This document shows, one piece after another, positions 1 through 64,000 of a stretch of 64,000 nucleotides of DNA. The notes below the pieces were generated by a model. It did no database searches, had not been told where the DNA came from, and saw only the letters and a list, made by a program, of their open reading frames with translations. Made by a program: the position numbers and the translations under genes. How positions within the stretch are numbered: the stretch's first letter is position 1; each line of letters opens with the position of its first letter. The DNA is from a bacterium (lineage in GTDB: Bacteria > Zhuqueibacterota > QNDG01 > JAFGCO01): NCBI GenBank assembly GCA_016932575.1, contig JAFGCO010000071.1, positions 75,651 to 139,650 on the forward strand, in the 5' to 3' direction.

Positions 1-119
1 AAATGACTGAATTATACTTTGAATTAAATAGAGAGTAAGCTGATAACAGAAGATAAAGAATATAAAGCTGAATAAGAATTTGCAGCGCCTTCATTGACGG
101 ATTTTAAGAAAATATCAGT

Positions 120-3100
120 TTATCTTAAAAGTACCATCTTCCCGCATTGTTGAAAAGATGGTGTTTTTAAACGATAAACATATACGCCGCTGCTGACGGA
201 TATTTGTGAAGCGTCGCTGCCATCCCAGGGAAGTGTGTGTTCGCCCGGCGGATATGATTTTTGGGAAAGAATTTTTACGAGCCGGCCTTTGAGATCCCAG
301 ATATCAATGGTTATTTTTTCTTCTTTTGCGAGCAGAAAATGAATCCGTGTTTCGTGATTGAAAGGATCCGGATAATTAGGCAGCAGTATAGATTTTTTTG
401 GAATTACAATGAGGACCGCTTCGATCGTATCTGAATATCCGATATTGCCATCCCTGTAAGTCCATTCCATTTTATAAAAATAAGGTTGATTTCTATTAAT
501 ATTGTTGTCCAGATATGTAAACTCATAATGGGAATTTCCGGGATCCATAACAACTTTTGAGTCGTTCAGTCTGACAAAATGATAACCATCATCGGATCGA
601 CAAAGCATTGCGCTGATAACATCCGGATGACATATCATGTATCCAGAAACGAGTAATCCCTCTGGTTTTGTTTGAGCCCTGAGGTTGCACTCCTTGAGAG
701 ACAAAGCATTTAAATCCTTCGCATCTGTAATAATCCAGTCTCCGGAAAGCGATCTGAACGGTGCTTGAACCCAGTTGGCTGTCGTATCCCGTTTTGAGAA
801 TAGCGGTCCGTCCCATTGATTTTCGCGGATATCGAAGTGCCATAATCTAAGCGAATGCTCGTCCAGACCGTTACATTCTGAATCCGTGTAACTCAGAGTT
901 AACATACCGGTCCCTTCCATATGCGGAATGCATTCAATTTGATACCATCGGGGAATTGTGTAAAAAGCAAGAGGGTGTCTGCTTTTCAGATGGGTCTGAA
1001 TAGTCGTTCGAATTGTATCATTGAAAGTTGTGTTTTGAATGCGGGCCCGGACCAGGCCCTCAAAGCTGATTGTTTGCGAAGGAGGCATTATTTTTTGGAT
1101 GAGGGCTCCGGCAAATTCATAAGCACCGATATCAATAAACCATCCTGATTGCGTTTCGTTTATATTCAGAACGGGATCAAAACCGGCATCCAATAAAGGA
1201 GAGTTCATATTGGGAATCATTGTTACCGGATCAATATCCGGATAAGTGCTGACCTCGAATTGTGATGTTACCTGTGAGTTGTATTTCGTTGGGTACCCAT
1301 AGAAGGCATTGTGGGTTATCGTCACGGGAATAGTCGAATAAAGCGCAGTATTTGAAATGTTGATCAAGCTGTCATTTGCCATATATAAATTATTGCGAAT
1401 CGATGTGTCCGGTATGCAGACAGCAAGATAGAATACACTTCCCTGACCGTCAATATGTGAAATCGAATTTTCATAATTGTTGATAAAGTGGTTGTTTCGA
1501 ATGACAGTCTGAAGATTGTCTCCACCGAGATAGACAGCGCCCCCCCATCCAAAAACATCTGAACCGGCAGTGCCCATATTTTGTAAAAACAGATTGTATC
1601 TGGCCAACATATTTTTCGGGCCTCCACCGTCACAGGCCAGAGCCCCCCCACGCCCATGCCCATCCTTATTGGCAATATTATGTTCAAAGCGGTTTTGGTG
1701 TAATACCAATATCATGTCTTTATCTGTCTGATTTTCACAACAAATTCCGCCGCCCAGACCAAAATCTGTTTTGGAACAAGACGCAAAATTGTGCATGATG
1801 GTATTTTGTTTGCAAACAGCCGAAGCGGCTTTAAATAAATATATGCCGCCACCGAATCCGGATGCGTTGACTGATGAAGAATTTTCCTGAATTTGATTTT
1901 TTTGAATAATGGGTTGGGTTCCTTCATATCCACAGATCATGCCACCGCCAAATCCGCCGCTGTGACTGGATGCAATATTTTGAAGAATCGAATTTTCCTT
2001 AATCAATGGATTTGCGCTGTGAAAAACACAGATTCCGCCGCCATATCCCGGGGCTTGAACTGCTGCCTGATTCTTCTGAATGATGTTATTTGATACAATT
2101 GGGTCTGTTCTTGTACTATCCAGAATGATGCCGCCTCCGTATCCAGGAAAACTTGATGAGAGGCTTGCGGTATTTTCCAAAATTTGATTTCCTGTGATTT
2201 GACCAGATGCATTCTCAATACAGGCGATACCTCCACCGCTTCCCCCGGCATATCCGGCTGCAAGATTATATTTGATAACATTGTCAAATAGTTTGATATA
2301 TGTGCTGTCTCCACAGGCACAGATGCCCCCTCCGAATCCCGAAAATACCGGAGAATTTTTGGAAGCTGTATTACTGTCAATTGTACAGCTCATAATTAAC
2401 GGGCTTGCGGAGTCTGCAACACAAATTCCGCCTCCGCGTCCACCGGTCTGCATAGAGGCTGTATTTTGAAGAACCATGTTGAAAGCAAGAAAGGGCGAAG
2501 TCATGTTCCCGCTGCAGAAAATCCCTCCACCTGCACCATTTTCGTTTGCTGAAGCAGTTGCCATGTTGTTGTTAATTTCATTGTACTGGACTATCCCTCC
2601 GGCGCCCTTCATCATTGCCAGACCGCCGCCCAATCCCCTGGATGTCTGTGAACCCATATTTGATGAGATAATATTATTTTCAATAACAGGCTCGGTGCTG
2701 TCACCATAACAGCAGATGCCACCTCCATAGCTTGATGATGTGGAATTGTTTTTACAGGCATAGTTGCTGTCAATCGTGCAGTGATGAACAGCAGACTTTG
2801 CTCCTTCGGAAATGCAGATTCCGCCTCCGTATCCTTGAGATTTTAAACAGCCTGAATTCTGGCGGATAACCGTCATTGAGATTTCTGATGATGTTAGTCT
2901 GCCACTGCAATAGATACCTCCGCCTTCACCCTGTTCGGTTTCGGATGCAGAGGCCAGATTATTTTTTATACTTGATAGATATATGTTGATAGATGCACTG
3001 TCTAAAACAGCAATTCCCCCTCCGAAACCGGCACAAAGCATGGAAGCTGTATTTTTGATAACGGAAGTATATCGAAAAACCGGGAATGCACTGTCTCCTA

Positions 3101-3695
3101 CACAGCAGATGCCACCGCCATAACCGGGTAAATCGATCAATTTTGAAGCATAATTTTCAGTTATCTGACATTGAGAAAAAGAGGGTGAGGTTTTTCCGGT
3201 GATACATATCGCTCCTCCGTGACCAGGCAGCATCATTTCTCCCGTGGCATCCCCGTTTATCAATGTGAATCCGATAATTTGCGTGTTGAAAGGCGTAATA
3301 TTCAATGTATCATTTCGTGAGCGGATCAAGAAAATTCGACAGCTTCCCTGAGCGTCCAGAACACAAAGAGATGAATCATGCTGGATCAGACCGAAATGCA
3401 GATCCTCATAATATTTTGCCGACCAGATTTTTAAAGGATGGCCAATATGTATAGGCTCGCTAATTGTATATTCAGTTCCGGTATCCGGATTATACCCCAC
3501 GAGAATTGTGTCACCCGGCATGCTTATATCCACAGCTTCATGGATTGTTTTTTTTGCTTGAATCCAATTTAATCCACTTCCGCTGTTCTCAATTTTTTGA
3601 TAAACAAACCATGTTTCTGCGAATATCGAGAATGTCAATATAAAAAAAATAAACAGTCCAAAACGGAATTGTATGAAACCGGATTTTTTATGCAT
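120..3695 (-). CDS. Secreted beta-helix repeat protein with T9SS sorting domain
   Basis: A 1191-residue exported protein. Residues 1-26 form a signal peptide (basic start, then a Phe/Ile-rich core ending SIFA). Residues about 155-730 carry some 18 imperfect repeats of 31-35 residues. Each has a GxGGGI(C/Y/A) turn followed by an IxxN-type strand, as in right-handed parallel beta-helices and the GGAI/FxxN repeats of chlamydial Pmp proteins. Many repeats hold Cys after GGGI. The last 90 residues are a T9SS type A sorting domain: NYPDPFNHETRI, then WDLKGRLV, WDGSD and SSGVYVYRL. Such cargo is secreted by the type IX system and usually anchored at the surface. It is monocistronic and divergent from sppA. 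Substrate or adhesive role is unknown. Confidence 0.88.
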   Translation of the reverse strand: MHKKSGFIQFRFGLFIFFILTFSIFAETWFVYQKIENSGSGLNWIQAKKTIHEAVDISMPGDTILVGYNPDTGTEYTISEPIHIGHPLKIWSAKYYEDLHFGLIQHDSSLCVLDAQGSCRIFLIRSRNDTLNITPFNTQIIGFTLINGDATGEMMLPGHGGAICITGKTSPSFSQCQITENYASKLIDLPGYGGGICCVGDSAFPVFRYTSVIKNTASMLCAGFGGGIAVLDSASINIYLSSIKNNLASASETEQGEGGGIYCSGRLTSSEISMTVIRQNSGCLKSQGYGGGICISEGAKSAVHHCTIDSNYACKNNSTSSSYGGGICCYGDSTEPVIENNIISSNMGSQTSRGLGGGLAMMKGAGGIVQYNEINNNMATASANENGAGGGIFCSGNMTSPFLAFNMVLQNTASMQTGGRGGGICVADSASPLIMSCTIDSNTASKNSPVFSGFGGGICACGDSTYIKLFDNVIKYNLAAGYAGGSGGGIACIENASGQITGNQILENTASLSSSFPGYGGGIILDSTRTDPIVSNNIIQKNQAAVQAPGYGGGICVFHSANPLIKENSILQNIASSHSGGFGGGMICGYEGTQPIIQKNQIQENSSSVNASGFGGGIYLFKAASAVCKQNTIMHNFASCSKTDFGLGGGICCENQTDKDMILVLHQNRFEHNIANKDGHGRGGALACDGGGPKNMLARYNLFLQNMGTAGSDVFGWGGAVYLGGDNLQTVIRNNHFINNYENSISHIDGQGSVFYLAVCIPDTSIRNNLYMANDSLINISNTALYSTIPVTITHNAFYGYPTKYNSQVTSQFEVSTYPDIDPVTMIPNMNSPLLDAGFDPVLNINETQSGWFIDIGAYEFAGALIQKIMPPSQTISFEGLVRARIQNTTFNDTIRTTIQTHLKSRHPLAFYTIPRWYQIECIPHMEGTGMLTLSYTDSECNGLDEHSLRLWHFDIRENQWDGPLFSKRDTTANWVQAPFRSLSGDWIITDAKDLNALSLKECNLRAQTKPEGLLVSGYMICHPDVISAMLCRSDDGYHFVRLNDSKVVMDPGNSHYEFTYLDNNINRNQPYFYKMEWTYRDGNIGYSDTIEAVLIVIPKKSILLPNYPDPFNHETRIHFLLAKEEKITIDIWDLKGRLVKILSQKSYPPGEHTLPWDGSDASQISVSSGVYVYRLKTPSFQQCGKMVLLR

Positions 3696-3727
3696 TTTTC
3701 TCCTGTCAAATCATTGGGCTGATTGTT

Positions 3728-3757
3728 GTAATATGGCATCTTTTTGGTAAAAGTCAA
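3728..3757 (-). promoter_or_regulatory. Sigma-70-like promoter for the beta-helix gene
   Basis: Read on the minus strand, a -35 TTGACT (3752-3757) is followed after 18 bases by TATTAC (3728-3733), 33 bases upstream of the ATG at 3695. Its -35 lies in an inverted repeat AAAAGTCAA/TTGACTTTT (3749-3757 and 3772-3780) shared with the divergent sppA promoter. The spacing is one base longer than optimal. Confidence 0.4.
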
Positions 3758-3771
3758 GTCAATTTTAGCAG

Positions 3772-3800
3772 TTGACTTTTAGGTTAATTTTATGTATAAT
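3772..3800 (+). promoter_or_regulatory. Sigma-70 promoter for the sppA-dxs operon
   Basis: The -35 TTGACT (3772-3777) and a perfect -10 TATAAT (3795-3800) are separated by 17 bases. It faces sppA and leaves a leader of about 190 nt. A short hairpin ACAGGTT/AACCTGT (3816-3840) lies at the start of that leader and is not followed by a T run. Confidence 0.7.
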
Positions 3801-3999
3801 AAGCTCTTGGTTAAAACAGGTTCAGCCTTGCTAAACCTGTCTGAATATATTCGGTGAATATCTGAAATCTTCTGAATAATGAAAAGGGATAACCTGCTTT
3901 GCTGACATATGCGAGGATAACTGAACGGCTTGATCAATAGGATTCAGAGATTAACAAACAGCCTGCATTATTCCAATTTATTGCCTTGAAAGGGATAAC

Positions 4000-4890
4000 G
4001 TGACGCAGAAGCAGAAAGATTGGTTTATCGGCAGTATTATTGTGATTATCATGATTATTTTGATTTTCACACTGGCCAGTCATCAAAAAGCAGGCCCCCG
4101 TTACGATGGTGTGCGATTGTCAGGAAAGGGAGATAAAGTTGCAGTTATTGAATTAATAGGGCCCATATACAGTGCAAGAGACATTGTCCGGCAATTCAAG
4201 AAATATGGCAAGAATAAATCGGTCAAGGCCATTTTATTCAGAATAGAAAGTCCGGGTGGCGGAATTTCACCCTCCCAGGAAATCTATGAAGCTGTAAAAC
4301 GGGTACGTGAAGACGGAAAACCTGTTGTGGCTTCTATGGGATCTGTAGCTGCGTCGGGCGGGTATTATGTGGCGCTGGGCGCAGATACGATTATCGCCAA
4401 TCCGGGTTCAACCACCGGAAGTATAGGTGTTATTCTTGAGATTACCAATTTACGGGAATTGTTTCAGAAAGTCGGTATTAAATTTGAGGTGATCAAGACC
4501 GGCAGATTCAAAGATACAGGTTCTCCGCATAGGGATTTGACACCTGCCGACCGACGTTTTTTACAAAATTTTGTTGACGACGCTTATGAACAATTTATCG
4601 ATGTGGTCGCTGAAGAAAGGAATATGAAAAAATGGCAAGTGAAACGTCTGGCCGATGGTCGGGTTTTTACAGGAAGGCAGGCGAAAGAGGAGGGATTGAT
4701 CGATCTTTTGGGGGATTTTGAAGATGCGGTTGATCTGGCCGCCAGTATGGGGGGTATTGATGGAGAACCGACACTTGTCAGAGAATATCAGCGTCACCGT
4801 TCGATATTCGATCTTTTATTCGAAGAATTGACAAACGTGATTCACGGTATGGGGGGGCCGCACCTCGAGTATCGATCCCTGATTGATTAA
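4000..4890 (+). CDS. sppA: Signal peptide peptidase SppA (short form)
   Basis: A membrane serine protease of family S49 that degrades signal peptides left in the membrane after secretion. The protein has 296 residues with one N-terminal transmembrane segment (about 9-26) and a single protease domain, as in the short Bacillus-type enzyme. The Ser-Lys dyad is visible: Ser119 in VAASGGYY and Lys171 in TGRFKDTGSP, 52 residues apart as in Bacillus SppA. SPGGG (84-88) is the oxyanion region. The start is GTG at 4000 behind GAAAGGG. It is first in the operon with HU, the small ribosomal protein, xseAB and dxs. Confidence 0.93.
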   Translation: MTQKQKDWFIGSIIVIIMIILIFTLASHQKAGPRYDGVRLSGKGDKVAVIELIGPIYSARDIVRQFKKYGKNKSVKAILFRIESPGGGISPSQEIYEAVKRVREDGKPVVASMGSVAASGGYYVALGADTIIANPGSTTGSIGVILEITNLRELFQKVGIKFEVIKTGRFKDTGSPHRDLTPADRRFLQNFVDDAYEQFIDVVAEERNMKKWQVKRLADGRVFTGRQAKEEGLIDLLGDFEDAVDLAASMGGIDGEPTLVREYQRHRSIFDLLFEELTNVIHGMGGPHLEYRSLID

Positions 4891-4916
4891 TATGGGAATC
4901 CCGAGGGGAGATGACA

Positions 4917-5366
4917 ATGACCAAGGCAGATATTGTGGATATAATTTCCAAGGGAACAGGGCTTACCAAGGTCGAAACCGCGGCAGTGGTGGATGGACTG
5001 CTATTAACGATTGCTCACGCTTTAAAAAATGGAGACCGTGTTGAAATTCGTAAATTCGGTACATTTTGTTTACGCGAGCGTAAAGAAAAACATGTGATCA
5101 ATCCGAAAACCGGAAAAATGATGGATATCCCGCATCGAATTGTACCGGATTTCAAACCTTCACCTCAACTGAAAGAGGAAGTACTGGAGGCGCTGACCAC
5201 TTCTGGAAAATTTCAATCGGACACACAGTCAGTGACTCAGCCCGATGCTCAAATCCAAACCGAAAAACCTGACAAGGAGCAAGACCAGGAACAAGACCAA
5301 AACAAAACCGAACCACCCCCTTCTTTGGATTTTGAATGGGATGATGATTTTTTTAAATTGGAATAA
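4917..5366 (+). CDS. HU/IHF-family DNA-binding protein with acidic tail
   Basis: A histone-like DNA-bending protein that forms dimers and compacts or bends DNA. It begins MTKADIVDIISKGTGL, has the conserved RKFGTF and the arm motif NPKTGKMMDIPHRIVPDFKPS. After about residue 95 it carries an extra tail of about 50 residues rich in Gln, Asp, Glu and Pro that ordinary 90-residue HU lacks. The start at 4917 is preferred over ATG 4911 because the ribosome site GAGGGGAG (4903-4910) abuts 4911 but sits 6 bases before 4917. It lies 26 bases after sppA in the same operon. Confidence 0.9.
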   Translation: MTKADIVDIISKGTGLTKVETAAVVDGLLLTIAHALKNGDRVEIRKFGTFCLRERKEKHVINPKTGKMMDIPHRIVPDFKPSPQLKEEVLEALTTSGKFQSDTQSVTQPDAQIQTEKPDKEQDQEQDQNKTEPPPSLDFEWDDDFFKLE

Positions 5367-5413
5367 ATGAATAATAAATAAATAGAAAAGCCTGCAGAAA
5401 GGAGGAAACCGAT

Positions 5414-5509
5414 TTGCCCTGTGGAAAGAAGCGAAAACGGCATAAAATCGCCACACATAAGCGTAAAAAGCGTTTGCGTAAAAATCGTCATAAGAAAAAA
5501 TTGAAATGA
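5414..5509 (+). CDS. Tiny basic ribosomal protein, mS38/bS22-like (AURKAIP1/COX24 domain)
   Basis: A 31-codon gene that starts at TTG 5414 after a strong site GAAAGGAGG (5397-5405) and ends at TGA 5509. The product is almost entirely Lys, Arg and His, with the core GKKRKRHKIATHKRKKRLRK. This matches the small bacterial proteins with an AURKAIP1/COX24 domain, related to mitochondrial mS38 and mycobacterial bS22, which bind rRNA in the small subunit. Its TGA overlaps the ATG of xseA (ATGA), so the two are probably translationally coupled. It is short enough to be missed by automatic annotation. The family call rests on composition and recalled family sequences. Confidence 0.85.
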   Translation: MPCGKKRKRHKIATHKRKKRLRKNRHKKKLK

Positions 5510-6747
5510 GTTTTTTTGAAAATGACATTCATGTGAATGAACTACCCTCCGACAGGAGGGTTTATTCTGTTTCAGATTTGACACGCGAAGTGAAGCTGAC
5601 ACTGGAAAATCACTTTCCTCCTGTCTGGGTGGAAGGTGAAATATCCAATTTCAAACGGCACAGTTCCGGCCATTTTTATTTTTCTCTAAAGGATGAATAT
5701 GCACAGTTGAGCTGTACGATGTGGCGAGGAAGAAATCAGGGCTTATTGTTTAATCCTGAGGATGGCATGAAAGTGCTGGCGATGGGGAACATGACTGTTT
5801 ACGAGCGTCAGGGCAGATATCAGCTTGATGTGATGCTGATGCAGCCCGCGGGTATCGGTGAGCTGCAAATGGCATTTGAATCGATGAAGCAGCGATTAAA
5901 AGAGGAAGGTCTGTTTGATTCTGAATATAAACAATCTCTTCCTGAGTTTCCCCAGCGCATTGGTATCGTGACATCTCCAACAGGCGCTGCCATACGTGAC
6001 ATTGTCAGTGTGGTTCATCGACGTTTTCCGGGTGTGCAAATAATTCTTTATCCGGTACGTGTACAGGGGTCAGGTGCCGCCGAGGAAATTGCTCAGGCGA
6101 TTGATACATTCAATGAATATGGCGGGGTGGATGTTCTCATCGTAGGACGCGGGGGGGGGTCTCTGGAAGATTTATGGGCGTTCAACGAAGAAATTGTGGC
6201 CAGGGCTATTTTCAAGTCGTCGATTCCGGTCATTTCTGCGGTCGGTCATGAAGTTGACTTTTCAATCAGCGACTTTGTCTCAGATGTACGGGCTCCCACA
6301 CCCTCCGCTGCGGCTGAATTGGTGGTTCGAGACCGGGAAGACCTCCACCATATGCTTTCGTTTCACGCTCTGCGTATGTGGAGATTTTTACAAAGAAAGA
6401 TCAGCATAGAAAAGGAACGAGTGACAGCAATCAAACACAGGTATGCCTTTCGACAGCCTCTGGATTGTGTCCGCGAAAACAGGCTGCGTATGGATGAAAT
6501 CCATCGATCCATGGAACGCAGTTATCAGCATCGTCTGGAGGAAGAGATTTTAAATGTATCGCGATTGAAAGCCAGGCTTCGTGCATTGAATCCCAGGGGA
6601 GTGCTTGATCGCGGATACAGTATTACTACACGTATTCGGGATGGCGCAGTACTTAGAGGATCCAAAGAGACAGAAGTTCAAGAGCACCTGAGAATTCAGC
6701 TTGCCAAAGGCGCTGTTCGCACTGTTGTTGAAGAAGTGGAGGAGTGA
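5506..6747 (+). CDS. xseA: Exodeoxyribonuclease VII large subunit
   Basis: The catalytic and DNA-binding subunit of exonuclease VII, which degrades single-stranded DNA in both directions and acts in repair. The protein has 413 residues. An N-terminal OB fold (about 15-110) includes VSDLTREVK, WVEGEISNFKRHSSGH and YFSLKD. The central nuclease domain has GIVTSPTGAAIRDI, GRGGGSLEDLWAFNEE and SAVGHEVDFSISDFVSDVRAPTPS with one break for length. A coiled-coil region and C-terminal segment follow. The ATG overlaps the stop of the small ribosomal protein gene. xseB follows after 3 bases. Confidence 0.95.
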   Translation: MSFFENDIHVNELPSDRRVYSVSDLTREVKLTLENHFPPVWVEGEISNFKRHSSGHFYFSLKDEYAQLSCTMWRGRNQGLLFNPEDGMKVLAMGNMTVYERQGRYQLDVMLMQPAGIGELQMAFESMKQRLKEEGLFDSEYKQSLPEFPQRIGIVTSPTGAAIRDIVSVVHRRFPGVQIILYPVRVQGSGAAEEIAQAIDTFNEYGGVDVLIVGRGGGSLEDLWAFNEEIVARAIFKSSIPVISAVGHEVDFSISDFVSDVRAPTPSAAAELVVRDREDLHHMLSFHALRMWRFLQRKISIEKERVTAIKHRYAFRQPLDCVRENRLRMDEIHRSMERSYQHRLEEEILNVSRLKARLRALNPRGVLDRGYSITTRIRDGAVLRGSKETEVQEHLRIQLAKGAVRTVVEEVEE

Positions 6748-6750
6748 TCA

Positions 6751-7005
6751 TTGAATACGTCGAATAAAAAGAGCCGGTCAATTTCTTTTGAAGAGGCATT
6801 TCAAAAACTTGAACAGATTGCTGATCGTCTTGAAAGCGGAGAGGTGCCGCTGGAAGAATCAATGAGGGTATTCGAAGAAGGAGTGGCTTTGGTAAAAGTC
6901 TGTACTGAAAAGCTGGACGCGGCCGAAGCTCAACTTCAAAAGCTGGTAAAAAGCGAAGATGGTTTTCAACTGGAACTGATGGGCGCATCGGAGTCGTCCG
7001 ATTGA
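6751..7005 (+). CDS. xseB: Exodeoxyribonuclease VII small subunit
   Basis: The accessory subunit of exonuclease VII, an 84-residue helical protein. The family core is clear: SFEEAFQKLEQIADRLESG, then VPLEESMRVFEEGVALV and CTEKLDAAE. The start is TTG 6751, with GGAGGAG (6738-6744) placed about 6 bases upstream. It lies immediately after xseA, which fits the fixed stoichiometry of the complex, and 83 bases before the preferred dxs start. Confidence 0.93.
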   Translation: MNTSNKKSRSISFEEAFQKLEQIADRLESGEVPLEESMRVFEEGVALVKVCTEKLDAAEAQLQKLVKSEDGFQLELMGASESSD

Positions 7006-7088
7006 TTTTTTAAATAGAATCATGACATGGATCAGGGATTCGTGTTCATCAGTTCATGATAAACAAGCAAAATATGAAGGCTGGATGC

Positions 7089-8966
7089 ATGCAGAAACTG
7101 CTTGATAAAATTCAGTATCCCGAGGATTTAAAGAAGCTTAATATTGAGCAACTGCCCCAATTGGCAGAAGAGATCCGTACATTTTTGGTTGAACAGGTCT
7201 CCAAAACAGGCGGGCATCTTGCGCCCAATCTGGGTGTGGTTGAATTGACACTGGCCCTGCATTATGTGTTTGATATGCCAAAAGATAAAATTGTCTGGGA
7301 TGTCGGTCATCAGGCCTATGTACATAAAATTCTGACCGGAAGAAAAGACAGATTTCATACCCTCCGTCAATATGGAGGTATCAGCGGTTTTCCAAAAATT
7401 TCTGAAAGTGAGTACGATGTATTTGGTGTCGGTCATGCTTCCACATCCATCTCAGCGGCATATGGAATGGCTGTGGCCCGTGATTTAAACCAGGATGACT
7501 TTTCCGTTGTCGCTGTCATTGGCGACGGAGCAATGACCGGCGGTCTTGCGCTTGAAGGGCTTAACAACGCCGGTGGCTCCAGGCGTGATTTTATCGTGAT
7601 TCTCAATGACAACCGCATGTCCATTTCTCCCAACGTCGGTGCTTTATCCAAGGCTCTGACGCAAGTGATTACAACGTCTCTTTATAATCGGGTAAAGGAA
7701 GATATCTGGGAATTGACAGGGAGGTTGCCCCGGGGTGCACGAACCCTTCGAAAAATTATTCAGCGTATTGAAGAAGCCCTGAAAATGATGTTGATTCCGG
7801 GGCAGTTTTTTGAAAGGATGGGATTCCGATACTTCGGTCCGGTAAGCGGACACAATATCGATCGGATGATCCGGATTTTTCGTGAAATTAAAAAACTGCA
7901 CGGCCCGATTCTGGTCCATTTACACTCGGTCAAGGGCAAGGGATACAAGTTTGCTGAAGAGGACGCGACAAAATTTCACGGACTGGGATCATTCTGCCCG
8001 GAAACGGGAAATGCAAAACCCAGGAAAGCTCCGCCGTATAACGAAATTTTTGGAACTGCTTTGGTTGAACTTGCAGAAAAAGATGAAAAAATTATCGGTA
8101 TCACGGCAGCAATGGCACATGGAACAGGGCTCATTCATTTACAAAAACGGTTCCCGCAACGGTTTTTTGATGTGGGAATCGCAGAGCAGCATGCGGTTAC
8201 CTTTGCAGCAGGTATGGCCCTTCAGGGATTGAAACCTGTGGTAGCCATTTATTCCACCTTTTTACAGCGTGCGTATGACCAGCTTATTCATGATGTGGGC
8301 CTGCAAAAGCTGCCAATTGTTTTTGTTCTGGATCGGGGCGGTCTGGTTGGAGAAGATGGTCCCACGCACCATGGCAGCTTCGATCTCAGTTATCTGCGGA
8401 TTATTCCCAATTTTGTGATTATGGCGCCTCGGGATGAAAATGAGCTTCGCGATATGCTGTATACAGCCCTGAATTATGAAGATGGCCCGGTTGCCATTCG
8501 ATATCCGAGAGGAGAAAGCCTGGGTCTGCCAAGAAAGCCGAAATTGGAGATGATTCCAATTGGTAAAAGCATCGTGGAACGTACGGGGAAGCATGTGGCC
8601 ATTCTGGCAGCCGGAGACCGGGTTGTTCCTGTGCTGGATGTGGCTTCTCAGTTGGAAAAAAGGAAAATCATGGCAGAAGTGGTTAATGTCCGGTTTATCA
8701 AACCCCTTGACCGTGTCATGCTTGAAAATATAACCCGACGGTTTAAGCATGTGGTGACCGTAGAAAATAACTGCATGATCGGGGGCATGGGAAGCGCGGT
8801 AGCCGAGTGGATGGCCGAGGCTCAGGTAACGGACGTCACTTTGCACCGTTTCGGATTAAAGGATGAATTCATACCGCATGGCAGTCTGTGCGATTTATGG
8901 GATTATGTCGGCTTCAGTACCCATCTGTTAACCAATGCAATAGAAAAATGTGTCAAAAAGAAGTAA
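7089..8966 (+). CDS. dxs: 1-deoxy-D-xylulose-5-phosphate synthase
   Basis: A thiamine-diphosphate enzyme that condenses pyruvate and glyceraldehyde 3-phosphate, the first step of the MEP isoprenoid pathway. The TPP-binding motif GDGAMTGG...NN is present (about residues 143-170), as are HPSWDVGHQAYVHK-like and FDVGIAEQHAVTFAAGMA motifs, the latter with the catalytic Glu of the pyrimidine domain. A transketolase C-terminal domain follows. An upstream ATG (7056) is in frame. I prefer 7089 because GAAGG lies 8 bases before it and MQKLLDKI is the usual family start; the protein is then 625 residues. It is last in the sppA operon. Confidence 0.93.
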   Translation: MQKLLDKIQYPEDLKKLNIEQLPQLAEEIRTFLVEQVSKTGGHLAPNLGVVELTLALHYVFDMPKDKIVWDVGHQAYVHKILTGRKDRFHTLRQYGGISGFPKISESEYDVFGVGHASTSISAAYGMAVARDLNQDDFSVVAVIGDGAMTGGLALEGLNNAGGSRRDFIVILNDNRMSISPNVGALSKALTQVITTSLYNRVKEDIWELTGRLPRGARTLRKIIQRIEEALKMMLIPGQFFERMGFRYFGPVSGHNIDRMIRIFREIKKLHGPILVHLHSVKGKGYKFAEEDATKFHGLGSFCPETGNAKPRKAPPYNEIFGTALVELAEKDEKIIGITAAMAHGTGLIHLQKRFPQRFFDVGIAEQHAVTFAAGMALQGLKPVVAIYSTFLQRAYDQLIHDVGLQKLPIVFVLDRGGLVGEDGPTHHGSFDLSYLRIIPNFVIMAPRDENELRDMLYTALNYEDGPVAIRYPRGESLGLPRKPKLEMIPIGKSIVERTGKHVAILAAGDRVVPVLDVASQLEKRKIMAEVVNVRFIKPLDRVMLENITRRFKHVVTVENNCMIGGMGSAVAEWMAEAQVTDVTLHRFGLKDEFIPHGSLCDLWDYVGFSTHLLTNAIEKCVKKK

Positions 8967-9533
8967 ATATTCAATCATATATTTATCTCCATACATTTGA
9001 CCCCGCCAGAAATTCAGGAAAGCTGAACCATCATGCATTTCTTTTCGTCGTGACGAGTTAGATACGGCATGCTCAGAAAATCGCATTTTTTTTGTTACAA
9101 TTGATTCATATAAATTACATAACTTTTATTTGCATTTTTAAGTGCTTGATTGTATTATATTCATGTCTTTAGGGAAATGTTCTTTGGAATTGGCATCAGG
9201 GAATAGAATCCTTTGTCATGTTTGTCATCTTTGAATTTTGCATTAAATACTTATCCATGATATCTTATTTTTCTTTTGGTTATAATCCTCATGCAATTTA
9301 AGCTGTGGATGAGAACCTTATCATTCCTTTCATAATATTTCCTTCTCAAATTAATTCTAGCCTGATATCTATTTTTTTATAAAAGTTTTAGGAAGATATC
9401 ATTTCTTTTTCCCTTTCCCTGAGCCGATGATAATAAGTAAGGAGGTAAAATCCAAAAACATTTTTTGGGTGGATGGGGCGAATAGAAGATAAGGACAGGT
9501 GCAGTCACTGCATCGATTTAAAGGGAAAAAGCG
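8967..9533. other. AT-rich intergenic region, 567 bp
   Basis: No convincing gene is visible. A small hairpin TTCAG/CTGAA (9014-9028) inside AGAAAT/ATTTCT arms may end the dxs transcript. A possible promoter TTGCAT (9130-9135), 17 bases, TATTAT (9153-9158) faces the next gene but is about 380 bases from it. An AAGGAGGT sequence near 9439 resembles a ribosome site yet is followed by no usable reading frame. The imperfect dyad TGCAGT/ACTGCA (near 9498-9510) precedes the pilin-like gene. Confidence 0.35.
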
Positions 9534-10520
9534 ATGAAAATCAAAAACTGGAAGCGGGAAGACGGTTTCTGGTCGGCTGTATTTTTACTGCTGATGGTCG
9601 GCCTGGGAACCATGGCATTATCATCTTATTTGATAATGCAGAAAGAAGCAGAGAATACGGTTAATAATGCCATAGCACTGCAGGCTGACTATTCTGCCAC
9701 TGGCGCTGCGTATTATGCTCTCGCGGCTTTTCGTCAGGGGATTATGAATGATGGTGATGTCCAGACAGTAGACATTGCCGGTATTAGCTGTGACATATAT
9801 TTAAATGAACTCACAGTGGATGATGAGACAAATTTTTATATCAATGTGAATGGTTTCACTGATGAAGGGGTAGGGAGAAGTGTAGAAATAAAACTTTCAG
9901 CACTCTTTGATTTCGCTGGATGCGCAATCAACTGTGAAAAAGATGTCGGCGATAAAGTCAAGGCAAAAGCTGAAGGCGGCAGTGTGCATATTCCCAGTTT
10001 AATCGTTGAGAATACGCCTTTGCCACCCATTGATACAGCCTCTTTAATTGCACACGCGAATGTGTATGTGACCTCAAAAAGCGATCTGGTGGATGGATTT
10101 CCTGCAAACCTTACCGCTGTTTGTCCGGATGATCCGTTTTATCAGGCTGATTGTATGACACCAAATATTATTTATGTAGCTCCGGGGGTTGGTCTGGATT
10201 TAAAAGGTGGCGGAGGGTGGAGAACAATAAGCGGTATATTTATTACAGACGGAGATGTTATTACGAATGGAGGGCATACAGAAATTGATGGGGTTGTATT
10301 TGTCACCAATCCTGATGCCACTGTGGAGATGAAAGGAAATCATGGCGGAAGAGCACATGTTGTAGGAGGTATTGTTTCTTATGGCGTCGTTGATGGTAAA
10401 AATCCCTGGGTTGAACACAAGCGGGAATATATGGATTTCTTTGCCCAATATGTCGGAGGGGGCAGGGATGATGCTAAAATTCTAAGCTGGAAATATATCG
10501 ATGAGTTTAACGGGATATAA
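9534..10520 (+). CDS. PilX/GspK-like type IV pilus accessory protein
   Basis: A 328-residue protein with a prepilin-like start: a short basic leader ending in Gly11, then FWSAVFLLLMVGLGTMALSS as the hydrophobic helix. Glu at mature position 5 is replaced by Val, as is usual in GspK/PilX-type minor components. The extracellular part has a C-terminal region (about 215-290) rich in Gly and Val with GIFITDGDVITNGGHTEIDG. This resembles the polymer-forming-like C-terminal domain found in PilX-family proteins. It contains six Cys after the helix. It stands alone, upstream of a clear terminator; no pilus assembly genes are adjacent. Role in a type IV pilus or secretion pseudopilus is inferred. Confidence 0.7.
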   Translation: MKIKNWKREDGFWSAVFLLLMVGLGTMALSSYLIMQKEAENTVNNAIALQADYSATGAAYYALAAFRQGIMNDGDVQTVDIAGISCDIYLNELTVDDETNFYINVNGFTDEGVGRSVEIKLSALFDFAGCAINCEKDVGDKVKAKAEGGSVHIPSLIVENTPLPPIDTASLIAHANVYVTSKSDLVDGFPANLTAVCPDDPFYQADCMTPNIIYVAPGVGLDLKGGGGWRTISGIFITDGDVITNGGHTEIDGVVFVTNPDATVEMKGNHGGRAHVVGGIVSYGVVDGKNPWVEHKREYMDFFAQYVGGGRDDAKILSWKYIDEFNGI

Positions 10521-10567
10521 TATTTGATGGTTTAAAAATAATATCTTTGGGACATTAGTGATCACTA

Positions 10568-10602
10568 TGCCACTCCATTGCAGAGGAGTGGCATTTTTTT
10601 TT
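10568..10602 (+). terminator. Rho-independent terminator after the PilX-like gene
   Basis: A perfect 9-bp stem TGCCACTCC/GGAGTGGCA (10568-10576 and 10585-10593) with an 8-base loop is followed by nine T residues. It lies 48 bases after the stop codon. Confidence 0.9.
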
Positions 10603-10664
10603 AAAAAATCTTGAAATTATCAAAAGCATTTACTATCATAGTCTTGATATCAAATGGATGAATT

Positions 10665-11537
10665 ATGATGACACTGGGTATTTACGCTAATATTCAAAAA
10701 CCAAAAGTCCGGGAGATGCTTCATTCGTTTTGTGCCTGGGCCCGGAAGAAGAATCTGGTTTTACTGAGCAGTCAGTATTTGCAGGAATTTCTTCAGATTG
10801 ACGGCAATGTTATCCGGGTGGTTTCTGAAGATGAATTTGTGCGCCAGAGCGAAATCTTATTGGTCATGGGCGGCGACGGTACCATGCTGGCGGCGGCCCG
10901 GCTGGTTGGGAAGACCGGGACGCCACTGTTGGGCGTGAATTTGGGGGGGTTGGGATTTCTCGCCGAGCTTTCAGTCGAAGAACTTTATCAGAAAATGGAT
11001 GCAGTACTGTCCGGTGCTTATCAGATTCAGAAGCGTATGGTGCTTTATGTTGATTTTCAGTCTTCAGAACAACATCAAAATCTTTACGCATTGAATGATG
11101 TGGTCATTCACCGGGGGGGGACATCACGTTTGATAAATATCGATGTTCAGGTGAACAGTCAATATTTTAATACCTATCATGCAGATGGGATGATCATATC
11201 GACGCCCACAGGTTCGACAGCGTATTCATTATCTGCGGGCGGTCCGATTTTAATTCCGGAAATGGAAGCGATCATTTTGAATCCAATATGTCCACATGAA
11301 CTTACTGCCAGACCGGCGGTTATTCCAGGTGATCATACAGTGAGTGTCCGCGTTTTACCTACGGATATTCCAGCTTCCCTGACTGTCGATGGTCAGGTCA
11401 ATGTTATACTGGATAACAAAACCGAAATTGTTATGAAAAAAGCCGATTACTGCATTCGAAGTGTGATTTTTGAGGATTCTGCATTTTTCGATGTGCTTCG
11501 GAAAAAGTTGAAATGGGGTGGTGGCGTGAATAAATAA
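10665..11537 (+). CDS. nadK: NAD kinase
   Basis: Phosphorylates NAD+ to NADP+ with ATP or polyphosphate in the cytoplasm. The protein has 290 residues, the usual length. The diagnostic GGDGT motif (residues 69-73, with catalytic Asp71) and the second motif ALNDVVIHRG are both present, followed by the HADGMIISTPTGSTAYSLSAGGP glycine-rich block (quoted as HADGMIISTPTGSTAYS). Two adjacent ATG codons (10665 and 10668) are possible starts, neither with a strong ribosome site. It is the only gene between a terminator and the groESL promoter, so it is probably monocistronic. Confidence 0.95.
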   Translation: MMTLGIYANIQKPKVREMLHSFCAWARKKNLVLLSSQYLQEFLQIDGNVIRVVSEDEFVRQSEILLVMGGDGTMLAAARLVGKTGTPLLGVNLGGLGFLAELSVEELYQKMDAVLSGAYQIQKRMVLYVDFQSSEQHQNLYALNDVVIHRGGTSRLINIDVQVNSQYFNTYHADGMIISTPTGSTAYSLSAGGPILIPEMEAIILNPICPHELTARPAVIPGDHTVSVRVLPTDIPASLTVDGQVNVILDNKTEIVMKKADYCIRSVIFEDSAFFDVLRKKLKWGGGVNK

Positions 11538-11622
11538 TGCTGATCTTCCATTGATTACACTTTACTATACTATTTAAAATTAAAATATCTATATATTATA
11601 ATTTCCACATAAAAAATTTCTC

Positions 11623-11650
11623 TTGACAAATTTAAAAAATTCATTATATT
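11623..11650 (+). promoter_or_regulatory. Sigma-70 promoter of groESL
   Basis: A perfect -35 TTGACA (11623-11628) and -10 TATATT (11645-11650) are separated by 16 bases. The CIRCE operator begins 13 bases after the -10, the usual place for repression at the transcription start. Confidence 0.8.
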
Positions 11651-11663
11651 TAGGGTGTTAAAA

Positions 11664-11690
11664 TTAGCAGTCAATGCAATAGAGTGCTAA
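11664..11690 (+). promoter_or_regulatory. CIRCE operator (HrcA site)
   Basis: TTAGCAGTC, nine bases, GAGTGCTAA. This matches the CIRCE consensus TTAGCACTC-N9-GAGTGCTAA at 17 of 18 arm positions; the single change is C to G in the left arm. HrcA bound here would repress groESL until heat shock. No hrcA gene is in the window. Confidence 0.93.
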
Positions 11691-11740
11691 TAAATAACAT
11701 TTTTATTTACTAAAAATATTAAACATAAGGAGGGTTGTAT

Positions 11741-12025
11741 ATGAAACTGAAGCCTCTGGAAGACAGGGTTGTAATTCAACCCGCTCCGCCGGATGAAAAG
11801 GTACAGGGCGGTATTATTATCCCGGATACAGCTAAAGAAAAACCCCAGCGCGGCAAAGTAGTTGCGGTCGGTCCGGGAAAGGCATCTGACAGCGGTCAGA
11901 TTGTGAAAATGACGGTCAAAGTCGGTGATACAGTGTTATATGGTAAGTATTCAGGTACGGAAGTCACTGTGGACGGTGAAGAATATCTGATTGTCCGTGA
12001 AAGTGACATTCTGGCAATCGTTTAA
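11741..12025 (+). CDS. groES: Co-chaperonin GroES
   Basis: The heptameric lid of the GroEL folding chamber. It has 94 residues, starts [14 protein letters not shown] and contains the mobile-loop motif [16 protein letters not shown], then [15 protein letters not shown] and the terminal ESDILAIV. The ATG at 11741 follows AAGGAGGG (11727-11734) at good spacing; an in-frame TTG at 11735 overlaps that site and is not used. It is the first gene of the CIRCE-controlled groES-groEL operon. Confidence 0.97.
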
Positions 12026-13699
<1,674 letters not shown>

Positions 13700-13734
13700 T
13701 TCGTTTTTTACAGCAATCAATGAATATCTAAATC

Positions 13735-13773
13735 AACCTCCGGAAGGTGTGAAACCTCCCGGAGGTTTTTTTT
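13735..13773 (+). terminator. Rho-independent terminator of groESL
   Basis: The stem AACCTCCGG/CCGGAGGTT (13735-13743 and 13759-13767) leads into a run of eight T. It lies 35 bases after groEL. A closely similar CCTCCGG/CGGAGG stem follows the next gene. Confidence 0.9.
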
Positions 13774-13874
13774 GAAACCTTATATTTTACAGTGTATTTT
13801 ATAAGTAGAAACATGATTGTCAACCCGGGTTTCATAGTTCTCATAATTCAACCTTAAGCAGGGAGGGCTGAGCC

Positions 13875-14504
13875 ATGAAAGACAGTACCTACCAAAAATT
13901 CAAACTTCAGTACCGAAAACTGCTGGAAACGGGAATGGTGATTTCCCTGCTGTTCTGTGTGATTCTATTTCAGGGATCGAAAAGGTTTGAGATCAGTAAG
14001 GACAGGATTCAGCTGGAATTGCCGAAAATAACACAGATCGATGCCGTTGCTACGGAACATAAAGTAAAAAAAGCGCAAGTGGCGAAACCCACGATCCCCG
14101 TGCCGTCGGTTGAAGAAGATATATTTGATCCTGAGGATATTTTTACTCTGCCGGATATATTGAATATGCCGGAACCCCCTGTCCCAACAGAAATCGATGA
14201 ACCTCATTTCAAAGCAGTTCAGAAACAGGCCGTTCCAATCGGTGGATTTAAAGCAATTTTACATCATCTCGAATATCCGGAATTGGCAAAACTGGCAAAT
14301 ATTGAAGGCCGTGTCGTGGTCTGGGCAAAAATCGATGAAAAGGGGAATGTGGTTAAAACTCAGATTTACAAGTCCATTGGTTTTGAGGCCTGTGACCAGA
14401 ATGCCATGAAAGCCATTCAGGCAGTAAAATGGGAACCAGCTATGCAAAGGGACAAGCCGGTAACTGTATGGGTGAGTGTGCCTGTGGATTTTAAACTTCG
14501 GTAA
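13875..14504 (+). CDS. TonB-domain energy transducer
   Basis: A 209-residue periplasm-spanning protein. It has one N-terminal membrane anchor (about 19-36), a Pro- and charge-rich linker (about 60-115) and a C-terminal TonB domain (about 130-209). The domain shows YPELAKLANIEGRVVVWAKI, DEKGNVVKTQIYKSIG, the NAMKAIQAVKWEPA block and VSVPVDFKL. TonB proteins couple inner-membrane proton motive force to outer-membrane receptors. No ExbB, ExbD or receptor gene is adjacent, so its partner is unknown. The ATG follows GGGAGGG. It has its own terminator context on both sides. Confidence 0.88.
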   Translation: MKDSTYQKFKLQYRKLLETGMVISLLFCVILFQGSKRFEISKDRIQLELPKITQIDAVATEHKVKKAQVAKPTIPVPSVEEDIFDPEDIFTLPDILNMPEPPVPTEIDEPHFKAVQKQAVPIGGFKAILHHLEYPELAKLANIEGRVVVWAKIDEKGNVVKTQIYKSIGFEACDQNAMKAIQAVKWEPAMQRDKPVTVWVSVPVDFKLR

Positions 14505-14510
14505 TGATAA

Positions 14511-14540
14511 ACCTCCGGGGAGCTGCAAGCTTTCGGAGGT
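14511..14540 (+). terminator. Hairpin after the TonB-domain gene
   Basis: The arms ACCTCCG (14511-14517) and CGGAGGT (14534-14540) enclose an inner AGCT/AGCT stem. It begins 7 bases after the stop and resembles the groESL terminator stem, but no T run follows, so it may stabilise the 3' end or terminate weakly. Confidence 0.45.
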
Positions 14541-14702
14541 GGATAATGCAAATAATCTCTTGATTATCTTTCCATTTTGTTTATTTTATATTTATCCATC
14601 AGAAAATAATCCATGGGGAAGGGCATGCACTCCTGATAAATAACAAATGAAAAAATGTTGCCTGGAGTCAGCGGGATATCATTTTCAGCAAAGGAGTGCA
14701 CT

Positions 14703-16208
14703 ATGTCAAAATTGTTTTTATCTGTCCAATATCTGTCATTTTCATACGAAAAGACGGTTATTCCCATCATTAAGGATTTTTCCTGTCAATTTGAACCTGG
14801 GTGGACCGGTATTGTTGGGGCCAACGGTTGCGGCAAGAGCACCTTGCTTCAATTAATGACCGGAATGCTTCGACCGATTTCCGGAACGATTCATGTGCCT
14901 GGTTTATCGATCTATTGTGAGCAGAGAACTGACTTTATGCCCAATGGATTTTCAACTTTTTTACAGTCTTATAACGAGACAGCATTACGCCTCAAATCAA
15001 TACTCAGGATTCGGATGGATTGGCAGGATCGCTGGGAAACGCTAAGTCACGGTGAACGCAAACGTGCTCAGATTGCGGTTGCCATGGCTAAAGAACCGGA
15101 CCTGCTGGCAATCGATGAACCCTCTAATCATCTGGACCGGTCTGCACGACAGGCAGTGTATGAATCTATGAAAAAGTATCGGGGTATCGGGCTTCTTGTG
15201 AGCCATGACCGCATGCTTCTGGACGGACTCTGTCATCATATTTTGCTTATGGATCCGCCTCATCTGATTTTCCGAAAAGGAAATTATACATCGATTCACA
15301 GGGATATTGAGCAAGAAAGGGCATATGACCGGCGTCAGGTTCAAACGATCAGGAAAAAAATTAATAAACTGCAAAAAGAGGTGCACCGAAGAAAACACGA
15401 AGCCGAATCCGCAGATATGAAACGCTCTAAAAAACATTTGAATCCAAAAGACCATGACGCCAGGACAAAGAAGGATCTGGCACGACTGACCGGCAAGGAC
15501 GGCGTCGAAGGCTGTGCGCAAAAACGACTTGAAACACAGCTAGAACGGTTAAACCGAAAAAAAGAATCCTATGAAATAAGGAAAAAACCCGCTGGGGGCA
15601 TTCGTATGCCCGGAAACAATGCAGTATCGGGTCAGTATATTTTTCATGTACCCGCAGACTGTATTACAATGGGTGATTTTCAGCTCGAATTTCCGGATCT
15701 GTTTATTGGCTGGCAGCAGAAAATCGGGCTTGTCGGACCGAATGGAGGCGGAAAGAGCGCTTTGCTGAATTATCTGACCGTGCGCATTGACCTGAATGAA
15801 GATCAACTGATTTACATTCCTCAGGAAATTGATGTTGAGGATACAAAAAACATCATTCACAGGGTACATGCACTGAACGGGGAAGAGAAAGGCCACATGA
15901 TGGCAATCATCAGCCGGCTGGGTTCAGATCCGGTACGTGTTCTTGAAACCGCACTGCCCAGTCCGGGTGAGGTTCGCAAGCTGATGCTGGCGGACGGAAT
16001 CCGTAAAATTCCGAATTTAATCATCATGGATGAACCCACCAATCATATGGATTTACCTTCGATTCTTTCTGTTGAAACCGCCCTGGCCGACAGCCGGTCC
16101 GCACAGCTTCTGGTCAGTCATGATGATGCTTTTCTGAAAAAGACAGTGAACAGTTACTGGCATATTGAAAAAACCGCACTGAATCAATATCGGCTTGCTG
16201 TCGGATGA
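14703..16208 (+). CDS. ABC-F family ATPase
   Basis: A cytoplasmic protein with two ABC ATPase domains and no membrane segment. ABC-F proteins bind the ribosome and act in translation or antibiotic protection. From ATG 14703 it has 501 residues: Walker A GANGCGKST (39-47), signature LSHGERKRAQ (114-123), Walker B AIDEPSNHLD (136-145), a charged linker (about 205-300), second Walker A GPNGGGKS (345-352) and Walker B IIMDEPTNHMD (440-450). The second signature is degenerate (LPSPGEVRKLML). The start has AAGGAGTG just upstream; an in-frame upstream extension lacks one. The linker resembles resistance-type ABC-F proteins, but the substrate cannot be named from sequence. Confidence 0.85.
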   Translation: MSKLFLSVQYLSFSYEKTVIPIIKDFSCQFEPGWTGIVGANGCGKSTLLQLMTGMLRPISGTIHVPGLSIYCEQRTDFMPNGFSTFLQSYNETALRLKSILRIRMDWQDRWETLSHGERKRAQIAVAMAKEPDLLAIDEPSNHLDRSARQAVYESMKKYRGIGLLVSHDRMLLDGLCHHILLMDPPHLIFRKGNYTSIHRDIEQERAYDRRQVQTIRKKINKLQKEVHRRKHEAESADMKRSKKHLNPKDHDARTKKDLARLTGKDGVEGCAQKRLETQLERLNRKKESYEIRKKPAGGIRMPGNNAVSGQYIFHVPADCITMGDFQLEFPDLFIGWQQKIGLVGPNGGGKSALLNYLTVRIDLNEDQLIYIPQEIDVEDTKNIIHRVHALNGEEKGHMMAIISRLGSDPVRVLETALPSPGEVRKLMLADGIRKIPNLIIMDEPTNHMDLPSILSVETALADSRSAQLLVSHDDAFLKKTVNSYWHIEKTALNQYRLAVG

Positions 16209-16563
16209 TATTCTGGCTTCATTTAATTAAAATTTCTGCTTTGAAAAGAAAGTTGCCATTTTGATAATGTGCAATATCATGTATTCCGGCATCCTGATTT
16301 CAAAACAGATCATTCACTAAAAAACAACTTCAACATCGCGATTTCCCGTTTGCCGGACTTTTAAATCCACTATTTAAATTGCCATAAAGCGGGCGATTGC
16401 AGCAGGATGTATTTTATACTGCATCCAAGATAAATAAATCCCCATAAAGAGAGAATCCTGCACCGGTGAAAGACCCGGCTTTCATTTGTACGGCACCCGT
16501 ATCCGGGCAATTCAGGATTAATTTGTCGGCAAACAGATATCAATCTTTTGTATTGAATATCTT
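16209..16563. other. Intergenic region between convergent genes, 355 bp
   Basis: No reading frame of note. It contains a 7-pair hairpin GGATG/CATCC (16405-16426, including one G-U and one A-T extension) and, just after it, the nested stem structure listed separately at 16454-16519. Because both flanking genes point into this gap, any transcript here would be either a 3' UTR or an independent RNA. Confidence 0.4.
16454..16519. ncRNA. Candidate structured RNA or DNA element, unassigned family
   Basis: A 66-base nested fold can be drawn by eye. The outer stem is AATCCTG (16454-16460) with CAGGATT (16513-16519). Inside it CCGG (16463-16466) pairs with CCGG (16503-16506). That stem encloses two perfect hairpins, TGAAAG/CTTTCA (16467-16484, 6-base loop) and TACGG/CCGTA (16489-16501, 3-base loop). 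The layout is a compact three-way junction. Strand is uncertain. I do not recognise it as a tRNA or known riboswitch class. It may be a small RNA, a transcript end or a folded mobile-element end. Confidence 0.35.
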
Positions 16564-16833
16564 TTAAGGTCCTTCTTCGACAATAATATCCACCCGAATC
16601 TCAAGCCCGTCTTCATCCTTGCCTTCAAAGATAAACGTTACTCCCGGAGTCAGTCTGAAATACGCGTTACCTGTCAGGTTGGAGCTCTCGAAATCCGATG
16701 GATCAATTTCCATAGTATAAGGCATATCAATGGGATTGGTCGGACTCACCGGATTTTTTTCTTTAATGCATCCTGTCGTTAAAAGAATGGAAAAGATGAC
16801 AAGGAGTGATAAAATCAAGGATATCACTTTCAT
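16564..16833 (-). CDS. Small lipoprotein, unknown function
   Basis: An 89-residue exported protein with a lipoprotein signal: basic start, Leu/Ile-rich core, lipobox LTTGC with Cys22. The mature part is only about 67 residues: a Pro/Asn-rich stretch (NPVSPTNPIDMP), then a small beta-rich region with FRLTPGVTFIFEGKDEDG. The acidic VEEGP end is intact. GGAGG lies at good spacing before the ATG. It follows the sigma-54 activator gene by 54 bases on the same strand. I do not recognise a family. Confidence 0.7.
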   Translation of the reverse strand: MKVISLILSLLVIFSILLTTGCIKEKNPVSPTNPIDMPYTMEIDPSDFESSNLTGNAYFRLTPGVTFIFEGKDEDGLEIRVDIIVEEGP

Positions 16834-16887
16834 TTCTTCCTCCTTAAAAATATATAATTAAGGACATGTTTGAAAATCAATTTGCAT

Positions 16888-18453
16888 TTAAGGCACGGAT
16901 CTGTATTCTTTCCAGTCTATTCCCAGTTTCCGCATTTTTGCCCGTAATGTATTTGGATTGATTTTCAAGAGTGTTGCCGCGCCTGATGGACCTTCTACCC
17001 TTCCCCGGGTGCGAAAAAGTGTATTAACAATATAATGTTTTGTCATATCGTCCAGTGAAAGCAGGGGATTTCCCTGTTTGATTGTGCCGTTGAATTTTTC
17101 GTTATTTTGTTTAATATCTGGTTTTTCTTCCCATCCGAGTGAAGCCTTTAATTGTAATCCTTTTCCGTTACCCAGAATTGCCGCCCTGTCGATAACACTG
17201 CCAAGCTCACGAATATTGCCAGGCCAGGGATATTTGGATAACAAATCAATATCCTGTTTTGTGGGCAACTGCAGAGGTAAATGAAACCGGATAGAGGCCC
17301 GTTCTGCAAAGTGATTGGCCAGAGCCGGAATATCCTCAATCCGATCTTTTAATGCAGGCAGAAGAATTGGAAATACAGAAAGACGATACCATAAGTCTTC
17401 ACGGAAATGACCCTGCCTGACCATCTCTGCAAGATCCCGGTGAGTTGCAATGACCAGCCGGATATCGACATGAATCGGATGCTTTGCTCCCACCCGTTCC
17501 AGCCACCCGTCCTGAATGATCCTCAGCAGACGAACCTGGCCGGCCAGGGGCAGTTCACCGATTTCATCCAGAAACAGGGTGCCATTATGGGCGCGTTCAA
17601 ACCATCCCTTATGCATGGCATGCGCTCCGGTAAACGCTCCTTTTTCGTGACCGAATAATTGAGAATCGATTAATTCTGACGGAATCGAACCGCAGTTAAC
17701 CCGAATAAATGGACCTTCGGAACGATTGGATAGACGATGAATTTCCCTTGAAATCAGTTCTTTTCCAGTTCCTGTTTCTCCCAGAATCATAACCGGCACA
17801 TCTGATCGGGCCACCAGATGAACCCGTTCCATGACCTGTTTTAATCCATTCCCGGTCCCAATAATCGTATCAACGATTGATTTTCGGCTTAGCCTGTTGA
17901 GAAGCGATGTTTTATCGGCTTCGGCCGCTTCGCGAAGAGAATTAATTTCTCTGAGTTTCAGGTCATTTCGCAGGGCAATGGAAAAGGGATCGAGCAGGAT
18001 ACTGATCATCTCTTTGTGTTTTCCAGAAAACGAAACATTCGGTTGAGCGATAAATATCAGTAAGCCAAGACAGTCATTTCCGTTTTTCAAGGGCCCGATC
18101 AGCACATCCTCATCAAATTGAGAATCTGTTACCAACTCAACGATCTGACGATCTTGCTGGCTGCTGTTTTTATGCAGTATTTTGTTACTTTTACAAAATT
18201 GTACCACCATATTCCAGTGCTTTTTTTGACTAAAGGCAGTTTGGGTATATAACGATGCATACTTCGGTACATTGAATCCCAATGCAATGGTTTCGATAGC
18301 AGATTTATCGGGATAAAATTCGCGGATGAGAACCTGATCCAGCGGCATAAAACGATTCAGCAGCTCTGTTATGGCGGCGCATGAGACATCAATTTCAATA
18401 TCACGGCATGCTTCACGCCAGACTTCAAGTAATATTTGATGGAATTTTTCCAT
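16888..18453 (-). CDS. Sigma-54-dependent activator with GAF sensor
   Basis: A 521-residue bacterial enhancer-binding protein. The N-terminal part (about 1-170) resembles a GAF ligand-sensing domain. The AAA+ domain has Walker [16 protein letters not shown], the sigma-54 contact loop GAFTGA and [19 protein letters not shown]. The C-terminus holds a Fis/NtrC-type helix-turn-helix ([20 protein letters not shown]). The architecture is FhlA-like. It is divergent from the sulfate transporter operon, whose promoter is a -24/-12 element, so it is very likely that operon's activator. The sensed ligand is unknown. Confidence 0.92.
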
Positions 18454-18481
18454 AGTAACTGTAATATATAATAGAAAAACG

Positions 18482-18518
18482 TTAAATACAACAGAAAAAA
18501 ACTATTAAATACAGCAGA
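18482..18518 (+). promoter_or_regulatory. Candidate enhancer: two direct repeats for the sigma-54 activator
   Basis: TTAAATACAACAGA (18482-18495) and TTAAATACAGCAGA (18505-18518) match at 13 of 14 positions and start 23 bases apart, about two helical turns. They lie roughly 75-110 bases upstream of the -24 element, the usual distance for an activator of this class. Confidence 0.55.
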
Positions 18519-18590
18519 TAAAAATTAATCCGATTTATGACAACTTTCTAAATAATTGATTTAATTAAGTTAATATATATATTCTATTTT

Positions 18591-18606
18591 TGGTATTCAA
18601 TTTGCA
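18591..18606 (+). promoter_or_regulatory. Sigma-54 promoter of the sulfate transporter operon
   Basis: TGGTATTCAATTTGCA matches the -24 GG and -12 TTGC elements with exact spacing (consensus TGGCACG-N4-TTGCW). It lies 45 bases before the ATG at 18652 and next to a divergent sigma-54 activator gene. Confidence 0.8.
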
Positions 18607-18651
18607 TTTTGGACCATTAAAATTGAATAAAAACACCAGGAGAACACTCAG

Positions 18652-19668
18652 ATGATTTTATTGAAAAGAAACTGGATTATCAGTAGTTTTATCGGCATTT
18701 TCATTATGGGTTATCTTTGTCATGGATATGGCAAGGATAAAGAACTGCTGAATGTTTCCTATGATCCCACCCGCGAGCTGTACAAAGATTTTAATCAGGT
18801 TTTCCAGACCTATTGGAAAGAGAAGACCGGCCAGGATATTGTCATTCAGCAGTCGCACGGAGGTGCCGGCAAACAAGCCAGAGCTGTGATTGAGGGTCTG
18901 GAAGCGGATGTGGTGACCCTTGCCCTTGCCTATGACATTGATGCCATGCACAGGATAAGCCAGCTCATCCCTGAAAACTGGCAATCACGCCTTCCAAACA
19001 ACAGCTGCCCGTATACATCCACCATTGTTTTTCTCGTGAGAAAGGATAACCCAAAGCGTATTAAGGATTGGAATGATCTTATCAGGCCGGATATAGAAGT
19101 CATTACTCCGAATCCCAAGACTTCAGGAGGTGCGCGATGGAATTATCTGGCAGCCTGGGGATATGCACTTTCCAACAATGCAAACGATGAATCCAAAGCC
19201 ATGGAGTTCATATCAAAATTATATCAAAACGTTCCGGTATTGGATACCGGAGCAAGAGGCTCGACCAATACATTTATTAAAGGCATCGGTGATGTATTTA
19301 TTTCCTGGGAGAATGAGGCTTTGCTGGCGATTCATAAGCTGGGCCGCGGTCAATTTGAAATTGTAATCCCTTCCCTCAGTATTCTTGCCGAACCGCCAGT
19401 GACCGTCATTGACAAGAATGTGGATGAGCATGGAACGCGGAAGATTGCCGAAGAATACCTGAAATATCTTTACACACCCGTTGGTCAGGAAATTTGCGCG
19501 AAACATTATTACCGCCCCGTTGATCCGAATATCGCTGTAATATATCAGGATCAGTTTCCGAAGGTTCGTCTTTTTAATATTCGCGAGGTATTCGGAAGCT
19601 GGACTGACGCTCAGAAAAAGCATTTCTCAGACGGCGGTATTTTTGATCAAATTTATATGGATCAATAA
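18652..19668 (+). CDS. sbp: Sulfate ABC transporter substrate-binding protein
   Basis: The periplasmic protein that captures sulfate (or thiosulfate) for import. The protein has 338 residues with a signal peptide (about 1-27). It carries the two family signatures: [15 protein letters not shown] near the mature start and [17 protein letters not shown] (about 153-169). [12 protein letters not shown] and the ending region VDPN are also typical. The ATG is preceded by AGGAG. It is the first gene of a five-gene operon; the next start follows the stop with no gap. Confidence 0.93.
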
Positions 19669-20511
19669 ATGACCAAGAAAAAGAAAAAACAATCAGTTAT
19701 TCCCGGCTTTTCCATGAGCATGGGATTAACGCTTTCCTATCTGACTCTCATTGTCCTGGCCCCCCTCTCCATGTTGTTCATCCGCGCAGCGGGACTGAAT
19801 GTTTCAGAAATAAAACATATTTTATTATCGGAGAGAACCCTGTCAGCCTTTGCTTTGAGTTTTGGAGCCTCCCTCATTGCAGCGCTGATCAATTGTATTT
19901 TTGGATTTATTGTGGCCTGGGTTTTGGTTCGATATACATTTCCCGGTAAAGTATTTTTTGATGCATTTGTCGATTTGCCGTTTGCTCTGCCAACAGCCGT
20001 TGCGGGTATTTCTCTGACTTCCCTGTATATGACTTCCGGATGGATTGGCCGCTATTTTCATATTTTAGGAATAAAGGTGGCTTATACTAGGATTGGTATC
20101 ATCGTTGCCCTGACTTTCATTGGTCTCCCATTTGTTGTCCGGACATTACAGCCTGTGCTTTCGGATATGGATAAACAGGCAGAGGAAGCCGCGGTCAGTC
20201 TGGGAGCTTCGAGATGGAAGACATTTATTCATGTTATACTGCCTGAAATTTCTCCTGCCCTGCTCACAGGATTTGCTTTGGCCCTTGCCCGCGCCATCGG
20301 TGAATACGGATCTGTTGTGTTTATCTCCGGGAATATGCCCAACAGGACGGAAATCGTTCCACTGCTGATTATGACCCGTTTGGAGGAATATGATTATTCC
20401 GGAGCAACAGTGATTGCAGCGTTTATGCTGATTGTCTCTTTTCTGCTGCTTTTAATGATTAATTTACTGCAGGGGTGGGGACAACGATTTCAAGAAGCGG
20501 AGAAGTTATGA
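19669..20511 (+). CDS. cysT: Sulfate ABC transporter permease CysT
   Basis: One of the two inner-membrane permeases of the sulfate importer (also called CysU). The 280-residue protein has about six membrane segments. The EAA loop that docks with the ATPase is clear: EEAAVSLGASRWKTFIHVILPEI, of which the core is EEAAVSLGASRWKTF. ARAIGEYGSVVFISGNMP is a family signature. Its ATG directly follows the stop of the binding-protein gene, and its TGA overlaps the start of cysW. Confidence 0.94.
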   Translation: MTKKKKKQSVIPGFSMSMGLTLSYLTLIVLAPLSMLFIRAAGLNVSEIKHILLSERTLSAFALSFGASLIAALINCIFGFIVAWVLVRYTFPGKVFFDAFVDLPFALPTAVAGISLTSLYMTSGWIGRYFHILGIKVAYTRIGIIVALTFIGLPFVVRTLQPVLSDMDKQAEEAAVSLGASRWKTFIHVILPEISPALLTGFALALARAIGEYGSVVFISGNMPNRTEIVPLLIMTRLEEYDYSGATVIAAFMLIVSFLLLLMINLLQGWGQRFQEAEKL

Positions 20512-21410
20512 AAGATTATAGGTCAAAAAATGAAGATGTTCCGGTTCGGTTAAAAACACATCCTCTGACAGAACCCTGGCCAATCCGGTTATTACTTACA
20601 GCAGTGGCTTTTATTTTTCTCGGATTGTTTTTAATCATGCCTCTGGTTATTGTCTTTTACAATGCATTGGCCGAGGGCTTTATTGCTTTTAAAAATGTGA
20701 TCACAAATTCGGAAGCACTTTCTTCGATTCGATTGACTCTCATTGTTATCGGTCTTGCTGTGCCCATGAACATTGTATTTGGAATTCTGGCGGCCTGGGC
20801 GGTTACAAAATTTTCGTTTCGGGGAAAACAAATTCTTATCTCGTTTATTGATTTGCCACTGACCGTGTCTCCGGTTATATCAGGGACTGTTTTTATTCTC
20901 ATTTTTGGCCTGCACGGTGTGCTGGGTGAATGGCTGAATTCAATTCATGTGAAAATCGTTTTTGCGGTTCCAGGAATTGTCCTGGCAACGATTTTTGTCA
21001 CTCTGCCTTATGTGGCACGGGAACTTATTCCTCTGATGCAGGCGCAGGGTTCGTCAGATGAAGAGGCGGCTGTCACTTTGGGTGCTTCAGGCTGGAAAAC
21101 TTTTTTTAAAATCACTTTGCCCAATATTAAATGGGGTCTTTTTTATGGTGTGATCCTATGCACGGCCCGGGCTATAGGCGAATTTGGTGCCGTGTCTGTT
21201 GTATCAGGACACATCCGGGGCAAGACAGTGACGATGCCCCTTGAAGTGGAAATTCTTTACAATGAATATAATTTTTCTGCCGCTTTTTCCATTGCTTCGC
21301 TTTTGGCTTTGTTAAGCCTTGCTGCTATGGGTTTGAAAAAGCTCACTCAAAATAAAACAGAAAAAGTGGCCCTGGAACATGAGAAGTTTTTAAATATAAC
21401 GGGAGTCTGA
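20508..21410 (+). CDS. cysW: Sulfate ABC transporter permease CysW
   Basis: The second permease of the sulfate importer. From ATG 20508 it has 300 residues and about six membrane segments. The coupling loop DEEAAVTLGASGWKTFFKIT and the signature ARAIGEFGAVSVVSGHIRGK are present. The ATG overlaps the cysT stop (ATGA) and has CGGAGAAG just upstream; a longer in-frame GTG start lies inside cysT without a ribosome site. Confidence 0.93.
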   Translation: MKDYRSKNEDVPVRLKTHPLTEPWPIRLLLTAVAFIFLGLFLIMPLVIVFYNALAEGFIAFKNVITNSEALSSIRLTLIVIGLAVPMNIVFGILAAWAVTKFSFRGKQILISFIDLPLTVSPVISGTVFILIFGLHGVLGEWLNSIHVKIVFAVPGIVLATIFVTLPYVARELIPLMQAQGSSDEEAAVTLGASGWKTFFKITLPNIKWGLFYGVILCTARAIGEFGAVSVVSGHIRGKTVTMPLEVEILYNEYNFSAAFSIASLLALLSLAAMGLKKLTQNKTEKVALEHEKFLNITGV

Positions 21411-21413
21411 TTT

Positions 21414-22475
21414 ATGGGTATTGAAATTTCCGGTGTTTCCAAGAGTTTTGGAAAATTTGTTGCATTAAACAATGTTCATTTGAATATTCAGGCCGGAGAA
21501 CTGATCGCTCTGCTGGGACCTTCCGGATCAGGGAAGACCACATTACTGCGAATTATTGCAGGTCTGGAAAGTGCAGATGCAGGAGAGATCCGTTTATTTA
21601 ATGAAGATACGATGAACAAAAAAGTAAAAGACCGTATGGTTGGATTTGTATTTCAGCATTATGCTTTGTTTCGGCATATGACCGTTTTTGATAATATTGC
21701 ATTTGGATTGCGTGTCCGGCCCCGCAGGACGCGTCCCGCGAAAACGGAAATAAGAGACAAGGTTTTTTCATTGCTCCGTCTGGTTCAACTGGAACATTTT
21801 TCAGATCATTATCCCGCACAGCTATCCGGCGGTCAACGACAGCGGATTGCTTTGGCCCGTGCATTGGCTGTGGAGCCGAAAGTGCTTCTGCTTGATGAAC
21901 CCTTTGGTGCTCTGGATGCCAAAGTGAGGAAAGAACTGCGCCGATGGCTGCGACGATTGCATGATGAGATTCATGTGACCACTGTGTTTGTAACCCACGA
22001 TCAGGAAGAAGCTCTCGAAGTGGCCGACCGACTGGTGATTATGAATAATGGAGGGATTGAACAGATTGGAACACCTGAGGATGTATATCATAATCCGGTG
22101 AATCCCTTTGTATTCAATTTTCTGGGTGATGTGAATTTGTTTCGCTGCCGTATGGAGAATGGAGTGCCGCAGATTATCGGTCACGGCTCTGAAGCCACGG
22201 ACAGCACCATGTCTGTTGTCCCGGAAGCATCTCAGGTTTATGTGCGTCCTCATTTGTTTGATGTCTCACTATTACCCAATGGATCCACACGGATTAAAGG
22301 TACAATTATGCATATCAATCCGGCCGGTCCTACTGTGAAACTGGAACTGGTCAGTGAATGGAACGAACGGATCGATGTGAACATTACACAAGAAAAATAT
22401 CAGTCATTAAAATTAAATACCAACATGACTGTGTTTCTCAAACCCATACAAATGCATTCATTCAGGGAGCCATGA
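21414..22475 (+). CDS. cysA: Sulfate ABC transporter ATPase CysA
   Basis: The ATPase that drives the sulfate importer. The protein has 353 residues: Walker [13 protein letters not shown], signature [16 protein letters not shown], Walker [19 protein letters not shown] and H-loop [14 protein letters not shown]. About 110 C-terminal residues form the TOBE-like regulatory part typical of CysA/PotA-type ATPases. It follows cysW by 3 bases. Specificity for sulfate is taken from the operon context. Confidence 0.94.
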
Positions 22476-22503
22476 GGCATTTATTAAGAAGGAGAAAATA
22501 AGC

Positions 22504-23169
22504 ATGCGATTTCAAATGTTCAAAATGACTTTCTGGATCATCGGATTTTGTACTGTAATTCTCAGCGCGGGTCCGAGCACCTCGATGGAATACTGGCATG
22601 CGAATACATTGTCCGGGAAATTGTCGAACCATGTTGCTGTAAATATGCAATCAGAATCCCGATTTGGAAACGGTATGAAAAATTATTATTATCAGCATAC
22701 ACATTTGGAAATTAAGTATACAATTAATCCCTGGCTAACTGTTGCGCCTGCATATCGCCAGGTGCATAAGCGGAGCAGAGAAACAACAAAAGTCGGTATG
22801 ACCATCGAACATTTGCCACAGATAAACTGCACAGGAAAAGTAGTCTGGAAGGTCCTGGAGATTTCTGACCGGATTCGTATCGAACGCATCTCAAAAGAGA
22901 ATTCTGAAGAAATTCAATGGCGATTAAGAAATAAAATGCAGTGCCGTGTGCCTGTTATGACTTCTCCATTTAAACTCAGGCCGTATTTATCCGATGAATT
23001 ATTTTATCTGGATGAATGTGATGAATGGACCAGGAACCGTTTTTACCTGGGCGTTGACATTGATCTTGAAAAATATTACGCAATATCTGTCTATTATATG
23101 ATTGAAGACAATTTTAACCCTTCAAACCGCTATCATGTGGCAGGGGCAAATATCCAATTGAAATTTTAG
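22504..23169 (+). CDS. DUF2490 outer-membrane protein
   Basis: A 221-residue exported protein with a signal peptide (about 1-28) and alternating beta-strand pattern. It has the features of the DUF2490 family: an EYWHANTL start of the mature part, YYQHTHLEIKYTINPWLTVAPAYRQ, and a final aromatic strand. The family is predicted to form outer-membrane barrels; function is not known. It follows cysA by 28 bases behind AAGGAGA, so it belongs to the sulfate operon. It may help sulfate compounds cross the outer membrane, which is inference only. Confidence 0.75.
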   Translation: MRFQMFKMTFWIIGFCTVILSAGPSTSMEYWHANTLSGKLSNHVAVNMQSESRFGNGMKNYYYQHTHLEIKYTINPWLTVAPAYRQVHKRSRETTKVGMTIEHLPQINCTGKVVWKVLEISDRIRIERISKENSEEIQWRLRNKMQCRVPVMTSPFKLRPYLSDELFYLDECDEWTRNRFYLGVDIDLEKYYAISVYYMIEDNFNPSNRYHVAGANIQLKF

Positions 23170-23188
23170 CGGGATATGAGCATTTAAA

Positions 23189-23265
23189 AAACCACAAAGG
23201 TCACAAAGTAATAATATAAAAAAATTTATTATTTGTCTTTGTGACCTTTTTAATGGTTGTGGTTT
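23189..23265 (+). terminator. Long palindrome after the sulfate operon, terminator or REP-like repeat
   Basis: The arms AAAGGTCACAAAG (about 23196-23208) and CTTTGTGACCTTT (23237-23249) pair perfectly, with TAATAAT/ATTATTA able to extend the stem inward. An outer AAACCAC (23189-23195) pairs with GTGGTTT (23259-23265). T runs follow the inner right arm. It can act as a bidirectional terminator between convergent genes. The sequence type (CTTTGTGACC...GTGGTTT) resembles short palindromes that recur between genes in many environmental genomes. Confidence 0.6.
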
Positions 23266-23290
23266 ATTCGGCCTTGTTCGCAGCCATTTA

Positions 23291-23605
23291 TCAGGCGCTT
23301 TCGGCAGCACTTTCATTTTTTTCATCAGCGAAAAGGCGGTCTTTGACTTTTTCCCTGAAATGATTTTTCCATGGAGGAGAAGGATGATTGTGGGGTTTGT
23401 GATGATTGCCCGTTTTGAACAGAATGTGAGAGAGAATGACCAGACCCCAGGCCTGCCAGAATGTAATGGTGGAGAGGTCGAAAATCACCGGCATCAGCCA
23501 GTTCCAGAGCAACATAACCAGCCAGCCAAAAAGAAAAGCGACGACAACGCCCAGGGCAATACCACCGATGATCATTCCGATTGATCTTAAAATACGTGCA
23601 AACAT
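23291..23605 (-). CDS. Small membrane protein downstream of an ECF sigma factor
   Basis: A 104-residue protein with two membrane segments (about 8-36 and 43-63). The cytoplasmic or periplasmic tail is rich in His, Pro, Lys and Glu (HHKPHNHPSPPWKNHF). It starts 15 bases after the ECF sigma factor gene, with GGAGG before its ATG, so the two are an operon. It lacks the HxxxCxxC motif of zinc anti-sigma factors, so an anti-sigma role is possible but unsupported. Confidence 0.65.
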   Translation of the reverse strand: MFARILRSIGMIIGGIALGVVVAFLFGWLVMLLWNWLMPVIFDLSTITFWQAWGLVILSHILFKTGNHHKPHNHPSPPWKNHFREKVKDRLFADEKNESAAESA

Positions 23606-23620
23606 AAATAACCTCCTTTT

Positions 23621-24163
23621 TTATTCATTTAACAATGTTTTGATTTCATACAAAATTGTTCGCAGGATTTGAATGGCATACCGCTTTCTGGAAAGAAGCG
23701 TATTAATCGATTCGCCGGTCATATCTGAAATCTCCTGAAAGGTGCGTCCTTCAATCATCTGCCATACAACAACCTGGTGCTGTTTTTCCGGCAAGGAAGC
23801 AATAGCCTCGGCAATTGTATCTGCGACCAGCTGGCGGAAAAATTCAGTTTCCGGATTTAAATGTGTTTCACTGATTAATGATTCCAGTGTGGCAGAATCT
23901 ACCTGCTGATCCAGACTGAGATGAGGATGTTTCCGTTTCCGGTAGAAATCAATAATCCGGTTTCGGGCGGAAACGTAAAGCCATCCTGCCAGGTTTTCGA
24001 TGGGTTCAGTGATACTGTATCCACGCAATGTCTGAAGGAATATGTCCTGCAGGATATCCTCAGCATCCTCGGTTCGGTTTACTTTTTGCCGGATAAAATT
24101 CAAGAGACGTTCTTTTTCTTCCTGAAAAATTTTTCCGATTTTATGTTTTGTCTCTGTATTCAT
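23621..24163 (-). CDS. ECF-type RNA polymerase sigma factor
   Basis: A 180-residue sigma-70 family factor. Region 2 (about 15-85) includes AEDILQDIFLQTLRG and LAGWLYVSARNRIIDFYRKRK. Region 4 (about 118-170) includes LPEKQHQVVVWQMIEGRTFQEIS and the helix-turn-helix GESINTLLSRKRYA. Regions 1 and 3 are absent, as in extracytoplasmic function factors. It is followed by a small membrane protein gene. A perfect 8-bp inverted repeat (24196-24240) lies just upstream. Target genes are unknown. Confidence 0.9.
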   Translation of the reverse strand: MNTETKHKIGKIFQEEKERLLNFIRQKVNRTEDAEDILQDIFLQTLRGYSITEPIENLAGWLYVSARNRIIDFYRKRKHPHLSLDQQVDSATLESLISETHLNPETEFFRQLVADTIAEAIASLPEKQHQVVVWQMIEGRTFQEISDMTGESINTLLSRKRYAIQILRTILYEIKTLLNE

Positions 24164-24240
24164 TTTTAAAAAATTTGCTCCTTATACGATTTACAGACAC
24201 AATGATCAAGATAGCGTGGTTTATTGTGTCCGCTTTATCA

Positions 24241-24720
24241 TCAGCCATTGAGAATTCGGGGAATCCACTTTCCTGTTTTATCCCTATATTGAGAATAGAT
24301 TTTACCGTATTTCATTTCAAGCAATTTCTCTTCATATGCTGCAATATAATCGTGAAAAATAAATATACCAATAAATATTGCCATTGAAATAAGAGATGCC
24401 GTAATTATACTCAGGGCAAGATATGTCAAGAGACTTGCCAAATACAAGGGATGCCGTACATACCGGAAAGCGCCGGTGGTTACCAGATCGTCAGTTTTTT
24501 TCTGACGTGGCACAACGCGGTGACCGGACTGGATCAGATAATATACCGGAATCAGAATCACAGTCATGATTGAAAGACGAACGATCAACGGTGCCTCGTT
24601 CAATAAAAATGTGGATAGGTGCAGAATGAACGAATCCGTGATCCATACGATGAGAAAAATAAATAATGCGATGATTTGTCCGATATCTCCATAAGGGTGT
24701 TCTCCGTTGGCTTTGTGCAT
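24241..24720 (-). CDS. Isoprenylcysteine carboxyl methyltransferase-family membrane protein
   Basis: A 159-residue membrane protein with about four membrane segments. The conserved C-terminal block of the ICMT/PEMT superfamily is present: GAFRYVRHPLYLASLLTYLA (about 84-103), then EEKLLEMKYGKIYSQYRDKTGKW. This region binds S-adenosylmethionine in family enzymes. In bacteria such proteins are mostly uncharacterised methyltransferases of membrane substrates. It precedes the ECF sigma gene by 77 bases on the same strand and may be cotranscribed. Confidence 0.82.
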   Translation of the reverse strand: MHKANGEHPYGDIGQIIALFIFLIVWITDSFILHLSTFLLNEAPLIVRLSIMTVILIPVYYLIQSGHRVVPRQKKTDDLVTTGAFRYVRHPLYLASLLTYLALSIITASLISMAIFIGIFIFHDYIAAYEEKLLEMKYGKIYSQYRDKTGKWIPRILNG

Positions 24721-24864
24721 TTTATCACTCCTTTTTTTGATTATTGCCTTATTCGGTTCACTGATAAAGACGAATGAAAGGTGAAATTATTGTATTTTTA
24801 TTCAATACTCAGGACGATATCAATGGTCATTCTGACAGGAGAGTGAAGAAAAATCTATTTAGAG

Positions 24865-24895
24865 AACCTTGCGAAGGTTTGCGACCTTCACAAAG
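24865..24895. repeat. REP-like palindromic element
   Basis: A dense set of overlapping dyads: AACCTTgcgAAGGTT (24865-24879) and GAAGGT/ACCTTC (24873-24889). The larger imperfect hairpin pairs CTTGCGAAGGT with ACCTTCACAAAG (24868-24895). It has no T run and lies about 70 bases upstream of the kinase gene. The CCTTGCGAAGG type motif resembles short dispersed palindromes of environmental bacterial genomes. Confidence 0.45.
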
Positions 24896-24964
24896 TCCAT
24901 GGTTTAAACGGGTGGAAATATTGTCAGGAAGTTTGTATATTGAATAAATGATCGGTTCGCTGAT

Positions 24965-27010
24965 ATGAGTCCACGAAAAAAAATATCGATTCAGCCTGTG
25001 ACCTTGTTTGTGGTGACCCTGATTCTGCTCACGATGTTTTCTGTATTTGCCCTCATAGAGTTTTTTCAATCCAAGCATGAGATTCTGAGTATCATGGAAG
25101 ATGAAGGGCTTGTTTTACTGGATGCGCTGATGGCGGGAGCGGAACGTTCTGTCCTGGCTTATGAGGCACTGGAATCACAGATGCAAAACCGGTTGATGGA
25201 TCATGCCTATGCATTTGAAACTTTTGACTATCATACATATCTGAATCCAGAAAAAATTAACGCGCTGGCGACGACGTTCAATCTGTTCCGGATTGAGATC
25301 CTGAATACCCGGGGTGTAAGCATATTCAGGAGTGGTGCGGATTTGCCGGCAAAAATCGATGATACGCAGTTGATCCCGAAGTGGCTGGCTCCGCTTTTTC
25401 ATGGAAACGGTGATTCTGTGTTGACTGGATTCGGCGAAGGGAAATACGGCCGAAATTCAAGATATGCCGTGGCTGTTCGGAGACGCCGGGGCGGCGCAAT
25501 TGTTGTGGATGCCGATGTTATGGTTTTACTCGAGATGCGTCGGGAAGTCGGCCCTGGTCGTTTTGTGCAGGAAATCGGAAGCCGGTCGGGCGTGGTCTAT
25601 GTTGTGCTTCAGGATACGCTTGGCATACAGATGGCCAGCCGCTCTGTACAGCAGATCAGTTCAATTCTGAAGGATCCCTTTCTTCTCAGAATTTTTCAGG
25701 AACATGGACAGGCTTCCCGCATTGCTTCTTTTAATCATCAGGAAGTGTTTGAAATAGCGGCTTCCTTTCATGTTGAGGATCAGCAGATCGGTTTATTTCG
25801 CATTGGTTTGACCATGAATGCTTATCGGAGCCTGATGAAAAGCGCCCGCATCCGGCTGTTGTTTATAGGAATCAGCCTTCTTTTTCTCGGGATTGTGGGA
25901 TTTGCTCTTGTCGTGGTCACTCAGAATGTTCGGCTGCTTTCAGAATCTTATAAACAGATACAAACACATACCGGTGAAATTCTTCAGAATTTGGAGGATG
26001 CAGTGGTGGCCGTGGATGGTGCCGGAATAATCACCGTATTTAACAGCGCCGCGGAATCTATCTATCAATTGCGAAGGGATACTGTGATTGGAACCCGAAT
26101 TTCTGAATATTCACTGTCGTGCTTTGAATTATTGAAAGAGACATTAACAACAGGAGAACAAATCAAGGCACAGGAAAACCAATGTGAAATTCAAAATCAG
26201 CAGCTGATTCTGAGATTGAGTACATCTGTTATTCGGAATTCCTCGAAAATCATTGATGCAGCCATCCTGGTCGCCTCTGATATTACAGAGCAGAGACAAC
26301 TGGAAAAACAATTACAAAGACAGGAGAAATTGCAGGCCATGGGTGCATTGGCCTCCGGTGTTGCGCATGAAGTCAGGAATCCCATAAATGCCATCGGCAT
26401 GATTGCCCAGAGATTTCAGAAAGAATTTCAACCTAAAAAAGACTTGAAAGAATATCAGAAACTTACCCGGGCGATGCGTGAAGAAGTCGGACGAATTAAC
26501 GGCATCATTCAACAATTTTTGGAGTTTGCAAAACCGCCGGCGTTACAATGCAGAATCCTTTCTATTGAGAAATTATTTGATGATGTTCATGCCGTTTTTA
26601 ATAGCAGCGCTACTTCCAAGAAAGTCATTTTCGAAGTTAAAGTCAATGACCAAGTAGTGCTTGACATGGACTTTGATCAGATGAAGCAAGCGCTTCTTAA
26701 TCTGCTCAATAACGGATTGGATGCCTGCCGGCCCGGAGACCGGCTCAATATGTCCGGTTACCTTGAGAATCAGTCTTATATCATTGAAATAAAAGATACA
26801 GGACGCGGTATTCCGGAATCAGAACTCGGCCGGATTTTTGATCTTTACTATACAACAAAGGCAGAGGGTACGGGTATAGGATTGCCCATGGTGGTTCAGA
26901 TCATTCAAGGACATGGAGGAACCATCGAAGTGCACAGTGAACTGAATCACGGCAGCTGTTTTAAAATTCGGCTGCCCTGTCAATCCCAAGGAAAAAGTGC
27001 CAAAAATTGA
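24965..27010 (+). CDS. NtrB-type sensor histidine kinase
   Basis: A 681-residue membrane kinase. It has a membrane segment at about 13-32, a periplasmic sensor domain (about 35-295), and a second membrane segment at about 298-318. A PAS-like domain (about 335-445) follows. The phosphoacceptor is His468 in GVAHEVRNPIN. The ATPase domain shows N-box LLNLLNNGLDAC, then DTGRGIP and GTGIGLPMV. The gene overlaps no other start of note but its end runs 83 bases before the response regulator start. The pair is a sigma-54-type two-component system; the signal is unknown. Confidence 0.92.
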   Translation: MSPRKKISIQPVTLFVVTLILLTMFSVFALIEFFQSKHEILSIMEDEGLVLLDALMAGAERSVLAYEALESQMQNRLMDHAYAFETFDYHTYLNPEKINALATTFNLFRIEILNTRGVSIFRSGADLPAKIDDTQLIPKWLAPLFHGNGDSVLTGFGEGKYGRNSRYAVAVRRRRGGAIVVDADVMVLLEMRREVGPGRFVQEIGSRSGVVYVVLQDTLGIQMASRSVQQISSILKDPFLLRIFQEHGQASRIASFNHQEVFEIAASFHVEDQQIGLFRIGLTMNAYRSLMKSARIRLLFIGISLLFLGIVGFALVVVTQNVRLLSESYKQIQTHTGEILQNLEDAVVAVDGAGIITVFNSAAESIYQLRRDTVIGTRISEYSLSCFELLKETLTTGEQIKAQENQCEIQNQQLILRLSTSVIRNSSKIIDAAILVASDITEQRQLEKQLQRQEKLQAMGALASGVAHEVRNPINAIGMIAQRFQKEFQPKKDLKEYQKLTRAMREEVGRINGIIQQFLEFAKPPALQCRILSIEKLFDDVHAVFNSSATSKKVIFEVKVNDQVVLDMDFDQMKQALLNLLNNGLDACRPGDRLNMSGYLENQSYIIEIKDTGRGIPESELGRIFDLYYTTKAEGTGIGLPMVVQIIQGHGGTIEVHSELNHGSCFKIRLPCQSQGKSAKN

Positions 27011-27092
27011 TTTCATATTCCTTGAGTGGATTAAGGCAGCTGATCATGTCTTATTTTCACATGCTTCAATTTATTTAACGGAGGCATTTCTT

Positions 27093-28454
27093 TTGGAAAA
27101 GCATACTATCCTGATTGTGGATGATGAATCTATTCAGCTTGAGACATTATCCGGATATTTAAAAAAGAACCGGTCTTATCATGTGTTACAGGCAAATAAC
27201 GGAGAAGAAGGCATTCAAATGATTCAGGAGAATCAGATCGACCTCATTCTCACCGACATGAGGATGCCCATTATGGATGGATTTGCCCTCCTCAATGCCA
27301 CTCGGCGTATCAATCCGGAAATATCTGTTGTGGTAATGACCGCTTTTAGCAGCGTTGATGATGCCGTCAAGGTAATGAAAGCCGGGGCTGATGATTATTT
27401 GCAAAAACCGGTTGATCTGGATCAGCTGGATTTGGTTCTGGACCGCGTTTTGAAAAACAGGCGGTTAATCAGTGAAAATCTGACATTAAAGAAAGCATTG
27501 CAGACCCGTGTTGAATTCAGTCAAATTATTGCCGCCAGTCCGCAGATGGAGGATGTGCTGAACATGGCAGGACGAGCTGCCCGAAGCCGGGCGACCGTAC
27601 TGATCCGCGGGGAGAGCGGAACAGGCAAAGAAGTGATGGCTAGAGCCATACATCTGGCCAGTCCCAGAAAAGAAGAACCCTTTATCACTATGAATATGGC
27701 TGCTGTTCCGGAAAATTTAATTGAGAGTGAACTTTTTGGACATGAAAAGGGTGCCTTTACCGGGGCGGACCGGCAGAGAAAAGGCCGGTTTGAACTGGCA
27801 GATAAGGGAACACTTTTTATCGATGAGATTGGCGAAGTACCAACCGCCATACAGGTTAAATTGCTACGTGTGCTCCAGGAACAGACTTTCGAACGCGTCG
27901 GCGGAAGCACAACGCTGAATGTGGATGTCCGTGTTGTGGCTGCAACCAATCAGGACCTGGAAATGTTGATTCAGGAGGGACGTTTTCGGGAGGATTTATT
28001 TTATCGGTTGAACGTGGTTTGTTTAAAATTACCGCCGCTGCGGGAACGCCGCCAGGAAATTCCCCGATTTGTGGATCATTTTATCCGTAAATATGCTGTC
28101 GAAGAAGAACATCCATTAAGCGGTATTTCCAAAGAAGCTTTGGATATTTTAATGAAGTATGATTATCCGGGCAATGTACGGGAACTTGAAAATATTATTC
28201 ACCGTGCAGTGGTGATGACCCGGGAGGACATGATTATCACTCAAGATCTCTCTCCGGCCGTACTGGGCCAGAAAGAAAAACCGAGATCTGTTCAGTCAAG
28301 TGATGATCTGATCAGTCAGGTCGAAAATTTGGAACATCGCTTGATTCGTGATGCCTTGTCGTCCTCTGAGGGGAATCAGAGCCGTGCTGCACGTTCTCTT
28401 GGAATTTCAGAGCGACATTTACGATATAAGTTGAAGAAGTATGGAATGAAGTGA
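27093..28454 (+). CDS. NtrC-family response regulator
   Basis: A sigma-54 activator of 453 residues. The receiver domain has acidic pair VDDE, phosphoacceptor Asp55 in LTDMRMP and the conserved Lys in LQKPVD. The AAA+ domain has GESGTGKEVMARAIH, GAFTGA and FIDEIGEVP. The Fis-type helix-turn-helix is NQSRAARSLGISERHLRYKL. The start is TTG 27093, with GGAGG (27080-27084) 8 bases upstream; a longer in-frame start inside the kinase gene has no ribosome site and adds non-homologous residues. Partner of the preceding kinase. Candidate activator of the sigma-54 promoters at 30403 and 31191. Confidence 0.92.
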   Translation: MEKHTILIVDDESIQLETLSGYLKKNRSYHVLQANNGEEGIQMIQENQIDLILTDMRMPIMDGFALLNATRRINPEISVVVMTAFSSVDDAVKVMKAGADDYLQKPVDLDQLDLVLDRVLKNRRLISENLTLKKALQTRVEFSQIIAASPQMEDVLNMAGRAARSRATVLIRGESGTGKEVMARAIHLASPRKEEPFITMNMAAVPENLIESELFGHEKGAFTGADRQRKGRFELADKGTLFIDEIGEVPTAIQVKLLRVLQEQTFERVGGSTTLNVDVRVVAATNQDLEMLIQEGRFREDLFYRLNVVCLKLPPLRERRQEIPRFVDHFIRKYAVEEEHPLSGISKEALDILMKYDYPGNVRELENIIHRAVVMTREDMIITQDLSPAVLGQKEKPRSVQSSDDLISQVENLEHRLIRDALSSSEGNQSRAARSLGISERHLRYKLKKYGMK

Positions 28455-29335
28455 TGAAAATATGCTTATTGAGGATCGTTTTACTGTTTGTGTCCGGATT
28501 CGTTATAGTGATCATCCTGGTGTTTCCATCATTGGAAAAATCAATGATGTGGCCGGGAGCAGAACCTTTGGAGCCGGCCAAGGAAGGCTGGATTGAAAAG
28601 CGATGGCTGGATATGGATGAAGGACCAGTGGAAATGTGGTTTATCCCGGCATCAGGGCTTGAAATATCCCCCAAACCTACAGTGATTTGTGCTCATGGCA
28701 ATGCAGAGTGTATTGATTGGGCTTATCAGGTCATGAAACCTTATTTGGACATGGGTGTAAATCTGGCCTTGTGCGAATACAGAGGCTACGGACGGTCCAA
28801 GGGAACACCCTCACAAGAACATATCACACATGATTTTATTAATTGTTACGATTGGATCGTCCAGAAGCAGGAAGTTGATTCTGCACGGATATTTTTTCAA
28901 GGAAGTTCGATTGGAACAGGCGTTGTATGTGCATTGGCGCAGAAACGAAATCCGAAAGCACTTATTTTAATTTCGCCCATGATTAATACGCGTACATTGG
29001 CAAAGGACAAATTTCCGGCTTTGTATCCTGTTTTCCGCGTGTTTTTTCAATTTAAAAGTCCGTTTAGAAATGATGCATTTCTGAAAATCAATACTTCACC
29101 TGTACTCATTCTGCATGGCAAACAGGATAAGGTGATTCCATTTTCCCATGGACAACATTTGCATAATATCGCCTGGAACAGCCGGTTGATTGAACTGCCA
29201 TGCGGTCATAATGACATCTTGTCCCATTCAGATGAATTTTGGCCGTCCGTCCGGAAATTCCTGCTGGATCATCGTATCATTCAATTGCATGAAACAATAT
29301 CCGGATTCATATCATATGAATCCTGGTTTCATTGA
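28454..29335 (+). CDS. Alpha/beta hydrolase
   Basis: A 293-residue serine hydrolase with an N-terminal membrane anchor or signal (about 5-25). The fold elements are visible: the oxyanion strand VICAHGNAECIDW, a nucleophile elbow GSSIG (about residue 155), an acid in HGKQDKVIPFSHG and the catalytic His in LPCGHNDIL. It resembles the FrsA/BEM46-type peptidase-S9-like hydrolases of unknown substrate. The ATG overlaps the stop of the response regulator (TGATG), so it is in that operon. Confidence 0.85.
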   Translation: MKICLLRIVLLFVSGFVIVIILVFPSLEKSMMWPGAEPLEPAKEGWIEKRWLDMDEGPVEMWFIPASGLEISPKPTVICAHGNAECIDWAYQVMKPYLDMGVNLALCEYRGYGRSKGTPSQEHITHDFINCYDWIVQKQEVDSARIFFQGSSIGTGVVCALAQKRNPKALILISPMINTRTLAKDKFPALYPVFRVFFQFKSPFRNDAFLKINTSPVLILHGKQDKVIPFSHGQHLHNIAWNSRLIELPCGHNDILSHSDEFWPSVRKFLLDHRIIQLHETISGFISYESWFH

Positions 29336-29366
29336 AAAATAGAGAGTATTAAAAAAGGATTGTGAC

Positions 29367-30239
29367 ATGTCAATCACAGAATACATCCAGAATAAAATAT
29401 TGACTTTTCAGAAAAATGAGATTACAGAGTATCACATTTATATGAAATTGGCCGGTGCTGTTCGTCACCCTGAAAACAGGGCCCTTCTGGAAAAAATCGC
29501 AAATGATGAATTGCGCCATTATCAGTTCTGGAAGTCAATTTCGAATAAAGAAATTTCTCCTAGCCGTTGGAAATTATGGAAATATTATCTGATCAGCCGG
29601 ATTTTCGGATTCACCTTTGGAATCAAACTTATGGAAAACGGGGAAGAAGATGCCCAGGAAGCCTATCTTGAACTTAAGGAGCATTATCCCAAGGTCAAAG
29701 ACATTATTCAGGATGAAAATGAACATGAAGATGCATTGATTCAGCTCCTGAATGAAGAAAAACTACAGTATATTGGTTCCATTGTTCTCGGATTGAATGA
29801 TGCGCTGGTGGAACTTACAGGCGCCCTTGCCGGTTTTACTCTGGCTCTACGGGATACCGGCCTGATTGCTTTAACCGGAATGATTACCGGCATCGCGGCT
29901 GCTTTGTCAATGGCCGCCTCCGAATATATATCCAAAAAATCCGAAGATACACTTAAGCATCCCCTCAAAGCCTCCCTTTACACAGGCATTGCGTATTTGC
30001 TTACAGTGATTATTCTGATTTTTCCTTATCTGATTTTAAAAAACTATTACTTATGCCTCGGATGTACATTGATCGCAGCAGTGATGATTATTGCGTTCTT
30101 CAATTATTATATCTCGGTGGCCAAAGAAATCCCATTTAAAAAACGCTTTCTCGGGATGGCCGGACTCAGTCTGGGGGTTTCTGCATTCTCATTTTTAATC
30201 GGGTATTTGATGAGATCCGTTTTAGGTGTTGATATTTGA
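29367..30239 (+). CDS. Ferritin-like domain fused to VIT1/CCC1 metal transporter
   Basis: A 290-residue membrane protein. The N-terminal half (about 1-135) is a ferritin/rubrerythrin-like helical bundle with metal-ligand patterns: ITEYHIY, NDELRHYQFW, EEDAQEAY and DENEHEDALI. The C-terminal half (about 140-288) is a VIT1/CCC1 transporter with about five membrane segments; LGLNDALVELTGALAGFTLA and MAASEYISKKSE are family blocks. Known relatives (MbfA-type) export iron or manganese from the cytoplasm. It follows the hydrolase by 31 bases and may end that operon. Confidence 0.88.
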   Translation: MSITEYIQNKILTFQKNEITEYHIYMKLAGAVRHPENRALLEKIANDELRHYQFWKSISNKEISPSRWKLWKYYLISRIFGFTFGIKLMENGEEDAQEAYLELKEHYPKVKDIIQDENEHEDALIQLLNEEKLQYIGSIVLGLNDALVELTGALAGFTLALRDTGLIALTGMITGIAAALSMAASEYISKKSEDTLKHPLKASLYTGIAYLLTVIILIFPYLILKNYYLCLGCTLIAAVMIIAFFNYYISVAKEIPFKKRFLGMAGLSLGVSAFSFLIGYLMRSVLGVDI

Positions 30240-30253
30240 TTTGATAATCGCTT

Positions 30254-30283
30254 ATCAGGTTCTGCCAGCACTGAAAACCTGAT
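30254..30283 (+). terminator. Possible terminator after the ferritin-VIT1 gene
   Basis: A perfect 8-bp stem ATCAGGTT/AACCTGAT with a 14-base loop, followed by a broken T-rich tract. It starts 15 bases after the stop codon. Confidence 0.5.
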
Positions 30284-30402
30284 TTGTTCGTCTTTCCTGT
30301 CGAATTTGCCGACCATATTGTCTGAAAAGGTCATTAATTCTTTGATCAGTCATCAGGCTATCTGAATTGATTATTAAGAAATTACGTCTATTTCAAATAT
30401 TT

Positions 30403-30418
30403 TGGCACGGCCGTTGCT
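30403..30418 (+). promoter_or_regulatory. Sigma-54 promoter of the first calcium-repeat gene
   Basis: TGGCACGGCCGTTGCT is a full match to the consensus TGGCACG-N4-TTGCW. It lies 44 bases before the ATG at 30463. It is the strongest sigma-54 element in the window. Confidence 0.93.
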
Positions 30419-30462
30419 TTACAGGCAGACAGTAAGCGAAACGATAAATCACAGGAGGAATC

Positions 30463-30927
30463 ATGAAACGCTTTTTATTTTTTCTGATTACGACTGCAAT
30501 CTTGTCCGGCAGTATCAATTATCTTCAAGCTCAGGACAGTACTCAGGTGCAGACCAAAACTCACGGTGCCAATTTTGTAGACGAAGATGGTGACGGGATC
30601 AATGATAATCGGCAGGGTGCGGGAGGGCAAGGTCAGGGTCAGGGAGCAGGCCAGGGACAGAAATCCGATCGTGGTTTTATTGACCTGGACGGCGACGGAT
30701 TAAATGACTGGGCTCAGGATGCTGATGGTGACGGGATTCCGAACGGTCAGGATGAAGACTATGTCAGCCCCGAAAACGGTAACGGCAGTTCAAATCAACA
30801 GGGAAGCGGCAAGGGGCGCCGGGGAAATGGTGCCTGGCAATCCGGCCAGAATTCAGGTACCGGTGATTGTGACGGATCCGGAACCGGTCAGGGAGGCGGA
30901 CGGCGCAGAGGACGCGGTAAGAAATAA
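30463..30927 (+). CDS. Secreted protein with DxDGDGxxD calcium-loop repeats
   Basis: A 154-residue exported protein with a signal peptide (about 1-23, ending LQAQ). The mature part has three aspartate-rich loops of the thrombospondin type 3/EF-loop kind: VDEDGDGIND, IDLDGDGLND and QDADGDGIPN. These should bind Ca2+. Between and after them are low-complexity stretches rich in Gly, Gln, Ser and Arg. The tail is GGGRRRGRGKK. GGAGG precedes the ATG. It is a monocistronic unit with a sigma-54 promoter and a strong terminator. The same repeat type occurs in the gene at 33097. No enzyme domain is visible. Confidence 0.82.
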   Translation: MKRFLFFLITTAILSGSINYLQAQDSTQVQTKTHGANFVDEDGDGINDNRQGAGGQGQGQGAGQGQKSDRGFIDLDGDGLNDWAQDADGDGIPNGQDEDYVSPENGNGSSNQQGSGKGRRGNGAWQSGQNSGTGDCDGSGTGQGGGRRRGRGKK

Positions 30928-30948
30928 CAAACTTGTTTTGTTCCGATT

Positions 30949-30982
30949 AAAAGCAGGACGATGGTCATTGTCCTGCTTTTTT
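30949..30982 (+). terminator. Rho-independent terminator
   Basis: The stem AAAAGCAGGAC/GTCCTGCTTTT (30949-30959 and 30970-30980) ends in a T run, 22 bases after the calcium-repeat gene. Confidence 0.9.
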
Positions 30983-31057
30983 ATTATGAATTTTATTTGA
31001 TCATATTTAATATCGGTTAAGATATTGTTTAATGAAGCTTATGATAAATTCCAAGGT

Positions 31058-31097
31058 TTCGACTTCTTGGACGAGACGTCTCGACGATTTTGTCGAA
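31058..31097 (+). promoter_or_regulatory. Symmetrical dyad, candidate enhancer for the sigma-54 promoter
   Basis: TTCGAC (31058-31063), 8 bases, the 12-bp palindrome CGAGACGTCTCG (31072-31083), 8 bases, GTCGAA (31092-31097). The two spacers are equal, so the element is symmetrical over 40 bases. It lies about 95-130 bases upstream of the -24 element, where an NtrC-type activator would bind. Confidence 0.55.
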
Positions 31098-31190
31098 GAA
31101 TGATAAAGAAGATTGACAGTGAAATCTGAATTACTAAATAAAGTATATGTTTTTTAGAGAGTTAGAATATTAAAAAATTGTCACAATAAC

Positions 31191-31206
31191 AGGCACAGTG
31201 ATTGCA
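31191..31206 (+). promoter_or_regulatory. Sigma-54 promoter of the T9SS Ig-protein gene
   Basis: AGGCACAGTGATTGCA keeps GG and GC at exact spacing and matches TGGCAC-N5-TTGCA at all but one core position. It lies 48 bases before the ATG at 31255, nearly the same distance as at 30403. Confidence 0.8.
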
Positions 31207-31254
31207 TGATGATGCTTCTGAAATCACGAAAAAAATTAAAATTGAAAGGAGTTC

Positions 31255-33018
31255 ATGATGAATCAGGCAAGCAAGGGACTACAAATCGGAGCTGCTGTTT
31301 TTCTCAGTGTATTGTTGTTCTCATTCAGTGTATGGGCGCAGGGGGATACGCAAGGCAGATCAAAAAAGCAATATGAGATTGAAATCATCCCGGCTCAAGT
31401 TGAAGTCGATGCGGAAGAAACCGTTCAGTTTACGGCTCAGGCACTGAACCGTGAAGGGGCTGCCGCGGAAGTGGAGATCGAGTGGAGTGTGCTGAATAAA
31501 AGGGTGGGTGAGATTGATGAAAATGGACTGTTCACTGCAATTGCAGGCGGACATACGCATGTTATCGCGCGGGCAGGAAGGTCGGTGGGTAAAGCTGAAG
31601 TGATTGTTCGACGTGATTCTGTTCAAAATCAGAACCTGCGGCAGGGATTACGTGTGGTAATCAGTCCGAACAGTGCCATCATGGATGCCGGAGAGACTTG
31701 CCAGTTTTCTGCGAGCCTTGTCGACAGCAGCGGAGAGACTCTGGAAGCGGCATTCGACTGGGGTGTTGACGGGGATTTCGGCATTGTGGATGAAACCGGA
31801 TTATTTGAAGCACTGGAAGCCGGACGCGGATTTGTGTATGCTACAACGGGTGATATCAGCGGTCGTGCGCATGTGGTCGTCATGAATGAAAACGGAAACC
31901 ATGGCGCCATGAACTCTGCCAAACGGGGTACCAAAATGGTTCTGGTTCCCAACGACACCATTGTCCTGATTGAAAATGTTGTTCAGTTTCAGGCTTTTCT
32001 GGAAGATACCCTTGGAAACCAGAGTGAAGTCTATCCTGAATGGGAAATGGTCGGCAGGGATGTCGGCTCCATTGATGAAAGCGGACTCTTTACAGCCAGT
32101 ACCGCCGGAAACGGTGTTGTCAAAGCCAGCTTAGAACGATATACAGCTACTGCAAGGGTTCGTGTGGCCACAACCGAAGATACGGCCAATGCCAAAAATG
32201 TTGAATTTAAAATGAAGAAGCGGGACGGGGAGCAGATCGGCAATATGAAACGAATCAAGGAAACCGATGTTTTTAAGATCAGCGGCATGCCGTTCCCTCT
32301 TAATCTGCTCAACGGCGCAGAGGTCACCTTGCCTGCCGGCGCTCTGGAACAGGATATCACTATCGATGTTTCCATTCCAAGTATTGCCGGTGTCAAAGAT
32401 ACCACGGTTTCCCTTCCAGAAGCAATATTGAACGGAATCTCTTTCGATGTTTATGTGGATGGCGAGCTGGTCAGTCCTTTTGTGTTCGACGAACCCGTGC
32501 AACTGGTCATTCCTTACAAACAGGAAATGATGAACGATATGGGGCTCACATTGGATGATTTATGGGTGTTTTTCTATACGGACAAGGACGGGTATGATAG
32601 CGACGGCCTCTTCAATATTTATGTGGACACCACCGAGAATAAAATTATTGTAGAAGTCAGCCATTTTTCCGAGATTGTAATCGGTGACAAAAAATTGGCC
32701 GGTACAACCGGTGTCGAGTCTCAGGTTACACCCGATGATTATGCCTTGTATGCCAATTATCCCAATCCATTTAATCCGGTTACGTCGATCCGATTTTATG
32801 TGAGCGGAACACAAATGCAGCATCTGACGCTGACTGTGTATAATCTGCTGGGACAGAAAATCCGGGTATTGACGGATCGTGAATTTGCCCCGGGTTTCCA
32901 TCAATTAAAATGGGATGGTACCAACCAGCACGGTCAAAGCATGAGCTCAGGTGTTTATCTGTATCAGTTGGAAGGTCAAAACCTGAATCTTTGCCGGCAA
33001 ATGGTTCTGATTCGATAG
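31255..33018 (+). CDS. Secreted Ig-like repeat protein with T9SS sorting domain
   Basis: A 587-residue surface or secreted protein. A signal peptide (about 1-29, ending VWAQ) is followed by three Big_2-like Ig repeats (about 40-120, 130-215, 226-305), each ending in a GxIDExGLFTA-type turn. Next is a ZU5-like region starting at GAEVTLPAGAL (about 358). The C-terminus is a T9SS type A sorting domain: YPNPFNPVTSIRF, YNLLGQKIRVL, WDGTNQHG, SSGVYLYQL. Two ATG codons (31255, 31258) are possible starts behind AAAGGAG. It is driven by a sigma-54 promoter and ends in a terminator. Role may be adhesive or structural; this is inference. Confidence 0.87.
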   Translation: MMNQASKGLQIGAAVFLSVLLFSFSVWAQGDTQGRSKKQYEIEIIPAQVEVDAEETVQFTAQALNREGAAAEVEIEWSVLNKRVGEIDENGLFTAIAGGHTHVIARAGRSVGKAEVIVRRDSVQNQNLRQGLRVVISPNSAIMDAGETCQFSASLVDSSGETLEAAFDWGVDGDFGIVDETGLFEALEAGRGFVYATTGDISGRAHVVVMNENGNHGAMNSAKRGTKMVLVPNDTIVLIENVVQFQAFLEDTLGNQSEVYPEWEMVGRDVGSIDESGLFTASTAGNGVVKASLERYTATARVRVATTEDTANAKNVEFKMKKRDGEQIGNMKRIKETDVFKISGMPFPLNLLNGAEVTLPAGALEQDITIDVSIPSIAGVKDTTVSLPEAILNGISFDVYVDGELVSPFVFDEPVQLVIPYKQEMMNDMGLTLDDLWVFFYTDKDGYDSDGLFNIYVDTTENKIIVEVSHFSEIVIGDKKLAGTTGVESQVTPDDYALYANYPNPFNPVTSIRFYVSGTQMQHLTLTVYNLLGQKIRVLTDREFAPGFHQLKWDGTNQHGQSMSSGVYLYQLEGQNLNLCRQMVLIR

Positions 33019-33028
33019 TATAATATCG

Positions 33029-33058
33029 GGAGGCAGCTTCTGCGGCTGCCTCCATTTT
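33029..33058 (+). terminator. Rho-independent terminator
   Basis: A perfect 9-bp stem GGAGGCAGC/GCTGCCTCC (33029-33037 and 33045-33053) followed by ATTTT, 10 bases after the Ig-protein stop. The T tract is short, so some read-through into the next gene is likely. Confidence 0.75.
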
Positions 33059-33096
33059 ACTTGATTTTCATATTCTTTGGAATTATTTTAATAATT

Positions 33097-33741
33097 ATGA
33101 AAACAATTTTATACATTATTTTCGCTTATTTTCTGCTTTATGCATTCAGCTGGGGGCAGGAAAATATGATAGTTGGTTTCGAAGATACCGACCACAACGG
33201 TGTGAATGATCATTTCGCAGATGCCGACGGGGATGGGATGAATGATGTGGATGGCCGGCCATATGAACATACTTTCCAATTTCAGGATAAAAACAAGGAT
33301 GGAAAAAATGATCTCTGGGCAGACGCAGATGGCGACGGGGTGAATGACTTGTTGAGTCATTTTCAGAAAAAAGCCTGGATTGACATCAACGGCGACGGGA
33401 TCCAGGACGAAGGCACAGGCGTGCTTCGGGGGCAAGCGCTTAAAAAACATGTGTTGGATACAAATCAGGATAATATCAACGACATTACAGGTGAAAGAAT
33501 TACCAGTACATCACTGGGCGGTTATAAATTGGGCCGGGTAAATGAAGAAAATGGTATGCCGGATCGTGGGTTTTTGGGAAATGATGGAGATAGAATGAAT
33601 GACCGGTCAGCTGCCGGAGTCTCGGAAAATCAGCGGGGCCGGGATATGGATGTATTCATTGATCAGGATGGAGATGGCATTGCGGATGGACGGGGTCTCG
33701 GGCGGTTTAAGACAAAACAACGGGGCAAAAACAATCAATAG
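33097..33741 (+). CDS. Secreted calcium-loop repeat protein
   Basis: A 214-residue exported protein. The preferred ATG 33097 gives a clean signal peptide (MKTILYIIFAYFLLYAFSWG); an in-frame TTG at 33061 abuts the terminator and would add a second hydrophobic stretch. The mature part has at least seven aspartate-rich loops, including DTDHNGVND, DADGDGMND, DKNKDGKND, DADGDGVND, DINGDGIQD, DTNQDNIND and DQDGDGIAD. These fit TSP3/EF-type Ca2+ loops. The tail is basic (FKTKQRGKNNQ). It shares loop type with the gene at 30463. The outer-membrane barrel gene starts 7 bases after its stop. Confidence 0.8.
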   Translation: MKTILYIIFAYFLLYAFSWGQENMIVGFEDTDHNGVNDHFADADGDGMNDVDGRPYEHTFQFQDKNKDGKNDLWADADGDGVNDLLSHFQKKAWIDINGDGIQDEGTGVLRGQALKKHVLDTNQDNINDITGERITSTSLGGYKLGRVNEENGMPDRGFLGNDGDRMNDRSAAGVSENQRGRDMDVFIDQDGDGIADGRGLGRFKTKQRGKNNQ

Positions 33742-33748
33742 CGGATCA

Positions 33749-35134
33749 ATGGCTATGTGGATGCACAACTGCCTGTCAGCGCGATGGGCATTTTTTGTAT
33801 GTGTTATTATCGCCTTTGGTGTGCCGGTTTTGCAGGCTGGCTTCAACGCAGATATCGCTGCATGGGTTGTGCAGGATCGGAATGCTTTTCAGAATTATGA
33901 GCAACTTTCCGATGTGATTGTTCAACCTTCTTTGACACTGACTTATTCAAGAACCTGGATCAATACCCGTTTGCAGTTGTTCTATGAAGGATCTCTTTCT
34001 TTTTTTCAAACCTATTCAGAACGGCAATATCAGACCCACTATGGCGGATTCGCATTTCAGCAGTATATTGGAGAGACCGGGCCCGTGCTGTCTGCCGGAC
34101 TGCAAATCGGTCAGCGGGCCAACAGGGATTCATTGTATGCTTATTATGATTATTCCCACCAGATTGGATATTTTAATGTAAGAAAACAATGGGGCAATTC
34201 GGCGATGTCTTTGCTGGGAATATGGATGCAACGACGGCATTATCAGGAATGGCAGTCTTTTAATCAACGGGAAATGCGGATTTTTTTTCAGCAAAGCCTG
34301 TTTTTACCTTCGCGAACCACAGTGATTGCACGTATTCAGCTGGGGAATAAAAAATTTCTGAATTCCAGGGTGAATGAAATCGACTTAGAGGAAAAATTTG
34401 AAGAAGAATGGAACGCGCCCGTTAACCGGAGTCAGGGTCAACGCCGAGGCAACCAAGACGGTACTGATCAGGAAAACAATGACAGCAATGATGATGTGAA
34501 TACCAACGGCAATGGAAGTGATAGAGGAAATGGAAGCGGAAATGGACAGGGAAGTCTCAGCCGAGATGCGGGACGTTCGGTATCGTTTATAAATACAACA
34601 ATTGATACGATCGGAAACCAGGTTCGTTTTGAGATTCCAGGAGAAGAAGTATTGCAATGGGTTTTTTCCATTCGAATTGCGCAGTCCATCCATGAAAATA
34701 CCGGGGTGGCCGTTGAAAGCAAGTGGAGGCGACGGGCGGACGGCCACGGGCGGTTTTTACTCTATCAGGATTCCGGGTATGAGGAGGATGATCCTCTTTT
34801 TGATGATGTGTACAGCTATGAGAGTGATGCTTTATCCGTTGAGGTCACCCAGAAGTTACCCTGGCGGCTGTTGTTCAGAGGAGGCTGGCGCACTGAAAAT
34901 AAGTTTTATGACTACCTTGCGCAGGATTTGGAAGGCAATGTGATCGCAGACAGTTTATTAAAAGAAGACAACCGTCAACTCTTCTGGGCGACAATTAGCA
35001 GGCGGTTTTCAATGGGTGCTGTCAAGCGTGCTGAAATTTCCATATCCTACAATTATATTGATAACCAGTCCAATGAACCGTATTCGGATTACAGGGATCA
35101 AGTCCTGTTATTTGGATGGAGTTTTGGATTTTAG
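33749..35134 (+). CDS. Predicted outer-membrane beta-barrel with Asn/Gly/Asp-rich insert
   Basis: About 461 residues from ATG 33749 (ATG 33755 and 33761 are also possible). A hydrophobic signal region (about 8-30, ending VLQAG) precedes alternating aromatic beta-strands such as SLTLTYSRTWINTRLQLFYE and the final FGWSFGF, typical of porin-like barrels. A low-complexity insert (about 235-280) rich in Asn, Gly, Asp and Gln interrupts the barrel and resembles the linkers of the neighbouring calcium-repeat proteins. The start is 7 bases after the upstream gene, so they are cotranscribed. No named family was recognised; an export or anchoring role for the repeat proteins is inference. Confidence 0.7.
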   Translation: MAMWMHNCLSARWAFFVCVIIAFGVPVLQAGFNADIAAWVVQDRNAFQNYEQLSDVIVQPSLTLTYSRTWINTRLQLFYEGSLSFFQTYSERQYQTHYGGFAFQQYIGETGPVLSAGLQIGQRANRDSLYAYYDYSHQIGYFNVRKQWGNSAMSLLGIWMQRRHYQEWQSFNQREMRIFFQQSLFLPSRTTVIARIQLGNKKFLNSRVNEIDLEEKFEEEWNAPVNRSQGQRRGNQDGTDQENNDSNDDVNTNGNGSDRGNGSGNGQGSLSRDAGRSVSFINTTIDTIGNQVRFEIPGEEVLQWVFSIRIAQSIHENTGVAVESKWRRRADGHGRFLLYQDSGYEEDDPLFDDVYSYESDALSVEVTQKLPWRLLFRGGWRTENKFYDYLAQDLEGNVIADSLLKEDNRQLFWATISRRFSMGAVKRAEISISYNYIDNQSNEPYSDYRDQVLLFGWSFGF

Positions 35135-35157
35135 TCCATGTCGCTTAAAATCTTTTC

Positions 35158-35186
35158 TTGACAATATCCTTTTTTCAGATTAATAT
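35158..35186 (+). promoter_or_regulatory. Sigma-70 promoter for the lipoprotein-like gene
   Basis: TTGACA (35158-35163), 17 bases, TAATAT (35181-35186). It lies 24 bases after the barrel stop and 64 bases before the ATG at 35251. Confidence 0.7.
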
Positions 35187-35250
35187 ATTCCATGTTTAAA
35201 CAGACGCATTGTTCTTGTTATTATTACCCTGTAATCTGGAGGAGGTACAT

Positions 35251-36072
35251 ATGAAAAGAATATCAATCCGATGTATCGTGATCTTTGCAATCGTTATCTC
35301 ACACCTTTTCATTATTGTCTGCGAAAAAAATCCTTCGGAATCTGAAAATACGCCACCTGTCATGCCTCCACAGGAATCGATGATGATCGACCTGTCGAAT
35401 TTTTCAGTTGGGGGAAATCAGTCTTTGAATAAATCGTCTCTTCCGCAAGCCAAGACGCACTTTGGCCTGGCTGTACTAACATTGGGCCTGGTCAATATTT
35501 CAGTCATGCTGCATCTGACAGTGCCAGTTTACATTTTTGGCCGTGCACTTCTGGAGAAACCCGAGCTGCAATCTGACGGTAAATTTCACTGGACTTACTC
35601 CACTGTCTATCAACTTTTCAATTATGAGGCGGATTTGGCCGGGTGGGTTGATGTGTCCGAAACAGAAGTCAATTGGGAGATGTATGTCACGCAAGCAAAG
35701 CGCGGACTCGATCATTATCGGTGGTATGACGGCCATTGTAATCTTGATGCCACAGCAGGAGACTGGACATTTTACGACGCGTCTCAGCCGGATCAGCAAA
35801 ATCCGGTCATTCAGATTAATTGGCAGATTCAAAGTGAGACTGACCGCTCTCTGGTATTCGCGAATATTTTTGAAGGCGATGAAAATATTGGTGACCAGCT
35901 GATCTATCAGATCGACGGGGATTCCGCCAGGGTGCAGTATTTGGATGCCTCTGAAGGGACAACCGCAAAAATTGTGTGGAACACGGAGACCATTGCCGGA
36001 TATATCCAGGCGCCCAACTATAATGAGGGGAAGCCCGGGCGCTGGGATGAGAATCAGGAGGATATGAATTAA
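35251..36072 (+). CDS. Exported protein, probable lipoprotein, unknown function
   Basis: A 273-residue protein from ATG 35251, which is preceded by a strong GGAGGAGG (35238-35245). The hydrophobic N-terminus ends in Cys24 (LFIIVC), a weak lipobox because Val precedes the Cys. The mature part has a Pro-rich start, a conserved-looking block around AKTHFGLAVLTLGLVNISVM, then a Trp/Tyr-rich beta region (WTYSTVYQLFNYEADLAGWV, LDHYRWYDGHCNLDATAGDW). I do not recognise the family. Its own promoter separates it from the sigma-54 cassette. Confidence 0.65.
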   Translation: MKRISIRCIVIFAIVISHLFIIVCEKNPSESENTPPVMPPQESMMIDLSNFSVGGNQSLNKSSLPQAKTHFGLAVLTLGLVNISVMLHLTVPVYIFGRALLEKPELQSDGKFHWTYSTVYQLFNYEADLAGWVDVSETEVNWEMYVTQAKRGLDHYRWYDGHCNLDATAGDWTFYDASQPDQQNPVIQINWQIQSETDRSLVFANIFEGDENIGDQLIYQIDGDSARVQYLDASEGTTAKIVWNTETIAGYIQAPNYNEGKPGRWDENQEDMN

Positions 36073-36085
36073 GAAATTAATCAGT

Positions 36086-36235
36086 TCAGTTTGATTTATA
36101 TTCCGAGATGCATTTTTTATGACGTCCGCATTGACAGGATTTCTTTTTCCTGTATCCGGCCTTATGCAATGTTATGCCCATAAATCCAACGGCAATTATG
36201 AATGCAGTGAAACTGATAATGATTTGATTCAGCAT
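36086..36235 (-). CDS. Tiny Cys-rich membrane protein next to nqrF
   Basis: A 49-codon gene read on the minus strand from ATG 36235, with AAAAGG about 4 bases upstream. It has one N-terminal membrane segment (about 4-23) and a basic tail RKKKSCQCGRHKKC with three Cys in a CxCx5C pattern. It starts 68 bases after nqrF and is convergent with the lipoprotein gene. Size, topology and position recall NqrM, the small Cys-containing maturation factor of the Na+-NQR iron site, but the Cys pattern is not the canonical one. The NqrM link is a guess from position. Confidence 0.5.
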   Translation of the reverse strand: MLNQIIISFTAFIIAVGFMGITLHKAGYRKKKSCQCGRHKKCISEYKSN

Positions 36236-36303
36236 TTTACCTTTTATTCTATTTGCAGTTTTTGTAATAATTCAGGCTCACAGATTTAAGCTGTGCTTCA
36301 TGA

Positions 36304-37536
36304 TCAACCAAAATCATCCAGGCATATATTGTCTTCTTCAACTCCGAGACTGTCCAGCATGCCTAAAACGGCTGAGTTCATCTGGGGCGGGCCGCATATA
36401 TAGTATTCACAATCTTCAGGAGCCGGGTGTTCCTTTAAATAAAGATCATAAAGTACCTGATGGATAAATCCGGTAGGGCCTTTCCAGTGGTCTTCATGCA
36501 AAGGTTCTGATAAAGCCAGGTTCCACGAAAAATTCGGATGTTTCTTCTGGAGGGCATCGAACTCATTCTGATAAAACACCTCCCGCAGGCTTCGGGCGCC
36601 GTACCAGAAGCTGATTTTTCGTTTCGAATTCAGCCGATTCAGTTGATCGAATATATGCGACCGCATTGGCGCCATACCGGCTCCGCCGCCAATAAAAACC
36701 ATTTCGGCGTCTGTATCTTTCGCATAAAATTCACCATAAGGTCCTGACATAATCACCCGGTCACCAGGCTTCAGATTAAAAATATACGAAGACATTTGAC
36801 CCGGGGGCGCATTGGGTTTGTCTGAAGGCGGCGTAGCAATCCGGACATTCAACATGATTATGTCCTTTTCTTCCGGATAGTTGGCCATGGAGTAAGCGCG
36901 TGACACCTCATCATGCACCTTGGAGACGTAGCGCCACATTTGCTCTTTTTCCCAGTCCTCACGATATTCTTCTTCGATATGAAAATCCTTGTACCGCACC
37001 ACATGAGGCGGCGCCTCAATCTGGATATATCCACCGGCGCGGAAATCAAGTGATTCGCCGGAGGGCAGCTCCAGAATCAGTTCCTTGATAAATGTTGCCA
37101 CATTTTTATTGGATTTTACCGTGCATTCCCATTTCCGTGCTTCAAAGACTTCGGGTGGCAATTCAAGTTTCAGGTCTTCTTTTACAGCAAGCTGGCATGA
37201 AAGGCGGTATCCTTCGTGAATCTCTTTCCGGCTCAGTATGGATGTTTCCGTGGGTAGAGCGGCTCCTCCGCCTGCAACCACTTTACATTTACACTGGCCG
37301 CATGTCCCGGCACCACCGCAGGCCGATGCCAGATAAACCTCCTGATCCGCCAGTGTATTCAGTAATTTATCTCCGATATTCACATGATAGGTATGATCAG
37401 GATCATCATTAATGGTAATCGTCACCTCTCCGCTGGGTATTAATTTTGATTTCGCCAGAAGAATCAGTATGACCAGAGCGAGTACAATGGCAATGAACAT
37501 TCCCACGCTAAGCAGAATCAATCCTAAATCAGTCAT
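36304..37536 (-). CDS. nqrF: Na+-translocating NADH:quinone reductase subunit F
   Basis: The NADH-oxidising subunit that passes electrons from NADH through FAD and a [2Fe-2S] cluster to the rest of the complex. The protein has 410 residues: one membrane anchor (about 5-28), a ferredoxin domain with ligands Cys73, Cys79, Cys82 and Cys114, an FAD domain with RAYSMANYP, and an NAD domain with [19 protein letters not shown]. It ends in CLDDFG, the usual C-terminus. It lies 30 bases after the flippase-like gene rather than directly after nqrE. Confidence 0.96.
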
Positions 37537-37566
37537 TAAAATCCTTTTTTTTGTTGTTCAATTGAG

Positions 37567-38484
37567 TTATTTTTTCTTAATTTTGTCCCATAATGTAACC
37601 ATTAAAAAATTGATAAACACAACAAATAGTATAATGATTCGCTGAGATAATAAGAAAGCGGCAATTTTTCCGGCATCAATATTATAATATTTAAGAACAC
37701 CGGTCCAGCCGGCTTCCACAAAACCCAGACCTCCCGGTGTGATACCTATCAAATTACCGATCTGTGCGATTGAGGTGCCAAAAAATACCTGGATAAAATT
37801 TAAATTAATTTGAAATATGCATAAAAAGATCATATAGCGTATAACCACACATAAGTATTTTGAAAAAGTCAGCAGTGATAAAAATAATTTTTGCTTATTG
37901 GATAAAGTGATTGTGATGTCAGGAATCCATTTAATTGTATTTGCCTTTGATATACCGGCGATGTAAATAGAGAAATGAATTGCAATGAATACCATGAAAA
38001 TTAAAAGCGGTACGCAAAGGATCAGATACATTTCAGGGATCGGGCAAAAAACGATAATGGGCATTAAAAGTAAAACAGATATAAGCAACAGTATTTCAAG
38101 CCCCTTGTCCCATAGAATAGATTTCATTGCTTTTTTTAATGGTATCTTATCGCCGATATAAAGAGATTTGACGCCTACATCTCCGATAATCTGACTTATC
38201 GTTTGTCCGGAAAATCGAGCGAGCAAGGAGACCTTCAATATAAAGCCGTATGTGAAATCAAATACTCCAATATGCCGAATAAGAAGGTGCCAGCGGTAGG
38301 AAGCAATAAGGTTTAATCCAAGTGTCAATATCCATATAATAAAAAGATCTCTCATTTTAAAATGAACGATCGATGTCCACGATTCACGTGTGCCGAGTTC
38401 AATTACGATAAACAAAAACAGTGCAAGGCCCAAAATGAATTTTAAAAATTGGACGAGCTTTTTTTTATCGATTATTTTTTTCAT
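37567..38484 (-). CDS. Flippase-like/LPG-synthase-TM family membrane protein (UPF0104)
   Basis: A 305-residue polytopic protein with about eight membrane segments. It has the family hallmarks near LARFSGQTISQIIGDVGVKS and the conserved GITPGGLGFVEAGWTG. This family includes the membrane half of lysylphosphatidylglycerol synthase and AglD-like proteins linked to lipid-linked sugars. The start at 38484 begins inside the end of the sulfotransferase gene, which it overlaps by 20 bases; a longer in-frame start lies further inside it. Substrate unknown; role in glycan export is inferred from neighbours. Confidence 0.85.
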   Translation of the reverse strand: MKKIIDKKKLVQFLKFILGLALFLFIVIELGTRESWTSIVHFKMRDLFIIWILTLGLNLIASYRWHLLIRHIGVFDFTYGFILKVSLLARFSGQTISQIIGDVGVKSLYIGDKIPLKKAMKSILWDKGLEILLLISVLLLMPIIVFCPIPEMYLILCVPLLIFMVFIAIHFSIYIAGISKANTIKWIPDITITLSNKQKLFLSLLTFSKYLCVVIRYMIFLCIFQINLNFIQVFFGTSIAQIGNLIGITPGGLGFVEAGWTGVLKYYNIDAGKIAAFLLSQRIIILFVVFINFLMVTLWDKIKKK

Positions 38485-39334
38485 ATCCAAATTCGGGTGA
38501 CAGAAGTTTTGAGAGAATCTGATTGGTGTATTCAATATCTGATTCACTGAAGTGATTTTTCCAGTCACCAATCATGCCTTTACGCGTCTTGAATGAACGT
38601 TTATCTTTTTTATTCCCCGGTTTTAACCAGGGTATTTTAAACTTACCATCAGATTCCATTTTACGCATATTATCTAAAGAAGCATTTTGAATAGCAGTTT
38701 GTAATTTATGTTTATCTATATTCGTTTCTCCAATGAGATTAAGAATCTTGACTATTACAAGTTCAGGATTTTGTTTTAGATCTTCATAGCGTACAATTAA
38801 TAACTCATGAAATAGTTCCTTTGCATCCAGCCAACGATTCATAAATACGACGATTTTTTTTATTCCGAGTAATGGATCTTTGATGAATTCAGATAAAGGA
38901 TCTTTATAGATTTTTTCTCGGTATGTCAGATGGTACCAGCTTGATACGAGAATATCTCGTGGATCCCGTGCAAGAAAGACGATTTTTTTATTGGCATATT
39001 TTGATTTATTTATTGATATTTTTTCCGGTTTCCGGGGAAAAGGAACCCATGTGGATTGGTCATGTTCAAAGACCACTCCCAAATGACTTTCAAGATAGGA
39101 AAAGTCTATGCTGTCAGAATGGATTGAATTAGAGTAATACATAACCAGAATCATCCGCAACCAGGTTCTTCCACATTTGGGGTATGATATGATATATGTT
39201 TCCGGATTTGAGTAGGTCAGCGTATTTAAAATGTATGTTTTTATATAAAATGGTAACAGGCGCCAGTCCGATACGATTTTTAAAAGTTTATCAATACAAT
39301 TTTTCATGCAGAATGTAATCGGATGTATCGCCAT
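38465..39334 (-). CDS. Sulfotransferase-domain protein
   Basis: Transfers sulfate from PAPS to an acceptor hydroxyl or amine. The protein has 289 residues. The PAPS-binding motifs are present: 5'-loop YPKCGRTWLR (51-60), with Cys where Ser is more common; 3'-phosphate site LARDPRDILVSSW (121-133); and the C-terminal RKGMIGDWKNHF (251-262). This matches the classical cytosolic sulfotransferase fold. It sits between a methyltransferase gene (8 bases away) and the flippase-like gene, so its acceptor is probably a cell-surface glycan or lipid. That acceptor is inferred. Confidence 0.9.
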   Translation of the reverse strand: MAIHPITFCMKNCIDKLLKIVSDWRLLPFYIKTYILNTLTYSNPETYIISYPKCGRTWLRMILVMYYSNSIHSDSIDFSYLESHLGVVFEHDQSTWVPFPRKPEKISINKSKYANKKIVFLARDPRDILVSSWYHLTYREKIYKDPLSEFIKDPLLGIKKIVVFMNRWLDAKELFHELLIVRYEDLKQNPELVIVKILNLIGETNIDKHKLQTAIQNASLDNMRKMESDGKFKIPWLKPGNKKDKRSFKTRKGMIGDWKNHFSESDIEYTNQILSKLLSPEFGYEKNNR

Positions 39335-39342
39335 AATTTATA

Positions 39343-40047
39343 TCAACTTTTTTCACATATTATTAATTGGTTTGCCATAATGAAACTGAATCCCAAAGTA
39401 CGAAAAATCTTTTCAAAAAATTTTTCAGCGGGAAATCCAATCGGAGAGAACATAAACTTATATTTATCGATCACAGTAAATTGCTGTTGTTCCAATAGAC
39501 GCTGCAAAGCTTTTAAAGTAAACTCCTGATGGTGTCCCGGTTCTTTTAAAAGGCCGATTTTTTCGGAAATATGGGCAAGCAGAGGATTTGGTGTCGTTAT
39601 GATGAAAAGCCCTCCCGGTATAAGTATGTCACGCACATTATGAATAAACCCGGATGCATTCGGTACATGTTCGATAACAGCAGTCGCGATTACGATGGAG
39701 ACAGAATCAGGTCGGATCGGACAGCGCAAGGCATCCCCCTGCACCTTATTTATATGTATTGAAGGATTGCTGGACAGCAGATCAAAGCAGTAATCTAATC
39801 CGATATACAAATAGTCACCATTTAATCGACTGGATAATTGGCTGAGCATCAAGGCATCGGCTGTACCAATATCCAAAATTGATCCTGTTTTTGAATGCCT
39901 GTATTTATTGATCATTTGAACGACTTCATCCGTTCTTCTTCTCAGGCGATATTTCAGTGCGGTGTTGGTCTGTCGTCCGATATAATAAGAGATATCATAC
40001 ACACCCTTCGGATATGCTGGCTTTGAATTTTTATTGGACATATTCAA
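39343..40047 (-). CDS. SAM-dependent methyltransferase (class I)
   Basis: A 234-residue enzyme with a Rossmann-type methyltransferase fold. Motif I is SILDIGTADALML (about 56-68), the acidic end of strand 2 is in LYIGLDYCFDLL, and VSIVIATAVIEHV with GLFIITTPNP form the later motifs. It is of the Methyltransf_11/25 type found in polysaccharide and lipid clusters. It lies 8 bases after the radical SAM gene and 8 bases before the sulfotransferase gene. Substrate unknown. Confidence 0.85.
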   Translation of the reverse strand: MNMSNKNSKPAYPKGVYDISYYIGRQTNTALKYRLRRRTDEVVQMINKYRHSKTGSILDIGTADALMLSQLSSRLNGDYLYIGLDYCFDLLSSNPSIHINKVQGDALRCPIRPDSVSIVIATAVIEHVPNASGFIHNVRDILIPGGLFIITTPNPLLAHISEKIGLLKEPGHHQEFTLKALQRLLEQQQFTVIDKYKFMFSPIGFPAEKFFEKIFRTLGFSFIMANQLIICEKS

Positions 40048-40055
40048 TGATTTGT

Positions 40056-41471
40056 TTATTTCATTAATATAACTTTTATTCCCGCCCTTAATTTTCTTCT
40101 TAATTCACCTAAAGATCGGATTTTTGTTAACCGTTTGAGTATGTACCCCGGACGGGTGTAAAATTGTTGATAACCGGTGATAAGGAGTTCGTGCAATTCA
40201 TCCAGTGTAAAGTTTTCATTCCAATGCGGAGGAGTAAAATCCGAAGTCGGATTTGATGCGAATTCTCTCCAGTAGTCCCTTATGATTATTCCCTTTTTCA
40301 AACCGTCAAAATAAATTTTTGTACCAGGAAAAGGGGTCAGTATGGTCATGTGAATAAAGTCGGCATCGAGTTTTTTGGTGAAAGCAAATGTTTCCAGTAT
40401 ATCTTCTCTGGTTTCTGTCGGATTCCCAATCATGAAATACGCAAGCGTCATGAGACCGTGTTTGCGGGTCATACGAAATGCGTTTTCAATTTGATCGAGA
40501 TGAATTCCTTTATTCAGGATTTTGAGGATTTTCTCTGTGCCCGCTTCAACTCCGTAATGAATGCCACGGCAACCCGCCTTTTTCAGTTTGGTCAGTAACT
40601 CGTCGTCTATGGTATCGACACGGGCCCGGATGTCCCATCCGACATCAAGTTTTCTTCGTACGATTTCATCGCAAATGCCTTTGGCCCGGTCCCGTTTTAC
40701 CGTGAATGTGTCATCATACATGATAAACTCATGGATTCCCATTCGGGTGCATGTTTCCATTTCATCGACAACATTCCCTGTTGAGCGGGCACGGAATAAT
40801 TTACCCAGCTGTGGCCGGTCGCAAAATGTGCACTGGTAAGGACATCCCCTGCTTGTCATCATAATTGTAACCGGGGTTCGTCGGGCCAGCAGGGAACTGT
40901 ATTTATGGTAGGGCGTTAAATGACGGGCCGGGAAAGGCAGCCTGTCAAGATCCCGAATAAAATCACGGATACCCGTATTAACCAGATTCCCATCTTGATA
41001 AAAAACAAGCCCGGGAATTTTTCGTAACACATTGAAATCATCAATATGATCTACTAATTGCAGGAATGTTTCTTCTCCTTCTCCGAGAACGACGTAATCA
41101 ACCCCGTCCAGTTGAATGGTCTCGTCTGGAAACAGATGGGCATGGGGCCCGCCCAATACAACCTTGGCATTTTTGTTGATCTTCTTTACAATTTGAATTG
41201 TCTTGATCACATCCAGCATTGTGAAGGTCATTGCAGTCAGTCCGACCACATCAAAATTTATCTGCATTAAACGGTTTTCGATCTGTGGGTAGGATAATTC
41301 TTCCACCTGGCAGTCTAAAACATTAATTTTATAACTGGAATTGGTTTCCAGATAGCCTGCAAGATACAACAATCCCAGAGGGGGATTGCATCCCCGTTCT
41401 TCTTCGATAATTTCAGGATTGTTACCAATGATTTCATTTTCTGAAGGGGGATTTATGAGTAATATTTCCAT
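40056..41471 (-). CDS. B12-binding radical SAM protein
   Basis: A 471-residue enzyme of the BchE-like class. The N-terminal part (about 1-140) is a cobalamin-binding-type domain (NPPLGLLYLAGYLE, VVLGGPHAHLFP, VVLGEGEETF). The radical SAM core follows with the [4Fe-4S] ligands Cys210, Cys214 and Cys217 in SRGCPYQCTFCDRP and GIHYGVEAGTEKILKILNKG. Members methylate or rearrange carbon centres of lipids and other products. The gene sits in a tight operon between a DPM-type glycosyltransferase and a methyltransferase. Substrate unknown. Confidence 0.92.
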   Translation of the reverse strand: MEILLINPPSENEIIGNNPEIIEEERGCNPPLGLLYLAGYLETNSSYKINVLDCQVEELSYPQIENRLMQINFDVVGLTAMTFTMLDVIKTIQIVKKINKNAKVVLGGPHAHLFPDETIQLDGVDYVVLGEGEETFLQLVDHIDDFNVLRKIPGLVFYQDGNLVNTGIRDFIRDLDRLPFPARHLTPYHKYSSLLARRTPVTIMMTSRGCPYQCTFCDRPQLGKLFRARSTGNVVDEMETCTRMGIHEFIMYDDTFTVKRDRAKGICDEIVRRKLDVGWDIRARVDTIDDELLTKLKKAGCRGIHYGVEAGTEKILKILNKGIHLDQIENAFRMTRKHGLMTLAYFMIGNPTETREDILETFAFTKKLDADFIHMTILTPFPGTKIYFDGLKKGIIIRDYWREFASNPTSDFTPPHWNENFTLDELHELLITGYQQFYTRPGYILKRLTKIRSLGELRRKLRAGIKVILMK

Positions 41472-41483
41472 AATGATCTTCAG

Positions 41484-42377
41484 TTATTTTCTGTGGCTGT
41501 CATAGGTTCGCTGATTGATTAATTCAGCGAGCAATCCGATCATGGCAATTTGAATTCCGGCCATAACGATAGTAAGGGTACTTGCATCCGCAAATCTGTC
41601 CAATACAAATATAGTAAAAGCTCCCCACGCAATGGCAAAAAGAATAATTATCCCGCTCAAAGGCAGAAATATTTTTAACGGCGCAAAGTACAGCCCGATT
41701 CGAAAAATCAGTTTGATGAAGTTGGCAGTATCCCGAATGGGTCTGATTTTGGATTTGCCTTTTCTTGCATGGTAGTCGATCGGGTGATACGTGACTTGAT
41801 AATCGTTCAAATGCATAGCAAGAGTGATCGTGGTAGTAAATGAGAAACCATCCGACAAAAAACGTAAAAACGGATCGAGAGCATTGCGCCTGATCACCCG
41901 AAGCCCGGAATTAAAATCAGGGATATTGTCTTCCACGATCCAGTCAGATAATTTTTTAAGAAACCATTTGGCCATGCTTCGTGCTTTAGGTATTTTTACC
42001 TGATGACCGGTTCGGGCACCCACAACCATGTCCTGTTCATGATTCACCAGATCTTGAACAAGCATGGGAATGGCGGATGAGGGGTATGTGCCGTCTGCAT
42101 CTGTGATACAGATAATTTCATAAATTGCCTGGCGTATTCCGGTTTTTAGGGAAGCACCATAGCCGAGATTACGTTTATGCCGGATTACTTTCACTTTATA
42201 CGATTCAGCAATGGTATGTGTATCATCTGTGGAGCCATCATCAACAACGATGATTTCCCACCGGTTTGGCTGAGCCATATTCTTTAATTTTTCCAGTGTG
42301 ATACCAATTCCCTTACTCTCATTATAAGCCGGCACAATAATGGACACTTCGGGTACTTTTTTTGATGAAATTGCCAT
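41484..42377 (-). CDS. Family 2 glycosyltransferase, polyprenyl-phosphate sugar type
   Basis: A 297-residue enzyme of the dolichol-phosphate-mannose synthase group. The GT-A part has VSIIVPAYNESKGIG, IIVVDDGSTDDT and the metal-binding DADGTYP. RNLGYGASLKTGIRQA is also typical. Two C-terminal membrane segments (about 230-290) anchor it. Such enzymes load a sugar onto a polyprenyl-phosphate carrier for use by a GT-C transferase, and a GT-C-like protein is encoded just upstream. The start at 42377 has AGGAG before it and lies 1 base after the upstream stop. Confidence 0.92.
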   Translation of the reverse strand: MAISSKKVPEVSIIVPAYNESKGIGITLEKLKNMAQPNRWEIIVVDDGSTDDTHTIAESYKVKVIRHKRNLGYGASLKTGIRQAIYEIICITDADGTYPSSAIPMLVQDLVNHEQDMVVGARTGHQVKIPKARSMAKWFLKKLSDWIVEDNIPDFNSGLRVIRRNALDPFLRFLSDGFSFTTTITLAMHLNDYQVTYHPIDYHARKGKSKIRPIRDTANFIKLIFRIGLYFAPLKIFLPLSGIIILFAIAWGAFTIFVLDRFADASTLTIVMAGIQIAMIGLLAELINQRTYDSHRK

Positions 42378-42378
42378 A

Positions 42379-43944
42379 TCACTGTTTCTCCTGTTCATCA
42401 GAAGATAATTTTTTGTTCTGGAGTAAAATCCATTCATTCTGTATATTCATGACCTCAAAGGATTCAAAGTAATCCTTATCTTTCATCGGTATCAGGCCGC
42501 GGATTAAAATATAATCCACATTGATATATTGCCCCTGATAATTGTAATAATACCAGAGCCATTCCTGATAATACGGCAATCTGTCTGGTCCTGCTTTTCG
42601 GCCTACGGCCCAGGGTGTTGGAAATTCGACAAACCGGTTTGTGGCGATCCCGTTATTCCATATCATAAAATAATTTGGCATATGCATATAAACCGGCTGA
42701 CCCCGAAAAAGACTTTGATACATCATCCCTGCAAGCACTTTATCCTGTGTGTGCTCCGGAAACAGATCCGGTGTAAAATCACGGTTCTGTTTTTGAAAAT
42801 CAGTAAAATAGTCAATCCATAAAAAGAAATGAATCAATAGGGCAATACCAAAAAGAACAGGTCGTAATTTTATTTTTCGGTTTGAAGCCATGAGCGAACC
42901 GAATAATATCAGCCCAAGGAAAACGAAAACAGAAAAACGATAGTAGGAGTATAATAGCATGCCTTTGATGGAAGAAATAAAAATATAGACCAGAAGAGCA
43001 AATGCCAGGAATGAAACCACAAATCGAAATTCCGGTTTCCGTGAATTTTCTTTTATGCATGCAATGGGCCGGTTCAGAAAATTAAATGCAGCGGTCAGGA
43101 TGAAAACCGAGAACATGGCGCCAATCCATTTTCCCTGAGATCCGCCATGGAGGAATGAATGATCCCAGTGAAACAAACCAAGGCGCCTCGGAAATGTGGG
43201 AAGATAATCATGTGTATAATACTGAATCAACCGGGCCAATACACCTTCATCACTGCCCGATTCTGTGATACGAAGGGACAGCCATTTCAAAACGACAATC
43301 AGAATAGGAATAAAAATGAGTCCACTGAATATCAGTTGTCTGGGTTTTTTGAAATGAAAAATAACCGTCTGTAAAACAAATAATGCTACAGCAAAAAATG
43401 TGATCAGACCATGTACATGAAAAAGAAGGACGAAGAATAAACTTAAAATGATTCCATCTTTGAAACCGGGTTTCATAATAAAATCATATTGCTTTGCCAT
43501 CAATAGCAGCAGTAAAGGGATACCGAGCATGTAATCTGTGAATCCCCAGCATACATTATAATTATATAAAAAGATGAATGCCAGTAATGTAAACCAGATG
43601 TTGCCTTTAAATTTTCGAATTAGAATATACGTGCTCGCTGGAAGTAAAAGTACATAAAGCGTATAAAAGACCTTGTTCGCAATTTCTGCGGTCGGGAATC
43701 CTTTAAAACTGCAAAAAAGCAGATGTGCAACGTTGGGCTGAAACAGAATGTTCCTCAGTACAAAAAATTCGTTGAAGGCATTGTCAGGCTGATCGAAATT
43801 TTTAAAGATGTGGGCACATGCCAAATGCATGGGCAGATCGATGAATGGGAAGAGCCGAATGATCCAAATCATCAGCACATGCAGAGCAATGCCCACACTG
43901 AATAAAACGAAAAACGCTTTATAATTTCCTTCAGAATATTTCAT
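42379..43944 (-). CDS. GT-C-like polytopic membrane protein, probable glycosyltransferase
   Basis: A 521-residue protein with about ten to eleven membrane segments in residues 8-395 and a soluble C-terminal part of about 120 residues. [14 protein letters not shown] in the first loop places an acidic residue where GT-C glycosyltransferases carry a catalytic Asp. The adjacent polyprenyl-phosphate sugar synthase supports a GT-C role. No named family was recognised with certainty. Its ATG overlaps the nqrE stop by 4 bases (ATGA), so the two reading frames are translationally coupled. Confidence 0.65.
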
Positions 43945-44552
43945 AACTGAATTCCTGAAAATAGCATGAACGCGATGGCCAGCAGGCCAACCGTGATGAA
44001 TGTGATCCCCAGACCGCGCAGACCCGCAGGTACATTACTGTATTTCATCTTTTCCCGAATTCCAGCGAGAGCGATTACGGCCAGTGCGAACCCTGTTCCG
44101 GAACCCAGCCCGAAAACGATGGATTCCGGAAATGTATAACTGCGTTCCACCATAAACAGCGATCCGCCCAGAATGGCGCAGTTCACTGTGATCAGCGGCA
44201 AAAAAATACCCAGGGCATGGTAGAGTTTGGGAACGAATTTATCGAGTGCCATCTCCAGGATTTGCACCATGGCGGCGATAACACCGATGTATGTGATCAG
44301 TCCAAGAAAGGTTAAATCCACATTTTCAAGACCGGCCCACTTAAGAGCATCCTCCCTTAACACATAATTGTAAATTAAATTATTGACCGGCATGGTAATG
44401 GTTTGCACCACAACCACAGCAATACCCAATCCTACTGCTGTTTCCACCCGTTTTGAAACAGCGAGAAATGTGCACATGCCCAGAAAAAATGCCAGAGCCA
44501 TATTTTCAATGAAAATTGATTTAATGAACAAACTTAAATAATGTTCTAACAT
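43941..44552 (-). CDS. nqrE: Na+-translocating NADH:quinone reductase subunit E
   Basis: An integral subunit of the Na+ pump; NqrD and NqrE together hold an iron centre in the membrane. The protein has 203 residues with six membrane segments. Blocks include [21 protein letters not shown] (core [14 protein letters not shown]) and [16 protein letters not shown], each with one of the conserved Cys. It is followed without a gap by the GT-C-like gene, not by nqrF. Confidence 0.96.
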
Positions 44553-44633
44553 TAAAATCTCCGTGTTTTACAAACAGCCGCCTTCTTCCACAGCATATCC
44601 TAAGTCACTGGACCCTCGAGAGGGAACAGCAGA

Positions 44634-45254
44634 TTAATATTCTTCAACCTGTTCGGGTTTCCAGGTTCTGAGCACCCATATGATCAAACCAATCAGAAAA
44701 AATGCGCTGGGCGGCAGTAATAAAAGTCCATTCGGGATATACCATCCGTTTTCCGTGTGCAGAGGGAGCACGGATATCCCCAATAATTTTCCTGAGCCCA
44801 GCAATTCCCGGAAAAATCCCACGGTCAGCAGAATGACTGTATATCCGAGACCGTTGCCAATCCCGTCCAGCAAGCTGTACAAAGGTGGATTTTTCAGTGC
44901 AAAGGCTTCGGCGCGCCCCATAATGATACAGTTGGTGATGATGAGTCCGACATACACAGAAAGCTGTTTGCTGATGTCATAAGCAAAAGCTTTGATAATC
45001 TGGTCCGCGATGATCACTAGACTGGCAATGATGGTCATTTCTACTATAATACGCACACTGCCCGGAATATGATGCCGTATCAGGCTGACTGCCAGATTGG
45101 AAAAAGCCAGAACGAAGATCACGGCCAGAGACATGACAATGGATGTTTCCAGCTTTGATGTCACAGCCAGTGCCGAGCAAATTCCCAGAATCTGGTATGC
45201 AATGGGATTCTCATTAAATATGGGATTGATAAGTATGCTTTTCGTCTTACTCAT
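44634..45254 (-). CDS. nqrD: Na+-translocating NADH:quinone reductase subunit D
   Basis: Homologue and partner of NqrE in the membrane core of the Na+ pump. The protein has 206 residues with about six membrane segments. [20 protein letters not shown] and [20 protein letters not shown] contain the conserved Cys that hold the intramembrane iron site. The ATG overlaps the nqrC stop (ATGA). An 81-base gap separates it from nqrE, the longest inside the nqrA-E block. Confidence 0.96.
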
Positions 45255-46057
45255 AGATTTCCTTTTTTTATGGCAGATGTCAGATAGTTGATATAAGGTC
45301 CCCAGCCTGATTTTCCCAGCCAGAAACGAACGAGATTGTTGACACCGCGTGTGGTCAGAGTCGACCCGGAAAGGCCATCAACCTGATATTTGGCTTTCGG
45401 GGAAGCGGGATTGACCTGACCTTTGACAACTTCGATTTTCAGCTCTCCCTCCTCATCAAAAGCCTGTTTGTCGATCCACAGCCGTTTCCAGCGGGGATTA
45501 TCGACTTCGCCGCCCAGTCCCGGTGTTTCACCATGTTCATAAAAAGTCAGAGCCTGTATGGTCCTCAGATCAGATCCCAGAGCAAGAAAACCATACATCG
45601 TTGACCAAAGACCCTTGCCATATACGGGCAGTATCCGTTTGGTAACAGAATCCCGCTGAATGACATTGTAAACAATCATATATCTGGGTACATTCTTAAT
45701 TTGCGCTGCATCATCTTCCGGAGGCAGAGGACGAGTATATTCGTCAATTTTGGAAATTTCTTTGATATTAAACTGGTCTGCTTTCAGGGATTCATCCAGT
45801 TTTTGAGGATCAATCGGAATGCCTTTTTCCAGATGTATTATTTCAGCGCGGATATGTTTTCGGAACAGGCTCTGAAGATCGGCATCATTGTTTTGAAGCA
45901 AGCCTGCTGCACTCAGGATGTTATGCAATTTGTCGTTTTCCTGATTTTGGCGCTGAATGGGTTTCAGGGTGACTGCCGTTGTGGCAACCAGAATTGCGCA
46001 AACCAGACAGACACCAAGCGCCACTGTCAATATTTTCATTGTGGACTCATTTTTCAT
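45251..46057 (-). CDS. nqrC: Na+-translocating NADH:quinone reductase subunit C
   Basis: The periplasm-facing flavoprotein subunit that carries covalent FMN. The protein has 268 residues with one N-terminal membrane segment (about 8-30). [16 protein letters not shown] and the FMN attachment site [13 protein letters not shown] are present. The modified residue should be Thr233; the usual SGAT reads SGST here. Flavin attachment needs ApbE, which is not in the window. It starts 71 bases after nqrB. Confidence 0.95.
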
Positions 46058-46128
46058 AAGAAATTCCAGTCATTAATATTCAAATTCAAGAAGTCAATTT
46101 AAAAATGATCGATGTAATCGTACTTTAA

Positions 46129-47328
46129 TTATTTCATCCTTTTCTCTCTTCTTCGGATATTCGAATGGATAAAGATACGGTCGATTATGGGTGCAAATGC
46201 GTTTCCAAAGAGAATGGCTAACATCACACCTTCGGGAAAAGCCGGATTAATGACCCGGATCAGAACGATGAGAAAACCGATCAGCATTCCGTAGATTATT
46301 TTCCCCTGTTCCGTAAAGGCTGCAGACACGGGATCTGTCGCCATGAAAACAGTGCCGAATGCGAAGCCGCCGAGCACCAGATGCCAATGCGGTTCCAAAG
46401 CAAACATGGGATTCGTCGCACTGCCAATCCAGTTAAACATCAGAGAGGTGCCCACCATGCCGGTGAGAACACTGGCCATGATTTTCCAGGATCCGATTCC
46501 TGTTAATATTAACACTGCCGCTCCGATAAGACAGGCAAGCGTTGAGGTTTCTCCCATAGAACCGGGAATGAATCCGCAAAAAGCATTCTTCCATGAGACT
46601 GAAAGCTGCATGGCAGGATCGGCCAATTCAGCCAGTGGTGTGGCCCGGCTAATACCATCCACAGCAACCCAGACTTTGTCTCCCGAAATCTGAGCAGGAT
46701 AAGCAAAGAATAAAAATGCCCGCCCAACCAATGCCGGATTGAAAATGTTCATTCCGACACCGCCGAATACCTCTTTGCCCAGGACAATACCGAATGAAAT
46801 ACCGAGTGCCGCCTGCCAATAAGGAATATCCGGCGGCAGGATCAACGGAAAGAGCAGACTGGTGACTAAAAACCCTTCATTAATTTCATGTTTTCGTACA
46901 CAGGCAAAGATGACTTCCCAGGTTCCGCCAATAACAAGAGACAGGATATAAAGCGGAAGAAAGTAAAGTGCGCCGTGAATCAGATTGGCCCAGATATTCG
47001 TTGGATCAAAACCGATTCCTAAAAAGGAGAGGAATGAACGCTGCCAGCTTCCCGCGGGAATTTCAGATAATGTTGTAAGTATTTGATTGGCCTGCAGTCC
47101 GGTATTGAACATGGCCATGATCACTGCAGGAACCAGTGCGAAAAATACAGTGATCATCATACGTTTCAAATCCATGACATCCCGTACATGAGATCCCGAT
47201 AGTGTGACATCCCCCTTGGTATATAAAAAACCATCCAGTGCTTCCCATAAATAATAGAGAGATTCAAATCGACCGCCTTTTTCAAAATGCCTGGCCTGTT
47301 TATCCAATAAATTCCGAAATGCTTTCAT
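46129..47328 (-). CDS. nqrB: Na+-translocating NADH:quinone reductase subunit B
   Basis: A membrane subunit of the Na+ pump that carries covalent FMN and riboflavin and helps form the quinone site. From ATG 47328 the protein has 399 residues and about nine to ten membrane segments. [20 protein letters not shown] and [12 protein letters not shown] are family blocks. The FMN site is [12 protein letters not shown] with Thr230; Arg228 replaces the usual Gly of S-G-A-T. The start overlaps the nqrA stop (TAATG) behind AAAAGGAAGG. Confidence 0.96.
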
Positions 47329-48683
47329 TAACCTTCCTTTTCGATCAAATTCAGATTGCGCCGCAGATTCGCCATATGGTCGATTTTGGAGGGACAGATA
47401 AACGTGCAAAGTCCCAAATCTTCTTCCACCAATTCAAGACATCCCAGTTTTTCCGCCTCATCCAGATCATCCACAGCCAAAGCACGCAATAGATAGGTGG
47501 GCAGTATATCAAGAGGCATCACTTTTTCATATCCACCGGATGGTACTATGGTGCGTTTCCCTCCATGCATATAAGTCATAAAATTGAATTTCTTGTTCGG
47601 GGCAAGTGAGGAGAGGAGAATTCGTTTTGTCGAGAAAAGATTCCATCCCGGATTAAGCCATCCCAGAAATTCGCGGTTATGCTGCTCAGGTAAAACGGTC
47701 ACCTGCTGATGATAGCGTCCAAGAAAACCCGTTTGATTTTCTGCTTTATGACCGCTGAGTACAGATCCTGAAATCGGCCTGTGATTACCAGGCCGGATTT
47801 CATCTCGGGTAAGATCAGAAACAGAAGCTCCCACGCGGGTTCGAATCATTCGGGGATTTTTAATCATAGATCCGGCCAGAGAAATAATCCGTTCAGTTGA
47901 GATTTGACCTGTCGTGAATAATTTTCCTATCGCAATGACATCCTGTATTCCGATATGCCAATTGATTTTTCTCCGGTGCACCGGATCCAGAAAATGGATA
48001 TGGGTAGACGGGAGGCCTGCAGGATGAGGCCCTGAAAATATCACAGGTTCTACACGGCTTGAATCGATACACGGAATTTTGATATCGGGAGGCTGACAAA
48101 TGTATATTTTACCTTCGATTAATTTTTCAAGCACAATCACACCATAGGTAAAATCTTCTTTCTGTCCTTCTAAAATTTTATTGATATAAGGTGCCATAGG
48201 ATTGGTATCAATGGCAGTGATAAAGATTGCATGGGGGCGTGTCGCGGGATCAGCAATCTTGCCGAAGGGGCGGGATCGTAAAGATGTCCAGAGACCGGAT
48301 TCAATTAAAAGGCTTTGAATGATGTCGGTTTTCAGTAAATGTAATTTGTTTTGATTATATTGAGGAAACTCAGCCTTATTATTCCCATTCAGATCGATGA
48401 CGATCGATAAAAACATGCGTCGTTCTCCCCGGTGGATTGCTGAAACACGGCCGGATCCAGGTGAGGTCAATCGGATGGATGGATTCTTTTTATCTGTGAA
48501 TAAAACCTGTCCCAGTTTCACAGTGTCTCCAATATTCACATTAAAGAAGGGTTTTAAACCCGGATAATCGGTTCCAAGCAATGCGACCTGAGTAACATCG
48601 GACCCGTTAAAAACTGCCGGGACGGGTTCCCCTTTGATTGGAAGATTTAATCCTTTTTTAATATTAACAACTTTCATATCCAT
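47328..48683 (-). CDS. nqrA: Na+-translocating NADH:quinone reductase subunit A
   Basis: The cytoplasmic, membrane-attached subunit that takes part in quinone binding. The protein has 451 residues, the usual length. It begins with the family motif [13 protein letters not shown] and has [37 protein letters not shown] and [19 protein letters not shown]. It is the first nqr gene and lies 74 bases after the sensor kinase gene on the same strand. A poor promoter-like TTGTAT/TTATAT pair is visible in that gap. Confidence 0.96.
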
Positions 48684-48757
48684 TTTTATACAGGATCCTT
48701 TGATAATGTATTTTAAAAAAAAATATAAGGTATAAATCCAAGAGATACAACTGCTTT

Positions 48758-50128
48758 TTATCCTAAGAATTTAGGTGGCGCTTCCTCAGCTTTTGGCAGT
48801 GTAAAATAAAATGTTGTTCCCTTTTCGATCCGGTTTTCTGCCCAGATCCTGCCGCCGTGTGATTGGACGATTTGTTTTGCTATCGATAGTCCCAGCCCTG
48901 TTCCGGACTTTTCGAAGGATTTGGCATTCCCGGCTCGATAGAAATCCCGGAATATATCGGACAATTCGTCTGGAGAAATGCCTATTCCCGTATCCGTGAT
49001 GCTGACCAGAATATCGGTTTCAGAAATGGATTCCGTACGGATCATGATTTTTCCGCCCGAAGGTGTGTATCGGATTGCATTGTTGATTAAATTCATCAGA
49101 AGTTCTTCGATATCCATTGCATTTACTTTCACCCAATTATTCTGCCCGATATTTGCCTTTAGCGACAGATTTTTATTTATTGCCAAAATCTGATTTTGTT
49201 CTATTGATCGTTCTATAATATTTTTTAATAATATGGTTTGTGTCTTCAAATGCTTCCGTGCCCGTATGCTGGATAAATTCAGCAGATCCTTGACAAATTT
49301 ATTGAGTAATTCACACCGGTTTTCAGCACGGCTGATCATTTGCAGTGCATTGTCTGAGACAGGTCCGGTGTTGCCGTCCTGAACGACCTGAAGGCAGATC
49401 TGTATTGTGGACAGTGAGGATTGAATATCGTGAGACACTTTTTTGACATATTCAGATTTCATTTTATCCTGTATCGACAGACGTTCATTGGCCAGCAGCA
49501 GGGAGCGTTCACCTTTCCTGAGACGGTTCACAATGGATGTGGCTAAAAAAACCGTGATGTACAGAGTGGAAGCAATGATAATTAAAACACCAATGAAATA
49601 TTGGGGACTCAGCGGGGAAGAAGGGTATGGGAAAAATCCTTCCAGATGGTGATGCCTTAAAATACCTGTACATTCCATTACAGCAATGGCTGTCAGCAGA
49701 AAAACGGCCAAAGTCGCTTGAAAATAAGCGGCCCTGTTGCTCAAAAGCATGCTGGCGATAACCATGTGAAAGATGAAGTAAAAAATGAAGGGATTTTCAA
49801 GACCACCGGAAAAATGGATAAAATAGGCCAGCAGAAAAAGATCTGTTGAAATTTGAAGTTTTGCGATACGTGTGGCCATGGGAAACCAGTCGGGTTGACC
49901 GCGCCGGCGTATGAGTTTTTTATTGATAAAATTCAATCCGGAATTGTAGGCAAGCAAAATGGCGTTTCCGATGAACAGCGATAAAAGATCCAACTCAATT
50001 TTTAAAAGATAACGTGTGCCCAGGACAACAAAAAACACTCCGGCCGCGGCAAACCATCGAATAAAAATCAGCCATCGCAAGCGTTCATCCAGTTCACGTT
50101 CAAGAGCAATACGTCTGATGCTGCCCAT
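48758..50128 (-). CDS. Sensor histidine kinase with RegB-like quinone motif
   Basis: A 456-residue membrane kinase with about six N-terminal membrane segments (about 18-215). The loop-membrane junction holds GGLENPF (108-114), which matches the GGxxNPF motif that binds quinone in RegB/PrrB redox sensors. RWFAAAGV at the start also resembles that family. The kinase core has the phosphoacceptor SHDIQSSLSTIQ, N-box LLMNLINNAIRYTP, DTGIGISPDEL and GTGLGLSIAKQ. It is upstream of nqrA on the same strand; no response regulator is adjacent. Redox control of the nqr genes is inference. Confidence 0.85.
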   Translation of the reverse strand: MGSIRRIALERELDERLRWLIFIRWFAAAGVFFVVLGTRYLLKIELDLLSLFIGNAILLAYNSGLNFINKKLIRRRGQPDWFPMATRIAKLQISTDLFLLAYFIHFSGGLENPFIFYFIFHMVIASMLLSNRAAYFQATLAVFLLTAIAVMECTGILRHHHLEGFFPYPSSPLSPQYFIGVLIIIASTLYITVFLATSIVNRLRKGERSLLLANERLSIQDKMKSEYVKKVSHDIQSSLSTIQICLQVVQDGNTGPVSDNALQMISRAENRCELLNKFVKDLLNLSSIRARKHLKTQTILLKNIIERSIEQNQILAINKNLSLKANIGQNNWVKVNAMDIEELLMNLINNAIRYTPSGGKIMIRTESISETDILVSITDTGIGISPDELSDIFRDFYRAGNAKSFEKSGTGLGLSIAKQIVQSHGGRIWAENRIEKGTTFYFTLPKAEEAPPKFLG

Positions 50129-50530
50129 GGTCAGAAGCTTCCTGTTTTGTTCATGCAGGCCAATGAATCATTCTTCCTGGTGATATTGCGTTTCATATGT
50201 CATACGAAAAATGCCGGTTCCGTCAATAAATCGAACAGGCAATTTAAAAAAAAACAGTTTAAATTCCAAATCGGATCACAGATAAAACTTCATGTGCACT
50301 GATAAATGAAATTGGGATTGTATCAAAAGCCTTGTTTTAATTTGTCAGATCAAGCATTTCCCTCGTATTAAGCAAAGGTACAGTCGAATTCTTGCCGTTA
50401 TTATTAACGTTATTCTTTTTCGACATCTCTGATCCTGCTCTATACGGCGGGATCAAAATAATCCTGCTGAAGAATTCAGGATGAGTGGCAATTGACTTTT
50501 AAGATCCGCCCGCTTTTTATACAAGCGCAT
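50129..50530. other. Intergenic region, 402 bp
   Basis: No gene is visible. Two hairpins lie at the 3' side of the oxidoreductase gene: ATCCTG/CAGGAT (50461-50482) and GATCC-GC/GC-GGATC with one wobble pair (50431-50454). Either could end that minus-strand transcript, although no long T run follows. The rest is AT-rich sequence upstream of the kinase gene with no clear promoter. Confidence 0.35.
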
Positions 50531-53500
50531 TTAAGCTGCCTTCCCTTTAAGATACATAATCATCGGATCAGTGATAAGCGGCACGACATCCCTGATCATA
50601 TGTGGCATTAGGTTATCCATGACTTTCGGCATCAGATCCGGCATCTGTTCTTCCATATAGCCGGGCATGGGGATGCGTTTTTTCACCCGATCCAGCAAGA
50701 CCGGCATCACTTTGGGCATCATGAGCGGGAGCAGTTTTGGAAACAGTACGGGAAACACGGGTTTCATCAGCCACAACACGCCAGGAATTTTACCCATTAT
50801 GCGCATCATACGGCCCATACCAAGCGGCATGGCGTCGATCAGTTCTTTCCACATAGATCCCATTAGGTCCGCGAAACCTGCTGGGGTCATCAAACGGATC
50901 ATTGCTTCAAATACGGCCCACTGGCGTCTGACTTCAGGATGAGGATCGGGCAATTTATATCCAAGTGCTTCAGCTGCAAAACGGGCCAGATCCACAACTT
51001 CCAGGGGTATATCTTTCTTGTCCGCAGAAACCCTAAGCTGAAATTCACAACAGGGACAGAGGGCAAGCACTTTTTCTGCGTTGATATCCACAGCTTCATC
51101 AAGACGCTCCTTCCCGATATCAGCTGCGACATGGGGTTCTTTGATTAATGTAAGTACGGATCCGCAGCAATGCCCGTTTTCACGGTTATGTTCCATTTCT
51201 TCAAAATCGACATTTGGAATGGCATTTATCATATCCCGGGGTTCATCATACACACCGGAGACACGGCCGATATGGCAGGAGTCGTGCCATGTGACTTTTT
51301 GTTTTCTCATTTTCCCTTCGGGAAATCTAAATTTTCCGGATTTAATTTTTTCCGATAGAATTTCACTATAATGTCTGGCTTTGATATCATATTCCAGCCC
51401 CAGTTTTTCCATCCACTGCGGATAATAATGGCGCCACATCATATCACAGGCCGGACAGGATGAGATGACAGTATCAGCGCCGGTTTCTTTCACAGCGGCA
51501 ATATTTTTCAGCATCGTTGATTTGAATAAGTCCCATTTGCCTGCCACAAGCATGGGTGTGGCGCAGCAATTTTCTTTCTCACCCAGATAAGTAAAGTCGA
51601 CTCCGGCTTCATCAAGCAGACGGACACTAGCGATTGCGATATCATGTTCCACATAACTGGCCGTGCATCCGGCGAAGTATACATTGGGGGCCTTTATTCC
51701 GACACCATGTTTTTTCTTTAGATCCTCTGGGAACCATTTTGAACGGTCTTTACGGTAACCGGCCCAGATATCACCTTCGGCAGCAAGTGCGGCAGACATC
51801 ATTTCAAAGGGCGGGAAGGTCATTTTTTTCTTCTCATGAATTAAGAGCCCCCTGAGTTTCATCCATGAAGATTCGATAGGCAGAGCCGCCGAACATCGGT
51901 TATTGCACAGCTCACAGGTGGTGCATGCGATAAATGTATCCACAACATTCTGGTCCCAATTCACACGGCCCTCCATATATTCCCGAAGCCAGAACCATTT
52001 GCCGCGGGGACTCTGACTTTCCCAGCCACGGCCATAAAACTGATCACATCCATCTACGCAGTATCCGCATTGAGAGCAGGCATAGGCATACCAGGCCACA
52101 TCGGCTGGTATTTCTCTTACCGGTTCTTTTGCACGTTCGCCCACATCTGTAATGACAAAATTACCGAAGGGTCGTATGATCGGTTCAAATATACCGGCAA
52201 CGTGCATCACCAGGCCCAGAATGCCGTTATTAAAGACTTTGCCCGGATTCAGTAATTTTTTTGGATCTACTATTTTTCTGAAAGCTTTCATCCGTATCAG
52301 CCGGTCCTTCCCGAGAATTTCTTTGGCTCTGGCTGCGAAATACATCCCTGTGGAATAAGGCCGGCCGCCGTGTTTTTTTGCAATCTTCATGATGGTCATC
52401 ACAAGACCGAATACAAAATTATAGGCCAATTTTCGTTGATCACTGGGGATAAATCCAAGAATGACCACCTCGGGATTTCCGTCCGGCCCTTTTTTTATGA
52501 TCACTCCCTCTTTGACGACAGGATGGTCTACCTTACGTTCGATTTCTTCCATGAAGCAGCCCAGTTTATTTAAAGGCACGATGACTTCCGAAGGAACCAG
52601 GGAAGGGCCAAGCCGTTTGACCACCATGAGTTTAAAACGGTGTTCCCATTCGTGGTGCGCGATCCGGTTGTTCAGAATTTCCGCCTGGCAGGGTTTGATT
52701 AATTCATTCAGCTTGTCCCTTACTTGATGGCTGTCTTTTTTTCTGAATGTGAGCGTAATAATATATGAAGCCGGCAGTATCACACGTTCTTCCACCGGAT
52801 GATCCAGATGGGTCATTAATGGGGCCCGGTTTTTCATTTCGGCCATCCGTGGATTGATGAACATAAACGACCAGATCGGCAAATCATTCGTTACCATCGA
52901 TTCCATTAGATGCTGAACGTCATAAGCATCAGGACAAGCGAGAGACACCACATCCATTGCTTCATCCGGCATGATTTTTAATGTTACACGGCTGATAAAA
53001 CCGGTGGTGCCCTCTGCCTCCGAGATCAATTTTAAATCCTCTCCTGAAAATTCCCGGATTTCACCGGTAGGCAAAACAATGCGAGCCGAGAGGACGTTTT
53101 CATTGAAATACCCGAATTCGTAGCTGCCGAGGCCGGCACCTCCCTGAGCCAGCCAGCCGCCGACTGATGAGGAAGGATAACTGGTGGGATAGAGACGCAG
53201 GGTTAAATTCTCTTTTTTAAGTTTCTGGTCCAGTTGTTCCCATGTAATCCCCGGCTGTGTGGTTACGGTCATCTCATTTTTATCAATTTTTATAACCTCT
53301 CTCATTCGATAGAAATCTATTATGATTCCTTTTTTCAGAGGAATAATACCACCGTAGCCCGAAGAGGCTTTTCCCCTTGGGGTAACGGGAATATTTTCCT
53401 GGTACGCCCATCGCATCAGGGCGGCCAGCTCCTCTTCATTTTTTGGTTGAATCACTGCATCGGGCAGGGATTTTCCGATGAGCGGTTTGACCAGACTGGG

Positions 53501-53611
53501 CATGGATGCGATATCGTGACTGTACATAATGCATTCAGTTTTATCAAATCGCACCCGGTTTCCAAACTGATCCTCCAGGTGTTGCTTTTGGTCGAGATTC
53601 ATATGGCGCAT
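50531..53611 (-). CDS. FAD-linked oxidase fused to Fe-S/CCG-domain reductase, Met-Pro-rich tail
   Basis: A 1026-residue oxidoreductase. The N-terminal half (about 25-480) is a GlcD/D-lactate dehydrogenase-type FAD protein (TPRGKASSGYGGIIPL, PSSSVGGWLAQGGAGLGSYE). Two [4Fe-4S] motifs follow: Cys512/515/518/522 and Cys563/566/569/573. Two CCG domains come next (FAGCTASYVEHD, HDSCHIGR...GHCCGS), as in heterodisulfide reductase and glycolate oxidase GlcF. The last 95 residues are an unusual Met/Pro-rich tail with repeats such as LMMPKVMPVLL and PDLMPKVMDNLMP. The start is ATG 53611 behind GGAGG. It follows the MarR gene by 22 bases. Substrate is probably a 2-hydroxy acid, but this is not shown. 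Confidence 0.9.
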   Translation of the reverse strand: MRHMNLDQKQHLEDQFGNRVRFDKTECIMYSHDIASMPSLVKPLIGKSLPDAVIQPKNEEELAALMRWAYQENIPVTPRGKASSGYGGIIPLKKGIIIDFYRMREVIKIDKNEMTVTTQPGITWEQLDQKLKKENLTLRLYPTSYPSSSVGGWLAQGGAGLGSYEFGYFNENVLSARIVLPTGEIREFSGEDLKLISEAEGTTGFISRVTLKIMPDEAMDVVSLACPDAYDVQHLMESMVTNDLPIWSFMFINPRMAEMKNRAPLMTHLDHPVEERVILPASYIITLTFRKKDSHQVRDKLNELIKPCQAEILNNRIAHHEWEHRFKLMVVKRLGPSLVPSEVIVPLNKLGCFMEEIERKVDHPVVKEGVIIKKGPDGNPEVVILGFIPSDQRKLAYNFVFGLVMTIMKIAKKHGGRPYSTGMYFAARAKEILGKDRLIRMKAFRKIVDPKKLLNPGKVFNNGILGLVMHVAGIFEPIIRPFGNFVITDVGERAKEPVREIPADVAWYAYACSQCGYCVDGCDQFYGRGWESQSPRGKWFWLREYMEGRVNWDQNVVDTFIACTTCELCNNRCSAALPIESSWMKLRGLLIHEKKKMTFPPFEMMSAALAAEGDIWAGYRKDRSKWFPEDLKKKHGVGIKAPNVYFAGCTASYVEHDIAIASVRLLDEAGVDFTYLGEKENCCATPMLVAGKWDLFKSTMLKNIAAVKETGADTVISSCPACDMMWRHYYPQWMEKLGLEYDIKARHYSEILSEKIKSGKFRFPEGKMRKQKVTWHDSCHIGRVSGVYDEPRDMINAIPNVDFEEMEHNRENGHCCGSVLTLIKEPHVAADIGKERLDEAVDINAEKVLALCPCCEFQLRVSADKKDIPLEVVDLARFAAEALGYKLPDPHPEVRRQWAVFEAMIRLMTPAGFADLMGSMWKELIDAMPLGMGRMMRIMGKIPGVLWLMKPVFPVLFPKLLPLMMPKVMPVLLDRVKKRIPMPGYMEEQMPDLMPKVMDNLMPHMIRDVVPLITDPMIMYLKGKAA

Positions 53612-53633
53612 GACGGCCTCCAATAATATTTTT

Positions 53634-54050
53634 TTACAGGGCCTTTTCGAGAAATATCAGAGCATTTTTTATTTCGTCGATTCGGCATTTATCCAGGCCC
53701 GAACAGATTCGGGACTCGCATTCCTGCATCCTTGTAAATATTTGATGTCTCATTGATTCACCCTCCGGAGTCAGCGCAATAGAAACACTCCGCCGGTCCT
53801 CGGGTTTAAAAGCAGTATGAACAAAGGTTTTGGTGTTCAGTTTACTGAGCACCCGGCTGCTGCGGGAAGGGGACAATCCCATTCTTTCCGCAAAAATGTG
53901 CCCTTCAATTTTTTCATCGTCATTCAGGACAATTAATCCGTTGAATTCTGCCTGCGAAATGCCAAGGTCTTGCTGAATCACTTCTTCTCTGGCCTGGCAT
54001 TTTCTTTTCAAGGAAAGAATGAGTTCGAATAACTGTCTGTTATCCTTCAT
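53634..54050 (-). CDS. MarR-family transcriptional regulator
   Basis: A 138-residue winged-helix regulator. The DNA-recognition part is HIFAERMGLSPSRSSRVLSKL, shortened here as AERMGLSPSRSSRVLSKL, and the wing is KPEDRRSVSIALTPEGE. The start at 54050 has GGAGG upstream; a longer frame start would lie within the operator region. It heads an operon with the FAD/Fe-S oxidoreductase and probably represses it through the inverted repeats just upstream. Confidence 0.9.
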   Translation of the reverse strand: MKDNRQLFELILSLKRKCQAREEVIQQDLGISQAEFNGLIVLNDDEKIEGHIFAERMGLSPSRSSRVLSKLNTKTFVHTAFKPEDRRSVSIALTPEGESMRHQIFTRMQECESRICSGLDKCRIDEIKNALIFLEKAL

Positions 54051-54070
54051 AATACCTCCAAAAATGCAGA

Positions 54071-54112
54071 TAGCAAAAGATGCTAATAACAATTATTGCT
54101 AATAGCAATAAT
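54071..54112 (-). promoter_or_regulatory. Two inverted repeats, candidate MarR operators
   Basis: A perfect repeat ATTATTGCT-aat-AGCAATAAT spans 54092-54112. A second, shorter dyad TAGCA-aaaga-TGCTA spans 54071-54085. Both share the TTGCTA/TAGCA core and start 20 bases upstream of the MarR ATG, the usual arrangement for autoregulation. Confidence 0.75.
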
Positions 54113-54346
54113 ATAAAAAATTAAGGGGATTGTCAAGGAAAAAGTGAAATGTGACATAAATTTTTCCTCGACAAATTTCAGAAATATTTCGAGTTTCAGA
54201 GGAATAAACCTCTCCGTCAATCAATTCGCGCATCAATCTTGACATAAGGAAAGAAGTGATACTGTACTGTAAAACCTTATTGCATTTTTTGTATTTAGCA
54301 GTTACATTGAAACATCTTAAAGTTAATTTATAACAATTGATCCGAC

Positions 54347-56026
54347 ATGACAAGATGCATAATCATTCCATCTGTTCTTGTTTTTCTGGCATGCGCTAAA
54401 GAAGGATTCCCGCCAGGCGGACCGGAGGATAAAGCACCGCCGAGGGTTATTCGGACTGTTCCCGAGAGAGGTGCGACTCAGGTTGATCAAAAAACAGATG
54501 TTCAAATCTGGTTCAGTGAAAACGTCAAGTCGGGTGCCGCCAGAGACGCCGTGTTTATCACACCCAATCCCGGAGGTAAGGTTAGAATCAAGTGGAGCAG
54601 CAAGCGATTGAAAATTCATTTTCCAGACACGCTTCAGTCAGACCGGACTTATGTTATTACTGTGGGTACAAGCATTCGGGATTATCGTAACAATGCAATG
54701 GAAGAGTCATTTGTCCTGGCCTTTTCAACCGGAGACAGCCTTGATCAGGGTAAGATAACCGGTCGTGTGTTTGTTGATGAAAACGCTTCCGGTATTGGAA
54801 TATGGGCCTATCCGATAAAGAGGCCGTATGATCCGGATCCGCGTGTTCAGGAACCGGATTATATTGTGCAATGCAACGAGAAAGGCGGTTTTACATTTTA
54901 TCATATGGCAGTGCAAACCTATCGATTGTTTGCAGTACAGGATCGTCTGGCGGATCGTCTTTATCGTCCCGTTGAAGATGGCATTGGATTGACATATCAG
55001 GATATCGATCTTATGAAGATACCTGGGCATCACGGCGGTCCTGTTTTTTTTCGTATGACACGGGAAGATACCCTGGCGCCCCGGCTGGTACGGGCAACAG
55101 CACTTCATTCGAATCTCGTATCCATCCAATTCAATGAACCGGTTGTATCGGCAGATTCAGTTCGGTTTAAAATCCGGTCAGATACTTCCGAAGCCGGCCG
55201 GCCTCTCAATATTCAGGAATTTTTTCAGGATTCTGAGCTAAAACAGTGGATTCATTTGATTACTGAGTCACAACCTGATAAAAAGCAGTTCTGGATTCAC
55301 GTTGAAGGAATCAGGGATGAAACCGGACATGCAATAGATACGGCTTATTCCTCGGTTGAATTTGTTAGTACAGGTCAGCCCGATACAATTGCGCCGGATC
55401 TGGTCAGTACGAGCCCGGGAAACCGGGCGAGAAATATTTCCGTGAATCCTGAAATTGAAATCACATTTTCAGAAGCCATGGATTCTACATCCTGGACTGA
55501 TTATATTACTTTAACAGACACAGCAGGGGTGAGAATTCCGATCGATTTGAAATCGGGTGCCCACGCTAAATGGATATTGACACCCCGACATATAATGAAG
55601 AGTGTAACTATATATCGGCTGAATGTTGACAGCGTCATGGCTGATTTATCCGGAAATACAATCAAAGATACGAGTATCCAGTTTGTGACGTTGAACGTAG
55701 ACACACTTTCCGAGATTTCCGGTATGATTATGGATCCGGATTCTGCAGAGAAGGGCGATATTTATTTTTATCTGCAGGAAACAGAAACGTCGTTAAAATC
55801 GTATCAAATATCAATCAAGCAGCCGGGATTCTATCAATTTGAGGATATTTTCCCCGGTTTATATACCTTGTGGGCATTTAGGGATCGTGATAATAATGGT
55901 CGGTATTCACACGGTCAGTCTTATCCTTATGAACCGGCAGAACGCTTTTTTGTATTTCCTGATACAATTAAAGCCAGATCCCGCTGGACAAATACAGGCA
56001 ATGATTTTTCATTGCCGAAAAACTAA
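54347..56026 (+). CDS. Ig-like (Big_5) domain lipoprotein
   Basis: A 559-residue probable outer-membrane lipoprotein. A short signal ends in lipobox LVFLAC (Cys16). GFPPGGPEDKAPPRV follows, the signature of a family common in Bacteroidota and relatives. Two SbsA-like Big_5 domains are visible: about 30-125 (VPERGATQVDQKTDVQIWFSE) and about 340-450 (SPGNRARNISVNPEIEITFSE), with shorter Ig-like parts between. A final region has FPGLYTLWAFRDRDNNGRYS. It has no T9SS domain. It is monocistronic and divergent from the MarR operon. Function unknown. Confidence 0.85.
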   Translation: MTRCIIIPSVLVFLACAKEGFPPGGPEDKAPPRVIRTVPERGATQVDQKTDVQIWFSENVKSGAARDAVFITPNPGGKVRIKWSSKRLKIHFPDTLQSDRTYVITVGTSIRDYRNNAMEESFVLAFSTGDSLDQGKITGRVFVDENASGIGIWAYPIKRPYDPDPRVQEPDYIVQCNEKGGFTFYHMAVQTYRLFAVQDRLADRLYRPVEDGIGLTYQDIDLMKIPGHHGGPVFFRMTREDTLAPRLVRATALHSNLVSIQFNEPVVSADSVRFKIRSDTSEAGRPLNIQEFFQDSELKQWIHLITESQPDKKQFWIHVEGIRDETGHAIDTAYSSVEFVSTGQPDTIAPDLVSTSPGNRARNISVNPEIEITFSEAMDSTSWTDYITLTDTAGVRIPIDLKSGAHAKWILTPRHIMKSVTIYRLNVDSVMADLSGNTIKDTSIQFVTLNVDTLSEISGMIMDPDSAEKGDIYFYLQETETSLKSYQISIKQPGFYQFEDIFPGLYTLWAFRDRDNNGRYSHGQSYPYEPAERFFVFPDTIKARSRWTNTGNDFSLPKN

Positions 56027-56198
56027 GGATTTATTATCACCGCTTTCGTTTCTTGAGAAAATGACTGGTAGAATTATAAGAGACGATATGAGAGTTTATT
56101 CCGTATTAATAAATTGTTGCCTGTCAGGATTCATGATTTTTGAACAGACGGGTGAAAGAATAACATTTTAATTCATTAAGACATTAAATACGACGATC

Positions 56199-58643
56199 AT
56201 GCGAAAATTTTTCAAATCCGCAGAATTCATACTTTTATTATCTGCTGTAATTTCAGCCGTTGTCCTGCTTCGACTGTTTGACCGGATCTATCCGGAATCA
56301 GCCATTTGCGTTCCTCTCAGCAGGAATGATATTATGCAGAAGGCCGAATCGATCATGGATTCACTCGGTTATAACGTCGATCAGTATTCCGACAATATTC
56401 AGCTGGCATGTAATGAAGATATGCTCCGTTATTTACAAACGACCTATGGCAGCGGTCAATCTATTGACTTAATGTCAGATTCTGTTCCTGTGTTTTGGTG
56501 GGAATGCAAGTGGGAATTCGAAGATGCAGAATCCGATACAATTCAAATTGTGGTGTCAATGGGAGAAGACGATTCGCAGGCGCAAACAAGAGGATATCGG
56601 CTGTCTATGTTGCCTGACGGACGTCCAATAGGACTGGAAGTAAAAACCCGTTTCGACTCCATGGTCGTTTCCGGTGAAGCTTCTGCGGTCAGGGAAGCAA
56701 AAAAAATATTCAGTATTCTGGTTGATGACACCACATTATGGGAATTCACAGATGTCTATGAATCATCCGGCAATCATCATCAGTTCTACCGAGTGAAGTG
56801 GAAATTCAAAGGGCTCGTAGCGGATCTTGAGAAAAGAGTTGTTATTGATATTTGTGATTCTCGCATCTTAGGCTTTCAGCAGGAATGGGGCATTCCTCCC
56901 AAATCGTCCGGTCAAAAGTCCATAGAAGAAATTATCGGCATTACCTCCTTTCTGCTGGTTTATATGCTTTTTGTGATTTTAGGGCTGATTTTTCTGATCA
57001 AACGGCTTCGCTCCGATCAGGTCGATTTATTAAGCGGGCTGATTCCCGGCATTCTGATTCTGGTGAGTTGGACAATTATTTTCTGGCAGACGGAAATTCA
57101 AGGAAATATTGGAACTGCTTTATTGGGGTATTTTATTACAACACCCTTTGTTGCCGGTGCAATATGGGTGTTGTTTATTCTGGGAGAATCTTTTGCCCGT
57201 GAAGTATGGTCCGAAAAGTTGCAGATTTTCGATCAATTACGAAAAGGCATTGTATCTTCCGGTACTGGATTGGTTCTTATTCATGGAATTCTTCTGGCTG
57301 TTATTTACCTGGCTTTACATGCGATTATGAGTTATGCAACAGTGAATCTGGGGCACGGATTTTTTCCAATCGGAAGAGGGCACTTAAATCTGTGGTCTGC
57401 AGCAGTGCCTTCTGTACTGCTTGTGGCAAAGAGTCTGATGTCCGGTTCTTTTATAGCAGTTCCTCTCTGTATGTTTTTTCTGTCATTACTGAAACGTTAT
57501 CTCAGGAAAACCATATTGGTATTATTTATCGCCGGTATTGTCTGGTCTGTGGTTTGTCCACCGATTCATGAATGTGCACCGATTCTACAAAGGCTTCCAA
57601 TCGATCTAATTATGGGGCTTTTTGTATGTTTTATATTCTTGCGGTTTGAACTTTTTACAACATTTATCATGCTTACTATTGCACAGGTGATATACCAGGC
57701 GGGAATTTTTCTTTTAAGCGGAAATGCGTTTTATCTGACATCCTCCTTCCTGTTAATCGGACTGATTGTCGTGTTATGCATTTTGGGTTTGTGGCTGCTG
57801 ATTCGGCGGAAAAAGGCGGGTGATTCACTTGAATTCGTACCTGATTATATGAAACGGATTTATAACCGTGAGCGATTAAAGCGGGAACTGGAAATTGCCC
57901 GGAACGTACAACTTTATTTTTTGCCTCGGGAAAATCCTGAGATAGAGGGGCTCGATATCGCCAGTTTATGTGCGCCGGCGAGGGAAGTGGGGGGTGACTA
58001 TTTTGATTTTATTCAATTGGGTGAAAAAAAGTTAGGAGTGGTTGTTGGAGACGTTTCCGGTAAAGGTATTCCGGCTGCTTTTTATATGACACTGACCAAA
58101 GGTTTATTTAAGTCGCTTGCCACCAGTCATGATTCACCTAAAGAGGTACTCGTTCGTTTAAATCAGTTGTTTTTTGAAAATGCCAGGCGGGGTGTTTTCA
58201 TCAGTATGATTTACGGTGTTTTTGATCTTGGCAAGCAGATAATGACCTTTGCACGTGCCGGGCATAATCCCATGGTTTTGTATCGATCAAACGAACATAC
58301 CACAGAAGAAATTTGCCCTCCCGGAATTGCCATCGGATTTAATACCAACGATCTTTTCAGAGAAACGATTCGGGAATATACACTGCCGCTTCGACCTAAT
58401 GACCTTTTTCTGTTTTATACTGATGGTTTGAATGAAGCCAGGAACTCTGAACAGCAGGAATTTGGCGAAATTCGTTTGCAGAAAATTATATCAAGACAGG
58501 ACAAAGTGAGTGCTCAGACCCGATTGGCTGAGATTGAACGCGCTATTCAGCGTTTTACAGGCAATGCAGAAAAACATGATGACATGACAGCTGTTTTGAT
58601 TCAGGTTAAAAAGACGCATAACCCCAATGAACGAAAAAAATGA
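56199..58643 (+). CDS. Membrane PP2C (SpoIIE-type) phosphatase 1
   Basis: An 814-residue membrane protein of the RsbU/SpoIIE type, which dephosphorylates anti-anti-sigma proteins. One membrane segment (about 9-28) is followed by a large extracytoplasmic domain (about 30-245) and some eight further membrane segments (about 248-530). The phosphatase domain (about 565-808) has LEIARNVQLYFLPRENPEI, AREVGGDYFDF, GDVSGKGIPAAFYM, TDGLNEARN and HDDMTAV, so the metal-binding Asp residues are intact. It is the first gene of the partner-switching module. The signal is unknown. Confidence 0.88.
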   Translation: MRKFFKSAEFILLLSAVISAVVLLRLFDRIYPESAICVPLSRNDIMQKAESIMDSLGYNVDQYSDNIQLACNEDMLRYLQTTYGSGQSIDLMSDSVPVFWWECKWEFEDAESDTIQIVVSMGEDDSQAQTRGYRLSMLPDGRPIGLEVKTRFDSMVVSGEASAVREAKKIFSILVDDTTLWEFTDVYESSGNHHQFYRVKWKFKGLVADLEKRVVIDICDSRILGFQQEWGIPPKSSGQKSIEEIIGITSFLLVYMLFVILGLIFLIKRLRSDQVDLLSGLIPGILILVSWTIIFWQTEIQGNIGTALLGYFITTPFVAGAIWVLFILGESFAREVWSEKLQIFDQLRKGIVSSGTGLVLIHGILLAVIYLALHAIMSYATVNLGHGFFPIGRGHLNLWSAAVPSVLLVAKSLMSGSFIAVPLCMFFLSLLKRYLRKTILVLFIAGIVWSVVCPPIHECAPILQRLPIDLIMGLFVCFIFLRFELFTTFIMLTIAQVIYQAGIFLLSGNAFYLTSSFLLIGLIVVLCILGLWLLIRRKKAGDSLEFVPDYMKRIYNRERLKRELEIARNVQLYFLPRENPEIEGLDIASLCAPAREVGGDYFDFIQLGEKKLGVVVGDVSGKGIPAAFYMTLTKGLFKSLATSHDSPKEVLVRLNQLFFENARRGVFISMIYGVFDLGKQIMTFARAGHNPMVLYRSNEHTTEEICPPGIAIGFNTNDLFRETIREYTLPLRPNDLFLFYTDGLNEARNSEQQEFGEIRLQKIISRQDKVSAQTRLAEIERAIQRFTGNAEKHDDMTAVLIQVKKTHNPNERKK

Positions 58644-58783
58644 AACCTGAATTGCTTTGAGTAAGACAGCCATTGTTCCATGTGCCAGATCAGATGGACA
58701 AGACATATAAAAAGTGATTGTCGATATGAATATCAATACCAAGAATATTAATACAATCAATATTCTTATCCAGGGTTAGCGCA

Positions 58784-60862
58784 ATGAAAAAATTGATGAG
58801 AACTTGGTCAGGATTGGTGATATCAGCGTTATTACTTTTATTGGCCATGTGTTATACTGTCTGTTTTCTGCCGAGCGATTTATCTGACTGGTGGGGCCAT
58901 ACCATTCAGGAATTACTCTGCTTTGTTGCAGCCATTGTAGGATTGATCTGGATCATGCGGCAATCCTATTTTGAACGGCTGGGTTTAATGCAGAAATTAC
59001 GATTAATCAGTGGCTTTGTGTTGCTTTTGTGGGGATTAATCAGACTTTTTTCAGGCGCATATCCCTTGGAAATCTATTATGATACCCATGTCTTTGGTCG
59101 TCAGATTGTCTGGCTGGCGCTTCAAATCAGTTTGGTGGCGGTCATTTGTATTATTATACTGTCTATTCTTAAATCACTGGCATTTGTTCAGCAGGGAAGA
59201 GGAACAGCCCGTAATTTTAATGGCATGATTTTTATGCTTTTTCTGGTCACCGTTTCCGCCTTTATTCCTCATGAAACCATTGATGACTGGGAGTTTGAGC
59301 AGCCCTTTTTCTTTTATGGAAACACGGTTCAGATTATCGCGCAATCGCTGCTTGTTTTTACATCTTTCATCATCGGATTCCGCTGTAAATGGATGCACTA
59401 CCTAAACAGGCAAAAGAAAATCCTGTCGACAGGTATTGGCATTGTATTGCTGCTGCTTATCATTCAATTAATTCCCATGCTGCCGGGTGTTGCTATTCAA
59501 TACAGTGTGATCCTGAGTGCTTTTATTAAAGGCACAATCATGATATTACTCATCTATGGAAGCATGTCGGTTTGGGGACTCATTTTACAGCTGCCCTCAG
59601 CAGGATTAATGGACCGGCGTATGCAGGATATTCAGTCACTGCAACAAATCAGCGCCACCATTGGAACGGTTTACAATCGTAAGGATTTGATGGTAAAAAC
59701 CAGCGAACTTGCACTTGAGATTCTGAATGGTGATTTTACCTGGATCGAATTGAAAAAACAGGATGGCTATGAACAGGCAGCAATCTCAGGTATTGAATCC
59801 TCTCAAATTCAGGCCATAGAACCAAATCTGTGTGCCCTGCGGCAGGCTGTGCAGGAAAAAGGTGAGGTCTTTATGATTCATGATATTTCCCGCAGCCGTT
59901 TTTTTCGTCATGGTCCAAAATGGCATTTCAAAGGCGGTTCTCTTTTGATGGCGGTATTAAGATTTAAACATGAAATTATTGGTTTTATGGCTGTGGGTAA
60001 GCAAAACGCTTTTGGTTTCGTTGAAGAGAGTCGGGGTCTGTTTCGCGCATTTTGTGATCAAGTGGCTGTGGCTTTGGAAAACGTCCGGCTTGTTGAACTC
60101 TCCATTGAACGTGAGGTTTATAAAGAAGAATTACGTGTGGCACATCAGGCTCAAATGCGGCTGCTCCCTCAAGAGGTACCTCAAATATCCGATCTGGATG
60201 TCGATGGATTTTGTCTGACAGCAAATGACATCGGGGGGGATTTTTATGATTATATCCTGATGAGCGACCGGCGTTTGGATATTGTCATCGGTGATGTATC
60301 CGGAAAAGGCGCAGCAGCAGCTTTTTATATGGCCGAGTTGAAAGGGGTTCTTCAATCTCTGGCTCCGCATTTCGAATCTCCGAAAGATATGCTTGTTCAG
60401 ATCAATGATTTTCTTTGTAACCATATGGAAAGTAATATGTTCGTTACGATGATTTATATGATATTTAATTTTTCAAGAAATCAAGTGCGCTTTGCCAGAG
60501 CCGGTCATGAACCGGTATGCTACTTCCATGACAAGCAAATGAAATGGATTGAAAAAAAAGGCATCGGTCTGGGTTTGGTATCCGGCAGTCAATTTGAAGA
60601 TGTCATGGAAGAAGAAGTTTTATCGCTTGATCCGGATGATGGACTGTTTTTGTATACGGATGGTTTAATAGAAGCCCGAAATCAAACTGGAGAAGAATTT
60701 GGCCGCCGTCGTCTTAATGCATTATTAAATGATATATATGATATGAAGGTTAAGAAAATTAATGAGACCATACAGAAAAAAATCAAACTGTTTTGTCAAG
60801 AAGCCCCACAGCAGGATGACATGACTGCTGTAATGATTCGGTATTACGGGCAATCAGAATAA
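58784..60862 (+). CDS. Membrane GAF-PP2C phosphatase 2
   Basis: A 692-residue protein with about eight membrane segments (about 10-270), a GAF domain (about 285-445) and a SpoIIE-type PP2C domain (about 455-690). The phosphatase motifs are complete: VAHQAQMRLLPQEVP, NDIGGDFYDY, GDVSGKGAAAAFYM, TDGLIEARN and QDDMTAVMI. It is a second phosphatase input for the STAS protein encoded 34 bases downstream. The ligand of the GAF domain is not known. Confidence 0.88.
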   Translation: MKKLMRTWSGLVISALLLLLAMCYTVCFLPSDLSDWWGHTIQELLCFVAAIVGLIWIMRQSYFERLGLMQKLRLISGFVLLLWGLIRLFSGAYPLEIYYDTHVFGRQIVWLALQISLVAVICIIILSILKSLAFVQQGRGTARNFNGMIFMLFLVTVSAFIPHETIDDWEFEQPFFFYGNTVQIIAQSLLVFTSFIIGFRCKWMHYLNRQKKILSTGIGIVLLLLIIQLIPMLPGVAIQYSVILSAFIKGTIMILLIYGSMSVWGLILQLPSAGLMDRRMQDIQSLQQISATIGTVYNRKDLMVKTSELALEILNGDFTWIELKKQDGYEQAAISGIESSQIQAIEPNLCALRQAVQEKGEVFMIHDISRSRFFRHGPKWHFKGGSLLMAVLRFKHEIIGFMAVGKQNAFGFVEESRGLFRAFCDQVAVALENVRLVELSIEREVYKEELRVAHQAQMRLLPQEVPQISDLDVDGFCLTANDIGGDFYDYILMSDRRLDIVIGDVSGKGAAAAFYMAELKGVLQSLAPHFESPKDMLVQINDFLCNHMESNMFVTMIYMIFNFSRNQVRFARAGHEPVCYFHDKQMKWIEKKGIGLGLVSGSQFEDVMEEEVLSLDPDDGLFLYTDGLIEARNQTGEEFGRRRLNALLNDIYDMKVKKINETIQKKIKLFCQEAPQQDDMTAVMIRYYGQSE

Positions 60863-60896
60863 ATATAACGATATTCTTAATAAAGGAGATTTATAT

Positions 60897-61247
60897 ATGA
60901 GTGCTTTCGAAGTCAGAAGAAAAGATGCCGATACTGTCTCTGTGCTTTATTTGAAAGGGTATCTGGATGCACACACGGCTCCCGATTTCGAACAGGCGTT
61001 ACAAAATCTGGTGGATGAAAACCGGGTATGCATTGTTGTCAATATGGAAGAACTTTCGTATATCAGCAGTGCTGGATTAGGCGTTTTTATGGGATTTATA
61101 GAAGATATTAGAACCAAGGGAGGCGATATAAAATTAGCCGAACTGACTGAAAAAGTGTACCGTGTCTTTGATTTACTGGGATTTCCTGTTCTATATGATA
61201 TTTTTGAGAAAGAAATGGAAGCTATAGAAAAATATAAGGAAGGATAA
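60897..61247 (+). CDS. STAS-domain anti-anti-sigma factor
   Basis: A 116-residue SpoIIAA/RsbV-like protein. It binds the anti-sigma kinase when unphosphorylated and is released when phosphorylated. The phosphorylation site is in YISSAGLGV, with Ser58 as the expected acceptor. The AAGGAG ribosome site precedes the ATG. Its position between phosphatase genes and a kinase gene fits the partner-switching mechanism. The protein binds a cognate kinase, probably the next gene product. Confidence 0.93.
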   Translation: MSAFEVRRKDADTVSVLYLKGYLDAHTAPDFEQALQNLVDENRVCIVVNMEELSYISSAGLGVFMGFIEDIRTKGGDIKLAELTEKVYRVFDLLGFPVLYDIFEKEMEAIEKYKEG

Positions 61248-61251
61248 GCGC

Positions 61252-61689
61252 ATGGTCACTCGAAACGCCGAATATAAGTTACATATCCCCAGTCAGACCG
61301 ACAATTTGGAGCTTATCCGTAATTTTGTGTCAGGCGTGGCTAAAAAAGTCGGTTTTGGTAATGAGGATATTAATAAAATCGAACTTGCACTGGATGAAGC
61401 TTGCACCAATGTAATTGAGCACGCTTATCGTGATTTAGATAAAGGGGATATTGATATTGCGATTAAAGTTGACTACCAGAAATTTGTAATTTTGGTGACA
61501 GACAAGGGTAAAAGTTTTCCATTTAAAGAACTTGAAATTCCTGATATGAAACAATATCTGGCAGAATTGCGTGTGGGGGGGCTTGGTGTCTATTTAATGA
61601 AATCACTCATGGATGAAGTTGAATATCACAGTGAGCCGGGTGTTAAAAATGAGGTGCGCATGGTAAAATATTTTTTAAATAAAGATTGA
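61252..61689 (+). CDS. RsbW-like anti-sigma factor serine kinase
   Basis: A 145-residue GHKL-type ATPase that phosphorylates the STAS protein and may sequester a sigma factor. The N-box is ELALDEACTNVIEHAY (44-59) and the lid/G2 region is GGLGVYLMKSLMDEVEY. The G1 box reads DKGKSFP in place of the usual DxGxGF. It starts 4 bases after the STAS stop. No sigma factor gene follows, so its sigma partner or other target is elsewhere. Confidence 0.9.
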   Translation: MVTRNAEYKLHIPSQTDNLELIRNFVSGVAKKVGFGNEDINKIELALDEACTNVIEHAYRDLDKGDIDIAIKVDYQKFVILVTDKGKSFPFKELEIPDMKQYLAELRVGGLGVYLMKSLMDEVEYHSEPGVKNEVRMVKYFLNKD

Positions 61690-61735
61690 ATAAATCGATT
61701 ATAAAGTAAAGAAACCAGTCTGTTTGATAAACACC

Positions 61736-63457
61736 ATGAAAAATCAGATGTCAAATCATTCATTGCCCTCGCAGCAGTTGGACAAGCGCTTACTGGAATT
61801 AACCGCCTTGTTTGAGATCAGCAGATCTTTAAGTGCTTCAATAAATTTGAATTCTATTCTGGAAAATATATTGAGAATACCTATGGGGCATATGTTGATC
61901 AGCCGTGGTATGGTACTGTTAAAAAAGGGATTAGAAGATGTATATTCCATTGAGGGGATAAAAGGATTTCCCAGACAATTCATGGGAAAAACCATTGAGG
62001 TGGATGTCCCTCCTGTTCGTGCTGTTTCTGTCGAGGATGTCAGTGACAAACATTTGTGGAAAACCTTTTTTACGGAATTTGAAATTGAACTGATTTTACC
62101 GCTGGTTTCGTCTCGAGGGGTGATCGGGCTGGTGGGATTCGGAGCGAAAATCAAAGGAGATGCGTATGAAGAAAGCGAATTGGAATTTTTAGATTCTCTT
62201 TCTAATATTGCAGCCACCACGGTGGCGAATGGATTAATGGTCGATGAGATTCAAACTGTCAATCGACAGCTTGATAGAAAGATACAACAACTGAATACCA
62301 TTTTTGACATTAGCCGTGAATTTAATATTACACTTGATCTTAAAAAAATAGGCAGTCTTCTCAGTTTTGCAGTCATGGGCGAGCTGATGGTCAATAAATG
62401 TATTGTTATGACACGTGATGATAAGCTAATGCAAGTGCTGGTTTGCAAGGGTGTTGATTCTCCCGAACAGCAGGCGTCTGATCTTTGTCAACTGTCCGAG
62501 CCTGTTTTTATCAGTGACACAGATCGTTTTCAGAATCTCCAAGACATGGGTATTTCACTTTTGGTACCCATGCGGCTTCAAGATGAAACAAAAGGCATTC
62601 TCGCAGTGGGTGCAAAAATATCCGAAAAAGACTTTCTCGATAGTGAGCTGGAATTTTTAACGACCTTGGGCAATCAGGCGATGGCGGCCCTCGAGAATGC
62701 CCGCCTGTTTGAAGAGATGCTCGAAAAACAGCGAATGGAGGAAGAACTTAACCTCGCAAGAAGTATCCAGCAGAATTTGTTGCCCTCACAATTACCCAGT
62801 TTTAAAGAAGTCGATATTGCAGCCGTTAATATACCCAGCCGTGAGGTTGGTGGAGATTACTATGACGTGATTCCGATTAGTGAAACCAGGTTCGGTGTTA
62901 CTATCGCGGATGTGGCTGGAAAAGGTGCAGGCGCTGCCATGCTGATGGCCAATTTGCAGGCCAGCTTACATGCATTGGTTTCTACTGACTTACCAATCAA
63001 TGATGTGTTATACAGGATTAACCGATTTATTTATCAGAATACCGGACTGGATAAATTTATTACATTTTTTTATGGTGAGCTCGATATAAAAACGGGAGTA
63101 TTTACTTACAGCAATGCCGGCCATAATCCACCCATGAAGCTTAATAAAAATAAGCAATTGGAAGAATTGTCGGTAGGCGGGATTGTACTTGGCATGATGG
63201 AAGACGTCTCTTTTGATACAGAAACAATTCAGTTGGAACAGGGCGATTGTATTCTTTTATATACAGACGGAATCACAGAAACCATGAATGCTGAAGAGGA
63301 AGAATTCGGCGAATCAAGAGTTTTGTCTTGTTTAAAAGACAGGACCGATTGCAAGGCATCACAGATTATTCAAGAATTAATTGATGAAACCCGTCAATTT
63401 TCAGGATCAGATATTCAGGCTGATGATATGACAATGGTTGTGATAATAATGCAATAA
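61736..63457 (+). CDS. Soluble tandem-GAF PP2C phosphatase 3
   Basis: A 573-residue cytoplasmic protein: GAF domain 1 (about 25-175), GAF domain 2 (about 190-325), a short coiled coil (about 330-355) and a SpoIIE-type PP2C domain (about 358-573). The phosphatase motifs are intact: LARSIQQNLLPSQLP, SREVGGDYYDV, ADVAGKGAGAAMLM, TDGITETMN and ADDMTMV. ATG 61736 and the in-frame TTG 61724 are both possible starts; neither has a strong ribosome site. It is the third phosphatase of the module and the only one without membrane segments. Confidence 0.88.
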   Translation: MKNQMSNHSLPSQQLDKRLLELTALFEISRSLSASINLNSILENILRIPMGHMLISRGMVLLKKGLEDVYSIEGIKGFPRQFMGKTIEVDVPPVRAVSVEDVSDKHLWKTFFTEFEIELILPLVSSRGVIGLVGFGAKIKGDAYEESELEFLDSLSNIAATTVANGLMVDEIQTVNRQLDRKIQQLNTIFDISREFNITLDLKKIGSLLSFAVMGELMVNKCIVMTRDDKLMQVLVCKGVDSPEQQASDLCQLSEPVFISDTDRFQNLQDMGISLLVPMRLQDETKGILAVGAKISEKDFLDSELEFLTTLGNQAMAALENARLFEEMLEKQRMEEELNLARSIQQNLLPSQLPSFKEVDIAAVNIPSREVGGDYYDVIPISETRFGVTIADVAGKGAGAAMLMANLQASLHALVSTDLPINDVLYRINRFIYQNTGLDKFITFFYGELDIKTGVFTYSNAGHNPPMKLNKNKQLEELSVGGIVLGMMEDVSFDTETIQLEQGDCILLYTDGITETMNAEEEEFGESRVLSCLKDRTDCKASQIIQELIDETRQFSGSDIQADDMTMVVIIMQ

Positions 63458-63465
63458 GCGAGTAT

Positions 63466-63831
63466 TTACTGAATGGCATGATCGGCGATTGTACAAATAA
63501 TTTTATTCTCATCCACGATTTGATAAGTACCGTTTTCTGGACATTGAGGGATAGCTCCGTCACGCATATAGGGGACCAGATCCTCAATATTTTCAGCGTA
63601 ATGCCCTTCCTGATCATCGATAAAAGAGTGTAACCAGAATATTTTTTGAGCGGTGATCAAATGTTGCTGATTTGCCTGGCATTGCGCAATATATGCATAG
63701 TTTCTAAGATCTGTATATTTCGCATAACCAATTGATGCAAGTATGACGATAATCATGATAGCAATAATCAGTTCAACCAGAGTGAATCCACTCGTTTGCA
63801 CTTTCAATATAACGCCTGCCGTTTTTTTCAT
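63466..63831 (-). CDS. Type IV pilin/pseudopilin-like protein
   Basis: A 121-residue protein with a prepilin signal: a 15-residue leader ending in Gly15, then FTLVELIIAIMIIVILASI with Glu at mature position 5 (Glu20). The globular part has two Cys near the end (IPQCPENGTYQ and IICTIAD), as in small GspG/PilE-like pseudopilins with a C-terminal disulphide loop. It is convergent with the phosphatase gene (8-base gap). No pilus assembly genes are adjacent. Confidence 0.85.
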   Translation of the reverse strand: MKKTAGVILKVQTSGFTLVELIIAIMIIVILASIGYAKYTDLRNYAYIAQCQANQQHLITAQKIFWLHSFIDDQEGHYAENIEDLVPYMRDGAIPQCPENGTYQIVDENKIICTIADHAIQ

Positions 63832-63903
63832 GATGAAATCTCATACGACAATAATACCTATCGGTATCATAATGCAAATTTTAAACCAAAGACTGGAGAT
63901 TTT

Positions 63904-64000
63904 TTGAAAGTTGCTGTCACTGCTGATCATCATCTGACTTCCAGAGATGAACATCCGGAACGGTTTCAGACGTTGGAGAAACTTTTACGGAATGTATTGG
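63904..64000 (+). CDS. Metallophosphoesterase, N-terminal fragment cut by the window end
   Basis: The first 32 codons of a gene that continues beyond the window. It starts at TTG 63904, with GGAG (63895-63898) 5 bases upstream. The start VAVTADHHLTSRDEHPERF has the DxH-type metal motif (ADHH) of calcineurin-like phosphoesterases and resembles SbcD-type DNA repair nucleases. The exact member cannot be told from this fragment. Confidence 0.65.
   Translation, partial: MKVAVTADHHLTSRDEHPERFQTLEKLLRNVL

Follow-up and report, generated by a model that had tools for sequence, protein, structure and literature searches.

Organization of the locus

The window analysed here, a 64,000-nucleotide stretch of contig JAFGCO010000071.1 (assembly GCA_016932575.1), carries on its forward strand a transmembrane sensor histidine kinase (24965-27010; Pfam PAS, HisKA and HATPase_c, with an N-terminal sensor region) and a sigma-54 enhancer-binding response regulator (26997-28454) composed of a receiver, an AAA+ domain with the GAFTGA motif and a Fis-type HTH. 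The true start of this activator is uncertain, its receiver beginning near 27108; its AAA+ domain matches Sigma54_activat at E 3e-73 with the GAFTGA loop in place, and the same loop or close variants were found in every cassette activator tested. The genome encodes one sigma-54 gene (PF00309, 35.3 bits against a cut-off of 23.8) and some 20 activators whose AAA domain is nearly complete. An earlier note on this DNA had placed an NtrB/NtrC pair 2 kb upstream of the cassette. A kinase/activator pair does end 1.95 kb before it, but the NtrB/NtrC identity fails the NCBIfam cut-offs (NR(II), 92.4 bits against 240; NR(I), TIGR01818, 453.6 against 558.6).

On the same strand, Ca1 (30463-30927) encodes an exported 154-aa TSP3-like calcium-loop protein and is followed by a terminator-like hairpin (30949-30980; -18.8 kcal/mol, z -5.0). 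Next comes the gene of an exported Ig-like protein (31255-33018) with three Big_2 domains and a type A T9SS sorting tail (TIGR04183, 26 bits against a cut-off of 23), again with a terminator-like hairpin at its 3′ side (33029-33053), to which a weak T tract succeeds; the genome also gives a match to SprA_N of the T9SS. Ca2 (33097-33741) encodes a second exported calcium-loop protein of 214 aa belonging to a separate conserved family, and 7 bases past its end begins an outer-membrane barrel gene (33749-35134). The arrangement described earlier, with the T9SS protein between the two loop genes and the barrel directly behind the second, is thus borne out.

Calcium-loop proteins

Thrombospondin type 3 and other DxDxDG calcium-loop repeat proteins carry tandem loops such as FVDENGDGINDNAPDADGDGIPNGQDPDY; the proteins at this locus differ in being short, stand-alone and exported, with basic, Gly-rich tails. 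DxDGDGxxD loops occur in both Ca1 and Ca2, as had been reported, and in Ca1 they are accompanied by Gly-rich linkers and the basic tail RRRGRGKK. The description of Ca2 as consisting almost only of such loops does not hold, because its relatives have conserved segments between the loops in common; Ca2-family matches at E < 1e-30 fall at barrel loci. Neither protein scored above the cut-off of any Pfam model, metal-chaperone families included, and the structure predicted for Ca2 (pLDDT 57) is too poor to use. Since Ca1 and Ca2 have neither a T9SS tail nor a lipobox, they may remain periplasmic; judging from their sequences, they may be surface calcium-binding matrix proteins.

The outer-membrane barrel

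Characterized through an AlphaFold model (pLDDT 84.5), a family alignment and a fold search, the barrel has 16 predicted strands; in the model the first of them directly follows the signal peptide, and neither a TPR nor a POTRA domain is present at the N-terminus. Its Asn/Gly/Asp-rich insert forms extracellular loop 5 (residues 204-299). In the family alignment, conservation is 0.51 for extracellular loops, 0.42 for strands and 0.32 for periplasmic turns, making the predicted outer face the most conserved part of the protein. Among solved folds, the best alignments are with CdiB (Z 22.1) and FhaC (Z 20.9), with porins at Z 18-20; as matches scatter across porins, OprD, AlgE, CdiB and FhaC, and porins score nearly as high, the fold alone assigns no function.

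Most members of the barrel family lack a Pfam name. SlipAM (DUF560) matched 13 of 44 barrels at E <= 0.01 (best E 1.7e-7); among the ten barrels listed, two exceeded the cut-off, the match covering the C-terminal part where shown. The window barrel itself had no SlipAM match, and a PF04575 search of its own genome returned nothing, nor did the control genomes. When profiles of the barrel and of Ca2 were compared with solved structures, no convincing relative emerged, and a PHROGs search gave nothing useful. Queried alone against named genomes, the window barrel found no relatives; a 44-row alignment was too diverse for this purpose and a 12-row alignment worked.

Sigma-54 promoters and a shared palindrome

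Two -24/-12 promoters reported previously were confirmed, namely a perfect TGGCACGGCCGTTGCT (30403-30418), 44 bases before the Ca1 ATG, and AGGCACAGTGATTGCA (31191-31206), 48 bases before the ATG of the Ig-like protein, both on the forward strand. Perfect TGGCACRNNNNTTGCW sites number just 7 in the 4.4 Mb genome, and sites with <=1 mismatch 87, against 30 for the reversed pattern. Upstream of Ca1 genes in relatives, a site score of >=20.2 was reached in 17 of 21 cases (1.1% of 262 control ORFs) and one of >=21.5 in 13 of 21 (0 of 262). A chance origin of the promoters is ruled out by the reversed-pattern and control-ORF comparisons together with the composite search described below. Genome scanning revealed no evident -24/-12 element belonging to Ca2 and the barrel in the window; as these genes also lie past a terminator-like hairpin, their control by sigma-54 would need read-through or another promoter.

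Absent from the earlier note is a palindrome, TTCGAC-N6-GTCGAA, about 95 bp upstream of each promoter. The candidate activator site TTCGTCTTTCCTGTCGAA (30287-30304; 1 mismatch) lies 98 bases before the promoter at 30403, next to a degenerate second copy (30308-30325; 4 mismatches). The promoter at 31191 is preceded by an outer copy, TTCGACTTCTTGGACGAG (31058-31075; 2 mismatches), and, at a spacing of 22 bp, by an inner one, CTCGACGATTTTGTCGAA (31080-31097; 1 mismatch), 93 bases before the promoter. The core TCGAC-N6-GTCGA is present in 15 of 22 upstream regions and in none of the shuffles, and full sites, often in tandem, recur ~75-120 bp before the -24/-12 promoters of calcium-loop genes. A blind whole-genome search for palindrome plus promoter yielded 34 in-phylum matches compared with 3 for the reversed control, the majority preceding calcium-loop genes, including orphan copies with no barrel nearby. 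This genome has 7 palindromes with <=1 mismatch, of which two are the cassette's own; the remaining five have no good promoter, save for a weak candidate in L163.

Conservation across genomes

Is this neighbourhood found elsewhere? Our survey of 54 barrel loci in KSB1, Calditrichota, Bacteroidota and Gemmatimonadota genomes revealed strong conservation across phyla. A calcium-loop gene lay <=3.5 kb from the barrel at 46 of the 54 loci, 30 of these having a strict -24/-12 site upstream and 26 the palindrome as well, counts that overstate the independent evidence because the genomes are related. As a control, 362,562 bases of the same genome contained no comparable small loop frame. Barrel and loop gene adjoin almost everywhere. 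Some cassettes in the survey showed no recognisable -24/-12 site; a seeming absence from Calditrichota dissolved on inspection, as TGGCAC-N4-TTTGA type sites were present that the scan had missed by demanding GC.

The regulators follow the same pattern. Homologues of the kinase sensor occurred in 53 of 147 relative genomes, and sensor and barrel were found together in 46 of the 50 barrel genomes, where about 18 would be expected under independence. In the activator tree, the cassette activators group in a single clade of 52 rows (support 100/99), and eight other activators, paralogues from this genome, fall outside it. Activator and kinase genes divergent from Ca1, with the promoter in between, recur in L072, L077, L078 and L088, and with a weaker site in L069. 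The idea of a sigma-54 regulon raised in the earlier note has thereby gained stronger support, now comprising a conserved neighbourhood, placed promoters, a conserved activator site and an orthologous activator clade. Lack of neighbourhood conservation in related genomes, which that note had named as grounds for refutation, was checked and not observed.

Discussion

What might this cassette do? As far as sequence can tell, there is good support for a dedicated regulon that joins a two-component sigma-54 system to exported TSP3-like calcium-loop proteins and an unnamed barrel. Together, the conserved kinase and activator, loop genes, barrel and common control site suggest a hitherto undescribed means of switching part of the cell surface. 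In the mechanism we propose, the kinase would sense an extracytoplasmic condition and phosphorylate the activator, which would bind the palindromes and open sigma-54 polymerase at the -24/-12 promoters. The calcium-loop proteins would leave the cytoplasm by Sec and, outside it, their DxDGDG loops would bind Ca2+ and stiffen, leaving the basic tails and the Gly/Lys/Arg-rich linkers flexible; the Ig-like protein of the window would reach the surface by T9SS, and the barrel, through its conserved extracellular loops, could provide an anchor or exit port for the loop proteins. The most likely outcome would be a tightly switchable, Ca2+-stabilised coat on the cell surface. That the predicted system is a dedicated switch building such a coat, with the barrel as anchor or exit port, is the reading we consider probable, if by no means certain. 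Only tentatively do we extend it to an inducible surface-layer system of the FCB group, in which a Ca2+-folded coat would pass through or onto the 16-strand barrel and be joined by surface cytochromes in some lineages.

As a general theme, the control of the cell exterior by sigma-54 has already been published (PMC3162934), and an RpoN-dependent PEP-CTERM gene has been reported in connection with floc formation (PMC9850573). The searched literature contained no description of the present regulon, in line with the earlier note's suggestion that it is undescribed. In its logic the regulon comes nearest to PEP-CTERM/PrsK-PrsR and ZraPSR, and the cassette belongs to neither. The former (PMC1569441) likewise combines a kinase with an NtrC-type activator, a common upstream activator motif with a -24/-12 promoter, and mostly exported targets in short transcription units. 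Here, however, the targets lack the PEP-CTERM motif, occur in other phyla and include an outer-membrane barrel and a T9SS protein; the activator stays below the cut-off of the PrsR model (TIGR02915, 420.2 against 502.6 bits), and the 94.5% complete genome gave no match to exosortase (PF09721), the control search matching one named genome.

The regulon would join PEP-CTERM as the second under sigma-54 whose targets are exported low-complexity proteins, and it is made from different parts. For uncultured phyla (KSB1, Calditrichota and relatives) it would provide a candidate for the regulator, a predicted operator of 18 bp and predicted targets, which are testable with one purified protein, and it adds a barrel family with an unusually conserved outer face.

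TpsB proteins of two-partner secretion carry periplasmic POTRA domains ahead of a 16-strand barrel, and the window barrel agrees with them in strand number but its model lacks the POTRA domains. Together with T11SS/Slam (DUF560; PMC8406197, PMC12282271), where a barrel gene likewise sits beside that of a candidate exported partner, they inspire the notion that the barrel translocates the loop proteins, with external Ca2+ folding providing the pull. The near-constant adjacency of loop gene and barrel, the weak SlipAM matches in the family and CdiB and FhaC as best aligned folds would fit. Yet, unlike T11SS/Slam, the barrel, with 16 predicted strands, has no N-terminal TPR domain, porins align nearly as well, and loop genes also occur as orphans with no barrel nearby. 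Known T11SS cargo moreover ends in an eight-strand C-terminal barrel (PMC12282271), which neither Pfam nor alignments detected in Ca1 or Ca2 with their loop repeats and basic tails. We therefore regard a secretion pair as rather doubtful. Slightly less credit still goes to a ZraPSR-like sentinel, in which the kinase would respond to envelope damage or a divalent metal, and the loop proteins, in the periplasm or on the surface, would act as buffers that protect the envelope and may feed back on it. The logic is the same, in that the genes of a kinase and a sigma-54 activator adjoin the divergently placed promoter of a small exported metal-loop protein, an order that recurs among the cassettes; ZraS ranks second for the kinase and ZraR third for the activator in NCBIfam, and some members are metal proteins (DUF2202, related to MJ0754), while VIT1-family genes adjoin the cassettes of the window and of L150. 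Both scores nevertheless remain under their cut-offs (ZraS, 202/479 bits; ZraR, 425/760 bits), no Pfam metal-chaperone family is recognized in Ca1 or Ca2, which have calcium-type DxDxDG loops, and the added T9SS protein and barrel with its conserved outer loops indicate the cell exterior.

A surface redox or mineral interface, in which the regulon would build a layer that deals with metals or electrons outside the cell and uses the calcium-loop coat as its scaffold, appears unlikely, as the evidence comes from a minority of genomes alone and the window cassette has no cytochrome gene. Nonetheless, penta-haem cytochromes and DUF2202 proteins in some genomes are not predicted by the pure matrix role of a coat. 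Multihaem cytochromes or ferritin-like DUF2202 proteins are added to the regulon in some lineages, DUF2202 proteins being found near cassettes or within the regulon. Two genomes have composite sites upstream of penta-haem cytochromes, one of which carries a T9SS-type tail. In L095 and L216, a cytochrome of this kind is flanked on either side by a promoter-bearing loop gene; the cut-off of the Pfam MtrC/MtrF-like domain is passed by two of these cytochrome proteins.

Cassette and promoters

The window lies on contig 22 of a draft genome totalling 4.41 Mb; among the relatives of this genome are records titled candidate division KSB1. A membrane histidine kinase (24965-27010) is followed by an NtrC-type activator (26997-28454), an alpha/beta hydrolase gene, a ferritin-like/VIT1 protein (29367-30239), the exported calcium-loop protein Ca1 (30463-30927), an Ig protein with a T9SS tail (31255-33018), a second calcium-loop protein, Ca2 (33097-33741), and a barrel (33749-35134). 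The cassette positions and spacings in an earlier note, which had proposed a sigma-54 calcium-loop regulon, proved correct when re-checked against the sequence. Terminator-like hairpins lie 3′ of Ca1 and of the Ig gene; a hairpin after each would explain their separate promoters (30403 and 31191), and sigma-54 control of Ca2 and the barrel in the window would depend on read-through or another promoter. VIT1-family genes adjoin the cassette in two lineages (here and at L150:712-1530), which may be coincidence.

The genome encodes sigma-54 and ~20 activators in which the AAA domain is nearly complete. With at most one mismatch, TGGCACRNNNNTTGCW occurs at 87 sites genome-wide as compared to 30 for the reversed pattern, and the 30403 promoter is one of only seven perfect sites. 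Scored by our own weighting of the -24/-12 consensus, a site of at least 20.2 lies upstream of 17 of the 21 Ca1-type genes of relatives, but of 1.1% of the 262 ORFs that served as controls on the same contigs (13/21 and 0/262 at a stricter level). Upstream stretches of nine Ca2-type genes from relatives held no promoter site (0/9), as expected if such genes lie inside transcription units. Elsewhere in the genome, perfect sites directly precede two Hsp20-type-looking small heat-shock genes (L104, near 7194; L106, near 9228).

TCGAC-N6-GTCGA, a candidate activator site, is common to 15 of 22 promoter upstream regions (0 in shuffles), often as tandem copies spaced near 22 bp. Candidate sites in the window are at 30287 (one mismatch), 31058 (two) and 31080 (one). 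Since palindromes with up to three mismatches show no excess there (31 versus a chance mean of 26.7), the evidence for them is position and relatives, not number. Only seven palindromes genome-wide come within one mismatch of the consensus, among them two cassette sites, and just one of the other five is near any -24/-12-like site. At L163:1501-1761 of this genome, an exported protein of >419 aa is preceded by a palindrome with one mismatch and by a weak -24/-12 site, and is possibly a further regulon member.

A composite pattern (CGAC-N6-GTCG, 79-109 bases, GGCAY-N5-TTGC) gave 34 matches in 82 in-phylum genomes versus 3 for the reversed control. Read individually, most lie before genes of Ca1 type, some of which (L181, L184, L202, L215) have no barrel in view close by; the remainder include the window Ig gene, a DUF2202 protein (L201) and penta-haem cytochromes (L218, L219), along with a few intragenic matches that look like chance. 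Four such cytochromes (L218:1167-3203, L219:1306-2844, L216:1862-3799, L095:6500-8437), three with T9SS-type tails, lie 3′ of a perfect -24/-12 site and palindrome or between two promoter-bearing calcium-loop genes. Exported DUF2202 (MJ0754-like) proteins occur in or near Calditrichota cassettes (L151:4584-5264, L160:857-1573, L138:1273-1947, L156:8188-8781, L201), several with GRGRR-type tails, and with a separate -24/-12 site for each of the L156 and L201 genes.

Conservation and regulator phylogeny

Barrel homologues were found in 50 of 147 relative genomes and the kinase sensor part in 53, 46 of which also have the barrel. Scanning named genomes with a barrel alignment yielded 21 loci (a few of them in records already in the relative set) from KSB1, Calditrichota, Bacteroidota and Gemmatimonadota records, at most of which Ca genes and the activator adjoin the barrel. 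A loop gene lies within 3.5 kb of the barrel at 46 of 54 loci, with a strict promoter 5′ of it at 30 and a palindrome 5′ of the promoter at 26; 362,562 bases of control DNA held no small loop frames. Layouts comprise promoter-Ca1-Ig-Ca2-barrel (window), promoter-Ca1-barrel and T9SS-Ca2-barrel-kinase-activator.

Maximum-likelihood phylogeny places 52 cassette activators on a single branch (support 100/99) that excludes eight other activators of this genome as well as those beside barrel-less kinases of other phyla. Read by eye, Calditrichota cassettes carry palindromes and a variant promoter, TGGCAC-N4-TTTGA, and their activators are mostly GSFTGA. Across L150-L160 (Calditrichota and Bacteroidales records), an apparent -12 element TTTGA, not TTGC, accompanies GSFTGA activators; possibly, element and activator loop co-vary. 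L154, titled Candidatus Heimdallarchaeota, bears a typical bacterial cassette, probably through a binning error. In several families (L066, L130, L221), kinase/activator or promoter adjoins a lipoprotein-sorting-like gene ending LSRLGELR, together with another barrel-like gene; L066 also has ABC exporter genes.

Barrel and calcium-loop proteins

The barrel is confidently predicted, with 16 strands (pLDDT 84.5, pTM 0.76). Taking sidedness from the short even-to-odd turns, the Asn/Gly/Asp-rich insert becomes a disordered extracellular loop 5, which at 96 aa is longer in the window than in relatives (11-65 aa). Conservation is higher in the extracellular loops than in strands or periplasmic turns; the loop residues S441, N442 and D407 stand out, being invariant in 44 sequences. 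Matches from a fold search of the model do not discriminate function; similarity to SlipAM is weak and, where alignment is shown, C-terminal. Relatives of Ca1 consist of repeated FVDENGDGINDNAPDADGDGIPNGQDPDY-like units joined by Gly/Lys/Arg-rich linkers, with a basic tail and often GTGxCDGTGPKG near the end. Ca2 belongs to a family of its own, in which loop residues are invariant and segments between the loops conserved; its strong matches in the whole-genome search fall at barrel loci.

The analysis shows linked genes, orthologous regulators, motifs for promoter and operator, and a predicted barrel, and we are highly confident that the cassette constitutes a sigma-54 regulon. The kinase would signal to the activator, which would bind the cassette palindromes, enabling sigma-54 polymerase to transcribe the promoters. 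Sec would export the calcium-loop proteins, which may fold Ca2+-dependently at the surface as a coat; such a coat or matrix function is plausible, if somewhat short of an even bet.

Comparison with known systems

The regulon's logic equals that of PEP-CTERM/PrsK-PrsR (PMC1569441), but the parts differ, and of that system's defining features two were looked for and not found: the activator scores below the PrsR model's cut-off, and the genome gave no exosortase match. The layout resembles ZraPSR (PMC10848872), with kinase and activator scoring below the cut-offs of its family models. A published paper makes the general case that sigma-54 controls the exterior of bacteria (PMC3162934); its main text contains neither "calcium" nor "Bacteroidetes". 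Our literature search, with subscription papers mostly outside its coverage, found no description of the cassette. Elsewhere in the window, three RsbU-like phosphatases and an RsbW-like kinase lie consecutively at 56199-63457, in what looks like a partner-switching module.
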